In this document: piece after piece, positions 1 through 64,000 of the stretch
Position numbering within the stretch: position 1 is the stretch's first letter
Layout of the letters: the number at the start of each line of letters is the position of its first letter
Source of the DNA: Gautieria morchelliformis
Lineage: Eukaryota > Basidiomycota > Agaricomycetes > Gomphales > Gomphaceae
Assembly: GCA_015179125.1 (NCBI GenBank)
Contig: WHVA01000208.1
Location: 62,001-126,000 of the forward strand
Length of the DNA stretch: 64,000 bases
Direction: 5' to 3'
Notes under the pieces: model-generated
Told to the model about the DNA's origin: nothing
Database searches by the model: none
What the model saw: only the letters and a program-made list of their open reading frames with translations
Program-made: the position numbers and the translations under genes

Positions 1-2680
1 TTTCCTATTTGCGCCCAGGCCTGCGTGAGAGCACAGTGCTCACCAAGCCCTCTTTTCAGGATTAAAAATAAGCGCGAACTGAACGCCTCGTTGCAAGGTA
101 GTACCCTTGGTGAGAGTGATGACGTTGACGACACGATAAAATGGATAAGGAGGAATAAGAAGAAGGCTAAGGAGCTAGCGAGAAAGCGGCAAGAGGACCT
201 GGAGAATTTGGACAAGACTTATCAGGGCGATGATTACACCGAGAGTACGTCGCGACATCAACGTCTTGGACTGAACTAACCGTGAATCCAGAGGATCTCG
301 CTGGTCTGAAGGTTAGCCATGACTTCGAGGCCTTGAACGAGGGCGAAGATAGGATACTTACGCTCAAAGATAGTCGTATACTCGACAACGAAGGTGAGCA
401 ACTCCAATAAAGTCCTGCCCAATATACTTATCATATAGCAGAGGACGAGCTCCAGAATGTTGAGTTAGCTGAGGATGAGAGGACGAAAAAAAACAACGAG
501 TTGAAAATTAAGAAGAGGGACTATACCGGGTATGATGACGAAGAATTCGTAGCGGGCAATGAAGGAATGAAACGCGCTGTTCTAGCGAAGTACGACGAAG
601 ATATCAGCGGGATCTCTGAAGGGGTGCGTGCAACTTGTATTCCACCATTACTTCCTTGATAATCCCTGTCTAGGGTTTCCGTCTTGGTGGCGGTGCACCT
701 AAGTCTAGCAAACCCACTAGGCAGATGCAAGAAGAGGCGGCAGCAAGCGTCAACAAGTCGTTGCTCTCAATAGATTACGCAAGTGAGTACGCCTTCTGCA
801 AGCAGATTTCATTTACTGACACCTTACAGAAAACTTCGAAATTATGGACTATCAACAGGAAGGCGACATAGGTTTCAAAAAGCCTAAGGTTGCTTTATTT
901 TTGTCTAATCCAATCCTTAATACTGATTCGATCTTGTAGACCAAGAAGAAACGTCCGTCACGGCGTGTGGTCGAGACAGATACTGTGGATACTGTCTCTC
1001 CTCCTACTGAAAACATGGATGTAGACGTAAAGCAAACGCCATCAGGGCGCGTTCGTAATCTCGACGACAATTTTATCGATGATGAAGATCTGCAGGCCGT
1101 ACTCGCCCGCCAGCGACGAGCGAAAGTGAAGAAGGCCAAGCCGCTAGATCCAGAGGAGATAGCGCGTATGAGTGCGTATAATGGCTGAAACTATGCTGAT
1201 ATAAACTGACCCGTTGGATAGTCGCAGAGGAACGAGTCAGAGATCAAACGGAGGAGGTGATGCGCTTGGACATTCAAGTCAAAGTGGAAAATGATGGGTC
1301 AGGCCCAGCGCATGATGGCGATTTAAAGGGAGGTCTCGAGTTCGACGATACTTCAGAGTTCGTTCGGGCCATACAGTACAATCCTGTGGTCAAAGAAGAG
1401 CAGAAACCTACCAGTTTACCAGCTGCGCCTGCAGAGTCAAAGCAGCTCACGCCTGCGCGCACTCGTACAGATTCGCCGATGGAGACAGACGAGGCTTTTC
1501 ATGAACTCGAGGCTGGAGAAGTGGTTATCAAGGAAGAGGATGAGGACGAGGAGGACGAGGCGATGTTGAATGCGATTGAAGCGGCCATCAACACTGCCGA
1601 GGCGAATGGTGAGGGAGGTGCCGAAGCAGAAGTTAGTGCCTTTGTTTTAATGTTGTCGCAAGCTAATATGTCCCGATTTTCAAAGGTCGGAACATCATCT
1701 GAACAGACGTTCACATCGGGCATGGCGTCAACTCTCGCAATCATGCGACAGCAAGGTATCCTCGCCAATCCTAGCGCAGACCATTTAGAGCGCGAAAGGG
1801 TGCAGCTGCAACGGGATTTGTGGCTAGCTGAACAACGACGACGTATCGCGCAGCGGGAACTTGATCGGGCAAAGTCTCGTGGGTCAAATAAAGATCAAGC
1901 GACACGCGAGTATGAAAACCGACTTCGAGAGCAGCACGAGGCTCGTGACAGCCTCGACCATTTTAAACACTACAAGCCCGATGTTAATATTGTTTATCAC
2001 GACGAATTTGGTCGGGAATTAACGCCCAAGGAAGCTTGGAAGGCGCTCAGCCACAGGTTCCACGGTAAGGGTTCGGGAAAGGCGAAGACTGAGAAGCGGT
2101 TAAAAAAGATTGCCGAGGAGAAGAAGAAGGAAGCGATGGCAAGTGGGGACACGCCGTTGAGCATGAACAAGGCCTTTCAGTTCCGCCAGGAGAAGGCTGG
2201 ACAGGCGCACATGGTGCTTTCGGTTGGTAACAGAGGGTAAGTCTGTCTGACACTAACATGGGTTTTGTTGCTGAAATATACCACAGTGCCGTGCCACAGA
2301 TTAGCGAGTTTCTCGACTCGCAGCCCCTTACGAAAGGCCCTAAAGCGGAGAAAAGGGGCAAGAAAAAGAAAGAAGATAAAACGGCTGCCCCGCAGATCAT
2401 TGACATGACCGGCTTTACTGCCTTTCCAACGGTTCAAGCAGGCCCGACACCCTCATCTGCTTCGGCGTCGCCAGCTCCTGTGGCTCCCAGCGTGGGCTCA
2501 CCCGTCCCCAAACCAGGGTTCTCAAGGATCGTCAGCGAATCGTCACCTACTCCCGGTTCAGGGCCCGGAACACCTGTGCCCACGAACGGAGAGCGGACGA
2601 AAGTTGCGTTTGGTTTTGGTACCAAGCGCAAGGCGACTGGGGAAGAGTATTCAGGAACTCCTCCAGCAAAGAAGCGTTAA
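1..2680 (+). CDS. snu66: Snu66/SART-1 family U4/U6.U5 tri-snRNP splicing factor, 5' end outside the window
   Basis: SART-1/Snu66 is a scaffold protein of the U4/U6.U5 tri-snRNP and acts in the nucleus during pre-mRNA splicing. The family shows in the N-terminal block TIKWIRRNKKKAKELA, the block GLKVSHDFEALNEGEDRILT, and the C-terminal HYKPDVNIVYHDEFGRELTP and SHRFHGKGSGKAKTEKR, followed by the usual DTPL segment. Exons read by frame and splice sites: 59-244, 292-393, 442-623, 674-782, 830-888, 940-1171, 1222-2236 and 2287-2680 (stop TAA). A 54-nt stretch, 1632-1685, begins GTTAGT, holds a CTAAT branch-like site, ends in AG and stays in frame, so it is probably one more intron. The intron at 889 uses a weak GTTGCT donor. 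The tail after 2287 is Ser/Pro-rich and ends with a basic, NLS-like segment. The start codon lies upstream of base 1. Family assignment is firm. Confidence 0.93.
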
Positions 2681-2843
2681 TGCCTTGTATGGCTCATAAG
2701 GCTGGTGTATTTGTCTGTCGTAGTTGTGTCTATAACTGTATCGTAGAGAGTGGTGGATGGCCGTGTTATATGGAAGAAACAATAAGCATAAATGACTCAG
2801 ATTCATCACCAAGATCGAAAGGGGCTTTGACTTGTGGTTAACA

Positions 2844-4317
2844 TCAAACAGCATTCAGTGAATTCTCTGCCGTCCTGGTACCATTTTCGTCCTCGTGGTG
2901 GGTCTTGGGCGAGCCTGTCACCATACGCCACAGTTCCGGGCCTTCACGGATCACAGCCTGTAATCAGAATAAGTTGAAAGGAGCAGGTGCAAAAAGCGAT
3001 TATTTACGATGAGAGCTTCAACAGCGATAAGGGCAATAATAATGAGCTCCATGCGGTGACTTGAGGACTGGAAATGGGAAGCAAACCGTTAGAAAAACGA
3101 ATAGGATAGCAAGGCCGCAAGTCATTGCTTGTTGGACGCGAGGCGTACCTCCACAAGAAGCTCTCTGAGGGTGGATTGAACCTGGAAGTTCAAGGGTATG
3201 TGTTAGACGCAAAAAAAAAAAAAAGAAACTGGTGGGACTAACCTCGGCAGCATAGGTGATTTTCTCATTGAATGAGACAATTCGGGCCTTGATTTCTAGC
3301 GCGTCGCTAACCATGTGGAAGTACCCTTGAAATACACAACCCGATTCGCACCCACTAATTGGCACAGCGTGTAGCACGAGTACACACCTTCGAGCACAGG
3401 CTCTGTCCAATAGAAATCCGGAGTGTCGCCAAAGTTCTCGCGGTTCAGATTTGCCCCTTGGCGAAACCGGAGCAGTTCTCCGAGTTTTTTGATGAGAGCC
3501 TTGCGGCCAAGACTGGGTCTGCCTGTTTCGCTCAGCGAGTGTGGGAGGAGTGCGACGCTTTTGAGGAATATTTCAAGAGAGGATTCTAACGCGGACAAGG
3601 CTGTGGAACGAGCGATGGCTTGGGAGAAAGCGTACCGAGCTGGCAATGAGGATAAAGGGAGAGTCGAGGCGGGAAGTGCGGAAAGTAAAGGGGAGAGTGT
3701 AGACGGGTCAGAAAGTGGAGGTGTCGATCCTAAAATTATTAGATCGCCTTGAAGGCGAGTGGATCTAGACAGACGAGATCATAAGAAGACGGTCCATCCA
3801 ACGATTCACAAACATACTCAGTAGGGTCTGTGACATACTCCAGGTCTTCGGTCTCATCCTCTTTCAAGGGTGCAACCTGGACACCTGGTACGTTTTGTAT
3901 CACCTCTTTCTTGAATCGCTCAGCCTCGCCCTCGCCCAGGCCCCAACAGACAAAGCTACCGTTAGAGAAGACAAAAATTTCACCCTCACTACCTGGACTT
4001 CCCCACTTCGGTATCCAGCAAGCTTCTTGGAAGGTGCGCGCAATAGACGGGAGCGCTGATGATGCAAGAAGTCGCGGTAGGACGTATCTTTCCGCTGTTG
4101 TCAATGTGAAAACAGGCTGAATGGATCCGCGAGTTGGGGTGGGATTTGCACGTATTGGAAGAGAGGCGGATGCTGCTCGACGGAGAGAAGTTGTCGCTTT
4201 GGGTTTTGGCTTGGATGGCGGGTCCGACGGGGCGGCAGACGAGGCCATCCCGCGGAAAAAAGGTGCAACGGACGGCCGAGGGTGCGTAAAACGCAATAGT
4301 CTGGTGAACACAGACAT
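2844..4317 (-). CDS. RMND1/Mrx10/Sif2-type DUF155 mitochondrial membrane protein
   Basis: This is a six-exon gene: 3818-4317, 3388-3764, 3243-3325, 3149-3181, 3008-3067 and 2844-2957. The exons total 1167 nt and give 388 residues with every phase consistent. DUF155 landmarks are GEIFVFSNGSFVCWG, then EYVTDPTESTRLQGDLIILG across the first intron, the ARSTALSALE helix, GRKALIKKLGELLRFRQGANLN with the DTPDFYWTEP motif, and the C-terminal HRMELIIIALIAVEALI membrane helix. The N-terminus (MSVFTRLLRF, basic and Ser/Ala-rich) looks like a mitochondrial presequence. In animals RMND1, and in yeast the Mrx10 relative, act at the inner membrane in support of mitochondrial translation; this role is by family only. 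The ATG at 4317 opens the only frame with the presequence. The gene is convergent with snu66, with 163 bp between the stops. Confidence 0.9.
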
Positions 4318-5064
4318 CTGAAGGAAGATTATTAGAATTTAGGTCAAAACAGTGAGGTTGGCCCGTCTCCCGAAAACGAGTGTATTATAGCACAGATCTT
4401 CTAACGAAGGCACAATTGTCAGGACCCGTTGTGGGCTCAAGCTTTCAAGACTGCCCATGCCAATAGCCTTGGTGAAGATCCATGAAATTCTGAGTAGCCA
4501 GCGTCTATGCGCACCATCGGATAGATCTGCGACGATGCTTTGCCAGAGTACTAAAGGAAAACAAGCCTCACAATATTAATGCCACTCGCTCTGGGAGATC
4601 AAGGCCTGGAAAAAAAATCTGCTTCACCTTCAAAGGTCGGTGTTGAGAGAGCTGATCGATCGACAAGCTTATCTAAGAGGATCGGCATGTAAAGTATGTT
4701 ATCTCGGTAAGCAGAAGTTACTAGCTGTCTCTATGTAGATGCAAGTGGGAAGACGTATATAAAGATCCCGGTTAAACACACATGCATGGCATGAGCTCTC
4801 CTGATAGTAGTGTATCTATGGCAGACGTTTTTAAAGCCTCCACCAACTCTTTGAGGGGCGGCTCCACTGTGATTAGGGATAAAATACACTATATCTCTTT
4901 ACCCAAATACCCAAATGTCCTTTCGATCAGTTATTCATAAAAAGAAAGCGAAGTATTAGATAAGAACACTGCGCCTGAAAACTGGCTTTAGTAAGTTCGC
5001 ATATAACGTTCTTTTCCTCACATTAAATGTTTTTTAGTAGTTCACGTCTCATATCCGTTCCCCA
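4318..5064. other. Intergenic region upstream of the DUF155 gene
   Basis: About 750 bases lie between the start of the DUF155 gene and the end of the DUF6534 gene. They should hold the DUF155 promoter. A TATATAAAG run near 4756-4764 is on the plus strand and has no plus-strand gene behind it. I see no RNA gene, repeat or coding signal here. Confidence 0.5.
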
Positions 5065-6655
5065 TTAAAACAGAGACGAAGTGCAGGACTGCGCGAGAAA
5101 AAGTTATAACCGTCACAAAGCGAGAATGAGCACTCACGTAGCTCAGCCGACTAGGCACCATGTCTTCCAACTCCACAGTGAGTGCCTCTCGTTCCTGTTG
5201 TAGTGCATGGCCCATGAGGTCTTCCCGATGTTCTAACTGGGAGACCATGGTCTGATGGTCTGAATCAGGCCTGAACTGCAAGACAGAGGCATCCCAGACA
5301 TCTCCAATACTCCAAGAATTGTCTGCACTTGCCATACGACGCAGACCTTGACGTGAGTTGAGGCTGTAAGTACATTGCGTGTCAGAAAGGATTATCTATG
5401 CCTGTCTTCCAGGTTAGAAGAACGTACGCGGCGAGCAACGAATTGGCGAACACTGCAACAATGCTATGAGCAAACAAATTCCGCCAATAAAATTGAACGT
5501 ACATCTGGGGTAGATCATAACAAATCCGAGGCCGACTACTATGAGGAATAGAGAGAAGATTGGCTTTATCCACATTGAGTCAAGGCAAAAACTAACAATT
5601 CGACGCTTGGACGCGCGACTGGCCATATCGATCAGTATTGAATCAGAACGAGTCAGATTACACGGACACATATGATCGTAGCCACCGCACATGTGCTAGA
5701 CTCCGTCCTAGATGATTGGTTGTCCTGAATTCCAACCTGTCTGGAACTCACCTAGTGGCTAACCCAGTCTCTAAGGTAATATGAGAACTGTGAGAAGCTT
5801 CCCTTCTTGATATACGTACCAACTGTGTACAGCACCAGCCGGTGTACAACTCTTCGAGTTCTAGTGATCGTTATTACAGTAAATATCTGGACGGTTTTCG
5901 CGGCGGAATTATGACATACGGTTTAGATACAGCTGTGTGGCGTAGGAGATGGTAGCATAATGAGGTTGTAATCAAGGCATCAGTGGCAACGTCCACCGTT
6001 AGATGGGCGGTTTCAAGCCATGAGAAACGCGCGGTGAAATCCAGAATGCCGTGCGAGGAGGTCGTCAAGATCGCGAGAGCAGTACCTGTTGCCAGTCGCG
6101 AAGCCGCTGCGCACCAACTGATGATTGGGATGATGCGACGGCCTGTCAGGATGTATATTCGGTAGGCAAAAAATGTCTCGAGAATGAAGATAACGTTAAC
6201 GTGTGGTGCAACTCCGAGCCGATTGAAATAGCTTCACCTGTACAATAGATCCGAGGGCTGCAGTGAATACATAAGAGTACCCCAACGACCAAGGGGTGCT
6301 GAAGACTACAGACGGATCACCAAAGTTGGTGACGGTGTATGAGTATAGAAGAATCCAAGTGAAAACCGTGTGGCCAGTCTCGAGGAGCCTATGGACCGGG
6401 TCTGATGAATGAAGCAGAATCATCGACGAGTGAAATGCTCACCAAACTAATCCCACCTAACAAGAACCACAAGGTAAATTTATCAGCATGCAAACAGTCA
6501 AATGTTCAAACCATGACTTGAACCCATCGAGGGTCGCCGAAACTCCTTTCGGTCACGGTGTACAGGAAGGCCTGTAAGCAGGTGACCCCGTAGAGAACAG
6601 AAGAGATGAGAATTGGGATTTCCAAAGCCCCAAGAGTCAAATCTAGCGTCGACAT
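5065..6655 (-). CDS. DUF6534-domain seven-helix membrane protein
   Basis: This family is common in mushroom genomes and its function is unknown. Eleven exons fit with all phases correct: 6512-6655, 6443-6456, 6238-6388, 5920-6176, 5820-5860, 5752-5770, 5662-5695, 5503-5605, 5428-5452, 5138-5363 and 5065-5088. They sum to 1038 nt (345 residues). Hydrophobic helices follow in order: ILISSVLYGVTCLQAFLYTV, HTVFTWILLYSYTV, the TFFAYRIYIL segment, the ATDALITTSLCYHLL segment, VHRLVLYTV, CAVATIICV, then IFSLFLIVVGLGFVMIYPRL running into FANSLLAALNSRQGLRR, which is the family signature. The tail is hydrophilic and acidic. Four exons are only 14-25 nt long. The start, MSTLDLTLGALE, is the first ATG in frame. 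The duplication breakpoint at 6605 lies inside exon 1, so only this copy has the full gene. Confidence 0.82.
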
Positions 6656-7198
6656 TCAGCGGCTGGGTCACGAAAAGAAATGTTTGGTCGCCCTCCAGCT
6701 TCTCAGTAAGCGGATGAATTTGGCACCGTCCATAGCCGAGTAGTCCGGTCCTACACGTGCGCGTTGTTGCGCAGTGCATTGAAGTGAATTTCAAGGCACT
6801 TTATACTATAAGGCTGGGTATAGCTGTCGGACTAGAGTAAAGGATAAATATACCAAAGTCGATCAGCAGATCGACCGGGATATGCCGAGAAAATTTCTAC
6901 ATTTCTCATGTCAAGCTATGGGAGGAGGAGGAAGCCTCGATATATTTTTCTGTCTCGTTAGTGCTCCACTCGAGCGGACATTGTGTCATGCACGCAATAC
7001 AGAGCACTGCCGGAGAAGGTTTCATTCACAAGTCCAAGATGAACACGCACGACTCTTTCAATAGTCCCGCGGCAGTCGGATCGAGCTACAAAATCCTATT
7101 CACCAAACTTCTGTGGTTTGTGATTTGTGTTTGATTACTTTGTTCCTAGTACATACTTCCGCCATTGACATGTCAGTCAACGCTTTCTGCCCTTCAAA
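6656..7198. other. Upstream region of the DUF6534 gene
   Basis: This stretch lies behind the DUF6534 start codon and is repeated at 36390-36938 with almost no change. No coding frame resembles a known family. The short frames here are poor in codon structure and I would not call them genes. Confidence 0.4.
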
Positions 7199-7429
7199 TT
7201 ATCCTAGCCAATATTTGCCTTGAAGAGCCCCTCCAACCATACTTCGAGACCGGCGCCGTCTCATGTCATACGTAGGCTGTAGCGCAACCTGCAGCACTTC
7301 CAGTTCCGTACAATTAAAGCATACGTGCTGGAAGGATCGTGTCAGGATGGTAGAATAAGTAGAGACGTGAACAAATGGCATTCAAACGCAGGAATATATG
7401 TATTCTAATCGACAGGAGTAGCATGGAAT

Positions 7430-7796
7430 TTCAATGGTCTGAATGATTCAGGAATATAGTCGAGAACCGGTTGATCAAATTATACCGTGTGCTGCTGGGG
7501 CCCCAAACGATCGAGGATAACTGGCATATATATCTCTCCAACCAGTTCTCCAAGTGTCCAAGCATTGCCGGAGGGTGGCGGAGCAGACAAGACCTGCACA
7601 ATCTATGCTCCCCGCGCCGTGCGGTGCTTGGTGTATTCCTCAATGAGTTTGGGACCATCTTTCACTACAGGACCATGTCCCGGACAGGGTCATGAGCTGA
7701 TTCTCCGACTGACTCCTGAACAGGAGAACAACGAGCAAAGGCTGGTCAGATACGTTGCCATGTCCTCAAAAATGGCAGTGCCCTGTCCGAGGACAG
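7430..7796 (-). pseudogene. LACTB2-like metallo-beta-lactamase-fold endoribonuclease, decayed fragment (copy A)
   Basis: Read on the minus strand, the DNA encodes VLGQGTAIFEDMATYL, then a PGHGPVVKDGPKLIEEYTKH block and a WTLGELVGEIYMPV helix. This is the order seen in the C-terminal half of LACTB2 family proteins (GEGT, then LYPGHGP, the HRxxRE helix and the winged-helix tail). LACTB2 proteins are metal-dependent endoribonucleases, mitochondrial in animals. Here the frame carries a TGA just before PCPGHGP and a TAG in the HRxxRE region, so the product cannot be made. Both stops are shared with copy B, so the decay predates the duplication. The 5' side ends abruptly at about 7796, where copies A and B part company. 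Confidence 0.62.
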
Positions 7797-7916
7797 TTTC
7801 CCTGCAAGGGAATATCAGCACGGTAGCAGGTCTGTATGCAGATGTGCAAGAGTATAGCAGTCTGTTGCATCACTTGCCAGCATATATCAGTCTGTCACTA
7901 ACCTTGCCACCCAATA

Positions 7917-7967
7917 GATGTAATTGCGCAACGCTCATCATCATGATGAGCGTTGCGCAATTACATC
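7917..7967. repeat. Near-perfect 51-bp palindrome at a rearrangement junction
   Basis: Arms 7917-7941 and 7943-7967 are exact inverted copies of 25 bases with one base between them. The right arm is the start of the Mug135-like gene and is present in copy B; the left arm is absent from B. The palindrome sits where A and B stop matching, so it probably arose by fold-back copying during the rearrangement. Confidence 0.9.
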
Positions 7968-8776
7968 CCCCACTTGACAACATCCAAGAGATTCATGGCG
8001 TTCCTATCACGCAGGGCATCTTTTCAGCCAAGGCAGCCGGCGAACCACTTGATGGGAACGCTGTCATAGAGGCTGAAGATACAGTACAAACCCTAGTTCT
8101 CTCCAAAAGTACGTGATGTCGTTGACGTTTTGCTTATACAACGCTCACAGTATGAGCAGGACATTGGCCGCAAGTAATCCAGGATGACGTAATTGAAACG
8201 GCAAAGAACCGCGCGCATCTGCTGCGTCAAATGCGTAAGTCAATAACTTGTTTATTTAGTTAAGTGTTCTAACAACCCACCATAGATGCTACTACACAAT
8301 TTGGTCACCCTGCCATTGATCACCCAGGCCTCCCTCAATTCCTGCAGCAACAGTTTGACCAATTTAACCAACGTTTTGACCAGCAACAAACTATGACGCA
8401 GAACATTCGCATAGTCGCTCGAAATCAAAGATCTCTCGATTCTCCACTCTTACCATTACAAAAATATGTAAGTATGTTTGTTTCTCATTTGCTATTCATA
8501 CTCATATTCTTTGGTCAGATTCCAGGAGATGGGAATGCGTTGGCACAGGAGCTTGCCAGTACTCCAGCGCTAGTGCAAGCCGTTCAAATTTTCCAACCCC
8601 ATGGTAATATCGGCGCCGTCATGCCAAACTTCAACCCGCAAGTCGATGCTTATGGACATGTCGATGTTCTTCACCTCATCATTTTTTACAACGACAACTT
8701 CGGTATTGCTTATGGCGATCAGCTTCCTCAGAGAAAGCACAAAATTAGGACCTGGTTGCTAGAGAATTTGGTTTGA
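7943..8776 (+). CDS. Mug135-like C-terminal domain protein (copy A)
   Basis: Four exons fit: 7943-8108, 8160-8234, 8286-8467 and 8519-8776. The total is 681 nt, or 226 residues, ending TGA. The last exon carries IGAVMPNFNPQVDAYGHVDV followed by HLIIFYNDNFGI and a terminal QRKHKIRTWLL helix. I associate this with the Mug135-like C-terminal domain common in agaricomycetes; the match is from memory and moderate. The middle is Gln-rich (QQQFDQFNQRFDQQQ). Function is not known; the fission yeast namesake is only known as meiotically upregulated. The first ATG pair lies in the arm of the palindrome at 7917-7967, so the natural promoter seen in copy B has been lost here. Confidence 0.55.
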
Positions 8777-9330
8777 TAGCAAATATGTAGGTACCGTATG
8801 TACAACGTCAATTAGCATTGTCTTGCCCGTCCGCTTTTCGCCACTCAAATCGGAAAAGATACCTGTTCGCCCTTTATATGATCCAGTGCTTCTAGTTGCC
8901 GTGGGACCTCGGGTTGCACAAACCATGGACGAACTAGAAGCCAAACTTATCGATCACGAACACAGGTTGATACAGATGAACGAAAGCCACCAAACCAATG
9001 AGCCGAGCGAACTAAAGAACTCGTCGAAGCCAGGCATGCTTCGGGAGACTGCAGTATTCTTCGACAGGTCCAAGGACACGAAAGCGAGATTAGAGCATCT
9101 TTAGACGACAGTTCTCAACCATTGCCAACTCACGATGATCGGAAGGCTATCTTGTTTGACTTGGAGTGAGTGAAAGGTGATGAGGGTGACGGATATGGCC
9201 GACTCGGCTTGGGGGAGGCTAATCTGACCGTGATATATAACAATGAAGGGCAGACGAGTAGAAACACAGTGTACACGCTTCCGTACATTAATGTTCGTAA
9301 TCAGTTCCCCTGTGGTTTTTCCGCAGAGGC
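8777..9330. other. Intergenic tail between convergent Mug135-like and DUF6534 genes
   Basis: This region is matched at 41287-41735, with a short deletion in B near 41410. It probably contains the 3' untranslated ends of both flanking genes. A frame at 8823-9104 reads LEAKLIDHEHRLIQMNESHQ and may be a lost extra exon, but there is no support from family similarity. Confidence 0.4.
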
Positions 9331-10545
9331 ATAGACTGAGCAAGACGGAGACGAGAACTTCAGCTTCAGGGGAAACGGTTACAGCTGTCGCATTCATGGA
9401 GAGAGAGATGACTTACAGTACTCAGCTGATCAAGCGCCTTGTCTTCCAAATCGACCGTGATTCCCCCTAGTTCCTGCTGTGCAGAACACCTCCTAATGTC
9501 TGCTTGAAAATCCGAAGTTTTGAAGCAGACTGAATCAGGTCTGGTTAGCGTGCCAGGGGCACTCCAGATATCCCCATTACTCCGAGAATCGTCTGTATCT
9601 AATCTGCGACGAAGACCTTGGCGTGGTTAACTTCCTTGACTTACAACATGTTCGGAACTCACGCCGTGGCTGACCCCGTCTCTAGAAGGGAATGAGCGTG
9701 TAATGAAGCATGCGTCATCAGTATACTTACCAGCTGTGTACAGCACAATCTTGTGCACCAGTCGTCGCGTTCTAGATGTTATTAAGCATCAAGCCGATTT
9801 TGCAGTGGCATTACAACATACTGTTTGAACACGGTTCTTCTGCGCAAAAGGTAATAGTACAATGACGCCGTACTCGTGACGTCAACGACAACAGATACGA
9901 CCATATGTGTGGTCATAAGCCACGAGTACCGCATATTGAATTCCCCTACGTTAGGCGAGAGGAACGTCAAGGTGGCGATAGCTGTAGCTGTTCCCAATCG
10001 CATTGCTGCGGCACACCATCCAATGATGGGGATTATGAGGCTTGCAGACAGCACCCGGATTCGGTAGGCAAAAAATATCTCAAGGATTGAAAGGTAAACT
10101 TAACATGTGCGTGCAATTCAAACAGAGGTGTTTCAATACCTGCACAATAGACGTGACAGAGGCGGAGAGGACAGGAGAGAACGCCATAGACCATGAGGTC
10201 CCAAGGGCGACATTTGGTTGACCAAAGTTGGTGACCGTGTACGAGTATAGAAGCATCCACGTGAAAACGGTTATGCCAGTCTCCAGAAGCCTGCGGGCCA
10301 GGTCAAATAGAGCGTTTCAAGATAAATAAAATGCTAACCACACAAACCCAACCTAACAGAAAGACACTTGAGTAAGTACTGTAGATCGGCCAAGGAATTT
10401 CATCGTGCAAACCATGAAGTGAAGCCACCGAGGGTCTCTGAAGCTCGTCTCGGTGTACAGGTAGGTCTGTAAACATGTGACCCCATAAAGAACCGAGGCA
10501 ATGAGAATAGGCAGGAAGGGAAAGACCTACGCCATAGGCAAGGAC
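9330..10545 (-). pseudogene. Second DUF6534-type gene, copy A, missing two exons
   Basis: The exons mirror those of the gene at 5065-6655: ILIASVLYGVTCLQTYLY, a short VGFVW exon, LLETGITVFTW, the YRIRVLSASLIIPIIGW block, RRLVHKIVLYTAG, and the final RQGLRRRLDTDDSR exon. Compared with copy B, 354 bases between 9625 and 9626 are gone (B 42027-42380). They hold the CAVALIICV and SNSMLAA exons, so this copy cannot give a complete protein. The first exon has no clear ATG: the frame upstream meets a TAG that could also be an acceptor site, leaving room for an unseen exon. Membrane role by family; function unknown. Confidence 0.68.
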
Positions 10546-10613
10546 GGCGCATCCCAGCTGACCTGACAGCTATTACTGGGCTGGTGCGGGTAGCCTGTCA
10601 GCTCTGTGGTGAT

Positions 10614-10873
10614 TGTTAGAAGTTAGCTTGGCGCGCGCAGCACTTCGGCACGCTGACGCATCAAGGTGCCGGCCGAGATGGACAATGGGCGGTGGACAGT
10701 GGCTGCGAGCGAAGGAATGGTGGACAAGTAAAAAGGGAGCGGCTCGTGCAGACAATAGATCAAGGATATATTTAGATAGGACTCTCGTGTATTTAAGACA
10801 GTGGCTTTAGGCCACTAGAGGACATCGAATTAAGAACGCGATCCTACTCTACTAGTGAGCACCTCGACCTATA
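10614..10873 (+). repeat. 5' LTR of the copy-A copia element
   Basis: The LTR begins TGTTAGAAG and ends CCTATA directly before the primer-binding site. Its ending is not the usual CA. A TATTTAAG stretch inside is a plausible promoter core. Confidence 0.9.
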
Positions 10874-13800
10874 GGTTATGGGCCCCGGCCGTAACTAATC
10901 ACTCATATCATCGTACTCCTATATCAGTAACAATCGACCTACAATGTCCCTTGCCGGTACCAATAACACGTACAAGGTGGATCCGCTGAATGGCGATAAC
11001 TATGCCGCTTGGCGCCGCCGCCTTGAATGGATCCTTGACGATCAAGATCTTTGGAACGTCACCAACGGTACTGAAGCAGAACCCGAGCCAACGGATCCGA
11101 AGAATGTAACAGCGGCAGAGGGGCGGGCGATCGCTGATTGGAAGAAAAAGGACAAGAAAGCGAGAAAAGAAATTTGTCTGCGCATAACCGATGAGCATCT
11201 CGTCTACATTGATCAGATGATGACTAGCTATGCTATCTGGTCTAGGTTACAAGGGATTTTTGAGTCTAAAGGGGCGGTAGGCATTGTCAATCTACGCCGG
11301 GACTTTTTTAGGACGTTTGCTGAAGACGGATCCAATATGGAAGAGCATGTGCGTAAACTCCGAGGACTCCAGCAGGAGTTAAACGCTCGAGGTCAATGAA
11401 TTACCGACATCGACTTCACAAACACATTGCTTACATCATTACCGATTACCGGATTCCTGGTCTCCATTCATGACCGCGGTCAATGCTGGGGGAGCGGTAA
11501 TTACGTCAGACATTTTAATAGCCAGGATCCTGGATGAAGACCGGGCCCGGCAGGCAGGAACGGCACGACAGACCGCGTTGAAGGCATCGCTACAAAGGGA
11601 AAGTGCCGGAATTGCGGCAAGAAGGGACACTTTGTCAGGGATTGCTGGGCGAAAGGAGGGGGGAAGGAAGGGCAAGCGCCGACATGGTACAAGTCAAAGG
11701 ACACTGAAACTGTTAAGCAGGCCGAAGAAAATGAGTTCGCTTTCATGGCTGATGATAGAGCGCTCGTTTCTGTTTCAGCATCAGACTGGCTTGCTGACTC
11801 TGCTGCAACCACACACATAGCCCGTGACCGATACGATTTCTCAACCTACACTGAAGAAGCATCAACCATTGATGGTATTACCCCTGGAGCTTCACTCAAA
11901 ACACAGGGACGGGGAACGGTACCTATTAACTCAAAGTCGGCACGGCGACCTTTGATATTAAGCTCAAAGATGTGAAACATGCACCCGAAGCGCCCAACAA
12001 CCTCATCAGCATAGGGCGCCTCACAGATCTAGGGCATACGGCTAAATTTACATCTACTGTTGTGGAGTTCAAGTCCAAATCAGGCCTTGTTTTTGGAATG
12101 GGAAAGAAGGTTGGGCGGATGTATCAAGTAAGGTGCAAGGGGACCGCACGCAAGGAGGGGAGAGAGTTTGCGGCAGTGGCAAGAGCACGAACCCTGGACA
12201 AATGGCACTGGATCCTCGGGCATGTCAACCCTTGGACCATCAAAACCTTGCAGGGTAATGATCTGGTTAATGGCTTACTCATGATGACTCGCAGGCACCG
12301 ACTCAGTGCACTGCTTGCATTCAGGGAAAGTGTCACGTGGAGCCTTTCCCAAAGCATGCCGAGGAGATTGCCAAGGCACCTGGTGATCTAATTGTCTCCA
12401 ATGTGTGGGGGCCAGCCCAAGTGGAAGGGCCTGCCCGAGAACGCTACTTTTATTCATTTACAGATGCTAAAACCAGATACTCGATGGTATACTTTGGCAA
12501 CACTAAAGATGAGACACTAAAAAACTTCGATGGGTTCAGAAGCTTAGTTGAGACGCAAACCGGCAACAGGGTCAAAATTCTTCGTTCTGATAATGGCGGG
12601 GAATATGTCAATAAACTGTTCAAAGACTACTGCACACAACGTGGTATCATTATGGAAACAACTGCACCTTACTCGCCGGCACAGAACGGAATAGCCGAAC
12701 GACTCAACAGGACTTTACTTGAACATGCACGCGCCATGATTTTTGCCAAAAATCTCCCAAGATCCTGTGGCCTGAGGCAGTAAGTTATGCTTGCTATATC
12801 AAGAACAGATCACCTACTCGAGCCCTCGGAACCGAAACCACGCCATATCAAGCTTTCTTCGGGAGGAAGCCAGATGTATCGAGGCTTGAGGAATTTGGGA
12901 TGCGCTGCTGGGTGATGGTACTGGACCAGCGACGTGCCAAACTGGACCCAAAGCAGAAGACCACATTTTCGTTGGTGTTGCTGAGCACGCGAAGGCCTGG
13001 AAATTCTACAACAAGCACTCGAGGCATGTTCAGACTTCAAGGAATATCACTTTTGACGAAAGCGACACCCACCTATTTGCCATACCTGACAGAGATGAGG
13101 ATGAGGATGCTGCACTCGAGGGGGAGACAGGAGCATGCGAGCGGCAGCCAGAGGGAGTGGAGGTGGAAGTAAATGGAAGAGCAGAAGCAACGGAAAATAA
13201 GAGAGCGGAAGCAGAGGAAAGTAACACCATCAAACACACACCTGAAATGACAACCGAGGCACCGACACCTGACATCCGACGAAGCAGCCGCACGACCAAC
13301 AGGCCAGATTACCGAAAGCTTAACGATCCTGACCGAGCATTAGTCAGTCATGAAATCATCACCGAACCAAACAGTTACACGGAAGCAATCAACCGATCGG
13401 ACGCACACATCTGGTTAAAGGCAATGGAGGTGGAAATTGAACAACATCGAGAAATTGGGACGTGGGAATTGGTGGAACTACCGCCGGATCGCAATGCCAT
13501 TGGGTGCCGATGGGTGTACGCGGTAAAAACCAAACCAGAGGGAGAATTTGAAAAGGGGAAGGCACGAGTGGTGGCGCAGGGGTTCACGCAAAGGCCGGGA
13601 ATGGATTACTATGACATCACCTCACCCGTCGTCAAATTTGACTCACTACGACTTTTATTAGCAATCGCAAACTCTCAAGACTGGGAAATCGAGATGATGG
13701 ATGTGAAGGGGGAGTACCTCAACTCGGAACTGGAGGAGGAAATATACATGAGGCAACCAGAGGGTTTCAACGATGGGTCAGGGCGAGTGTTGAAGTTACG

Positions 13801-14935
13801 ACATGCCATCTATGGATTAAAACAGGCTGGACGTGCTTGGCACCAGCGGCTCCGCAGGGAACTACTCAACCTCGGCTATATCCAAAGCTCAGCCAACGAG
13901 TGCATTTATATCAGGAAATCGGGACTCAACATTGAAGCTATAGCCGTATATGTCGATGATCTAGGTCTGGTTGCGAACACAGGCAGCGGGATGGAAAGGG
14001 TAAAAGAGGAACTTCAGGGAAGGTTCGTCATGACAGATTTGGGGCAAATGAACAGAATTCTGGGGATAAGGGTTGAGAGGAATAGGGGGGAAGGGACTCT
14101 AAAGATTTCGCAAGGGACGTACATCAATGTCATGCTTGCGCGTTTTCACATGCAGGGGGCATACCCGGTCGCAACACCATTCAGCACCTCTACCAAGCTC
14201 AATGAACCCATCGAATCGGAGGGAAAACCCAAGAACGACATACCATATGCCCAAGCAATCGGTTCGCTCATGTATGCCGCACTCGGAACCAGACCCAACA
14301 TAGCGTTTGCCGTCCAACACCTAAGCCAGTTCACAAACCGTTACAAACCAGAACATTGGACGGCGATAAAGCACGTACTGCGATATCTCAAAGGTACCCG
14401 AGATGGTGGTATACTTTTCAAAAGGGAAATGGGAGCCGAGCTTGAACTGTTTACTGACGCCGACTATGCCAACCGTTCTGACGCCAGGTCCATCGGTGGA
14501 TATGTTGCGATGTTTGGAGGAGGATCAGTCGCTTGGAGTTCAAAATCCAACGCACCGTTTCAATATCCACGACAGAAGCTGAATACATTGCCATAACCGA
14601 AGGAACCAAGGAACTCATTTGGCTGAGGAGGGCGCTGCAGGAGCTCGGATTTGACCAAACCCAACCGACTTCTATTAGATCCGATAACCTTAGCGCGATC
14701 ACACTCTCTCATGATGCGACTTACCACGCCCGAACCAAACATATCAACGTTGCTTACCACTTCATCCGCGAAAAGGTGGCCTCAAACGAGGCTTCACTCA
14801 CATACATTAGGTCGAAGGAAAATCTCGCGGATTTAATGACGAAAGGACTCGAAGGACATCAGCACAAGTATCTGCGTGGGAAGTTAGGGTTCACCGAGGA
14901 CAGGGGGAGTGATAGACTCGCCGAAGTGAGGGGAG

Positions 14936-15195
14936 TGTTAGAAGTTAGCTTGGCGCGCGCAGCACTTTGGCACACTGACGCATCAAGGTGCCGGCCGAGA
15001 TAGACAATGGGTGGTGGACAGTGGCTGCGAGCGAAGGAATGGTGGACAAGTAAAAAGGGAGTGGCTCATGCAGACAATAGATCAAGGATATATTTAGATA
15101 GGACTCTCGTGTATTTAAGACAGTGGCTTTAGGCTACTAGAGGACATCGAATTAAGAACGCGATCCTACTCTACTAGTGAGCACCTCGACCTATA
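14936..15195 (+). repeat. 3' LTR of the copy-A copia element
   Basis: It is 260 bp long and differs from the 5' LTR by seven transitions. All of them read as C-to-T or G-to-A in this copy, and five fall at CpG. A purine-rich tract lies just upstream. Confidence 0.9.
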
Positions 15196-15200
15196 GTGAT

Positions 15201-15780
15201 CACCGTCCCGTATCAAATGTCGCCTTCCAGTCGGCTGTAAACGACATCAAGGAGGCCATTGCTGCGCGGCCCGCCTGTGGCAACATAGCATCCCGCCCCT
15301 CCTACGCTGATATGGTCAAGCATGACGAAGCGAGCAGAAGGCATCCCCGCAAACCGAAGATTTCGGTTGAACTCCAAGAAAACAGGAATCTTCATCTCGC
15401 TAAAGAACTCGGACGAACCCAAAAACACCGTGGGTTTGGCCCCGCCAGGCGAAGCGAGCAACAAGGCAACGCCCCAAACCGAAGATTTCAGTCGGACTCC
15501 AAGGGCGAGAAATCTTCATCTTGCTAAAGAGCTCGGACAAAGCCACAAAATACCTTGGATTTGCCCCCGCCATGTTCATGGGGATATGCGATGATCTACT
15601 AAACAAGTACTTCGCCAATCCTCAGAATATGGGGGCTAGACTCCCCACTCCTTGGTACCTTCCAAGACCCCAGGTGGACATCTTAGGCTCACGTTCAAAA
15701 CTGTGGCGAATCAAGGCTGAGTACATGCACATCCAGCATTGTCTTGCTCCATGGAAGCAAGAACGTATGCTGCCGGGCTG
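15201..15780 (+). other. Unidentified coding-like block (copy A)
   Basis: This block repeats at 43376-43948. Overlapping frames read FQSAVNDIKEAIAARPACGN and, further on, FMGICDDLLNKYFANPQNMG with a Trp-rich continuation. A segment of about 60 bases (near 15355-15413) recurs diverged at about 15478-15540, so an internal duplication is likely. The bases look coding but no single frame spans the block and I recognise no family. It may be a gene fragment or the body of an old element. Confidence 0.35.
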
Positions 15781-15795
15781 GAAACTACTAGCCGC

Positions 15796-15829
15796 CCCTG
15801 GCAACAAAAAAAAAAAAAAAAAAAAAAAA
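15796..15829 (+). mobile_element. LINE tail: about ten 3'-terminal bases plus poly-A, with 15-bp target duplication
   Basis: The sequence CCCTGGCAAC followed by about 24 A lies between exact copies of GAAACTACTAGCCGC (15781-15795 and 15830-15844). The same 15-mer flanks the full LINE of copy B, which also ends in CCCTGGC plus poly-A. This is therefore either a LINE reduced to its tail or an extremely 5'-truncated insertion at the same site. Confidence 0.85.
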
Positions 15830-15844
15830 GAAACTACTAGCCGC

Positions 15845-16425
15845 CGTATCATGGCTGGTCAGCTTCGGATGACGCGAGGGAAGAACAGGCATGACTCGGG
15901 ACTCCGAGTCTTAGTAGTTACATACTTGAAGAACTTAGTCTAATAATTATCTTACTGCGTGGTGACCCGTTTTATGCTTGGTACATTTTCCGCACATTTT
16001 CGCTGACCTTTTATGAAAATGGTGACAAAATCCAACCAAAAAAAACACCGAAAATGCCCGAAAATGCACGCGTGAAACACCCTAATGAAGACCACGACCA
16101 CACAATGACTATGACTAACTGTGAAATGGAAAAGCACCCAGCAGGCGCACATGGCGCAAACAAAGACAAAAGCTGTAAGCTTTGGCAACGAATAGTGTGA
16201 GAGCGCTGGCAATTGCATAATACGCAGAGAAACCTCAGCAAAAGGTGTCAGATTTCCCACGGTATTCTCACATCCCAGTGCCCTTGACAAGCAAGGCGAT
16301 ATAAGAGACCTCATGGGTCTTCACACGTGTGGCCGAGTATAGGGAATTGGTCGAAATGCTACATACAGCATCTCCATCTGTCACGCTTGCCCTGTGCCTT
16401 CACCAGAATATACCTTCTCAACAAT
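15845..16425. other. Presumed 3' flank of the interrupted host gene (copy A)
   Basis: This stretch matches 52476-53062. Long minus-strand frames here are hydrophobic and Cys-rich without family similarity. I read it as 3' untranslated or intergenic DNA of the gene at 16426-17070. Confidence 0.35.
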
Positions 16426-17070
16426 TCAAATCATCTTCCTTCTTTCTCTCTCTGTGCAGGAAAATACCTTTCCTTCATGAATGAGTCCAGGTCTAAATAC
16501 GCCTACACTTGCCCTTGTGTCCTGCGGCAGAGAGTCAAGCAGTTTACTGATGGGGAGTGTGAGAATGATGTCTTGGTCCAAATATTCCGCTTCAAGCTGG
16601 TTTCCGCCCTTCTCAGTTCTGGCATATAGTCGTCCAAAATTCTGTGGGCGGGCTATGGATGGTTCCAAGGTGAATAATGTATTGCATGCACGGGGTTCAA
16701 CTGAAAGCGTACTCATGAGGACGAAAGCTATCCAACACGTATCTTGGGCCTTGACCGTCCACGGATGGTACGTTGTGTAAAGTTGACGCAGGGTATAGTT
16801 GATCTCTCCAGAAGCGCTACGTGAGGTTTTAGGACAACATTCGCTGGAATGCCAGATTTTTTTCTTTCAGTCATAGTCTTGAGTGCAGCAGGATAAGGGG
16901 GACGTAGTGATGGATTCTGGATGTTTGATAATTCGTCAGGCTCGTCACAAAGAGGTGGGGTATGCGATCTCATGGCTTTCAATCTTTTGCCTGAAACTGT
17001 TGAGTTAGGTGTATCAAGTGAAATACGCCGCTTAGAAACGGAAAAGTCGCGTGATTTGAGCTGGGAACTT
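16426..17070 (-). pseudogene. Unrecognised host gene, 3' part, cut by a copia element (copy A)
   Basis: On the minus strand two good coding stretches follow each other. The first (down to about 16800) includes RDFSVSKRRISLDTPNSTVS and PDELSNIQNPSLRPPYPAAL. The second includes LRQLYTTYHPWTVKAQDTCW, then SIARPQNFGRLYARTEKGGN and LDSLPQDTRASVGVFRPGLI. The frame changes between them in a way I cannot resolve as a clean intron. The first stretch continues in frame past the copia insertion at 17071 and the Tc1 insertion at 23961 to a start exon at 34610-34702. No family recognised. The same gene in copy B has a solo LTR in this part and a 2-base length difference (CAACACG against CAATGCACG) that alters the frame. 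Confidence 0.5.
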
Positions 17071-17321
17071 TGTTGAAAAACCGGTCATACTTGACCGATC
17101 ACCGAGATCACTGACCCTTTGTCCACTTAGCGTGTTGTCCCTTGCCACAGCCCCTTTTGTATCTTCACCCCATTGTTCTACCCTATTGTTCTATTCCTCT
17201 TTTAGAGTACAAAAGGTCACTCTAGCTAGTATAAGTAGAGCCCCAATTGTACGACGACCTCTCAGCTTCCCCTGACATCGTCTTAGCCTTAGAGTCTCTG
17301 TCTCAGACCTCTGCGCCTACA
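17071..17321 (+). repeat. 5' LTR of the shared copia element
   Basis: The LTR begins TGTTGAAAAACC and ends CCTACA, giving the canonical TG..CA ends. A TATAAG core lies near 17231. Confidence 0.9.
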
Positions 17322-19309
17322 GGTTATGGGCCCCGCGCTCTAAATCGCCCTAACCGATATTACGCACTCTGGCTACCTCAACTACGCACACAATCTTGCT
17401 TATTGTCTGATCCCTATCCATGACCGACCTCGCCATCTTGCGACCTTCCATAACGGTCGAAAAATTCGACGGTACAAACTGGAGCACCTGGTCCTTCGGT
17501 ATCCGTGCCAGTCTACTATTTACCAACACACTCGGTATTGCTGACGGCACCGAGACCATCCCAACGAAGTCATCACCACCGACCGATGAAGAGCTTGCAA
17601 ACTCGAGGATTTTCACAAGCGCTCTCATCAGGGCCTATCTATAGTCCTGTCGACTTGCCATCCCTCGGTTTATCAGTCTCTTGACCTTGCTAAATCGTTG
17701 CGCGAAAACTGGGTTTCGCTCTCTGACAGATATGGCACCACCACTGGTCTCAACACTTGGGTCGATTTCAACAAATATATTTCGACCAAGTTCACTACCG
17801 ACACTCCTCTTACCAAACAGATCGACGGCATGTCAGAACTCCGCACTCGCATCGTCGCATCTGGACTTGCCATCAGCGACTCTTTCCACGCCCTCTTCGT
17901 CATACAAGCCCTTCCCACCTCATACGAAGTTGTCCAGCAAACTATTCTCGCCACTGTCACCAACTTCAAGAACATCTCGTGGTCTGACGTACGCACTCGG
18001 ATCCTATCCGAAGAGCTTCGTCAGGGCTCACAGGTCGAAGTCAGCGCAATCACTGTAGATGGCAAAAAGAAGAAGGACGCTTGCAATTACTGCAAGGGAG
18101 CTGGACATTGGGAAAAGGATTGCCGATGCAAGGCTCGCGGCCTCTCACGAGAGGAGGCCCAGTCTGAGGCACGAAAAGGAAAAGGAAAGAAAAAGGAGAA
18201 AAAGGATAAGGGGACGGCGCCCTCTGTGAGCACCGTTATATCAGACAACCCTGGCTCAGTTGCTCAGGCAGCACCTGTATCTATCACCGTGAACCCAAAC
18301 GACGCTGTTTGCTTTTATATTGCGTGTGAACACGAGTGGATGTTGGACTCAGGTTGCACTGACCACATCACCAACGACATTTCGGATTTCTCGGAATACC
18401 GCTCACTACCCACACCCAAATGTGCATACCTCGCCGATAAGATCACCTTTGTCTCTTTCATCGGCATAGGCACGGTCACTGGATCATCGAGAGTCAATGG
18501 CCAAGAACGAAAAATTATGCTCCATGATGTGCTGCACGCACGTAAGATTGGAGGAAGATTTTTCAGTGTGCGAAAAATCAGTTTAAAAGGTTTTACAACA
18601 GCCTTTTCGGGTTCTAAAGCTACGATATCTAAGGACGGGACAGTCGTTGTGGAAGGACAGGCAAACGGACAGCACTACTGGCTCTCCTTGCGTACCAATG
18701 CCTCATCCGTGTCACATATCTGCGCCACACCACTCGACATCCTCCACCCTTGACTCGGACATCTATCTTGGTCATCTTTGCGGCACATCGATGACAAGAT
18801 TGAGTCAAGTACAAGGCGCGCACTAGCTACATGTGAAGGCTGTCTACTAGGGAAGTCTACCCATCGAAAGTTCGTTCCCTCCACTCATCGCTGCACTGAA
18901 CCTTTCGCGCTCGTCCACATGGACCTAGCAGGCCCCATGAATACCCGCTCAATCCAAGGTCACTATTACCACTTTATATTAGTTGATGACTATACGCGCC
19001 ACAAATGGATTTACTTCTTAATGTCAAAGAGTGATACCTTTGTGCAGTTCAGGAATTTCCATGCGTTAGTTGGAAACCATTATAATGGATCGCTCAGAGC
19101 TATACGCACTGATCGCGGGGGGGAGTTCCTATCACAGGAATTTACTCAGTACCTGGAAAAACAAGGTATACATCATAGTCTCACTGCGCCGAACACACCT
19201 TAGCAGAACGGAGTTGCCGAACGGGCAAACCGAACAATAGCTGAAGTGGCCCGAGCAATGATGTACAGTGCAGGCATATCACAAGGGTTCTGGGAATTCG
19301 CAGTGGGTG

Positions 19310-21455
19310 TGTCACGACCGGTTTATTTGTCCTACCATGCTACCTCTATGTTCCCCCTCGTCATTCCCTAGCATCTTTGCCAGAGTTCGCCGCACCTACC
19401 GACCACTTCCCCTCTACGTCCACCCTACCCACTGTTCGCCCCATTCTCCGAACTGCTATTTGCTGCTCGCGCATTTCGTCAGCAGGCACGCCATCAAATA
19501 TGATCGATACCATTCACCTGGCATGATGGTTCATCATTAACCCCATCATCTTCTTAATCCAACCCCATTGGGTGTTCGTATGGCCAAAGTGTGATCGCGG
19601 GACATCTCTCCCATAGGCCGTGCGGGATCAACCCAGTAACAAAGAGCCCATGCAGGGTAGCATGTATGCGGGTCCCAAGACATGGTTTTGTCCATAAGTG
19701 CCTTCGCTCCCTTTATTCTCCATCGTTTCATGTTTGCATTCTCCTCTCACTCTATTGTATGTTTATTCCATCTACCTAGTATCATGATTGTGCACCCCTA
19801 TCCAACCCTGACTCACAGCGGCCTCTTTCCTATTCGCTGATACCTTACAAGCATTCGATATAAGTAGTTCACATTCGCATGTATATTCCCCAGTTCAATT
19901 ATCATACGTTGTTCATCTTGTGCAAATTTGACCTCGCTGTGATCATCGTCTTCAGCCTTCTCTTGGAGATTTCTATCTTCGGCCAGCAGAGGACTTAGGC
20001 ATCACTGGTGAGTTCTCATACTTCATCTTCATTACCTTATCCTTTGAACCATTTTCTGTGCTGTTGGCGAAGGGCTCAGAAGGAGCACCTTCACCGGCGA
20101 AGGGATTGTCGAAACTTAGACAGACCTTTCCTGAGACCTTGCACGTTACATCGTCAAGTGCCACGGGCTATTTCGCTACGACTGTAGATAGGGCGAGCCC
20201 CGTTCGGGCAACCCTCTTACCTTGTGAACATTCATTGGTTCATCTATTCGCCGAACGGCATACCTGTCTGCACAAGTTATTCGGGCATTCGCTGTGTTCA
20301 CTAATACACGATATTAACACCTAAAAACCAATCTTGACATTTGCGTCCTGTCAAAAATTCATGTGGGGAGATATTTGAGGTAACGCGAGATGGGGCTCGG
20401 TTTCGAACATATACCGCAGCACCCTGTCAAGATTGGTTTTTAGGCGTTAATATCGTGTATTAGTGAACACAGCGAATGCCCAAATAACTTGTGTGAACAG
20501 GTATGCCGTTCGGCGAATAGATGAACCAATGAATGTTCACAAGGTAAGAGGGTTGCCCGAACGGGGCTCGCCCTATCTACAGTCGTAGCAAAATAGCCCG
20601 TGGCACTTGACGATGTAACGTGCAAGGTCTCAGGAAAGGTCTGTCTAAGTTTCGACAATCCCTTCGCCGGTGAAGGTGCTCCTTCGGAGCCCTTCGCCAA
20701 CAGCACAGAAAATGGTTCAAAGGCTAAGGTAACGAAGATGAAGTATGAGAACTCACCAGTGATGCCTAAGTCCTCTGCTAGTTGAAGATGGAAGTCTCCA
20801 AGAGAAGGCTTAAGACGATGACCACAGCGAGGTCAAATTTGCACAAGATGAACGACGTATGATAATTGAACTGGGGAATATACATGCAAATGTGAACTAC
20901 TTATATCGAATGCTCGTAAGGTATCAGCGAATAGGAAAGAGGCCGTTGTGAGTCAGGGTTGGATAGGGGTGCGCAGTCATGATACTAAGTAGATGGAATA
21001 AACATACAATAGAGTGAGGGGAGAGTGCGAACATGAAACGACGGAGAGTAAAGGGAGCGAAGGCACTTATGGACAAAACCATGTCTTGGGACCCGCATAC
21101 ATGCTACCCTGCACGGGCTCTTTGTTTACTGGGTTGATCCCACACGGCCTATGGAAGGGACGTCCCGCGATCACATTTTGGCCATACGAACACCCAATGG
21201 GGTTGGATTAAGAAGATGATGGGGTTAATGATGAACCACCATGCCGGGTGAATGGTATCGATCATATTTGATAGCGTGCCTGCTGATGAAATGCGTGAGC
21301 AGCGAATAGCGGTTCGGAGAATGGGGCGAACAGCAGGTAGAGTGGACGCAGAGGGGGAGTGGTCGGTGGGTGCGGCGAACTCTGGCGAAGATGCTAGGGA
21401 GTGATGAGGGGGAACATAGAGGTAGCACGGTAGGAGAAATAAACCGGTCATGACA
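19310..21455. mobile_element. Inverted pair of ~1030-bp LTRs, probably gypsy type, fossil
   Basis: The left arm 19310-20339 starts TGTCACGACC and ends CTTGACA. The right arm 20425-21455 is its inverted copy. Each arm therefore has TG..CA ends like a complete LTR, and only 85 bases lie between them. There is no clear target duplication, and part of the host copia element is missing at the site. A TATAAG core lies near 19860. Gypsy affiliation is inferred from the TGTCACGACC start common in mushroom gypsy LTRs. It is a rearranged remnant without any coding part. It is absent from copy B, where the host copia element survives only as a solo LTR. Confidence 0.75.
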
Positions 21456-23694
21456 GCAAACCCGACTTCTCCTATCTCCGTGTCTTTGGATGTCTTGCAT
21501 ATGCCCACATAACGACAAATCGAACAAAATATGATCCTACCTCACAGAAGCTTGTGTTTGTAGGGTATGACAATTCCACTAAGGGGTATAAGTTGTGGAA
21601 TCCATCGTCCAAACGGACTGTCATATCTACTGACGTCGTTTTTGAGGAAACAGTTTTTCCTCTCAAATCTACCCCAAAGCTCCCACTCAGGCCTCCTATG
21701 CCCGCTCCACCTCTTCCTTCACAACCATTGTCGCCATCCGCGCAAATTGATCTAGCTCTACCAGAGAGCGACGACAAAGACGAGCACCCTTTACCACCAG
21801 CGCCACCTGGTACAGCTGACCAGCCTCCCACGGCCCCGTCAGCGTCACCACCCAGCATTCCCAATGCAACGAGTACTCCACTGGAAATTGACCCAGGCGC
21901 AGCTCCTGATCAAATTCCCGCACCACCTGGACCTCCTGAACCCCTCATCCGCCGATCTCAACGCATCCAACAGCGTGTCGTAGCCCCACAACCGGACAAT
22001 GTCAGTCCAGATGCGTACCACAGCCATAGAGCCGGCCCATCTATCTTGCGTGATTCATCATCAGCATCCGCAACGTGGGACGACTCGATCGTAGCGTACC
22101 TGGCTTCTGCGCAAATGACTCCTACCGGTGACCCAAACACGTTTGAGTATGCGATGTCATGCCCAGATGCGGACAAATGGCATCCTGCCATGAAAGAGGA
22201 GATCAGATGCCTTCTAGAGAACGGCACCTGGGAATTGTGCGACCTCCCACAAGGTCGCAAGGCAATTAAGTGTAAGTGGGTATACTTGACAAAGTGTGAT
22301 ACTGCTGGCCATGTCACCCATTACCGCGCACGTCTTGTCGCAAAAGGTTTTTCACAGACCGCTGGCATCGATTTGAAGAAACCTTCGCACCTGTCACAAG
22401 ACTTGACTCCTTGAGGTTGCTGCTCACACTTGCAGCCCGGCTGGATTGGGACATCCACCACGTTGATATCAAATCAGCATATCTCAATGGAGACTTGGAC
22501 GAGGAAATTTATATGGATCAACCGAAGGGTTTCACAATCCAAGGCAAGGAAGACAAGGTGTGTCGCCTCAAAAAGGCCATCTACGGCTTAAAGCAGGCAG
22601 GTCGGCAATGGCACATCCACCTGAACGACACACTGGAGGGACTCGGTTTTCAGAAACTCATTTCTGGCGATACTTCAATATTTATCAAACGTCACGACGG
22701 GGGGGATCCGCTTATAGCACTGGTCTATGTTGACGACATCGCTCTTTTTGGTATTCTACCAACAATCCAGGACTTCAAACGCGCAATTGCCATGCGCTAC
22801 AAGGTAACTGATCTAGGGGAGATCAGTCAGTTCCTCGGTTTACATGTGACTCGAAACCGTCCAAAGAAATCTCTTACCATCAACCAATCACACTATATTG
22901 AATGCATGCTGACGCGTTTCGACATGTCTGGCTGCAAACCCAATTACACCCCACTCGCTACAGGGACGCAGCTGGTCACAAACATCGAGAGGGGCTCAGA
23001 TGCGTCCTTCACCTCCAAGTACCAACAGATCTTCGGGTCGCTCATGTACGCCATGCTAGGCTCTCGACCCGACATCTGTTTCTCTGTCAACCACCTCTCT
23101 CAATTCAGTTCTAAGCCTGACCAAGAGCATCTCTTTGCTGCACAGTATGTACTCCATTACCTATCCGCTACACAAAATGTCATGCTGACATATGGATCGA
23201 ATGATTCTACCGAATTGGTCAGGTACAGCGACTCTGACTGGGCCTCAGATACCGACAACCACCGCTCAACCACTGGCTACACCTTCATCCTTGCTGGGGG
23301 CGCTGTTGCTTGGGCCACGCAGAAGCAACGCACACCAGCACTCTCATCCACTGAAGCCGAGTACATGGCTCTTTGTGAATGTGCAAAACATGCGCAGTGG
23401 ACACTTTCCCTCTTAAAACAACTCGACTTCACCGTTGACCTCCCACTGGAAATTTTTTGCGATTCCTCTGGAGCAAAAGAAATCGCAGCTAACAGCGTCT
23501 TTCACAAGCGGACCAAGCACATAGATATTCGTTATCACTATATTCGGGAATTGATCAACAGCCGCACAATCAATATCCTACCCGTTTCATCAAAGGAAAA
23601 TATCGCTGATCTTCTGACAAAATCTTTGCCTCAGACCCAACACCAGTACCTCGCAAAGAATTTTGGTCTTGTTGATAGCTCAAGTACGGGGGAG

Positions 23695-23945
23695 TGTTGA
23701 AAAACCGGTCATACTTGACCAATCACTGAGATCACCGACCCTTTGTCCACTTAGCGCGTTGTCCCTTGCCACAGCCCCTTTTGTATCTTCACCCCATTGT
23801 TCTACCCTATTGTTCTATTCCTCTTTTAGAGTACAAAAGGTCACTCTAGCTAGTATAAGTAGAGCCCCGATTGTACGATGACCTCTCAGCTTCTCCTGAC
23901 GTCATCTTAGCCTTAGAGTCTCTGTCTCAGACCTCTGCGCCTACA
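23695..23945 (+). repeat. 3' LTR of the shared copia element
   Basis: It has the same length and ends as the 5' LTR. It abuts the target duplication AACTT, and only ten bases later comes the TA target of the Tc1 element. Confidence 0.9.
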
Positions 23946-23962
23946 AACTTTGGTGACAATTA

Positions 23963-24416
23963 CAGCTGTTCCGGGTACATAAGGTGGAGTCTGAATTTTG
24001 ACTCCGTGACAGCCGTTCAGAAAGAAACATGTATACCTCGATAACTAGTAGATAATAAGACCTGATATTTTGTAATAACTATATATGATATAGTATCTAC
24101 CATTTAGTACAAAATATATAGCTTATTATGCAGATTCTAATATTCGAAAAAATAGGCTTATATGCACCATTATGATATCAATATAGCATAAGCAGAGGAT
24201 GTAGCATTCTCAGACTAGAGTAATATACATGTATAAATGTTTGAAAACTAATGGAATTGTATACTGAATGGTTTAGGGAAGGAGAGGGCTGCATACTAAT
24301 TGAGCACCTTTCCAGCCTTTTAGCTGTCTACAAGGCCATAAATGCTGATTGTAACACTCTAAACTATTGTATATAACGTATATTTACAATAATTACATGT
24401 AACGTATTTTTTCAGG
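23963..24416. repeat. Left terminal inverted repeat of the copy-A Tc1 element
   Basis: Inverted match to 31103-31351 plus 34345-34550. The repeat is AT-rich apart from its outermost 50 bases. Confidence 0.9.
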
Positions 24417-24489
24417 CTTTCCTTGACTTCATAAACCTGCTGGCGGCCATGCTGCACTTGTGACATCACGCGATGTAGCGCAATTAGGT

Positions 24490-24495
24490 CACGTG
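24490..24495. promoter_or_regulatory. CACGTG box upstream of the cargo gene
   Basis: The palindrome GGTCACGTGACC lies about 115 bases before the ATG at 24608. CACGTG is the binding site of bHLH regulators of the Cbf1/Pho4/USF type. Confidence 0.5.
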
Positions 24496-24607
24496 ACCGC
24501 ACGAAGCCTCGTGCTGCAATGTGGCCTTGCCGCCTTCCTCTTACTTCCTGTTTTCCCCACCCATCGTTTCTCTGCTCAGCTTCTATCAGACCACATTTTT
24601 CTGTCTA

Positions 24608-26440
24608 ATGGCCCGTCAAAAGGGCAAAGTAACCACCAAACCACCTGGGGAGCCGCCTCCCAGCAAACCGAAAACCCGTGAGCGGGACATGGTAGATCCC
24701 TCACACATAGTTGAGTGACATCGATCCAGGACCCCTTCCAGTCGTTTACTCCAGTCAAGTGACGCAAAACCGGTCTCCAAGCCAGCGACCGGCTCAGAGA
24801 CAGCGAGGATACCATCTAAGCCCCCTCCAGTTCGTCCCTCTACTGCTCCCAAGGCCACGACCCCTGCTCCCAAGGCTGCGACCACTGCTCCCAAGGCCAC
24901 GACCACTGCTCCCAAGGCCACGACCCCTGCTCCCAAGGCCATGACCGCTGCCCCTGCCCCCACCCCCGCCGCGACCACGACCGCTGCCCCTGTCCCTGCC
25001 CCTGCCCCTGCCCCTGCCCCTGCCCCTGCCCCTGCCCCTGCCCCTGCCCCCGCCCCTGGCCCTGTTACTACTGCGGCGCTCAGTACGATTCTAGAGGAAC
25101 AGGAGTCCCAAATCGAAACTGATGCGGACAACGAGAATCTTTACGTGGACCACCCCTCAGTGAGCAGCGACAAAGATCTATTTTCAGGTCTCGAACCCTT
25201 GGACGTCGAACTCCTGGCTCCATCTGACCAGTCATCAAAGGCTAGAGTGGCAAGAAAGGTTGGCAAAGGAGCAAGCAAGGCAGCAGTTGCCTTGCCTCAC
25301 AGTATGTTTCTTATTCTCACTTTTTTTCTGCACACTAACAATTTATATACAGCTATTAAGTTTAGTATCCCCTCCCGTTTCGGACTCAAACAGCTCATAT
25401 GGTGTACACACCATGTCGAGCCAACAACGACCATAGCCGACCTGAAGGAGACCATTCACCTCATCCTCGGCCTGGATGTGATACCAGCCGTGAAGCGCCC
25501 TCCCCTTGTTACGCATATCAAACACGATCCGGCCAAGCTTTGTTTCGCTCTCGACACTGACAATGACTGGGAGGCCCTTAAGGACGAATGGAGGAAACGG
25601 GCAGCAAAACGGGGTGAAGATACCTGCATTGAGATTGTAACTGGTCCTAAAGTAAGTTTTTATTTTCTTTTGTCCTTATACAGCTAAATTTTTGATAGTC
25701 TTTTGACTTCCTGGAGGAGGCCGTTGCGGCACACGCTGCATCCTCTAAAGGAAAGGCCAAGGGCAAGGCCAAGCCTGCCGTTAACCCCTTTCTTCCAGAC
25801 GACGCAGCCATTGAGTCTGAGTCGGTGGCAAAGCTAGGTGCAGCTGATATGGCCAGGTCAGCGTGATTCCAGGAGGAACTCAGGAAGCTCAGGGAAGCCT
25901 GGGCCTGTGACCAGCACCCCAAGTCAATATGTATGGCGCGTGCATTGAGGGGCCACCACAAGGTACTGAACTTCGAGGGCGAACTTTCCTGGGTATTAGA
26001 GCTCGTAAGGTTTTCTCTGATCTCTTTTTTATTTCATGCGCTAACATTTTAATAGATAGGTGGTACAAGCGGCGTGGACATCAACACCCCTCCCAAGATT
26101 GAGTATTTCAAGTTCTTCCACACCCAAGATGGCAGCAGTGCCCCAGTCCTTCGTCGAGGTGGCGCGCGGCATTATAGCGAGCCACCCACTAGCATGCATC
26201 GTGACACTGCTCCTCCTGTTATGCCTGCCGTTCCCCCATCCACATCAATTTCCCTGCCGACATCTTTCAGCATCTACAGGCGTCTCACCACTCTCGTCCC
26301 AAACGGGGCCGCTCCCCATCACCCAGTGATCGTGTGGCAAGTCCGGACAACAATGCACCAGTGGACAACTCGCCTACCCCCACCATCGGGGAGTGGATCA
26401 CACACTTGGAGATACAGCGCCTCGCGTACAAGAGGTGGGA
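24608..26440 (+). pseudogene. Pro/Ala-rich cargo protein gene, copy A, inactivated
   Basis: This is the counterpart of the intact gene at 55106-56904, with the same four exons. It begins [18 protein letters not shown]. Copy A has a TGA after DPSHIVE at 24715-24717, another TGA at 25864-25866 where B has CGA (a CpG transition), and one C fewer in the C-run near 26235, which shifts the last exon. The Pro/Ala tract is longer here: GCTCCCAAGGCCACGACC-type 18-mers occur about five times and the CCTGCC run is about twelve units. Function unknown. Confidence 0.6.
24840..25062. repeat. 18-mer and CCTGCC minisatellite coding Pro/Ala
   Basis: Tandem 18-base units (24840-24945) are followed by hexamers (24950-25062). 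The counterpart in copy B (55340-55470) is shorter, so the tract has changed length since the duplication. Confidence 0.8.
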
Positions 26441-26868
26441 TTTTCTGTGTTTGTGCTGCAGAGGAGGCAGTTTCCCATGTGTGTGGCATTTGCAATGACC
26501 ATCAACAAGTCTCAGGGACAGTCTTTGGGTACGGTTGGGCTGGACCTGAGATATCCAGTGTTTGGACATGGTCAGTTGTATGTTGGTGTTTCAAGGGGAA
26601 CAAGCTGGAACAAAGTGAAGGTCTTGCTTGAGGAGGGTTTGAACACAACCAACATTGTATATAAAGATGTATTACTTAGAGCTCCTTGATTTCTGATATC
26701 TACTTGATGCAAATTGATTACTTTGGTTTTCCCCAATGCACTTGACCTTACTGATATGTTAGACTTACTGATGCGTTAGACTTACTGATGCATTAGACTT
26801 ACTGATGCATTTGACCTTACCGAGGCGTTTGACCTACACCCCCATGTGAAGCGCGGGTATCCACCTAG
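26440..26868 (+). mobile_element. Helitron 3' end with helicase C-terminus (copy A)
   Basis: A frame ending at 26689 reads [20 protein letters not shown] and then [15 protein letters not shown], the C-terminal motifs of Helitron Pif1-type helicase. It is followed by tandem TTACTGATGCRTTAGAC-type repeats and then the terminal hairpin CCCATGTGAAGCGCGGG and CTAG before a T. That is the canonical Helitron 3' terminus. The 5' end was not found. Either a Helitron captured the cargo gene and lies inside the Tc1 element, or a 3' fragment was picked up by the gene. Confidence 0.82.
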
Positions 26869-26996
26869 TCCTCTATATGAAAGTAGCTTGGTGGGTTGTG
26901 GGCATTGAGCTTATGTCAGGTTTTAGGTCAGCCTTAGTCAGCTGGCCAATCGGACGCAAGCGGTGCAGCTGCAAGCTACAAATGCTGTGCAGCGGT

Positions 26997-27002
26997 CACG
27001 TG
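26997..27002. promoter_or_regulatory. CACGTG box upstream of the 60-codon ORF
   Basis: The palindrome GGTCACGTGACCGG is followed by a TATAAAGG box at 27064-27071 and the ATG at 27137. The spacing of box, TATA and ATG is the same in copy B. Confidence 0.5.
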
Positions 27003-27136
27003 ACCGGTTCGCGACCATCGCGCGCATATGCGACCGTGGTCCATGCACGATGCGCGCGTGCAGTATAAAGGCCGAACGGTAAGGATGGAACGCCAGGAAC
27101 CTGCATAACTGACAGAAGTTTGCCGAGGAAGAGTCA

Positions 27137-27319
27137 ATGGATATGCTCATTAGCAGCCTCACGAGACTATCACTTGCGAACTTGAAGGTTGGGTATAGTC
27201 TCAAGATGGTTGATGCAGTGTTAATCTTGGAACAGCTTGAAGTGGTGGGGAAGCGGTATGGTTTTGCGGTAGGTGCTCAGGATGATGACAGGCAGAGGTC
27301 CAAGAAAGCCAGATATTAG
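27137..27319 (+). CDS. Conserved 60-residue ORF of the Tc1 element (copy A)
   Basis: The product begins MDMLISSLTRLSLANLKVGY and ends with a basic QRSKKARY tail. It is hydrophilic, has no membrane segment, and its charged C-terminus could bind nucleic acid or act as a nuclear signal; that is inference. The frame is open in both element copies and differs at two residues. A TATA box lies 70 bases upstream. It may be a full small gene or the first exon of a longer one. No family recognised. Confidence 0.4.
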   Translation: MDMLISSLTRLSLANLKVGYSLKMVDAVLILEQLEVVGKRYGFAVGAQDDDRQRSKKARY

Positions 27320-27446
27320 ATGTTTTGGTGATACATTTTGATACAGCACAAACCTGTGACTTGGTATTTAGATGAAAATATCAGTTGGGGCTTTCAGGGA
27401 ATGAGTGTGATGATGTGCACCTTGGTACATGATATATGCATGAAAA

Positions 27447-27552
27447 GAAATAATAATAATGATAATAAAAATAATAAAAATAAATAAAAATAATAAAAAT
27501 AAATAAAAATAATAAAAATAAATAAAAATAATAAAAATAAATAAAAATAAAA
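27447..27552. repeat. AT-rich microsatellite (AATAATAAAAATAA units)
   Basis: About 105 bases of A/T-only repeats. The tract is about 45 bases in copy B (57863-57907), so it is length-variable. Confidence 0.9.
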
Positions 27553-27898
27553 AGCTGCGTCTGTCAGCGTTCGGCATCAGCCACATGACTAAGTTGACGA
27601 GGAAACAGTGTTCATCAGTGGAAAGGATCTCCTAAAGCTTTCACTTTTGGAGCAGTGTAGAGTATCAAGTAATAGTAGTAAAAGTGTTGCAAGCTAAGTC
27701 ATACAGTGATAAAATAGCATATATGCAGGCACTTGGCAAGGAGTTCACCGTCTCTGTGCCGGTCTCCTGAGACAGCCAATTGGTATGTTCATCCAGGGAG
27801 CTATTATCAGGATTCCCAGATAGAGTCTGAAGAAATCATTATCCCTGGTGGTCTTGTAGGATTATGGATAAAACAGCGGTTGGTTATGGAGTTGCTCA

Positions 27899-28426
27899 TA
27901 GGGCTCCACACCGTGCCGTACAACCACGGCTGTATGGTGCCATATTATGGCCACGGCACCTGTATCGTCAAGGGTCGGTGTGTGCTGCCAACGGTATGGT
28001 ATATGGTATGCAATGGGAAAACCCCGAAAACCTTGTAGCCGAGCCCAAAAATACATCCGCCGATGGGCGCTACTGCTGGTAGGCAGGCCAGATTTACGTG
28101 GCGCTCATGCTCCTATTCACCCCCTGCTGACATTCCGCCACGCGTGCACACACCGTAGCGAGCAGCTGGGTGTGATATTATCAATATAGTTTTGCTGCCG
28201 GTCGCATGCAGTAAGGAATTCTCATAACTGCTCTAAGTTTAGGCCAAGCTATAATATATCAGCCATATGAATCTGTCAACCATAATACGGACGGTACCGT
28301 ACCTGTACCATACATACCGTCAGAGGGGTGAGGTGTTGATCTATGGACAGTATACAGTCTGCCGTATCTGTCAACTTGCTGCACATTATACGGCCATAGC
28401 TGTAATACGGACGGTGTGCAGCCCTA
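27899..28426. mobile_element. hAT-type MITE, 528 bp (copy A)
   Basis: The ends TAGGGCTCCACACCGT and ACGGTGTGCAGCCCTA are inverted repeats with one mismatch. They are flanked by the 8-bp target duplication GTTGCTCA (27891-27898 and 28427-28434). No coding capacity is seen. It lies inside the Tc1 element and is present at the same site in copy B, so it is older than the duplication. Confidence 0.85.
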
Positions 28427-28689
28427 GTTGCTCATGGCCTTCATCTTTGCAAATTCACATGATCCCTCTTTGACAAAATCATTGAAGCCTCCGGCAAGCA
28501 TGACTTTGGCTTTACTGCTAAGTATGCAATGTCAAGGGATTGCAGAGCCATTACACTGAATATATTTCAATGATATGTGCACCAGACTTCAAACCCAACA
28601 TTGTGTTCTGCATGACGGGTGCCTAAATTATGTTCCTAGGCAATCCCATTGCCTGACAGGTGCTTATATAAATGGCCGGAGCCAAGTAC

Positions 28690-29631
28690 ATGCAAGTGAA
28701 ACAGGCCCATGCGCAGCCTCCCCTCCGCAGTGTTGACTATCACTGAGGAGGTGAGTTTATTAGTGTATCTTCGTAAAATAGGTAGCTTTCCCTTATATTA
28801 CTAGTGTTGATTATAGAACACTAAATAGTCTCCTGAAGGTTCCATCCATTGAACTACTGGTCTATAATATTCCACTGTGTCCATACCGAGTTACTACATG
28901 AATATACTGAATATATCCATATATACAAGAACATACCAAGCACCAATGGGAATCTTGATAGGACCTGCAGGCGAAAGCAGAAGCATATTACCTCGCTACA
29001 GTATTGATAAAGCCGTCCCATAAGCATCAGTATGCATTGATCAAAGGCTAGCATAAGAGCACAGATGTCTCCTGTAGTATATACCCTTCTGTACTTCAAG
29101 CTCCTCCCTACAATATTTGAACATGGTGGCAATGCTAGCCATTCCTCTCATACCACCAATACTGGACACAACTTCAGAGGGATGAACATATTTGTACAGC
29201 TTATATGGGTCAGTGATCCTGGACATAATCAGTACATATTACATGTATGGGTGGTTTCTGCCTTTTTTGGATGAACAGGTTGTGTTGTCTTCCTTGTGTC
29301 AGGTGATTTGTGTACCACAGCATGTGGTGTTGGCATATTTTCTGCTTTTGTCAACAGTCTTACTGCCACACCTTCATCACCTCATGTGGGTGGCTTTACC
29401 ATGTGGCTGCTCCTCGTGGTGGCATACTTAGCCATACCAGCAGCACCTAGGTGCATTACCAGCAATGCAGACACCTCAGCTCTGGTCTGGGGGGCTGGAG
29501 GCTATGTGGGGGCCGTGAGGCCCATGTTGGTATGTTGTCTTCATGAACATACTGTTCTGAGAGCAGAAGTGGCCAGATGGGAAGCAAAAGCAGAACTGGA
29601 GAGGAGGGCATCCCCTGATAATCCTTGCTGA
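28690..29631 (+). CDS. Possible multi-exon membrane protein of the Tc1 element (copy A)
   Basis: A TATATAAATGG box at about 28674 precedes an ATG that opens MRSLPSAVLTITEE and then a GTGAGT donor. Further on, frames carry hydrophobic stretches and the longest (to the stop at 29631) reads GGFTMWLLLVVAYLAIPAAP and ends LRAEVARWEAKAELERRASP. This suggests a small membrane protein with a coiled C-terminus. I could not fix all exon borders. Both copies keep the last frame open; in copy B a Helitron-like element splits it. No family recognised. Confidence 0.3.
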
Positions 29632-29773
29632 TCTATCCTAGCACAAATACTGAGCTGACAAACACACTATTCATTGCACCATCACATAAAGCATCATATA
29701 ACAAGTATGCTGTACAGTTACACATTATAACAACAAATATTGTCACAATGTTTCTACAGCAGGATACTTATTT

Positions 29774-30998
29774 CTACAAATACCTTGAATGTGTCATCCA
29801 GCCCTCGCAATGCTCTGCAGTAATGGTGCCAAGGGCACTGTGAAAGAACAATAGTACAGAACCTTGGTCTTTAGCATCAACCGCCTGCCGAAAGGTATCC
29901 CCATGACACCTGAGGTAAGATTTCAGATATGAAAAGGCTTCTTCAATTGGGTTGAGGTCCAGTGAATAAGGCGGCAAGTAGTATAGCCGTACACCACTGT
30001 TAAAATGCTTAGCCTCCATTGAAACATAAAAAACAACAGTAAATGACTTACCACTCCTGGCAAATTTCTGAGACTTCTGCTGCATGGTGAATAGCGCAAT
30101 TGTCCATGACAAGCACACTGCAGCACTCAGGCCATGGGTTCATATGAGGCATGAGGTTGGTGATGAACTGGATAAACGAGGCTGAATCATAAGCCCCTTC
30201 CCGCACATCCGAGTATATTATACCCTCTGCACTAAGGGCCGGTAAGAGAGAATACCTATATAATCCAAATGAATCAACAGTAGATGCACAAAGGAATATA
30301 CACTCACCCAGTACCTCATACAAACTTAGCTTTCACTGAAGCTCTCTTTCCCTTGGGAGCCCATCCATTCAGACGATATGTGGTGCGACAATCAATACGG
30401 CTCTCGTCGATAAACACAAGATGCTCCAGGGACTCATGACCAATTTTGAAACCAAATAGAGTGCGCAAATTTTCATTGCGCTCGGCGGCGACCTTGGACA
30501 GCTGTGGAAAGCATGAGTAGACTAGAAGAGGGCGAAGCATTAGAACATACCTTTTTGCGGGTGAGACCAAGGTCTGTCATTGTGTCCCATAAGGTGCTGA
30601 TTCCAACTGTTATCCCATACAGGCGCTGCATGATTGTTTGTATCTCGTCCAAGTATAGGTCAGGGAACTGCTCTGTAAGCCGAAGAAGAAACTACAGTAA
30701 TATACAAAGTGAGAAAATATGATCATCTTCACTCTGTAGTGGAAATGCTTACCTCCATTTCCTCTGGAGTCATAATCTTCCTTCTATTTCCCGTCTTTCC
30801 ATGTCCCTGCATAACTACCTCACCAGTAGTACGCCACAATTGGAGGATGTGCTCAACAACACATTTTGACATGTTCAGATCAAGTGCGATGTCATCGATC
30901 TTCTTCTCCCGCGTGAACCGTTGGTAAATTACACGCTTCCGGAGGTCTTCAGAGTACGTTTGACACTCCCTTTGGTGTTCATGCAGGTAGCGAGGCAT
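29774..30998 (-). pseudogene. Tc1-type DD34E transposase, copy A, one nonsense codon
   Basis: The transposase cuts the element out and pastes it at TA. Five exons fit: 30753-30998, 30551-30691, 30308-30501, 30052-30255 and 29774-29996. An N-terminal helix-turn-helix (RKRVIYQRFTREKKIDDIAL) is followed by the DDE domain. The catalytic residues are the D of FIDESRI, the D of VMDNCAIHH and the second E of NPIEEAF, with 34 residues between the last two, the DD34E spacing of Tc1. Copy A has TGA where copy B has CGA, in KFVRGTG near 30326, a CpG transition. The last exon ends HSRYL and stop. A cluster of CACGTG boxes lies just upstream. Confidence 0.85.
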
Positions 30999-31024
30999 CC
31001 AGTACAAGTACAAGTATGTAATAT

Positions 31025-31048
31025 CACGTGAGCGTCACGTGTCACGTG
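31025..31048. promoter_or_regulatory. Triple CACGTG cluster upstream of the transposase
   Basis: Three CACGTG motifs lie at 31025-31030, 31036-31041 and 31043-31048, about 30-50 bases before the transposase ATG at 30998. The cluster is conserved in copy B (62607-62630). Confidence 0.55.
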
Positions 31049-32099
31049 ATGTGTTACGCGTCAAAGAGAATAGTGTGTGCAGAGATAGGAAGTCCAGGTA
31101 GCCCTGAAAAAATACATTACATGTAATTATTGTAAATATATGTTATATACAATAGTTTAGAGTGTTACAATCAGCATTTATGGCCTTGTAGAAAGCTAAA
31201 AGGCTGGAAAGGTGCTCAATTAGTATGCAGCCTTCCCCCTTCCCTAAACCATTCAGTATACAATTCCATTAGTTTTAAAACATTTATACATGTATATTAC
31301 TCTAGTCTGAGAATGCTACATCCTCTGCTTATGCTATATTGGTATCATAATTAGTGTTGCCGCCAGCTTGGCTCGGCTCTGGCTAAGCCGCGCGCCAAGC
31401 TGCATATTAGCTCAGCCAAGCCGATTCCTAGGAGCCGGCTTATCTCCATGGCGGTTACCATTTAAGCTGGCGTTAAGCCAGCTAAGTCAGTGTGTAGCCG
31501 ATTATGTTATCCTCACCCCTGTGTTCCTCCAACCTCGTCGCACTTCTTACAGTCCCTTACAACCACTCTCCTTATAGTCTCCTACTGCTGGAGCAGACCA
31601 TTGGGAACCTTGACAAACATTTCCGGGTCCATGGAGCATGGACATCTAGGTAAGTCGCTGGAGTAGCGGGCACTGGTGGTGGCGCCATTTCACATGTGAC
31701 AGGTTAACGGGTTGTCAACAGATTTATTCGAGCCTGTTCTAACGGGTACGATACAATTCTATCATCAAGTTATCGCCCTAAAGTGCCAGCCGAATGCTAT
31801 AAACACGTACGATATACCGGTAAGTTTCCCTTCCCATAAAGTATTCCAGTCACTACTTTGTCTCAGATACCAACAATGGGCCCCAAACTTCGCGATACAA
31901 GGGCTCGGCCACTAAATATGACGAGAGTCAACCAGCTGCTCAATCTACCAGGGAGACGATACACCAGCCATGCGTGTCGCGCAATGCTTACACACTCCTT
32001 TTTGGCCGGGAAATCGACGAGTCACCAACAGGGTGCACTTCGCATTTGCCGTCGGTTGAAGAAGAATGAGATTCGTATTGTCATGCTGCTAACTGGCCT

Positions 32100-32626
32100 G
32101 ACATATACAGCGTTGATCTAATCAAATGGTGGGATGTGCGTAATAACTTAGGCTCCTGTTTGACATTTGACTTCTAACCATAACCACCCTGTAGCACAAC
32201 GAGGGAAACTATCCACGGCTATCTCGTTGGGCACTCGACTATCTCCCAGCACAAGCATCATCTGTCCCTGCCGAGCGCATCTTCTCTTCTAGCGTGGAGA
32301 CGGATATACGTCGAAGAAACCGCATCTCACCGCATCTGATGGAACAGCTGCAGATGCTGAAGTTCATGATCAAGAAGGCCCGGCTAGATTTCACGGCTAG
32401 CTGGAAATGGGAGGAGAAGGACATAGAACGGGAAAATGAGTGGCAAGATCAGGGATACTCAGTATGTGCACACAAGCCTCACAGTGCATTTGATCAACAG
32501 CTGGATATATTGGACAAGGATGGGAATGCGCAGGAAACCGATGGTGAGCCTGGGAAGGACTTGACAGATCTAGAGCTTGAAGAGTTTGTTTTCGAGGGCT
32601 GTGATGAATGGGGGGAGGAATCTTAA
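32100..32626 (+). pseudogene. hAT transposase C-terminal dimerisation domain
   Basis: A KWWD sequence ends at an intron (GTGCGT donor near 32137, acceptor at about 32194) and continues HNEGNYPRLSRWALDYLPAQ, then SSVPAERIFSS and RRRNRISPHLMEQLQMLKFM. This is the hAT C-terminal dimerisation signature. After it comes an acidic tail ending DEWGEES and stop. Upstream frames to 31712 do not show the BED finger or the catalytic domain, so most of the transposase is missing. Confidence 0.75.
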
Positions 32627-33111
32627 GTAGGCTCTGTAATAATCAGCTTCTCATTGCATATATTTTCTATTCCAAAAAATCTCCCAGAGACTGACCAGCG
32701 CGAGATTATCGGAGCCTGAACAATGAACACTGTTGGCTCTTGACCACCACCGCCTGCACTCTTCACTCCTGCACACCTCACTCCTGCACACCACCGCCTG
32801 CACTCTTCTCTTCACTTGTGTTACCACGTTCGCTTGATCTTTATGCACTGTAGTCCGATTTCCATCTATGCTGGTAGGGTCGTTGGGCGAGGAGTTCAAG
32901 TCTCTCATCAGGCCATACCGCCTGAATGGCCTCATTAAGGGTATCCCTTCTCTTTTTGTTGATGTCCGTGCTCTTTATGTGGGCAACGAGAAGTGAAACT
33001 TAGTGAAGAAACATTCAGGGAGAAGAGCGAAAAGGGTAAAGTATCGATGGTATGTCTTGTCTATTTTGATGTAAAATTCCCTCTCGTACTCATTCTAGAG
33101 AACAATTGGCT

Positions 33112-33486
33112 CGATCCTGCTCTCATTCTTCCTATCGAAGTCATACCCAGCCCCTCATCTTCAAACGACCCACCCGATCCCGCTCTCATTCTTCCCATCG
33201 AAGTCATACCCAGCCCCTCATCATTGAACAGCCCACTCGACCCGCTCTCATCCCATCGAACTCATACCCAGCCCCTCATCTTCGAACAACCCACCCGATC
33301 CTGCTCTCGTTCTTCTCATCGAAGTCATACCCAGCCCCTCATCTTCAAATGACCCACCCAATCCCGCTCTCGTTCTTCCCATCGAAGTCATACCCAGCCC
33401 CTCATCATTGAACAGCCCACTCGACCCGCTCTCATCCCATCGAACTCATACCCAGCCCCTCATGTTCAAACGACCCACCCGATCCC
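33112..33486. repeat. Minisatellite within the hAT element
   Basis: Units of about 55-63 bases built on CATACCCAGCCCCTCATC repeat six times, with two unit types alternating in a higher-order pattern. The three-unit block of about 180 bases occurs nearly twice. Confidence 0.85.
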
Positions 33487-34552
33487 TTGAATGATGTGCC
33501 CGCGGAGGGAGCTAGGATGTACACGAAGACAATTCACGGCGCTTGGTACATTGTATGTTCCAGTTCTCAAGAATCGAATACTTGACATCGCTTGCAGGAG
33601 GGAAGAAAATTCTGCGGGCTCTCCAAACTTCGGCGGGTATCACCAGAATCCATCTATCAAAATGGCTGTCCCGACTCCTATGCATATCATGTACGTTCGT
33701 GAAACTGTGCCAGGGATCGAGATACTTATTGCAATATACAGGGTTCGCATGCAACTATCGCATGCATCACCCACCCCATCCCGCTCTCGTTCTTCCTATC
33801 GTCGTTCTCCCTCGCGGCCATTTGGAAGCAATCTCGCTACCGGTAAGTGATGGCTTTCACCTTGAGGATATACTAAATTGGGGGCCCGGGCAATATTTTA
33901 ATTGTTGCAGATGACCTCCTTAAGAATAATGTAACTCCAAATGTATACCGCAATGAGCTCGACATATACAGCTGTGAAATACGGTACGGTAACAGCGACG
34001 ATGACAGCGACCTTCCTTTTCACGGGCAGCGTTGTCCTCGCGAAATGAATCACTAATAAACGGAAGGTTATATTACTAATGTTAGTTCAATAATTGGTAC
34101 AGATACGGTGCTCTAGCCAAACCACCATACTGAGAGATTATCATGACCGAAGGTTTAGAACATCGATAAATAATGTATTAATAATCCGGTATCTCCCATT
34201 AGCTATATTCGGCTTCCGGCTAAAAGCCGGCTTTTAACCAAGCCAAGCTGCGGTTCCTCGGCTTGGCTTAGAGATAATAGCCGGCTTTGGTAAGCGTGGC
34301 TCGGCGCTAAGCCAAAGCCGCGCCGCGGCAACACTAATCATAATGGTGCATATAAGCCTATTTTTTCGAATATTAGAATCTGCATAATAAGCTATATATC
34401 TTGTACTAAATGGTAGATACTATATCATATATAGTTATTACAAAATATCAGGTCTTATTATCCACTAGTTATCGAGGTATACATGTTTCTTTCTGAACGG
34501 CTGTCACGGAGTCAAAATTCAGACTCCACCTTATGTACCCGGAACAGCTGTA

Positions 34553-34702
34553 AATTGGATTGTAAGCCGCTTCTGCTGGGGACATGGCTCATCCTGTCTT
34601 TCCGTATACTTGAAACACTCTATGCAAAGAAGCATTCAGCCTATCGGTACGTTTCGAAGGATAGGCATACGTACGTTCAACTTCAAGCACATATGCAGAC
34701 AT
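34553..34702 (-). pseudogene. First exon of the interrupted host gene (copy A)
   Basis: The minus strand opens with ATG at 34702 and reads MSAYVLEVERTYAYPSKRTD before a GTATAC donor at 34609. After a 37-base intron, exon 2 starts at 34572 with KRLTIQF and meets the Tc1 element. On the far side of the Tc1 and copia elements the frame goes on at 17070, so the gene is split by 17.5 kb of inserted DNA. No function known. Confidence 0.5.
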
Positions 34703-35109
34703 GGCTACGGGATAGCCTTCATTCGAAGCGGCACGGATCCAATTGGCATGAAAGACCTGAATATAATCAGAAATTTATAACGAATAACACACATCGTAGC
34801 GTTACTATCCGACCAGCATCGTTGCTTAACCTGCCAAATGCTCAGCACGAGAAGGAGCTCAAGAGGTGAGACTGCAGTCATTAAGTCACTCTGGTAGCCA
34901 CGGATCACTGATTCCATTGCAAAAATAAAAATTTGAATGCATCTGTTCTTGAACAGCGCGCGCAATTGTTCCGCCGTTGTGAGCTGGTTAGAGTAAGCCT
35001 TGTTGTCAAGATCCTACGACACGAAGTAGAGGCTCACACCATAGGGATTTAATTTCAGGAAGTACAGAAGGGCTGAAGCAAGCTACGGTATGGATTGAGC
35101 TTCTGTTCT
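34703..35109. other. Region upstream of the interrupted host gene
   Basis: This should contain the promoter of the minus-strand gene starting at 34702. Nothing else recognisable. In copy B this part is cut off by a Helitron-like insertion. Confidence 0.35.
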
Positions 35110-36344
35110 TCAATAGAAAGGTAAAGTCGCTACCCATCCCGTTGAATATTGGGCACTGGACCGGAAACAACAGGAAAACAAAAGAATGTACTCTTTCGGT
35201 ACTCCAACAGCCCCCTCTGGGTTCAAATCTAGGACAACAACGCGGCCTGTGTGACGTCCCAAACAGACTTCGGAGTCAAAGAAACAATGAGCGGAGATAG
35301 TGCGGTACTCTGGAGCAATCAAGCAAGCAGCGGGCATGGGGAATTCACCAAGTAGCTACATGTAATCTCGAGAGAGTCGCAAGCGTGGGTCTAACGTGAA
35401 CGTTGCCAGTAGATGTGCGATATCGCGGTGGGGTCCGAAGAAACGCGTCCGAAGAAACGCGAAGTCTGCATGTCAAGACGCCTGTCACAATGTCCCGGAC
35501 TGAAATCTTGTCTCTCGTGCTCCTGGACACGACACCTTCGGGCCGAAATGCGACGAGTGCTACAGGATTACCATGTCCCTTCAGTACATGCACTGACTCC
35601 CCAGTGGCCACGTTCCAGACTCGAACATTCATATCGTCCGATCCAGATGCAATGAGGCCGCCATCAAGCGAGAATGCGATGCAAGACACCCGGAGTCTAT
35701 GACCTTCCAACACGTGCTCTGACACCCCAGTGGTCGCGTCCCAGACTCGAACAGTCCTGTCCTCCGATCCAGACGCAAGAATGCGACCAACGACACCGGG
35801 CTTTCATTACATACTCTGACTCTTCAGTCACCGTGCTCCATATTCGAACTTGCTTTCCTCCGACCCAGACACAACGCGATTGCCGTCGGGCGAAAACGTG
35901 ACAGAGGATACCAATTCCGAATGACCATCTGGCGCATGATCTGACTCCCCAGCAGCGATGTGCCAGACTCGAACTGTCTTGTCCTGCGCTCCAGACACAA
36001 CATGCTTGCCATCTGTCGAGAACGCGACTGACGACACCCAGTCGATATGACCCCCAAGCACGTGCTCTGATACCCGCGTCGCTAAGTTCCAGACGCGAAC
36101 CTTCCCGTCCTGCGATCCAGACACAATGTGGCTGCTGTCCGGAGAGAACGCGACGGGCGACGACCAATCTGAATGGCCTTTTAGCACACGCTCAGTCTCC
36201 TCAGTCTCCATGTTCCAGACTCGAACTGCGCTGTCCAAGCATGCGACCGCGACACGGCTGCCGTTGGGCGAGAACGCGAGTTTCCCTATCCCCCCGCGTG
36301 TATGACCGTCCAAATGCCACATCAGGATTGCTTCGGGGAACCTA
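35110..36344 (-). pseudogene. WD40-repeat C-terminal region of a probable NACHT/NLR-type protein, truncated
   Basis: From the duplication join downward, the minus strand encodes seven or so WD40 blades, for example LKGHSDWSSPVAFSPDSSHI followed by VSGSQDGKVRVWNLAT, and later LEGHRLRVSCIAFSLDGGLI followed by ASGSDDMNVRVWNVAT. The end frame, DSEVCLGRHTGRVVVLDL, resembles the closing segment of fungal NACHT-WD40 proteins, in which the repeats act as the sensor. A one-base loss near 35870 changes frame at SEESK, and about 15 codons are missing before VVGRILASGSED. The 5' part is absent because 36345 is the duplication join. NLR identity is inferred from repeat regularity. Confidence 0.65.
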
Positions 36345-37169
36345 GATGAGAATTGGGCTTTCCATAGCCCCAAGAGTCAAATCTAGCGTCGACATTCAGC
36401 GGCTGGGTCACGAAAAGAAATGTTTGGTCGCCCTCCAGCTTCTCAGTAAGCGGATGAATTTGGCACCGTCCATAGCCGAGTAGTCCGGTCCTACACGTGC
36501 GCGTTGTTGCGCAGTGCATTGAAGTGAATTTCAAGGCACTTTATACTATAAGGCTGGGTATAGCTGTCGGACTAGAGTAAAGGATAAATATACCAAAGTC
36601 GATCAGCAGATCGACCGGGATATGCCGAGAAAATTTCTACATTTCTCATGTCAAGCTATGGGAGGAGGAGGAAGCCTCGATATATTTTTCTGTCTCGTTA
36701 GTGCTCCACTCGAGCGGACATTGTGTCATGCACGCAATACAGAGCACTGCCGGAGAAGGTTTCATTCACAAGTCCAAGATGAACACGCACGACTCTTTCA
36801 ATAGTCCCGCGGCAGTCGGATCGAGCTACAAAATCCTATTCACCAAACTTCTGTGGTTTGTGATTTGTGTTTGATTACTTTGTTCCTAGTACATACTTCC
36901 GCCATTGACATGTCAGTCAACGCTTTCTGCCCTTCAAATTATCCTAGCCAATATTTGCCTTGAAGAGCCCCTCCAACCATACTTCGAGACCGGCGCCGTC
37001 TCATGTCATACGTAGGCTGTAGCGCAACCTGCAGCACTTCCAGTTCCGTACAATTAAAGCATACGTGCTGGAAGGATCGTGTCAGGATGGTAGAATAAGT
37101 AGAGACGTGAACAAATGGCATTCAAACGCAGGAATATATGTATTCTAATCGACAGGAGTAGCATGGAAT

Positions 37170-37585
37170 TTCAATGGTCTGAATGATTCAGGAATATAGT
37201 CGAGAACCGGTTGATCAAATTATACCGTGTGCTGCTGGGGCCCCAAACGATCGAGGATAACTGGCATATATATCTCTGCAACCAGTTCTCCAAGTGTCCA
37301 AGCATTGCCGGAGGGTGGCGGAGCAGACAAGACCTGCACAATCTATGCTCTCCGCGCCGTGCGGTGCTTGGTGTATTCCTCAATGAGTTTGGGACCATCT
37401 TTCACTACAGGACCATGTCCCGGACAGGGTCATGAGCTGATTCTCCGACTGACTCCTGAACAGGAGAACAACGAGCGAAGGCTGGTCAGATACGTTGTCA
37501 TGTCCTCAAAAATGGCAGTGCCCTGTCCGAGGACTGTGTCCGCAGTGAAAATAGCCTTTTCTGCAGGAACATAAAGAGTCAGGGG
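37170..37585 (-). pseudogene. LACTB2-like gene fragment (copy B)
   Basis: This is the same decayed gene as at 7430-7796, with both in-frame stops. Copy B keeps more of the 5' side: AIFTADTVLGQGTAIFED, preceded by a TTCCTGCAG acceptor site at 37565-37570. That restores the GQGT metal-site region order of LACTB2. Upstream exons are missing; the adjacent DNA belongs to the membrane protein gene at 37586-38482. Confidence 0.62.
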
Positions 37586-37637
37586 CTAGTAGAGGTGGTG
37601 GACATTCTTGCTACAAATGTCCACCACCTCTACTAGC
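37585..37637. repeat. Hairpin, 22-bp perfect arms, 9-base loop
   Basis: Arms 37585-37606 and 37616-37637. The right arm encodes part of the last codons of the membrane protein gene and the left arm is its inverted copy, which itself supplies the final codons and stop. Confidence 0.9.
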
Positions 37638-38482
37638 TCCCCACCTCCGCCCCATGTCAAGTCAGAAGATGCGGGCTGACGTAAGATGTAGAGCACACAC
37701 CATGCGACCTTCAGCGGACCTTGTGAACCATCAGGGTTGATCGCCCTCCCTGATTCAGCCAACATCCATGTGTCCTTCACTCCAACAACCTTACTACAGG
37801 GGTTAAGATAGTGGCCGAAGAGAGGTTGTTTTCCGTCCCTAGGGGTAGGAGGCACATACACCAATCGTGGATACTCCATAAGAGGCTTGAGATGTGCTTG
37901 GATGGATTCAGCTGTCTTTGGTGGTGTCGCTGGGCCTGAGTCCCCTTTGTCCAATGATTGATTTGAACCCTTCGTCGAGTGGTAGTCATTTTGCGAAGCC
38001 TTACGCCTGTTACGGCAACATCTGATAAGAAAGTAAAGGGCCGAAAGTAGAGGCCCTCTACTTTCTTATCAGATGCTGCCGTAACAGAGGGACACACACA
38101 GAGCAGAGAGCGTAACCGTGCATAGGGTTATAACCAGAACAAGGTGAGTGGTAAGAAAAGAGTGAGCCGCGGGGGGAGCTTGGCCGGCGAAAATGATACT
38201 CTCATTGGACGGCTTGTCTTCATGCGGCTCAGGGACGTGGACGACACCCACGGCAGCTTCAGGCACAGAATGGTCCTTTGGCCCGTGCGAGAGAAAGGAG
38301 GTAGAATCCTGGCTTGAGCTCTGAGGGTCAGGGCGAGAAAGTCCTGAGGAAACCTCCCGCCCTTCCAATGGTATCGAGGCTGCGTTTCCTTGAACCACGA
38401 AGATGAGAAGAATTACGAAGAGAACTTGGATGATGAGCATGCAAGGGGCCACCATGATAGATGATGATGTGCGTGGTAACAA
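37586..38482 (-). CDS. Single-pass membrane protein with signal peptide (copy B only)
   Basis: Exons 38100-38482 and 37586-38021 with a 78-base GTGTGT..CAG intron give 819 nt in one frame (272 residues). The N-terminus holds a signal sequence (CMLIIQVLFVILLIFVVQG). A Ser/Pro-rich extracellular part follows, then a second hydrophobic helix (THLVLVITLCTVTLSAL) and a basic CCRNRRKASQ stop-transfer segment. The cytoplasmic domain of about 130 residues has WMLAESGRAINPDGSQG and several Gly/Pro stretches. A 36-bp hairpin lies over the intron and another forms the 3' end. The gene could start at the inner ATG at 38455. No family recognised. It is absent from copy A. Confidence 0.5.
38007..38087. repeat. 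Hairpin, 36-bp arms with two mismatches, 9-base loop
   Basis: Arms 38007-38042 and 38052-38087. The hairpin covers most of the intron of the membrane protein gene and both splice flanks. Confidence 0.9.
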
Positions 38483-38788
38483 ATGCTGTGGGTGGCGAGA
38501 GTAGACAGCAAGAGGATTACAGTGAAGTACATCTGCTACTGGTTTATGTACACACTGTCTCGTTGGACGGTCTCGTACTCACAGAGTTCAAACCCCGCTA
38601 ACCGGCTGTTTAGCGCGTGTCCACCGAGACATACAGAAAAATTTGATGTTGGCTAGAATACATCGACAGGTAACCAGTAGCTAGAGCTGAGGCATCGCAA
38701 CGGACCCGGAGACATACATTCACATGGAAGACGCAGAGTCGAGTAGCTGTAAAAGTCTATGCTGCAGAGGCCGAGAAACTACAGGGTG

Positions 38789-39323
38789 TTACATTACAAT
38801 ACCTGATGTGTGGATGGGAGAGCCGGTTGATGCATGATGTAAAACAAAACGAGCAGATGTTGATAATAGCAACATGTCCTGGGTCCTAAAGTTGAACCTT
38901 CCGCAAGTACTGCTGATGCAACTCTCGTACGAACGTCGAATCGTTCTAGGACAGCTCGGCATATCAGGATGGCATAGACTAAGGATCAAAGGTAAACGCA
39001 CATTAAGCAATTCTACAACCTCTGCCGCCAACGCCTGTTCACTCAAGACCGAGTCCCCGACTCGCCGCCTTTGTCCATAAGCATCGAGCAATGCGCTGCG
39101 CACTTCCACAGGGTGAGAGCTCGCGCTCGAACTGGTATCCCCGCCTACCTCTGATGTCTGAGAAGGTGCATTTCGGTGCTCCACGTGATTTCGCCTACGC
39201 CGATCCTTTCCCCTCTCTCTACGTTTCTTTTTGAAGGCCAGGAGTGGCAACTGCATTGCATCGTGCACTTCTGGCTCGCTCACTGCAGCAAGTGCGCTGA
39301 GAAGCCCGTCTCCAAGCCCTATG
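38789..39323 (-). CDS. Unidentified basic protein, probably partial (copy B only)
   Basis: The open frame reads LGDGLLSALAAVSEPEVHDA, then FKKKRRERGKDRRRRNHVEH, which is very basic and could be a nuclear signal or DNA-binding arm, then a Ser-rich linker and QALAAEVVELLNV. An upstream acceptor-like site (CCATAG at about 39336) suggests an earlier exon toward 39400. The last 60 residues look less regular and may be intron. No family recognised. Confidence 0.3.
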
Positions 39324-39429
39324 GTCTGCCCTGCTCGGTGAGCGCTATACAGAGTTTTTCAAGCGTTCGATTCTTACAACAGTGAAGAGGACAGAAGTCA
39401 GCGTCCAAATGAACCCAGGTATATAAATT

Positions 39430-40440
39430 ACGGACTTCAAGCATGAAAACCCTTTAGCCATGCTTCTTTCGTCAACTTTCTCTGGGGCCTCGATTAGCCA
39501 TGCGAGAATGAGAGACTGAGAGCCCTCCCTGGAAACATTGGCATCTGTACAAAGCCTCTCAACGCCTTGGCCTCCAATCGATCGTCCACGTCGGCATGTG
39601 TAGCGAATAATTTTCAGTGTAAGGCAATATTTTGGCCTCGAATAGCGTCAGAGGATTCATAGTTAAATAAACCAAACGCGCTCACAGAGGGAGAAGGGCT
39701 AGGCAGAGATGTTAGCCAAGTCAGGGATATAGCCAGAAGTGAAATCTCACCTATTGAGGGGGGAATTCCGACCCTTTTAACAATTTCCTACGTTCTCGGT
39801 CGCGCTGATAATTATTAAAAAATGGAAGCACGGACTTCCACGTAAATTTTCGCTTTGTCTCTGTGAGTTACCTGGACATACAGAGTAACTGTGAGACAGG
39901 AACTAATAGCCACGGCTCCCATACTTTTCTTTGGTGGTGGTTGTATAGTTTGCTGCATTTAAATAGGCCATAACTTTGGTGATTATGCAGATACTTATAC
40001 CTCTTCTGGTGTGGGATTTGGTTGTAATGGGTCCTCCGGCCTGAGAACAGGATTGGAAGCGCGTTCAGACGCGTCAAACGGCGTTACCGACATACGCCTT
40101 CTGCTTTGTGTTCGATGTTCTACCAGTTCGATGACCACTTTTCGGAAGACTTTGAAGCTGCAAACTTGGTTTTGTTAAATATATTCGCTACAGAACCTCC
40201 GCCACCATTACGACTGCCTGAAGCTGTGGACTCCAAATCGACACAGCGAGTCATTTGCATTTCACATTGGCATAATCATTGTGAATGGAATGGGAAAAAA
40301 AAATTTAGTTGCTAACTTACGAGGACTTGATCCGACGCTCCAGAACCAAGTCGCGGGATGGAGAGCCCAGCACAGTCAACGCTATCGGTCACGGTGACGT
40401 CACGTGACCATCGTCTCTCAAGTTGCGCGTGCATCTCGAT
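39430..40440. other. Intergenic region upstream of the Mug135-like gene (copy B)
   Basis: No convincing coding frame. A CACGTG box (GTCACGTGACC, about 40396-40406) lies some 55 bases before the Mug135-like start and may be its promoter element. The rest is featureless to my reading. Confidence 0.4.
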
Positions 40441-40456
40441 GGCGTACTCTATCAAT

Positions 40457-41286
40457 ATGATGAGCGTTGCGCAGCTACATCCCCCACTTGACAACATCCA
40501 ACAGATTCATGGCTTTCCTATCACGCAGGGCTTCTTTTCAGCCAAGGCAGCCGGCGAACCACTTGATGGGAACGCTGTCATAGAGGCTGAAGATACAGTA
40601 CAAACCCTAGTTCTCTCCCAAAGTACGTGATTTCGTTGACGTTTTGCTTATACAACGCTCACAGTATGAGCAGAGCATTGGCCGCAAGTAATCCAGGATG
40701 ACGTAGTGGAAACAGCAAAGAACCGCGCGCATCTGCTGCGTCAAATGCGTAAGTCGATAACTTGTTTATTTAGTAAGTGTTCTAACAACCCACCATAGAT
40801 GCTACCACACAATTTGGTCACCCTGCCATTGATCACCCAGGCCTCCATCAATTCCTGCAGCAACAGTTTGACCAAATTAATCAACGTTTCGACCAACAAC
40901 AAGCTATCACGCAGAACATTCGCATAGTCGCTCGCAATCAAAGATCTCTCGATTCTCCACTCTTACCATTACAAAAATATGTAAGTATGTTTGTTTCTCA
41001 TTTGCTATTCATACTCACATTCTTTGGTCAGATTCCAGGAGATGGGAATGCGTTGGCACAGGGGCTTGCCAGTACTCCAGCGCAAGTGCAAGCTGTTCAA
41101 ATTTTCCAACCCAATGGTAATATCGGCGCCGTCATGCCAAACTTCAACCCGCAAGTTGATGCTTATGGACACGTCGATGTTCTTCACCTCATCATTTTTT
41201 ACAACGACAACTTCGGTATTGCTTATGGCGATCAGCTTCCTCAGAGAAAGCACAAAATTAGGACCTGGTTGCTAGAGCATTTTTGA
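40457..41286 (+). CDS. Mug135-like C-terminal domain protein (copy B)
   Basis: Same four-exon layout as at 7943-8776, ending RTWLLEHF and stop. An in-frame ATG at 40439 (MAYSINMMSV) could be the true start here. The Gln-rich exon 3 and the IGAVMPNFNPQVDAYGHVDV domain are kept. Exon 3 differs from copy A at about 8 of 120 bases, several changing amino acids, which is much more than in flanking DNA. The start context here looks original, whereas copy A has a palindrome. Confidence 0.57.
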
Positions 41287-41734
41287 TGGCAAATATGTAG
41301 GTACCGTATGTACAACGTCAATTAGCATTGTCTGCTCGTCCGCTTTTCGCCACCCAAATCGGAAAAGATGTTCGCCGTTTATGATCCAGTGCTTCTAGTT
41401 ACCGTGGGACCTAACTAAAGAACTCGTCGAAGCCAGGCATGCTTCGGGAGACTGCAGTATTCTTCGACAGGTCCAAGGACACGAAAGCGAGATTAGAGCA
41501 TCTTTAGACGACAGTTCTCAACCATTGCCAACTCACGATGATCGGAAGGCTATCTTGTTTGACTTGGAGTGAGTGAAAGGTGATGAGGGTGACGGATATG
41601 GCCGACTCGGCTTGGGGGAGGCTAATCTGACCGTGATATATAACAATGAAGGGCAGACGAGTAGAAACACAGTGTACACGCTTCCGTATATTAATGTTCA
41701 TAATCAGTTCCCCCGTGGTTTTTCCGCAGAGGCA

Positions 41735-43315
41735 TAGACTGAGCAAGACGGAGACGAGAACTTCAGCTTCAGGGGAAACGGTTACAACTGTCGCATTCAT
41801 GGAGAGAGATGACTTACAGTACTCAGCTGATCAAGCGCCTTGTCTTCCAAATCGACCGTGATTCCCCCTAGTTCCTGCTGTGCAGAACACCTCCTAATGT
41901 CTGCTTGAAAATCCGAAGTTTTGAAGCAGACTGAATCAGGTCTGGTTAGCGTGCCAGGGGCACTCCAGATATCCCCATTACTCCGAGAATCGTCTGTATC
42001 TAATCTGCGACGAAGACCTTGGCGTGCATTTAGCCTATAGTGTGTCAGATATGATATCGATGTCTGGGGTGCGCGTTCGAAAGCACGTACGCGGCGAGCA
42101 TAGAGTTGGAGAACACTGCAACGTCTTTAGTGAGAAAATTACACCAATAAATTTAAACTTACATCTGGGGTAGATCGTACCGACCCCAACACTGAGTACT
42201 AAGAGAAACAGCATATCATAAGCTACCATTCGTACTGATCCGAGCAAAAAACTAACGGCTCCACGCTTCGACCCGCGACTAGTGCCGGCCCTGTCAGTCA
42301 GTTTAAAATCAGAAGGAGGCAGAGTACACGAACACAAATGATTAGAGCAACCGCACACAGGCTAGGGACCATTCCTGATGGTTAACTTCCTTGACTTACA
42401 ACATGTTCGGAACTCACGCCGTGGCTGACCCCGTCTCTAGAAGGGAATGAGCGTGTAATGAAGCATGCGTCATCAGTATACTTACCAGCTGTGTACAGCA
42501 CAATCTTGTGCACCAGTCGTCGCGTTCTAGATGTTATTAAGCATCAAGCCGATTTTGCAGTGGCATTACAACATACTGTTTGAACACGGTTCTTCTGCGC
42601 AAAAGGTAATAGCACAATGACGCCGTCCTCGTGACGTCAACGACAACAGATACGACCATATGTGTGGTCATAAGCCACGAGTACCGCATATTGAATTCCC
42701 CTACGTTAGGCGAGAGGAACGTCAAGGTGGCGATAGCTGTAGCTGTTCCCAATCGCATTGCTGCGGCACACCATCCAATGATGGGGATTATGAGGCTTGC
42801 AGACAGCACCCGGATTCGGTAGGCAAAAAATATCTCAAGGATTGAAAGGTAAACTTAACATGTGCGTGCAATTCAAGCAGAGGTGTTTCAATACCTGCAC
42901 AATAGACGCGACAGAGGCGGAGAGGACAGGAGAGAACGCCATAGACCATGAGGTCCCAAGGGCGACATTTGGCTGACCAAAGTTGGTGACCGTGTACGAG
43001 TATAGAAGCATCCACGTGAAAACGGTTATGCCAGTCTCCAGAAGCCTGCGGGCCAGGTCAAATAGAGCGTTTCAAGATAAATAAAATGCTAACCACACAA
43101 ACCCAACCTAACAGAAAGACACTTGAGTAAGTACTGTAGATCGGCCAAGGAATTTCATCGTGCAAACCATGAAGTGAAGCCACCGAGGGTCTCTGAAGCT
43201 CGTCTCGGTGTACAGGTAGGTCTGTAAACATGTGACCCCATAAAGAACCGAGGAAATGAGAATAGGCAGGAAGGGAAAGACCTACGCCATAGGCAAGGAC
43301 GGCGCATCCCAGCTG
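41735..43315 (-). CDS. Second DUF6534-type membrane protein gene (copy B, more complete)
   Basis: Exons for LIASVLYGVTCLQTYLY, VGFVW, LLETGITVFTW, IIPIIGWCAAAMRLGTATAI, RRLVHKIVLYTAG, the 19-nt exon, LCAVALIICVR, and SNSMLAA joining the RRLDADDSRSNGDIW tail can all be placed in the same order as in the intact paralogue at 5065-6655. The two exons missing from copy A are present here (42027-42380). The 5' end is uncertain, because the frame of the first exon meets a TAG before any ATG. Seven-helix membrane protein of unknown role. Confidence 0.55.
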
Positions 43316-43375
43316 ACCTGACAGCTATTACTGGGCTGGTGCGGGTAGCCTGTCAGCTCTGTGGTGATCACCGTC

Positions 43376-43948
43376 CCGTATCAAATGTCGCCTTCCAGTC
43401 GGCTGTAAACGACATCAAGGAGGCCATTGCTGCGCGGCCCGCCTGTGGCAACATAGCATCCCGCCCCTCCTACGCTGATATGGTCAAGCATGACGAAGCG
43501 AGCAGAAGGCATCCCCGCAAACCGAAGATTTCGGTTGAACTCCAAGAAAACAGGAATCTTCACCTCGCTAAAGAACTCGGACGAACCCAAAAACACCGTG
43601 GGTTTAGCCCCGCCAGGCGAAGCGAGCAACAAGGCAACGCCCCAAACCGAAGATTTCAGTCGGACTCCAAGGGCGAGAAATCTTCATCTTGCTAAAGAGC
43701 TCGGACAAAGCCACAAAATACCTTGGATTTGCCCCCGCCATGTTCATGGGGATATGCGATGATCTACTAAACAAGTACTTCGCCAATCCTCAGAATATGG
43801 GGGCTAGACTCCCCACTCCGTGGTACCTTCCAAGACCCCAGGTGGACATCTTAGGCTCACGTTCAAAACTGTGGCGAATCAAGGCCGAGTACATGCACAT
43901 CCAGCATTGTCTTGCTCCATGGAAGCAAGAACGTATGCCGCCGGGCTG
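43376..43948 (+). other. Unidentified coding-like block (copy B)
   Basis: Second copy of 15201-15780, nearly identical and uninterrupted by the copia element. It ends where the LINE begins. No family recognised. Confidence 0.35.
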
Positions 43949-44603
43949 GAAACTACTAGCCGCTCTCGGCGGGGGTGTGGCCAAAAGAGCGCCACGCCTC
44001 CTCGCAGGGCCTCAACGTGGCCCGAGAGTGAACACCACGGATGACCTCCGAGGTGGCCAACCTGCGAAACACCAAAAAGACACCCACAGGGACCACGAAG
44101 ATAGCCCGCTGGGTAGGGGAAACTTGAACCGTGCCAACATTGCGTGGCCAGCTTTCGGGGGACTCACAGAACGAGACTTTGTAGGGACAGTATAAAGAGC
44201 CCGTAGAAGTCACCATAAATGCAAGGCCTCGGCTGGTAGGTGCTGGGAGGTCAAAGTGGAGACACACCGTACTACCCCAGCAAAACCAAGAGCGGAAAAT
44301 AAAGAAAAATATACAATTGACCTAACAAGTCAAGAAACGTGAGTTGTACATGCTGACAAGATCAGACAATTCGAGTGAGGGACTTGATCACGGCAAGAAA
44401 CAACCTAAGAAAAGAATACTGTAAATAGTAGACACGAAATGAAATAAACAGATTTCTTCACTAGCCGGGGGGGCCTGTTATTCTTTAAGTGTTCGCACAA
44501 AGACATTTTAAAGATAACAGAAGAAGAGATCAGAAAATATGGACAAACTAGACGTGAGTGTTCCCCAACACCACAAAGAAATGAAACTGATAAAAGGGTA
44601 TAG

Positions 44604-45893
44604 ATGCACACCTCGAAAGGTAGAAAGCGCCCAAGTTCGGACGTGGAAATCTTAGAGGCACAGACACCTAAACGCCCCAAAACTGACGGCCCCAAAAAGC
44701 CCCGGCCCAAAAAATCTAGCTCAAGCATTGTGACAACTCCTAGCTCCATCACAGACATGGACTTAGAATCCAACGTCACCACAACACAAAACACCCCCCT
44801 GCCTCTACAGAAGAAGCAGCGACCCGCCATCCAGGCTTCAGCCTTGGACTGGCTAGACGAGCCAATGTTGCGCCCCCCCGAGAATAAAGGGAAGGGCCAC
44901 GCCAAAGAAACACCCAACGGCTGGGAAGCACACGTCCCAGCAGACGTCATCGCAGACTATCACTTCAGTCCGGATGGGATATACGAACACCTGGGCAGGA
45001 TAATGATGATGAACAAAGAACGAGGCGATAGACTGTGGGAGATGTCTCACAGACTTTGCCTGGCCACAGTATACGGCGCCAAAACCCTGGGACCCCTAGC
45101 CGAAAGGAAAGGGATAACAGGCAAAATAAAGAGGGTGGTTACGGAGCTTCTGGCCGAGGAACGGCCGGACGTAGTTGCCCAAGAGGGCGACCCGGTCTCG
45201 GTGGAGGAGCTCAATGTGCTGGCCCACTTCTCCAAAGGTGGAGTGTATAAAAACCCGAGAGGGAATAAAAGACCCGGAGAGGCAGAAAGAACCTCGAGGG
45301 TATGGGCACTGGTGACCTTGCCGGAAGCGGTGCCCGTAAGTTATAACATGTTTGAATACAGATCCTTCCGTGTACGAGGGGAATACCCCAGGGAGGCGGT
45401 CTTGTTGGTCCCCTTTCCATGGGAGCAACAAGCAGAGCAGTGGTTCAGAATAGGAAGAGCCCCTGCGACGACCAGAGAGACGGATGTCCGTCAAGCAATA
45501 GAAGACAATGTTGGCTCACGGCAAGCAGAAGTCCCGAGTGTCCAAAAATCTGCAGACAAAGGTGGCCAAATAGTCTGGAACGTCAGACTAACCTTTAAAA
45601 GGAAACTGGTCACGATGGACGACGGCAGCAAAGATTCCGTCGTCGACACATTAGGGAAGTCGGACAGATTGTGGAAAGTAGGACAGGAAGAATGGCTGAT
45701 TTGGCCAGGAACCCACTGCACCGGCTGCCATGGAGTTGGACACGTAGAAATCAAGTGCCCCCTCCGACCATACATAGCGCCTCTAGATGGGCGGACGAAC
45801 GACCCGCTCCCCAAAGAAGCGGATGACTGGCTGATTGAGGTCTACCTCAAAGCCAACCCGCGACAAAAAGTATACCCGAAGAAGAAGAAGTAG
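44604..45893 (+). CDS. LINE ORF1, gag-like RNA-binding protein
   Basis: 429 residues, uninterrupted. The N-terminus is basic and Ser/Thr/Pro-rich (KRPKTDGPKKPRPKKSSSS). A central domain includes IYEHLGRIMMMNKERGDRLW. A single CCHC knuckle, CTGCHGVGHVEIKC, sits at about residues 372-385, and the end is PKKKK. Such ORF1 proteins coat the LINE RNA and are needed for target-primed reverse transcription. The first ATG at 44604 is preceded by 640 bases of 5' region. Confidence 0.85.
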   Translation: MHTSKGRKRPSSDVEILEAQTPKRPKTDGPKKPRPKKSSSSIVTTPSSITDMDLESNVTTTQNTPLPLQKKQRPAIQASALDWLDEPMLRPPENKGKGHAKETPNGWEAHVPADVIADYHFSPDGIYEHLGRIMMMNKERGDRLWEMSHRLCLATVYGAKTLGPLAERKGITGKIKRVVTELLAEERPDVVAQEGDPVSVEELNVLAHFSKGGVYKNPRGNKRPGEAERTSRVWALVTLPEAVPVSYNMFEYRSFRVRGEYPREAVLLVPFPWEQQAEQWFRIGRAPATTRETDVRQAIEDNVGSRQAEVPSVQKSADKGGQIVWNVRLTFKRKLVTMDDGSKDSVVDTLGKSDRLWKVGQEEWLIWPGTHCTGCHGVGHVEIKCPLRPYIAPLDGRTNDPLPKEADDWLIEVYLKANPRQKVYPKKKK

Positions 45894-46153
45894 GGTGAAA
45901 AGTATAATAATGTTACGAGACGAACAATAATAATCTCTTGTATAACTCTCAAAACCACACTGTGTGAACTAAGTCCTGAAAGAAGAAATCAAGACAAGAA
46001 ATCAAGACGGGAACGCAATAACCCGACACCAATCACCAGCACATAAGTCAACAACGCTGAAATCAATAACAAGAACTACAACAGGGACAACAAGACGCCC
46101 GCAACAACAAGAATACCCAAAGAGACGATCAAGCGTCTCACCGGGACCAAAAT

Positions 46154-49100
46154 ATGACGGCGTCAATTGACGCCACAGATGTCCGAGGCCCAAGTAGAGC
46201 GGGAGGCCTGCATCTCGACCTTGGACGTCTCGCTCGCCGCAAGGCAACCCTGCTGTCGTTTAAGCCTCCACGGCAGCGAAGCTTGACACATGGCCTGGCA
46301 CGTCACGAAGATAGCTATAAAATAACAACCGCCACTAACTCAATTACAAATGAAATTATAAAACACACTTTGGTTGCTTGTACCGGTCATGGCTCTGAAT
46401 TATCTGGCTCTTCACTCTCGAAAGCCCCACCTGGCTCCCTCGGTGGGCAATTTAGGGTGGCGTCAAATCAGACGGGAGGTCCTTCATCCGAGCAATCGGA
46501 TAAGCCACCCCTCAGTTCTGAGACAGAAGGACCGACTGTCAACAAAATAAGTGTAAACTCAGCCCTAAGAAATAAAGGCCTGATAAAATGTAAGAGTGAC
46601 GAGCAAAAGCAAGGTCACTCGAAAAAACACGACTTGAGGGCGAAACCGCGAAAGAGCGGCGCCCGCTCGGCAGACCCGACCCCGCAAAGGGAAGGGGCTG
46701 GCAAAGAAAAAAACAAGGGGTTGAGACAACGACAACTGGAAGACTACTTCCAGATAAGAAACACAACCACCACGCAAAGTACCCAGCCTCCGACGCAAGG
46801 AGAGCTGGATGAGGAAGAAAGACGGGAGCAAAACCTCCCCGCACACAACCAGACAAGCGAACGACCCACCCAGCCTCCGATGCAAGGAGAGCCGGGCGGG
46901 GAAGAAAGACGGGAACAAAACCCCCCCGCACATAACCAGATAAACGAACAGCCCGAAGAAAACCCCTTCCTAGAGCTGCACGTCGAAGACCTGATAACGT
47001 CTGAAGAAGAGGACAGAGCAGGCGAGGACGGCCACGCACGGCTGAAACAAAAAATGAAAGACTGACAAACTAAAGTCAGTAAGAAAAGAGGTATAACCAT
47101 CGCCTCTTGGAATACAAAAGGAAGAAACGATAGTAACCACAAATCAAAGTGGAATGCAATTGCAAGAATAATGAGGCTAAAGGGAATCGCAGTGTTGGCG
47201 GTCCAAGAAGCCAGAATGAAAACAAACGAGGCAGAAGAAGCGTCGAGAGCAAACCCAGGAATACTGTTTCTAGTGAATGGAGAGCACTCCAACAAGCTAG
47301 GGACGTTGTTCACCATTAACCTGGCGAAGATAAACGCCGAAGAGGCACAGGTCATTATCGACCATAGACAACTGGTGCTGAATAGAGCCCAGATACTAAA
47401 ACTGAAATGGGGAGACAACCAACAGCTAAACCTGTTGAACGTCTACGCCCCGAACGACACTGAAGAAAAAATAGACTTCTTTGAAACTATAAAGAGGTAT
47501 CTGAATAAGAACAAGAAAGAGGCAATCTGCCTGTTGGGAGACTTCAACTGCGTCAAAAGAGACATAGACAGGAGCCCGGCCCACAAAGACAGAGAAAGAG
47601 TCACCGAAGCCCTTAAAGGGGCGACGAAAACAAGAAAACTAAAAGACGTATGGAGGCTATTAAACGAAAGCGAGCTCGCCTTCACGTTTACACAAAAAGG
47701 GTCAAGCTCGCTGGCCAGAATAGACAGAATATATATGACAGACGACATGGCGGAACTGACATACAACGCCACGATAGAGTCAAACTTCAACCTAAGCGAT
47801 CACAGCCTGATTACGGCAAAAATAATGGCCGACAATCTCCCGTACAGCGGAGAGGGCATGTGGAAACTAGACGAACAGACGCTAAACGCAAAGGACTTTC
47901 AAAAGAGAGTCGAAAAGCTGCTAGTGAAAAACAACACCTGGGTCAAAAAGTACCTAGAGGGAGAAGCGAACGCCAAAGGAGACAAAGAAAAGATAAAGCT
48001 CCTCCGCAACAACGGGAACAACCCACAGGCAAAGTGGAAAGTCCTGAACAGAGAAGTAAAAAGAATAACAATCGACGTGCAAAAGCGCGAAAAAAAGAAG
48101 AAAGAAGCCATGAAAAAGAGCTTCAAGAAGACATAAAGAAGGAGCTGGAAAAGGCCCAAAACCCGCACCTAACACATGGGGAACGAAGAAAAGCGACGGA
48201 AGAGGCTCTCTTCCTAAAAGAAAAAGTTAATAAAACAGAGGCCGAAAACATAGAAAAGGCCAGAAAGTTCGCAGAAGCCAGGTTCCTGAAAAAAGGAGAG
48301 TCAAACACAAAATACTGGTTCGGACTGAACAAACCAAAGCTGCCGCCCAACACAATGTTAGCAACTCGGGGCTATGGCAGGGAAGGTTCGGTAGAGTTCT
48401 TAGAAAGCTAGAATCAAATACACTCTCTCAGTGAATTTATTGTCGCTGATATATTAATACAGTACCTAGAATCAAATACACTACATGATTTTCAGTCAAC
48501 ATGCTATGTAAATATGAAAGATACTACTCGCCTCTCTCAGTGAATTTATTGTCACTGAGAGAGGAGTACAATCCTGTCTCAGAAGGCATATACGTGCACC
48601 CGGCCCTTTAGCGCCCAAGAGCTCGCGCGTCGAAGTCATTTCAAACTCTGCTGGGTGCAGCCGCCTGTGAAAATAGAAATAACAAAGTGGAATGGAGAGA
48701 TAGGGAGTGACTGGAAAATTTCGAAAATAAGCAGAGAAATGGATGCATGGTACAAGGACAATGTGAGAAACAATTGGAAACACCACACAATAAATTGAAC
48801 ATATTATGCTTGATTTTGGTGCAGGAGCATAAATGCACCCAACACACAATCCTGGGCCTGCAGGACGAAGAAGGAAAAATAACAAACTCCACAAGAGAAA
48901 TGACGGAGATAGCCTCCCGATACCACGGAAGACTACAAAAGAAACATACGGGCAATGGGCAGAAACGCCCCGACATAACAAAGTTGCTAAAAGCCGTCTT
49001 CAACGATGTCGAAAGACACGGAATGGAAGAAGACGAATACTCCAAGGGGATAATGTACCTCTTGTACAAGAAAAAAGACAAACAAGAATAGAAAATTACA

Positions 49101-52100
49101 GACCAGTGACACTACTGGAAACAGACTACAAAGTCCATACAAAAGTAATGGCAAACAGGCTCGGGGAAGTGGCGGGAGACCTGATCCACGCGGATCAGGC
49201 AGGCTTCATCCCGGGGAGAAACCTGTACGACCACGCACGTCTGGCGGAAATAATGCCAGCGTACGCAGAAAGTGAACTGGAAGAGGGGCTGATCCTAAGC
49301 CTCGACCAGGAAAAAGCCTACGACAAGATTGACCACGAGTACATGTGGATCATACTGAGAAAGTTCGGATTCCCCGAACACTTCATAAACCTAGTAAAAA
49401 CCCTATACGGGAAAGCAGCAACAGCGGTGATGGTAAACGGAGTAATACCAACGACCGTAGAAATAAGGCGAGGAGCAAGACAAGGAGACCCCATGTCATG
49501 CATCCTATACAACCTGTCAATAGAACCCCTAGCGTGCGCGCTAAGAAAGTCAAAGAAGCTGAAAGGCTACTCGACGCAGGGGATAAGAAAACTCATAGCC
49601 AAACTGTTCACAGACGATGCGATAATATACATGAAAGCTACTGACAGCTACAAAAGTGTAATGAAAACGGTACACTTGTTTGAAGTCGCCTCCACGGCGA
49701 TCTTCAACCTAGATAAAACAGAAGCGCTTCCGATAGGAAGCGAAGACTTCAGAAACAAAGTCATAACTACGAGAATGGTGGGAGATGAAAGACTGCCCGA
49801 CCACGTAAAAATCAAAAAAGACGGTGAACCCATGAGAACCCTCGGGTCATGGGTTGGAAACAAAGTCTCCATAAAAGATAAATGGAAAGACATAATAGAT
49901 AAACAAAAAGCAATAATGAACACATGGGCAAAGAGCCACCCCTCCCTAAGGGGAAAAGAATTAATACTAAAAGCACTGGTCACGTCAAGGAGCTGGTTCC
50001 TAGCAACGGTAAACGGCATGCCCAAAGACGTAGAAAAGAAATGACCAAAACATGAAGAGCTTCCTGTGGGATGGGAACGAAAGAGGGCTGATGGAACTAA
50101 AAGCCGCCACAGCCAGTAGAGAAGACGGAGGCCTCGGCATCCCAGACATAAAAGCGAGGCTCGCCGCAATACACATAATGTGGTTACAAAAGTACCTAGC
50201 CATACCAGAAAAACGCCCAGACTGGGCTTGGATAGCAGACAGACTCATATTCGGAGATATCAACCCCAAAGCAGTCCTGAAGGTAGACACCGAATCGAGG
50301 ATAAGCTGGTTGAAGCAAACGTGGAGGACCAAGCAAGGGTTACACTCCAGCCTGCCGACATCGTTAAAGGAGATGTTAAAGACGGCAGAGGCGTACAACG
50401 TCAGAATACAGGCCAGAAAGACAGATAAAGGCCTTAAAGAAAAAATGACGGTTTGGCACAATGTGGTCAAACCAAACGATAACTACAAGTGGAACAAAAG
50501 ACAGCGAAATGCCTGAGAAAGAACCACGATATAATCTCAATAAAAGACTTACAAAGGGCAAAGAAAGGGGCAATAACCCCCGACAGAAAATGTGAAAACC
50601 ACAACGCCTGCCTGAATATGGCGAAAAACCTATACAAAGGTTACCCAGAAAAATGGGACCCCGAGAAAGGCACCCCCTACACGGATGGGCTAGACCACAC
50701 GACAGGGAGGAAACGAAAATAGAAACGTTTCACGAAAATAGGTGAAAACATAGCAAACCCAGACATAACAGAAAGGGAACACCCAGAGAATGCAACAAGG
50801 ATATTCCTGGACAAAGAGAAAAAAGAGGAATGGCAGGCAAAGCCAACCTATAGAAAGCACCACAGAACAGGAAAGGAATGGGAAGTCTACACGGACGGAT
50901 CATGCCTCGACCCAAACACGGAGTCGGCCAGAACAGGAGCAGGAATATACTGCCAAGATAACGAAATTTACACAAAGGCCATAAGAGTGCCTGGAAAGAA
51001 AGAAACAAACCAAAGGGGAGAACTAGTGGCCATATTGAAAGCCCTAGAAATGATACCAAAAGGAGACCCCCTGAAGATAAAGACCGACTCGACCTACGCA
51101 GCGGCCGGAATAATCGAAGGATTAAACAAATGGGAAGATATGGCTTGGCTCAACATAGACAATGCCGACATCTTCAAAAAAATAAAATATGAATTGACGA
51201 TAAGAGGCGCAGTCACCACCTTTGAATGGGTGAAAGGACACGCTGGTACAAAAGGCAATGAAGAGGCAGATAGACTAGCCTCGGAAGGCGCAAATAAAGC
51301 CGAAGCCGACGAAATAAACCTAGCCGTCCCAGATGAATATGAACTCAAAGGGGCGAGGCTGCAAAGCCTAACTCAGAAACTAGCCTACGAGCTAATAATG
51401 AGAGGAAAAAACATTGATCTGGTAACGAAAACCAGAAGGAGAAAGCTTGCCGAAACAAAGGCAGAGCTACAAGAAACACTGGGCGTAAGCCCAACAGAAA
51501 GGGCAATATGGAAGACGCTAAAGTCGCCCACCATAAGGAGAAACATCGCAGACTTCCTGTGGAAACTGCTGCACGGAAGATTAAGAGTCGGAGTATACTG
51601 GAGAAACATACCCGGCTACGAGGAAAGGGCCAGCTGTAAAAAATGCGGAGGCCTAGAAACAATGGACCACATATGGTTCGAATGCCAGACCCTGGGCCAA
51701 TTGGAGGTCTGGGACGCGGCAGAGACACTCTGGAGAAAGACAACAGAGATAAAAGAAGGGGTAAACGAATGGATACACCCGAACGAACACCTAATAAGAG
51801 GATTAGGAGCCGTAAAGAAGGCAGAACGCTTCTCTTCAACACGAACGCTACAAAAATACAAGGACCTAGTCCTAGAAACAGCGTGGCTTCTATGGAAAAT
51901 AAGGAACGAATCAACAATCAGAGAAAAAACCTTCACAAGAAAAGAAGTGAAGGCAAGATGGGTGGCAGAAATAAACCACCTAATACAAAGGGAGCACTCA
52001 GTGGCCCTGATACGAAAAGATAAACAAAAGAGAAGCCAGGACATAAAGCGCTTCAAGGAAAAATGGGCGTGCACGGACTACGCAGTGACGCTACACAAAG

Positions 52101-52162
52101 GTAACCTGACCATCAAAAGGTGGGATCAGAGGCTCCCAGACGGAGAAACGGGAGAATGGTGA
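46154..52162 (+). pseudogene. LINE ORF2: endonuclease, reverse transcriptase and RNase H, broken
   Basis: An N-terminal Gln/Glu/Pro-rich part has a 33-residue tandem repeat (QPPTQGELDEEERREQN type). A TGA at 47063-47065 separates it from the endonuclease, which has the motifs WNTKG, QEAR, NVYAPN, LGDFN, RIDRIY and SDHSL. Frame changes lie near 48100, 49085 and 50045, with others near 50510 and 50720. Reverse transcriptase (49090-50040) shows NYRPVTLL, QAGFIPGRN, LDQEKAYD and FTDDAI, with T where most LINEs have A. RNase H (50890-51290) has VYTDGS, QRGEL, KTDSTY and GNEEADRLA. A CCHC-like CKKCGGLETMDHIWFEC follows. A foreign 490-base insertion interrupts the region before the reverse transcriptase. 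Confidence 0.88.
48358..48844. mobile_element. Unclassified ~490-base insertion in LINE ORF2
   Basis: The ORF2 frame reads PNT before it and resumes ILGLQDEEGKITN after it. An ACACAAT repeat of about 7 bases flanks it (near 48351-48357 and 48845-48851). Inside are two copies of TAGAATCAAATACACT and two of CTCTCTCAGTGAATTTATTG. One of the latter forms a hairpin with 13-base arms (CCTCTCTCAGTGA and its complement). It has no coding part; superfamily not determined. Confidence 0.55.
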
Positions 52163-52419
52163 AAAACAGAAAAAATAAAAACATATATACCTTACAATCA
52201 TCACGATTATTGATACTAATAGCCAAGAGCCGCGTGGGATCAGATCCACGACAAACCTGACTGCAACCCCTACAGGCTGCGAGTGCGGGGCGGCGTACCT
52301 CAAAAGCCGGGCCAGCGACAAGAGAGCCCAGCCGATGAGGAGGGGGGGGTTTTAGTGGGTAAAAGCCCCACACTGTCTCCCACTAGGGAGTTCGTCTGTT
52401 AGCAGATTTCCCCTCCCTG

Positions 52420-52421
<2 letters not shown>
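52163..52421 (+). other. LINE 3' untranslated region
   Basis: About 260 bases from the ORF2 stop to the poly-A, ending CCCTCCCTGGC. A G run (GGAGGGGGGG) lies near 52340. Confidence 0.7.
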
Positions 52422-52462
<41 letters not shown>

Positions 52463-52475
52463 AACTACTAGCCGC

Positions 52476-53062
52476 CGTATCATGGCTAGTCAGCTTCGGA
52501 TGACGCAAGGGAAGAATGTTAACAGGCATGACTCGGGACTCCGAGTCTTAGTAGTTACATACTTGAAGAACTTAGTCTAATAATTATCTTACTGCGTGGT
52601 GACCCATTTTATGCTTGGTACATTTTCCGCACATTTTCGCTGACCTTTTATGAAAATGGTGACAAAATCCAACCAAAAAAAACACCGAAAAAGCCCGAAA
52701 ATGCACGCGTGAAACACCCTAATGAAGACCACGACCACACAACGACTATGACTAACCGTGAAATGGAAAAGCACCCGGCAGGCGCACATGGTGCAAACAA
52801 AGACAAAAGCTGTAAGCTTTGGCAACGAATAGCGTGAGAGCGCTGGCAATTGCATAATACGCGGAGAAACCTCGGCAAAAGGTGTTGGATTTCCCACGGT
52901 ATTCTCACATCCCAGTGCCCTTGACAAGCAAGGCGATATAAGAGACCTCATGGGTCTTCACACGTGTGGCCGAGTATAGGGAATTGGTCGAAATGCTACA
53001 TACAGCATCTCCATCTGTCACGCTTGCCCTGTGCCTTCACCAGAATATACCTTCTCAACAAT
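52476..53062. other. Presumed 3' flank of the interrupted host gene (copy B)
   Basis: Second copy of 15845-16425. No credible gene. Confidence 0.35.
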
Positions 53063-54193
53063 TCAAATCATCTTCCTTCTTTCTCTCTCTGTGCAGGAAA
53101 ATACCTTTCCTTCATGAATGAGTCCAGGTCTAAATACGCCTACACTTGCCCTTGTGTCCTGCGGCAGAGAGTCAAGCAGTTTACTGATGGGGAGTGTGAG
53201 AATGATGTTGTCAGGGGACACCCTGTTTTCCATTTCCAGTTCCGACACCACACCCAGTTCCGCCTCCATTTCCGACTCCGCTTCCGGTTCCGATTCCATC
53301 TCCGCCTCCGCTTTCGGAAATGATTCCGCTTCTGGGAGAACTTCCACCAGTTCTGTTCGCCTTGCCAGTTCCACTCCAATTTCCGAGTTCCACTCTTGGA
53401 ACAGTGTCGGAAATCAAGCGACTCGCGTAATAGGTGGCATCAAGGGTCGATCAAGGGTCAGGGCGATGCAGGGTTGATGGCGGGTGCCAAGTGTTGTCCC
53501 TGGCTGCGCAGCGTAGTATAATACGGGCTCACTGACATTGGGGGTCCTTAGACTTTTCTCTTTGGATTTCCCCTTGTCAGGTGAGAATCCCCCTCTTGTA
53601 TACTCTGCCTATTTATACAGACTTTGGATTTCCCCTTGTCAGTTGTGTGGTAGTGTGATCTCCACAACCAGCCAGGGTTGCCCTTACAGATGTCTTGGTC
53701 CAAATATTCCGCTTCAAGCTGGTTTCCGCCCTTCTCAGTTCTGGCATATAGTCGTCCAAAATTCTGTGGGCGGGCTATGGATGGTTCCAAGGTGAATAAT
53801 GTATTGCATGCACGGGGTTCAACTGAAAGCGTACTCATGAGGATGAAAGCTATCCAATGCACGTATCTTGGGCCTTGACTGTCCACGGATGGTACGTTGT
53901 GTAAAGTCGACGCAGGGTATAGTTGATCTCTCCAGAAGCGCTATGTGAGGTTTCAGGACAACATTTGCTGGAACGCCAGATTTTTTTCTTTCAGTCATAG
54001 TCTTGAGTGCAGCAGGATAAGGGGACGTAGTGACGGATTCTGGATGTTGGATAATTGGTCAGGCTCGTCACAAAGAGATGGGGTATGTGATCTCATGGCT
54101 TTCAATCTTTTGCGTGAAACTGTCGAGTTAGGTGTATCAAGTGAAATACACCGCTTAGAAATGGAAAAGTCGCGTGATTTGAGCTGGGAACTT
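53063..54193 (-). pseudogene. Unrecognised host gene, 3' part, with a solo LTR inside (copy B)
   Basis: Same coding stretches as at 16426-17070, for example SIARPQNFGRLYARTEKGGN and LDSLPQDTRASVGVFRPGLI, but a 480-bp solo LTR (53209-53688) separates them. At its upstream end it is cut by the copia solo LTR at 54194. It therefore carries two LTR insertions here, and a Tc1 element lies further upstream. Confidence 0.5.
53209..53688. mobile_element. Solo LTR, 480 bp, fossil, copy B only
   Basis: It begins TGTCAGGGGACACC and ends CCCTTACA, with target duplication GATGT (53204-53208 and 53689-53693). Copy A has the empty site near 16569. A TTCCG/CTCCG-rich tract fills 53236-53345. It is a single LTR without internal parts, and it is young relative to the duplication. 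Superfamily not settled. Confidence 0.85.
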
Positions 54194-54444
54194 TGTTGAA
54201 AAACCGGTCATACTTGACCGATCACCGAGATCACCGACCCTTTGTCCACTTAGCGCGTTGTCCCTTGCCACAGCCCCTTTTGTATCTTCACCCCATTGTT
54301 CTACCCTATTGTTCTATTCCTCTTTTAGAGTACAAAAGGTCACTCTAGCTAGTATAAGTAGAGCCCCAATTGTACGACGACCTCTCAGCTTCTCCTGACG
54401 TCGTCTTAGCCTTAGAGTCTCTGTCTCAGACCTCTGCGCCTACA
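54194..54444 (+). mobile_element. Solo LTR of the shared copia element (copy B), fossil
   Basis: 251 bp with TG..CA ends and the same AACTT target duplication (54189-54193 and 54445-54449) as the full element at 17071-23945. It formed by recombination between the two LTRs after or during the duplication. It retains more CpG sites than either LTR in copy A. Confidence 0.92.
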
Positions 54445-54461
54445 AACTTTGGCAACAATTA

Positions 54462-54915
54462 CAGCTGTTCTGGGTACATAAGGCGGAGTCTGAATTTTGA
54501 CTCCGTGACAGCCGTTCAGAAAGAAACATGTATACCTCGATAACTAGTGGATAATAAGACCTGATATTTTGTAATAACTATATATGATATAGTATCTACC
54601 ATTTAGTACAAGATATATAGCTTATTATGCAGATTCTAATATTCGAAAAAATAGGCTTATATGCACCATTATGATACCAATATAGCATAAGCAGAGGATG
54701 TAGCATTCTCAGACTAGAGTAATATACATGTATAAATGTTTTAAAACTAATGGAATTGTATACTGAATGGTTTAGGGAAGGGGAGGGCTGCATACTAATT
54801 GAGCACCTTTCCAGCCTTTTAGCTGTCTACAAGGCCATAAATGCTGATTGTAACACTCTAAACTATTGTATATAACGTATATTTACAATAATTACATGTA
54901 ACGTATTTTTTCAGG
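54462..54915. repeat. Left terminal inverted repeat of the copy-B Tc1 element
   Basis: 454 bases, an inverted match to 62685-63139. Confidence 0.9.
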
Positions 54916-54988
54916 CTTTCCTTGACTTCATAAACCTGCTGGCGGCCATGCGGCACTTGTGACATCACGCGATGTAGCGCAATTAGGT

Positions 54989-54994
54989 CACGTG
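54989..54994. promoter_or_regulatory. CACGTG box upstream of the intact cargo gene
   Basis: GGTCACGTGACC about 115 bases before the ATG at 55106, at the same distance as in copy A. Confidence 0.5.
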
Positions 54995-55105
54995 ACCGCA
55001 CGAAGCCTCGTGCTGCAACGTGGCCTTGCCGCCTTCCTCTTACTTCCTGTTTCCTCACCCATCGTTTCTCTACTCAGCTTCTATCAGACCACATTTTTCT
55101 GTCTA

Positions 55106-56904
55106 ATGGCCCGTCAAAAGGGCAAAGTAACCACCAAACCACCCGGGGAGCCGCCTCCCAGCAAACCGAAAACCCGTGAGCGGGACGTGGTAGATCCCTC
55201 ACACATAGTCGAGGGACATCGATCCAGGACCCCTTCCAGTCGTTTACTCCAGTCAAGTGACGCAAAACCGGTCTCCAAGCCGGCGACCGGCTCAGAGACA
55301 GCGAGGATACCATCTAAGCCCCCTCCAGTTCGTCCCTCTACTGCTCCCAAGGCCACGACCGCTGCTCCCAAGGCCATGACCACTGCCCCTGCCCCTGCCC
55401 CCGCCGCGACAGCTGCCCCTGTCCCCGCCCCTGCCCCCACCCCCGCCCCCACCCCTGCCCCTGGCCCTGTTACTACTGCAGCGCTCAGTACGATTCTAGA
55501 GGAACAGGAGTCCCAAATCGAAACTGATGCGGACGACGAGGATCTTTACGTGGACCACCCCTCAGTGAGCAGCGACAAAGATCTATTTTCAGGTCTCGAA
55601 CCCTTGGACGTCGAACTCCCGGATCCATCTGACCAGTCATCAAAGGCTAGAGTGGCGAGAAAGGTTGGCAAAGGAGCAAGCAAGGCAGCAGTTGCCTTGC
55701 CTCACAGTATGTTTCTTATTCTCACTTTTTTTCTGCACACTAACAATTTATATACAGCTATTAAGTTTAGTATCCCCTCCCGTTTCGGACTCAAACAGCT
55801 CATATGGCGTACACACCATGTCGAGCCGACAACGACCATAGCCGACCTGAAGGAGACCATTCACCTCATCCTCGGCCTGGATGCAATACCAGCCGTGAAG
55901 CGCCCTCCCCTCGTTACGCATATCAAACACGATCCGGCCAAGCTTTGTTTCGCTCTCGACACTGACAATGACTGGGAGGCCCTTAAGGACGAATGGAGGA
56001 AACGGGCAGCAAAACAGGGTGAAGATACCTGCATTGAGATTGTAACTGGTCCTAAAGTAAGTTTTTATTTTCTTTTGTTCTTCTACAGCTAAATTTTTGA
56101 TAGTTTTTTGACTTTCTGGAGGAGGCCGTTGTGGCACACGCTGCATCCTCTAAAGGAAAGGCCAAGGGCAAGGCCAAGCCTGCCGTTAACCCCTTTCTTC
56201 AGGACGACGCAGCCATTGAGTCTGAGTCGGTGGCAAAGCTAGGTGCAGCTGATATGGCCAGGTCAGCGCGATTCCAAGAGGAACTCGGGAAGCTCAGGGA
56301 AGCCTGGTCCTGTGACCAGCACCCCAAGTCAATATGTATGGCGCGTGCATTGAGGGGCCACCACAAGGTACTGAACTTCGAGGGAGAACTTTCCTGGGTA
56401 TTAGAGCTCGTAAGGTTTTCTCTGATCTCTTTTTTATTTCATGCGCTAACATTTTAATAGATAGGTGGTACAAGCGGCGTGGACATCAACACCCCTCCCA
56501 AGATTGAGTATTTCAAGTTCTTCCACACCCAAGATGGCAGCAGTGCCCCAGTCCTTCGTCGAGGTGGCGTGCGGCATTATAGCGAGCCACCCACTAGCAT
56601 GCATTGTGACGCTGCTCCTCCTGTTATGCCTGCCGTTCCCCCCATCCACATCAATTTCCCTGCCGACATCTTTCAGCATCTACAGGCGTCTCACCACTCT
56701 CGTCCCAAACGGGGCCACTCCCCATCACCCAGTGATCGTGTGGCAAGTCCAGACGACAATGCACCAGTGGACGACTCGCCTACCCCCACCATCGGGGAGT
56801 GGATCACGCACTTGGAGATGCAGCGCCTCGCGTACAAGAGGTGGGATTTTCTGCGTTTGTGCTGCAGAGGAGGCAGTTTCCCGTGCGTGTGGCATTTGCA
56901 ATGA
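55106..56904 (+). CDS. Pro/Ala-rich cargo protein of the Tc1 element, intact (copy B)
   Basis: Exons 55106-55706, 55758-56056, 56104-56409 and 56461-56904 total 1650 nt (549 residues) in one frame. The N-terminus, [18 protein letters not shown], is basic. A Pro/Ala low-complexity tract follows, then an acidic stretch ([13 protein letters not shown]). A folded domain begins [20 protein letters not shown] and continues [21 protein letters not shown] Lys/Gly-rich linker precedes a helical part ([12 protein letters not shown]). The final exon ends [20 protein letters not shown] and then runs into Helitron helicase sequence in a different frame. I recognise no family. Its long open frame suggests it is a real protein, perhaps a host gene captured by a Helitron or Tc1 element. 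Confidence 0.55.
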
Positions 56905-57274
56905 CCATCAACAAGTCTCAGGGACAGTCTTTGGGTACAGTTGGGCTGGACCTGAGATATCCAGTGTTTGGACATGGTCAGTTGTATGTTGGTGTTTCAA
57001 GGGGAACAAGCTGGAACAAAGTGAAGGTCTTGCTTGAGGAGGGTTTGAACACAACCAACATTGTATATAAAGATGTATTACTTAGAGCTCCTTGATTTCT
57101 GATATCTACTTGATGCAAATTGATTACTTTGGTTTTCCCCAATGCACTTGACCTTACTGATATGTTAGACTTACTGATGCGTTAGACTTACTGATGCATT
57201 AGACTTACTGATGCATTTGACCTTACCGAGGCGTTTGACCTACACCCCCACGTGAAGTGCGGGTATCCACCTAG
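56840..57274 (+). mobile_element. Helitron 3' end with helicase C-terminus (copy B)
   Basis: Frame to 57095: [20 protein letters not shown], then [12 protein letters not shown]. Subterminal TTACTGATGC repeats and the hairpin CCCACGTGAAGTGCGGG are followed by CTAG and a T. It matches the copy-A remnant at 26440-26868. No 5' end seen. Confidence 0.82.
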
Positions 57275-57408
57275 TCCTCTATATCTATATGAAAGTAGCT
57301 CGGTGGGTTGTGGGCGTTGAGCTTATGTCAGGTTTTAGGTCAGCCTTAGTCAGCTGGCCAATCGGACGCAAGCGGTGCAGCTGTGAGCTACAAATGCTGC
57401 GCAGCGGT

Positions 57409-57414
57409 CACGTG
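57409..57414. promoter_or_regulatory. CACGTG box upstream of the 60-codon ORF (copy B)
   Basis: GGTCACGTGACCGG, followed by TATAAAGG at about 57476 and the ATG at 57549. Confidence 0.5.
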
Positions 57415-57548
57415 ACCGGTTCGCGACCATCGCGCACATATGCGACCATGGTCCATGCACGATGCGCGCGTGCAGTATAAAGGCCGAACGGTAAGGATGG
57501 AACGCCAGGAACCTGCCTAACTGACAGAAGTTTGCCGAGGAAGAGTCA

Positions 57549-57731
57549 ATGGATATGCTCATTAGCAGCCTCACGAGACTATCGCTTGCGAACTTGAAGG
57601 TTGGGTATAGTCTCAAGATGGTTGATGCAGTGTTTATCTTGGAACAGCTTGAAGTGGCGGGGAAGCGGTATGGTTTTGCGGTAGGTGCTCAGGATGATGA
57701 CAGGCAGAGGTCCAAGAAAGCCAGATATTAG
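57549..57731 (+). CDS. Conserved 60-residue ORF of the Tc1 element (copy B)
   Basis: Same length as the copy-A ORF, with two substitutions (L to F and V to A) in the ILEQLEV region. It begins MDMLISSLTRL and ends QRSKKARY. Retention of an open frame in both copies argues weakly for a real product. No family recognised. Confidence 0.4.
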   Translation: MDMLISSLTRLSLANLKVGYSLKMVDAVFILEQLEVAGKRYGFAVGAQDDDRQRSKKARY

Positions 57732-57862
57732 ATGTTTTGGTAATACATTTTGATACAGCACAAACCTGTGACTTGGTATTTAGATGAAAATATCAGTTGG
57801 GGCTTTCAGGGAATGAGTGTGATGATGTGCACCTTGGTACATGATATATGCATGAAAAGAAA

Positions 57863-57907
57863 AAATAATAATAATAATAAAAATAATAAAAATAAATAAA
57901 AATAAAA
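57863..57907. repeat. AT-rich microsatellite (copy B)
   Basis: Short counterpart of 27447-27552. Confidence 0.85.
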
Positions 57908-58213
57908 AGCTGCGTCTGTCAGTGTTCGGCATCAGCCACATGACTAAGTTGACGAGGAAACAGTGTTCATCAGTGGAAAGGATCTCCTAAAGCTTTCACT
58001 TTTGGAGCAGTGTAGAGTATCAAGTAATAGTAGTAAAAGTGTGCAAGCTAAGTCATACAGTGATAAAATAGCATATATGCAGGCACTTGGCAAGGAGTTC
58101 ACCGTCTCTGTGCCGGTCTCCTGAGGCAGCCAATTGGTATGTTCATCCAGGGAGCTATTATCAGGATTCCCAGATAGAGTCTGAAGAAATCATTATCCCT
58201 GGTGGTCTTGTAG

Positions 58214-58736
58214 GGAGGTTATTCATAAAGTCTATGTACTACGAGATAAGTACCTACATAGTATATATTTCAAAACTACTATTTCTAATATATAAGAATA
58301 TTATTATATTAGATTTATAGAGCAACACTAATACATATAAAACTTCTGTATGAGTATGTTCATCTTGGTTGAAAAGATACATTAGAATATTATAGTAAGA
58401 GACTGAAGATTGATAGACACATAGAATAGATAAAAGGAGGATATAGAATATAGAATATATGTATATATAATATGATATGTATGGCAGGGTATAGTACTAA
58501 TTATATAGTAACACCAATATGGATTATATTAAAAGTTGGTAGAAAGGCAAATATACGGATTTCTCGTCGGCGGAGCCGCCGCTTGGGGAGGGACAAAAGA
58601 AGAATTATTTATTTCTGTTTTATAAAATGTAAAATATCCTTTCTATTCATATCCCAATTATGAGCTTTTCTTTATATTATGAGTTAAAAGTAGAATGAAA
58701 ATACATACACCTCCTAGAAAGATATGATCACTCTCC
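58214..58736. mobile_element. AT-rich MITE-like insertion, 523 bp, copy B only
   Basis: Copy A reads straight across at about 27860. The ends GGAGGTTATTCATA and (inverted) GGAGAGTGATCATA match at 10 of 14 positions, and TAG repeats at each side (58211-58213 and 58737-58739). A GC hairpin, CGGCGGAGCCGCCG, stands out at 58565-58578. No coding frame; superfamily undetermined. Confidence 0.6.
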
Positions 58737-58778
58737 TAGGATCATGGATAAAACAGCGGTTGGCTATGGAGTTGCTCA

Positions 58779-59306
58779 TAGGGCTCCACACCATGCCGTA
58801 CAACCACAGCTGTATGGTGCCATATTATGGCCATGGCACCTGTATCGTCAAGGGTCTGTGTGTGCTGCCAACGGTATGGTATATGGTATGCAATGGGAAA
58901 ACCCCGAAAACCTTGTAGCCGAGCCCAAAAATACATCCGCCGATGGGCGCTACTGCTGGGAGGCAGGCCAGATTTACGTGGCGCTCATGCTCCTATTCAC
59001 CCCCTGCTGACATTCCGCCACGCATGCACACACTGTAGCGAGCAGCTGGGTGTGATATTATCAATATAGTTTTGCTGCCGGTCGCATGCAGTAAGGAATT
59101 CTCATAACTGCTCTAAGTTTAGGCCAAGCTATAATAGATCAGCCATATGAATCCGTCAACCATAATACGGATGGTACCATACCTGTACCATACATACCGT
59201 CAGAGGGGTGAGGTGTTGATCTATGGACAGTATACAGTCTGCCGTATCTGTCAACTTGCTGTACATTATACGGCCGTAGCTGTAATACGGACGGTGTGCA
59301 GCCCTA
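58779..59306. mobile_element. hAT-type MITE, 528 bp (copy B)
   Basis: Same element and site as 27899-28426. Target duplication GTTGCTCA / GTTCCTCA, with one mismatch acquired since insertion. Confidence 0.85.
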
Positions 59307-60183
59307 GTTCCTCATGGCCTTCATCTTTGCAAATTCACATGATCCCTCTTTGACAAAATCATTGAAGCCTCCGGCAAGCATGACTTTGCTTTACTGCTAA
59401 GTATGCAATGTCAAGGGATTGCAGAGCCATTACACTGAATATATTTCAATGATATGTGCACCAGACTTCAAACCCAACATTGTGTTCTGCATGACGGGTG
59501 CCTAAATTATGTTCCTAGGCAATCCCATTGCCTGACAGGTGCTTATATAAATGGCTGGAGCCAAGTACATGCAAGTGAAACAGGCCCATGCGCAGCCTCC
59601 CCTCCGCAGTGTTGACTATCACTGAGGAGGTGAGTTTATTAGTGTATCTTCGTAAAATAGGTAGCTTTCCCTTATATTACTAGTGTTGATTATAGAACAC
59701 TAAATAGTCTCCTGAAGGTTCCATCCATTGAACTACTGGTCTATAATATTCCACTGTGTCCATACCGAGTTACTACATGAATATGCTGAATCTATCCATA
59801 TATACAAGAACATACCAAGCACCAATGGGAATCTTGATAGGACCTGCAGGCCAAAGCAGAAGCATATTACCTCGCTACAGTATTGATAAAGCCGTCCCAT
59901 AAGCATCAGTATGCATTGATCAAAGGCTAGCATAAGAGCACAGATGTCTCCTGTATATACCCTTCTGTACTTCAAGCTCCTCCCTACAATATTTGAACAT
60001 GGTGGCAATGCTAGCCATTCCTCTCATACCCCCAATACTGGACACAACTTCAGAGGGATGAACATATTTGTACAGCTTATATGGGTCAGTGATCCTGGAC
60101 ATAATCAGTACATATTACATGTATGGGTGGTTTCTGCCTTTTTTGGATGAACATGTTGTGTTGTCTTCCTTGTGTCAGGTGAT

Positions 60184-60891
60184 TCCCCAACTCTCTCCGA
60201 AGGAGAGGGAAGGTTGCATGAGCTCGAATAACCATGTTTACGGTTATGCGGATGAATTTGGATTGATTTAATTGGACGGGCCTTCCTACCGTGTTTTTCA
60301 GAGGTCGTTACTCTCTTTAGCGAGGGGTGCGTTTCTCCGTGTCTCACGGGCGCCACTGTGCCGTCACGCATTTCCTTTGTCATCCCCAGCCCATCCCCTG
60401 CCCGTCTATTCTGATGTCCCTTTCCTTCTCTGTGGCGTCCGCGTCTGTAGGATGTGGAGAACGTCGGCGCGCACTGGCAGCGCCTTCTCGACGAGCACCG
60501 CACACTGAAAGTCTCTGCGATCCGGATAAACCGATGACATGCGATCCCCCAAAAGCCCAATCCTAGAATCCTCGCTGACCTCCCCCACCACAAAACCAGT
60601 CAATTCGCGATTCAACGACAAACTAGCATGGCGCCACTTCAATTGCCCGCGCTTCTGCAACTTGACCACATAATCCCAAACATCTAAGTTCATAAAGGCA
60701 TCCTCCTCTTGTTGAACGTGGTTCAACAACGCCATGACATTAGCGGGATTAACCCTCCGCTTGACATCGACATCCGCCATGGGTCGAGTACAAAAAGACA
60801 AAGAGGGTCACCTGAAACCTCATTAGTAAACAGATTTCAATGCCCGATAGGAGAGAGTCGGGGACCAAGGCGGCAGCCGCCGCCGCTACGA
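60184..60891 (-). mobile_element. Helitron/Helentron-like non-autonomous element carrying an ORF, copy B only
   Basis: Copy A is uninterrupted at about 29309. One end reads TCCCCAACTCTCTCC. The other holds the inverted subterminal match GGAGAGAGTCGGGGA about 24 bases from the end, then a GC hairpin GGCGGCAGCCGCCGCC and CTACGA before a T. There is no target duplication. Subterminal inverted repeats plus a terminal hairpin fit Helentron-type elements; the ending is not canonical CTRR, so the class is provisional. The same terminus appears inverted at 63302. Confidence 0.55.
60406..60780 (-). CDS. ORF carried by the Helitron-like element
   Basis: The frame starts MADVDVKRRVNPANVMALLN and continues DAFMNLDVWDYVVKLQKRGQ and RDFQCAVLVEKALPVRADVL, with 124 residues to the stop. 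Codon use looks clean and there are no gaps, so it may be a recently captured piece of a host gene. An upstream ATG at 60801 is less likely to be the start. No family recognised. Confidence 0.4.
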   Translation of the reverse strand: MADVDVKRRVNPANVMALLNHVQQEEDAFMNLDVWDYVVKLQKRGQLKWRHASLSLNRELTGFVVGEVSEDSRIGLLGDRMSSVYPDRRDFQCAVLVEKALPVRADVLHILQTRTPQRRKGTSE

Positions 60892-61357
60892 TTGTGTACC
60901 ACAGCATGTGGTGTTGGCATATTTTCTGCTTTTGTCAACAGTCTTACTGCCACACCTTCATCACCTCATGTGGGTGGCTTTACCATGTGGCTGCTCCTCG
61001 TGGTGGCATACTTAGCCATACCAGCAGCACCTAGGTGCATTACCAGCAATGCAGACACCTCAGCTCTGGTCTGGGGGGCTGGAGGCTATGTGGGGGCCGT
61101 GAGGCCCATGTTGGTATGTTGTCTTCATGAACATACTGTTCTGAGAGCAGAAGTGGCCAGATGGGAAGCAGAAGCAGAACTGGAGAGGAGGGCATCCCCT
61201 GATAATCCTTGCTGATCTATCCTAGCACAAATACTGAGCTGACAAACACACTATTCATTGCACCATCACATAAAGCATCATATAACAAGTATGCTGTACA
61301 GTTACACATTATAACAACAAATATTGTCACAATGTTTCTACAGCAGGATACTTATTT

Positions 61358-62582
61358 CTACAAATACCTTGAATGTGTCATCCAGCCCTCGCAATGCTCT
61401 GCAGTAATGGTGCCAAGGGCACTGTGAAAGAACAATAGTACAGAACCTTGGTCTTTAGCATCAACCGCCTGCCGAAAGGTATCCCCATGACACCTGAGGT
61501 AAGATTTCAGATATGAAAAGGCTTCTTCAATTGGGTTGAGGTCCGGTGAATAAGGCGGCAAGTAGTATAGCCGTACACCACTGTTAAAATGCTTAGCCTC
61601 CATTGAAACATAAAAAACAACAGTAAATGACTTACCGCTCCTGGCAAATTTCTGAGACTTCTGCTGCATGGTGAATAGCGCAATTGTCCATGACAAGCAC
61701 ACTGCGGCACTCAGGCCATGGGTTCATATGAGGCATGAGGTTGGTGATGAACTGGATAAACGAGGCTGAATCATAAGCCCCTTCCCACACATCCGAGTAT
61801 ATTATACCCTCTGCACTAAGGGCCGGTAAGAGAGAATACCTATATAATCCAAATGAATCAACAGTAGATGCACAAAGGAATATACACTCACCCAGTACCT
61901 CGTACAAACTTAGCTTTCACTGAAGCTCTCTTTCCCTTGGGAGCCCATCCATTCAGACGATATGTGGTGTGACAATCAATACGGCTCTCGTCGATAAACA
62001 CAAGACGCTCTGGGGACTCATGACCAATTTTGAAACCAAATAGAGTGCGCAAATTTTCATTGCACTCAGCAGCGACCTTGGACAGCTGTGGAAAGCATGG
62101 GTAGACTAGAAGAGGGCGAAGCATTAGAACATACCTTTTTGCGGGTGAGACCAAGGTCTGTCATTGTGTCCCATAAGGTGCTGATTCCAACTGTTATCCC
62201 ATACAGGCGCTGCACGATTGTTTGTATCTCGTCCAATTATAGGTCAGGGAACTGCTCTGTAAGCCGAAGAAGAAACTACAGTAATATACAAAGTGAGAAA
62301 ATATGATCATCTTCACTCTGTAGTGGAAATGCTTACCTCCATTTCCTCTGGAGTCATAATCTTCCTTCTATTTCCCGTCTTTCCATGTCCCTGCATAACT
62401 ACCTCACCAGTAGTACGCCACAATTGGAGGATGCGCTCAACAACACGTTTTGACATGTTCAGATCAAGTGCGATGTCATCGATCTTCTTCTCCCGCGTGA
62501 ACCGTTGGTAAATTACACGCTTCCGGAGGTCTTCAGAGTACGTTTGACGCTCCCTTTGGTGTTCATGCAGGTAGCGAGGCAT
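61358..62582 (-). pseudogene. Tc1-type DD34E transposase, copy B, one nonsense codon
   Basis: Exons 62337-62582, 62135-62275, 61892-62085, 61636-61839 and 61358-61580, exactly 31584 bases from the copy-A coordinates. The helix-turn-helix and the D, D and E catalytic residues are kept (FIDESRI, VMDNCAIHH, SPDLNPIEEAF). A TAA replaces the TAC of DLYLDE near 62239, so the protein ends early in exon 2. The stop of copy A is not present here. Confidence 0.85.
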
Positions 62583-62606
62583 CCAGTACGTACAAGTATG
62601 TAATAT

Positions 62607-62630
62607 CACGTGAGCATCACGTGTCACGTG
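62607..62630. promoter_or_regulatory. Triple CACGTG cluster upstream of the transposase (copy B)
   Basis: CACGTG at 62607-62612, 62618-62623 and 62625-62630. Confidence 0.55.
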
Positions 62631-62684
62631 ACGTGTTACGCGTCAAAGAGAATAGTGTGTGCAGAGATAGGAAGTCCAGGTAGC

Positions 62685-63139
62685 CCTGAAAAAATACATT
62701 ACATGTAATTATTGTAAATATACGTTATATACAATAGTTTAGAGTGTTACAATCAGCATTTATGGCCTTGTAGACAGCTAAAAGGCTGGAAAGGTGCTCA
62801 ATTAGTATGCAGCCCTCCCCCTTCCCTAAACCATTCAGTATACAATCCCATTAGTTTTAAAACATTTATACATGTATATTACTCTAGTCTGAGAATGCTA
62901 CATCCTCTGCTTATGCTATATTGGTATCATAATGGTGCATATAAGCCTATTTTTTCGAATATTAGAATCTGCATAATAAGCTATATATCTTGTACTAAAT
63001 GGTAGATACTATATCATATATAGTTATTACAAAATATCAGGTCTTATTATCCACTAGTTATCGAGGTATACATGTTTCTTTCTGAATGGCTGTCACGGAG
63101 TCAAAATTCAGACTCCGCCTTATGTACCCGGAACAGCTG
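62685..63139. repeat. Right terminal inverted repeat of the copy-B Tc1 element
   Basis: 455 bases, uninterrupted, ending in the TA target duplication at 63140. Confidence 0.9.
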
Positions 63140-63141
63140 TA

Positions 63142-63291
63142 AATTGGATTGTAAGCCGCTTCTGCTGGGGACATGGCTCATCCTGTCTTTCCGTATACTT
63201 GAAACACTCTATGCAAAGAAGCATTCAGCCTATCGGTACGTTTCGAAGGATAGGCATACGTACGTTCAACTTCAAGCACATATGCAGACAT
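63142..63291 (-). pseudogene. First exon of the interrupted host gene (copy B)
   Basis: ATG at 63291, MSAYVLEVERTY, same donor as in copy A. A Helitron-like element begins at 63302, eleven bases upstream of the start codon, so the promoter is displaced in this copy. Confidence 0.5.
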
Positions 63292-63301
63292 GGCTATGGG
63301 A

Positions 63302-64000
63302 TCGTAGCGGCGGCGGCTGCCGCCCCAGTCCCCGACTCTCTCCTTGTGGAATGTAAAGTGGGCAGTTAGTAATGAGGTTTCAATTTACATTAAGAAAGTC
63401 TTTTTCGTCTCTCTTTCTACACTTAATAGTAATTCATTTGAAGTCTACACTGCAGGAAGACGTGAAAGGAAAAACAAAGGAGCTCTCAAACATTAAGGGG
63501 AGTCGGCTTGGGATGGCATTGAGTATGTAGGGTTGTGAGCTAGGACATATACGGCCCCATATTGTGTGAAGTGAATGCCTCACATGTGGGGGCCCTTGTC
63601 AGTTCGTTCCATGAGGGAACAGCCTTCAAAGGGCTGGCCCAGTACTTGACAAAGAACACCAGATTTTATTGCTGGCCTCTACTGGATACTGTATCAACCA
63701 GAAAAAACTCAAATTCACATGATGTCACACGGTCTTCGAATGTTGCCATGGGTACTCACAGGCGGCAAAGCTATGATGGATTTTCCTACGTCTAGGTAAC
63801 AGGGACCACCTACACACGCATCCAGAAACAAGCTTGGGTTCGGCAGCAATCCAGTCACATCCCCAGATTGGCTACAGTCCATTAGTGTTCACAAAGAGAT
63901 GGAGTGGGTGCAGAAGCATTGATAGATATTTTATTCTTTGCGCTGAAAAATAGCCTTCTCATTGACAAGTTGTCGGGGATGGACAAAGGAACACTCCAGT
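63302..64000 (-). mobile_element. Second Helitron-like element, running past the window edge
   Basis: The terminus TCGTAGCGGCGGCGGCTGCC and the subterminal AGTCCCCGACTCTCTCC are the reverse complement of the right end of the element at 60184-60891. The matching interior motif ACTAATGAGGTTTCA-type lies near 63370. Copy A shows host DNA (AGCCTTCATTCGAAGC) at this point. Its far end and any gene inside are not resolved; a 77-codon frame at 63562-63795 has no recognised family. Confidence 0.5.

Follow-up and report, generated by a model that had tools for sequence, protein, structure and literature searches.

Tc1 elements duplicate a TA dinucleotide at their target, and their transposases are regarded as self-sufficient, hence their use as gene-transfer tools. 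A locus with a Tc1 transposase, very long terminal inverted repeats (TIRs) and apparent additional genes raises the question of whether those genes belong to the element or are merely inserted in it. Such a locus lies in the 64,000-nucleotide stretch of DNA analysed here (the window; C236:62001-126000 in a 122-Mb genome), and a first-pass annotation had described it as an oversized Tc1/DD34E transposon with several cargo genes.

Extent and transposase of the element

The element, designated copy A, spans 10,588 bp (23963-34550), base for base as first proposed, with TA on either side (23961-23962 and 34551-34552). The TA at both ends, long TIRs and a DD34E transposase identify it as a Tc1-type element. 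Its left TIR occupies 23963-24433 (plus strand). The right TIR (minus strand) is split into an inner part (31079-31351), pairing with 24169-24440, and an outer part (34345-34550) located past a hAT insert and the second copy of its target site duplication (TSD). The left TIR aligns with these two pieces over 217 bp (99.1% identity) and 266 bp (95.1%), together about 475 bp, and with the right TIR of a second copy, copy B, over 472 bp (96.8%). The TIRs are as unusually long as had been claimed, and slightly exceed the 454 bp given for them. Their end motif is CAGCTGTT.

By simple arithmetic, copy A without the hAT insert and one TSD measures 7,595 bp. An earlier figure of about 7.5 kb without nested elements agrees with this if only the hAT is removed; subtraction of two further insertions, a helicase fragment and a MITE, leaves 6,397 bp (about 6.4 kb). 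With this size and a second conserved gene (see below), the element departs from the single-gene Tc1 format of one ORF in 1-2 kb.

The transposase gene (29780-31022, minus strand) consists of five exons, as originally read, and has a premature stop in exon 3 of copy A. The spliced protein matches Pfam DDE_3 (E 4.7e-26) and HTH_33 (E 1.6e-5; 24.9 bits versus a cut-off of 25), and 34 residues separate its second D and E. A DDE domain with an HTH N-terminus and DD34E-type spacing is characteristic of Tc1/mariner transposases, and the initial assignment to Tc1/DD34E is borne out.

Copy B (54462-63139; 8,678 bp, both ends present) was overlooked in the first-pass annotation. It carries its own inserts near 58214-58737 and 60184-60892 and has no hAT in the TIR. 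The left flank common to both copies is a copia LTR (belonging to a full-length copia by copy A, a single LTR by copy B), and about 160 bp of the right flank are common as well. Since both flanks are shared, A and B are duplicates of one insertion, produced by local duplication or representing joined haplotypes. Each has one premature stop in the transposase, and in each the helicase insert interrupts gene 1; both are therefore probably dead.

Nested insertions

The hAT element in the right TIR (31352-34336, plus strand; 2,985 bp) is bounded by the 8-bp TSD ATCATAAT (31344-31351 and 34337-34344) and encodes a Dimer_Tnp_hAT domain (E 3.2e-9). A 662-bp insert at 26449-27110 (plus strand), present in copies A and B, contains the C-terminus of a PIF1/Helitron-like helicase, its Pfam helicase matches being weak and below cut-off. 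The first 250 bp of this insert recur at ten listed places with 96-99% identity. It is absent from 16 further copies readable at this position, in which gene-1 exon sequence runs on uninterrupted. Helitrons are defined by RepHel together with rolling-circle ends; copy A offers only this helicase C-terminus, and is not to be classed with them.

A hAT-type MITE (27899-28426) has an 8-bp TSD GTTGCTCA and ends TAGGGCT..AGCCCTA, and is followed by a short repeat (approximately 28579-28897); both are missing in copy C163. The segment 28686-28898 seemed to be a non-coding region kept between element families 1 and 2 (defined below). It was reread as part of the nested repeat because it is about 90% alike between the families, gaps aside, compared with about 75% for the transposase, because C163 lacks it, and because it does not occur in the examined part of family 3.

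A 118-aa ORF at 29275-29631, stop-free in most copies, was at first a credible third gene. It was rejected as such, the preferred reading being a Ty3/Gypsy pol fragment (29373-29554) in antisense orientation. Related sequence occurs at about 15 other places (41-62% identity). In C197, the one relative that was opened, the minus frame aligns best, with plus frames almost equal, and the best-aligning stretch adjoins a 34-residue one with a PDB match to Ty3 RNase H (E 8e-5), for which a Pfam search returned nothing. No RNA family came near a curated cut-off.

Most of the several cargo genes initially claimed are thus nested repeats, namely the helicase insert, the MITE, the short repeat and the pol fragment, and the additional transcription units are reduced to one conserved extra gene. 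Absence from other copies (helicase insert, MITE) and a TSD of its own (MITE) mark two of these pieces as later arrivals, as the first-pass annotation had anticipated for false cargo.

Structure and conservation of gene 1

Gene 1 (24608-27319, plus strand) is convergent with the transposase. Its exons, with splice sites chosen by eye, are 24608-25301, 25353-25651, 25699-26004 and 26056-26448 joined to 27111-27319, the last being split in copy A by the helicase insert. The multi-exon gene encodes about 575-630 aa; the first part is rich in proline, alanine and lysine and variable, the later exons are conserved. In copy A, codon 37 is a stop.

Gene-1 exon sequence was found in all 20 family-1 loci examined, some of them truncated and one (C923) without exon 2. 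Two other families carry the gene as well. In family 2 (C195, C403), whose transposase DNA is about 75% identical to that of family 1, gene 1 has the same place and orientation, and the TIRs of C403 have TTACAGCTGTT ends. In family 3 (C922), the gene 1 exons are open, the transposase is convergent and the one end examined reads ..TAGCTGTAA. At the level of exons, gene-1 proteins of family 1 share 46-54% identity with those of families 2 and 3.

Comparison of exon 2 between families 2 and 3 gave pS 0.80 and pN 0.165, showing that gene 1 has been under purifying selection, as in a working protein. Within family 1 the substitution test is weak and noisy; of the three frames tested in each of two gene-1 exons, the correct one gave the lowest value (0.56 and 0.70), and transposase exons gave values near 1 and look neutral. 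Since gene 1 is common to distinct families of the lineage, the term resident accessory gene suits it better than cargo.

Searches of Pfam and NCBIfam assigned gene 1 to no family (two stray Pfam matches with E about 0.1 and one with 0.72 were ignored), and PDB sequences gave no meaningful match. The best PDB profile match, to protein A repeats (E 1.1e-6), was discounted as the sum of five weak repeats of about 37 residues, none significant singly. A structure model of one exon was poor (pLDDT 62.6) and matched no fold at E <= 0.001. PB1-like and SAM-like folds were guessed from sequence pattern and dropped, as neither was backed by a sequence or fold search. A pattern-limited search with exon 2 retrieved no relatives from IMG/VR viral contigs and prokaryote genomes.

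Genomic copies and insertion sites

The genome contains at least 41 TIR matches, with 40 of 124 candidates scored. The terminal motif was present at 27 of the 30 TIR loci examined, and TTA lies outside it in all 27 ends, which were found by a pattern leaving out TTA. As for the other three loci, the tip is lost in C559 and C428, and C221 has one changed motif base with TTA outside. Flanks are shared in three pairs only (A/B, C219/C770 and C715/C309). The unit has moved to many sites, up to 19 distinct ones; this is an upper figure, since copies seen at one end cannot be compared with copies seen at the other.

The copy C923 sits in a high-copy repeat, which allows filled and empty sites to be compared. 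All five empty paralogues fetched read ..TTAAGTTC..; four have CATACATTAAGTTC, and in one the two bases preceding TTA differ. In C923 itself the sequence is CATACATTA[element]TAAGTTC. Insertion hence duplicates TA within a TTAA context, and the TA target duplications reported for copy A are confirmed by its own flanks and by this related copy.

With 40 of the 124 TIR candidates scored, the genes recur at independent TA sites with the same boundaries, as would be expected of a mobile unit. Exon sequence of both gene 1 and transposase, in some copies broken, is carried by nine of nine two-ended copies (A, B, C219, C770, C448, C559, C555, C923 and C180). Loci were picked for a matching TIR or cargo, so that these counts are no unbiased sample, and copies without gene 1 could occur among the candidates left unscored.

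Association of gene 1 with the transposase

Distribution of the two genes was examined genome-wide. Family-3 exon 2 as gene-1 query yielded 90 candidates, all scored, corresponding to 89 places and 79 merged loci; with family-3 exon 1 as transposase query, 150 of 258 candidates were scored. A transposase place lies within 15 kb of 49 of the 79 gene-1 loci, compared with about 4% expected at random placement, a percentage that is descriptive, given the dependence among copies within a family. Among pairings within 8 kb, 43 are convergent and 4 are not. Convergent pairing with gene 1 at up to 8 kb becomes rarer as the transposase score declines: it is seen at 36 of 66 best-scoring places, 5 of 14 in the next group and 2 of 70 in the lowest, where one of the two pairings (C715) is probably a coincidence.

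The association extends to remote relatives: of ten gene-1 homologues at 27-31% identity, six have a convergent transposase no more than 8 kb away. Where the two genes are paired, the identity of gene 1 to its family-3 counterpart correlates with that of the transposase (rho 0.85 for 42 pairs, C715 left out, with families not independent), also when the most distant pairs are omitted (rho 0.76, n=36).

For 30 of the 79 gene-1 loci no transposase exon 1 was found within 15 kb; among the 66 best-scoring transposase places, 30 had no exon 2 of gene 1 in convergent orientation up to 8 kb away. A minority of these places was opened. Unpaired places include false negatives: in C923 exon 2 is deleted, and in C915 later exons are present. 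C649, a high-copy cousin, showed no inverted ends in the 4.4 kb fetched.

Possible role of gene 1

These observations probably describe a cut-and-paste family of Tc1/mariner (DD34E) elements, in which the mobile unit comprises long TIRs together with an accessory gene and a transposase in convergent orientation. That the large size merely reflects insertions into an ordinary 1-2 kb Tc1, and that the second gene is not real, is very hard to maintain. Copy A does contain at least four nested pieces, which explain much of its size, but none of the signatures of insertion was observed around gene 1, whose exons recur throughout the family-1 loci examined and which occupies the same place in two other families, where the pS and pN values also contradict such an origin.

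Because gene 1 has no recognised family, PDB match, confident fold or viral or prokaryote relative, we infer its function from context, and the gene 1 protein may work together with the transposase. It would most likely be a nuclear partner whose site of action is the long TIRs, where it could bind or bridge the ends, or it could import or stabilise the transposase. A transposase partner seems the most economical reading, followed by a protein that counters host silencing of the element and takes no part in cutting and joining. The latter we consider unlikely, although purifying selection on gene 1 would suit it and the convergent layout with long TIRs could yield double-stranded RNA. Less plausible still is a passenger, that is, a host gene captured by an ancestral element and replicated with it while contributing nothing to transposition. 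The absence of a recognised domain, the many broken copies and the gene-1 loci with no transposase exon 1 nearby would all fit. However, a useless passenger would decay, whereas gene 1 persists in three families with near-saturated synonymous and much lower nonsynonymous divergence, and its distant homologues keep the same paired geometry.

More tentatively, we propose that an old clade of fungal Tc1 elements might be a true two-component system. The second protein, the founder of a family of its own, would then be required either to transpose efficiently from the very long TIRs or to evade silencing.

Relation to known elements

Two-component DNA transposons, in which a transposase is accompanied by a second element-encoded protein, are represented by PIF/Harbinger, CACTA and MuDR. 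These are members of different superfamilies and differ in transposase and target duplication. Starship-type cargo elements are mobilised by a tyrosine recombinase captain; the TA duplication and DDE transposase of copy A argue against this type.

Within Tc1/mariner, ordinary Tc1 elements are described as having a single ORF and a mean length of about 1.3 kb, and DD34E Minos as having TIRs of several hundred bp (PMC7325037). The copy-A lineage shares with them the Tc1-type transposase, the TA duplication and, with Minos, the long TIRs, and differs in its second gene and in its length, about 6.4 kb once three nested elements are subtracted. TBE elements of stichotrich ciliates are reported as DD34E Tc1/mariner elements with three ORFs, one of them reversed, all under purifying selection (PMC4724952). 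They resemble the copy-A lineage in combining a DD34E transposase with extra conserved ORFs, one reversed, under purifying selection, and in many copies with stops (PMC4724952, PMC7325037). They differ from it in their host, in their two extra ORFs (22 kD of unknown nature and 57 kD with zinc finger/kinase), and in TIRs of only about 80 bp (PMC4724952, PMC7325037). Tec elements of Euplotes, with three ORFs, are similar in their very long TIRs (about 700 bp) and DD34E transposase, and carry a site-specific recombinase (PMC7325037), a domain that gene 1 lacks by Pfam. Comparison of gene 1 with the extra ORFs of TBE and Tec (zinc finger/kinase; site-specific recombinase) relied on Pfam, which finds no family in gene 1, and on published descriptions.

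In the open literature we found no fungal Tc1 with a second gene, and such elements may already be catalogued in subscription papers or Repbase. Multi-gene Tc1/mariner elements are known from ciliates (TBE/Tec); what would be new here is a lineage of fungal Tc1 elements in which a second gene is conserved. That this gene was kept while its carriers diverged deeply suggests that a partner protein is required by, or of benefit to, some Tc1 elements. For annotation, a group of unassigned fungal proteins could be named as transposon genes. As a separate observation, and in keeping with a fungus, the genome also contains hydrophobin genes scoring above the family cut-off.

Two similar blocks and other features of the window

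Two consecutive blocks of the window, 5260-37541 and 36344-63302, have many segments in common. These segments are mostly 95-99% identical and occur in the same order, and nested insertions differ between the blocks. Either a stretch of approximately 27-30 kb was duplicated locally in tandem, or the assembly has joined two haplotypes.

Copy A, the Tc1 DD34E element at 23963-34550, is bordered by a copia element, and between the two LTRs of the latter lies a near-palindrome of about 2.1 kb (19310-21455; 92% over its full length). Repeats of approximately 126 bp are found at 35345-36280, and their minus-strand translation, inspected by eye, yields WD40-like repeats. Further, plus-strand AT skew reaches 0.34-0.49 over about 8 kb (44001-52000), clearly exceeding that of the remaining 2-kb bins of the window.

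Premature stops, and related elements elsewhere in the genome

Some premature stops have the appearance of CGA to TGA changes, both in the window (30316-30318) and in exon 4 of gene 1, the accessory gene of this Tc1 lineage, at loci C180 and C256. Changes of this kind would be expected where silenced copies decay by C-to-T mutation.

In the older family 3 (locus C922), gene 1 has its 3' end duplicated in inverted orientation (L054:1936-2273 and 3161-3477), and the two copies flank an array of 9-bp repeat units. A fragment of family 1, to which copy A belongs, was detected in L038 (C715:136500-146499). The transposase close by belongs to the ordinary, high-copy group of Tc1 elements and is probably a separate insertion.
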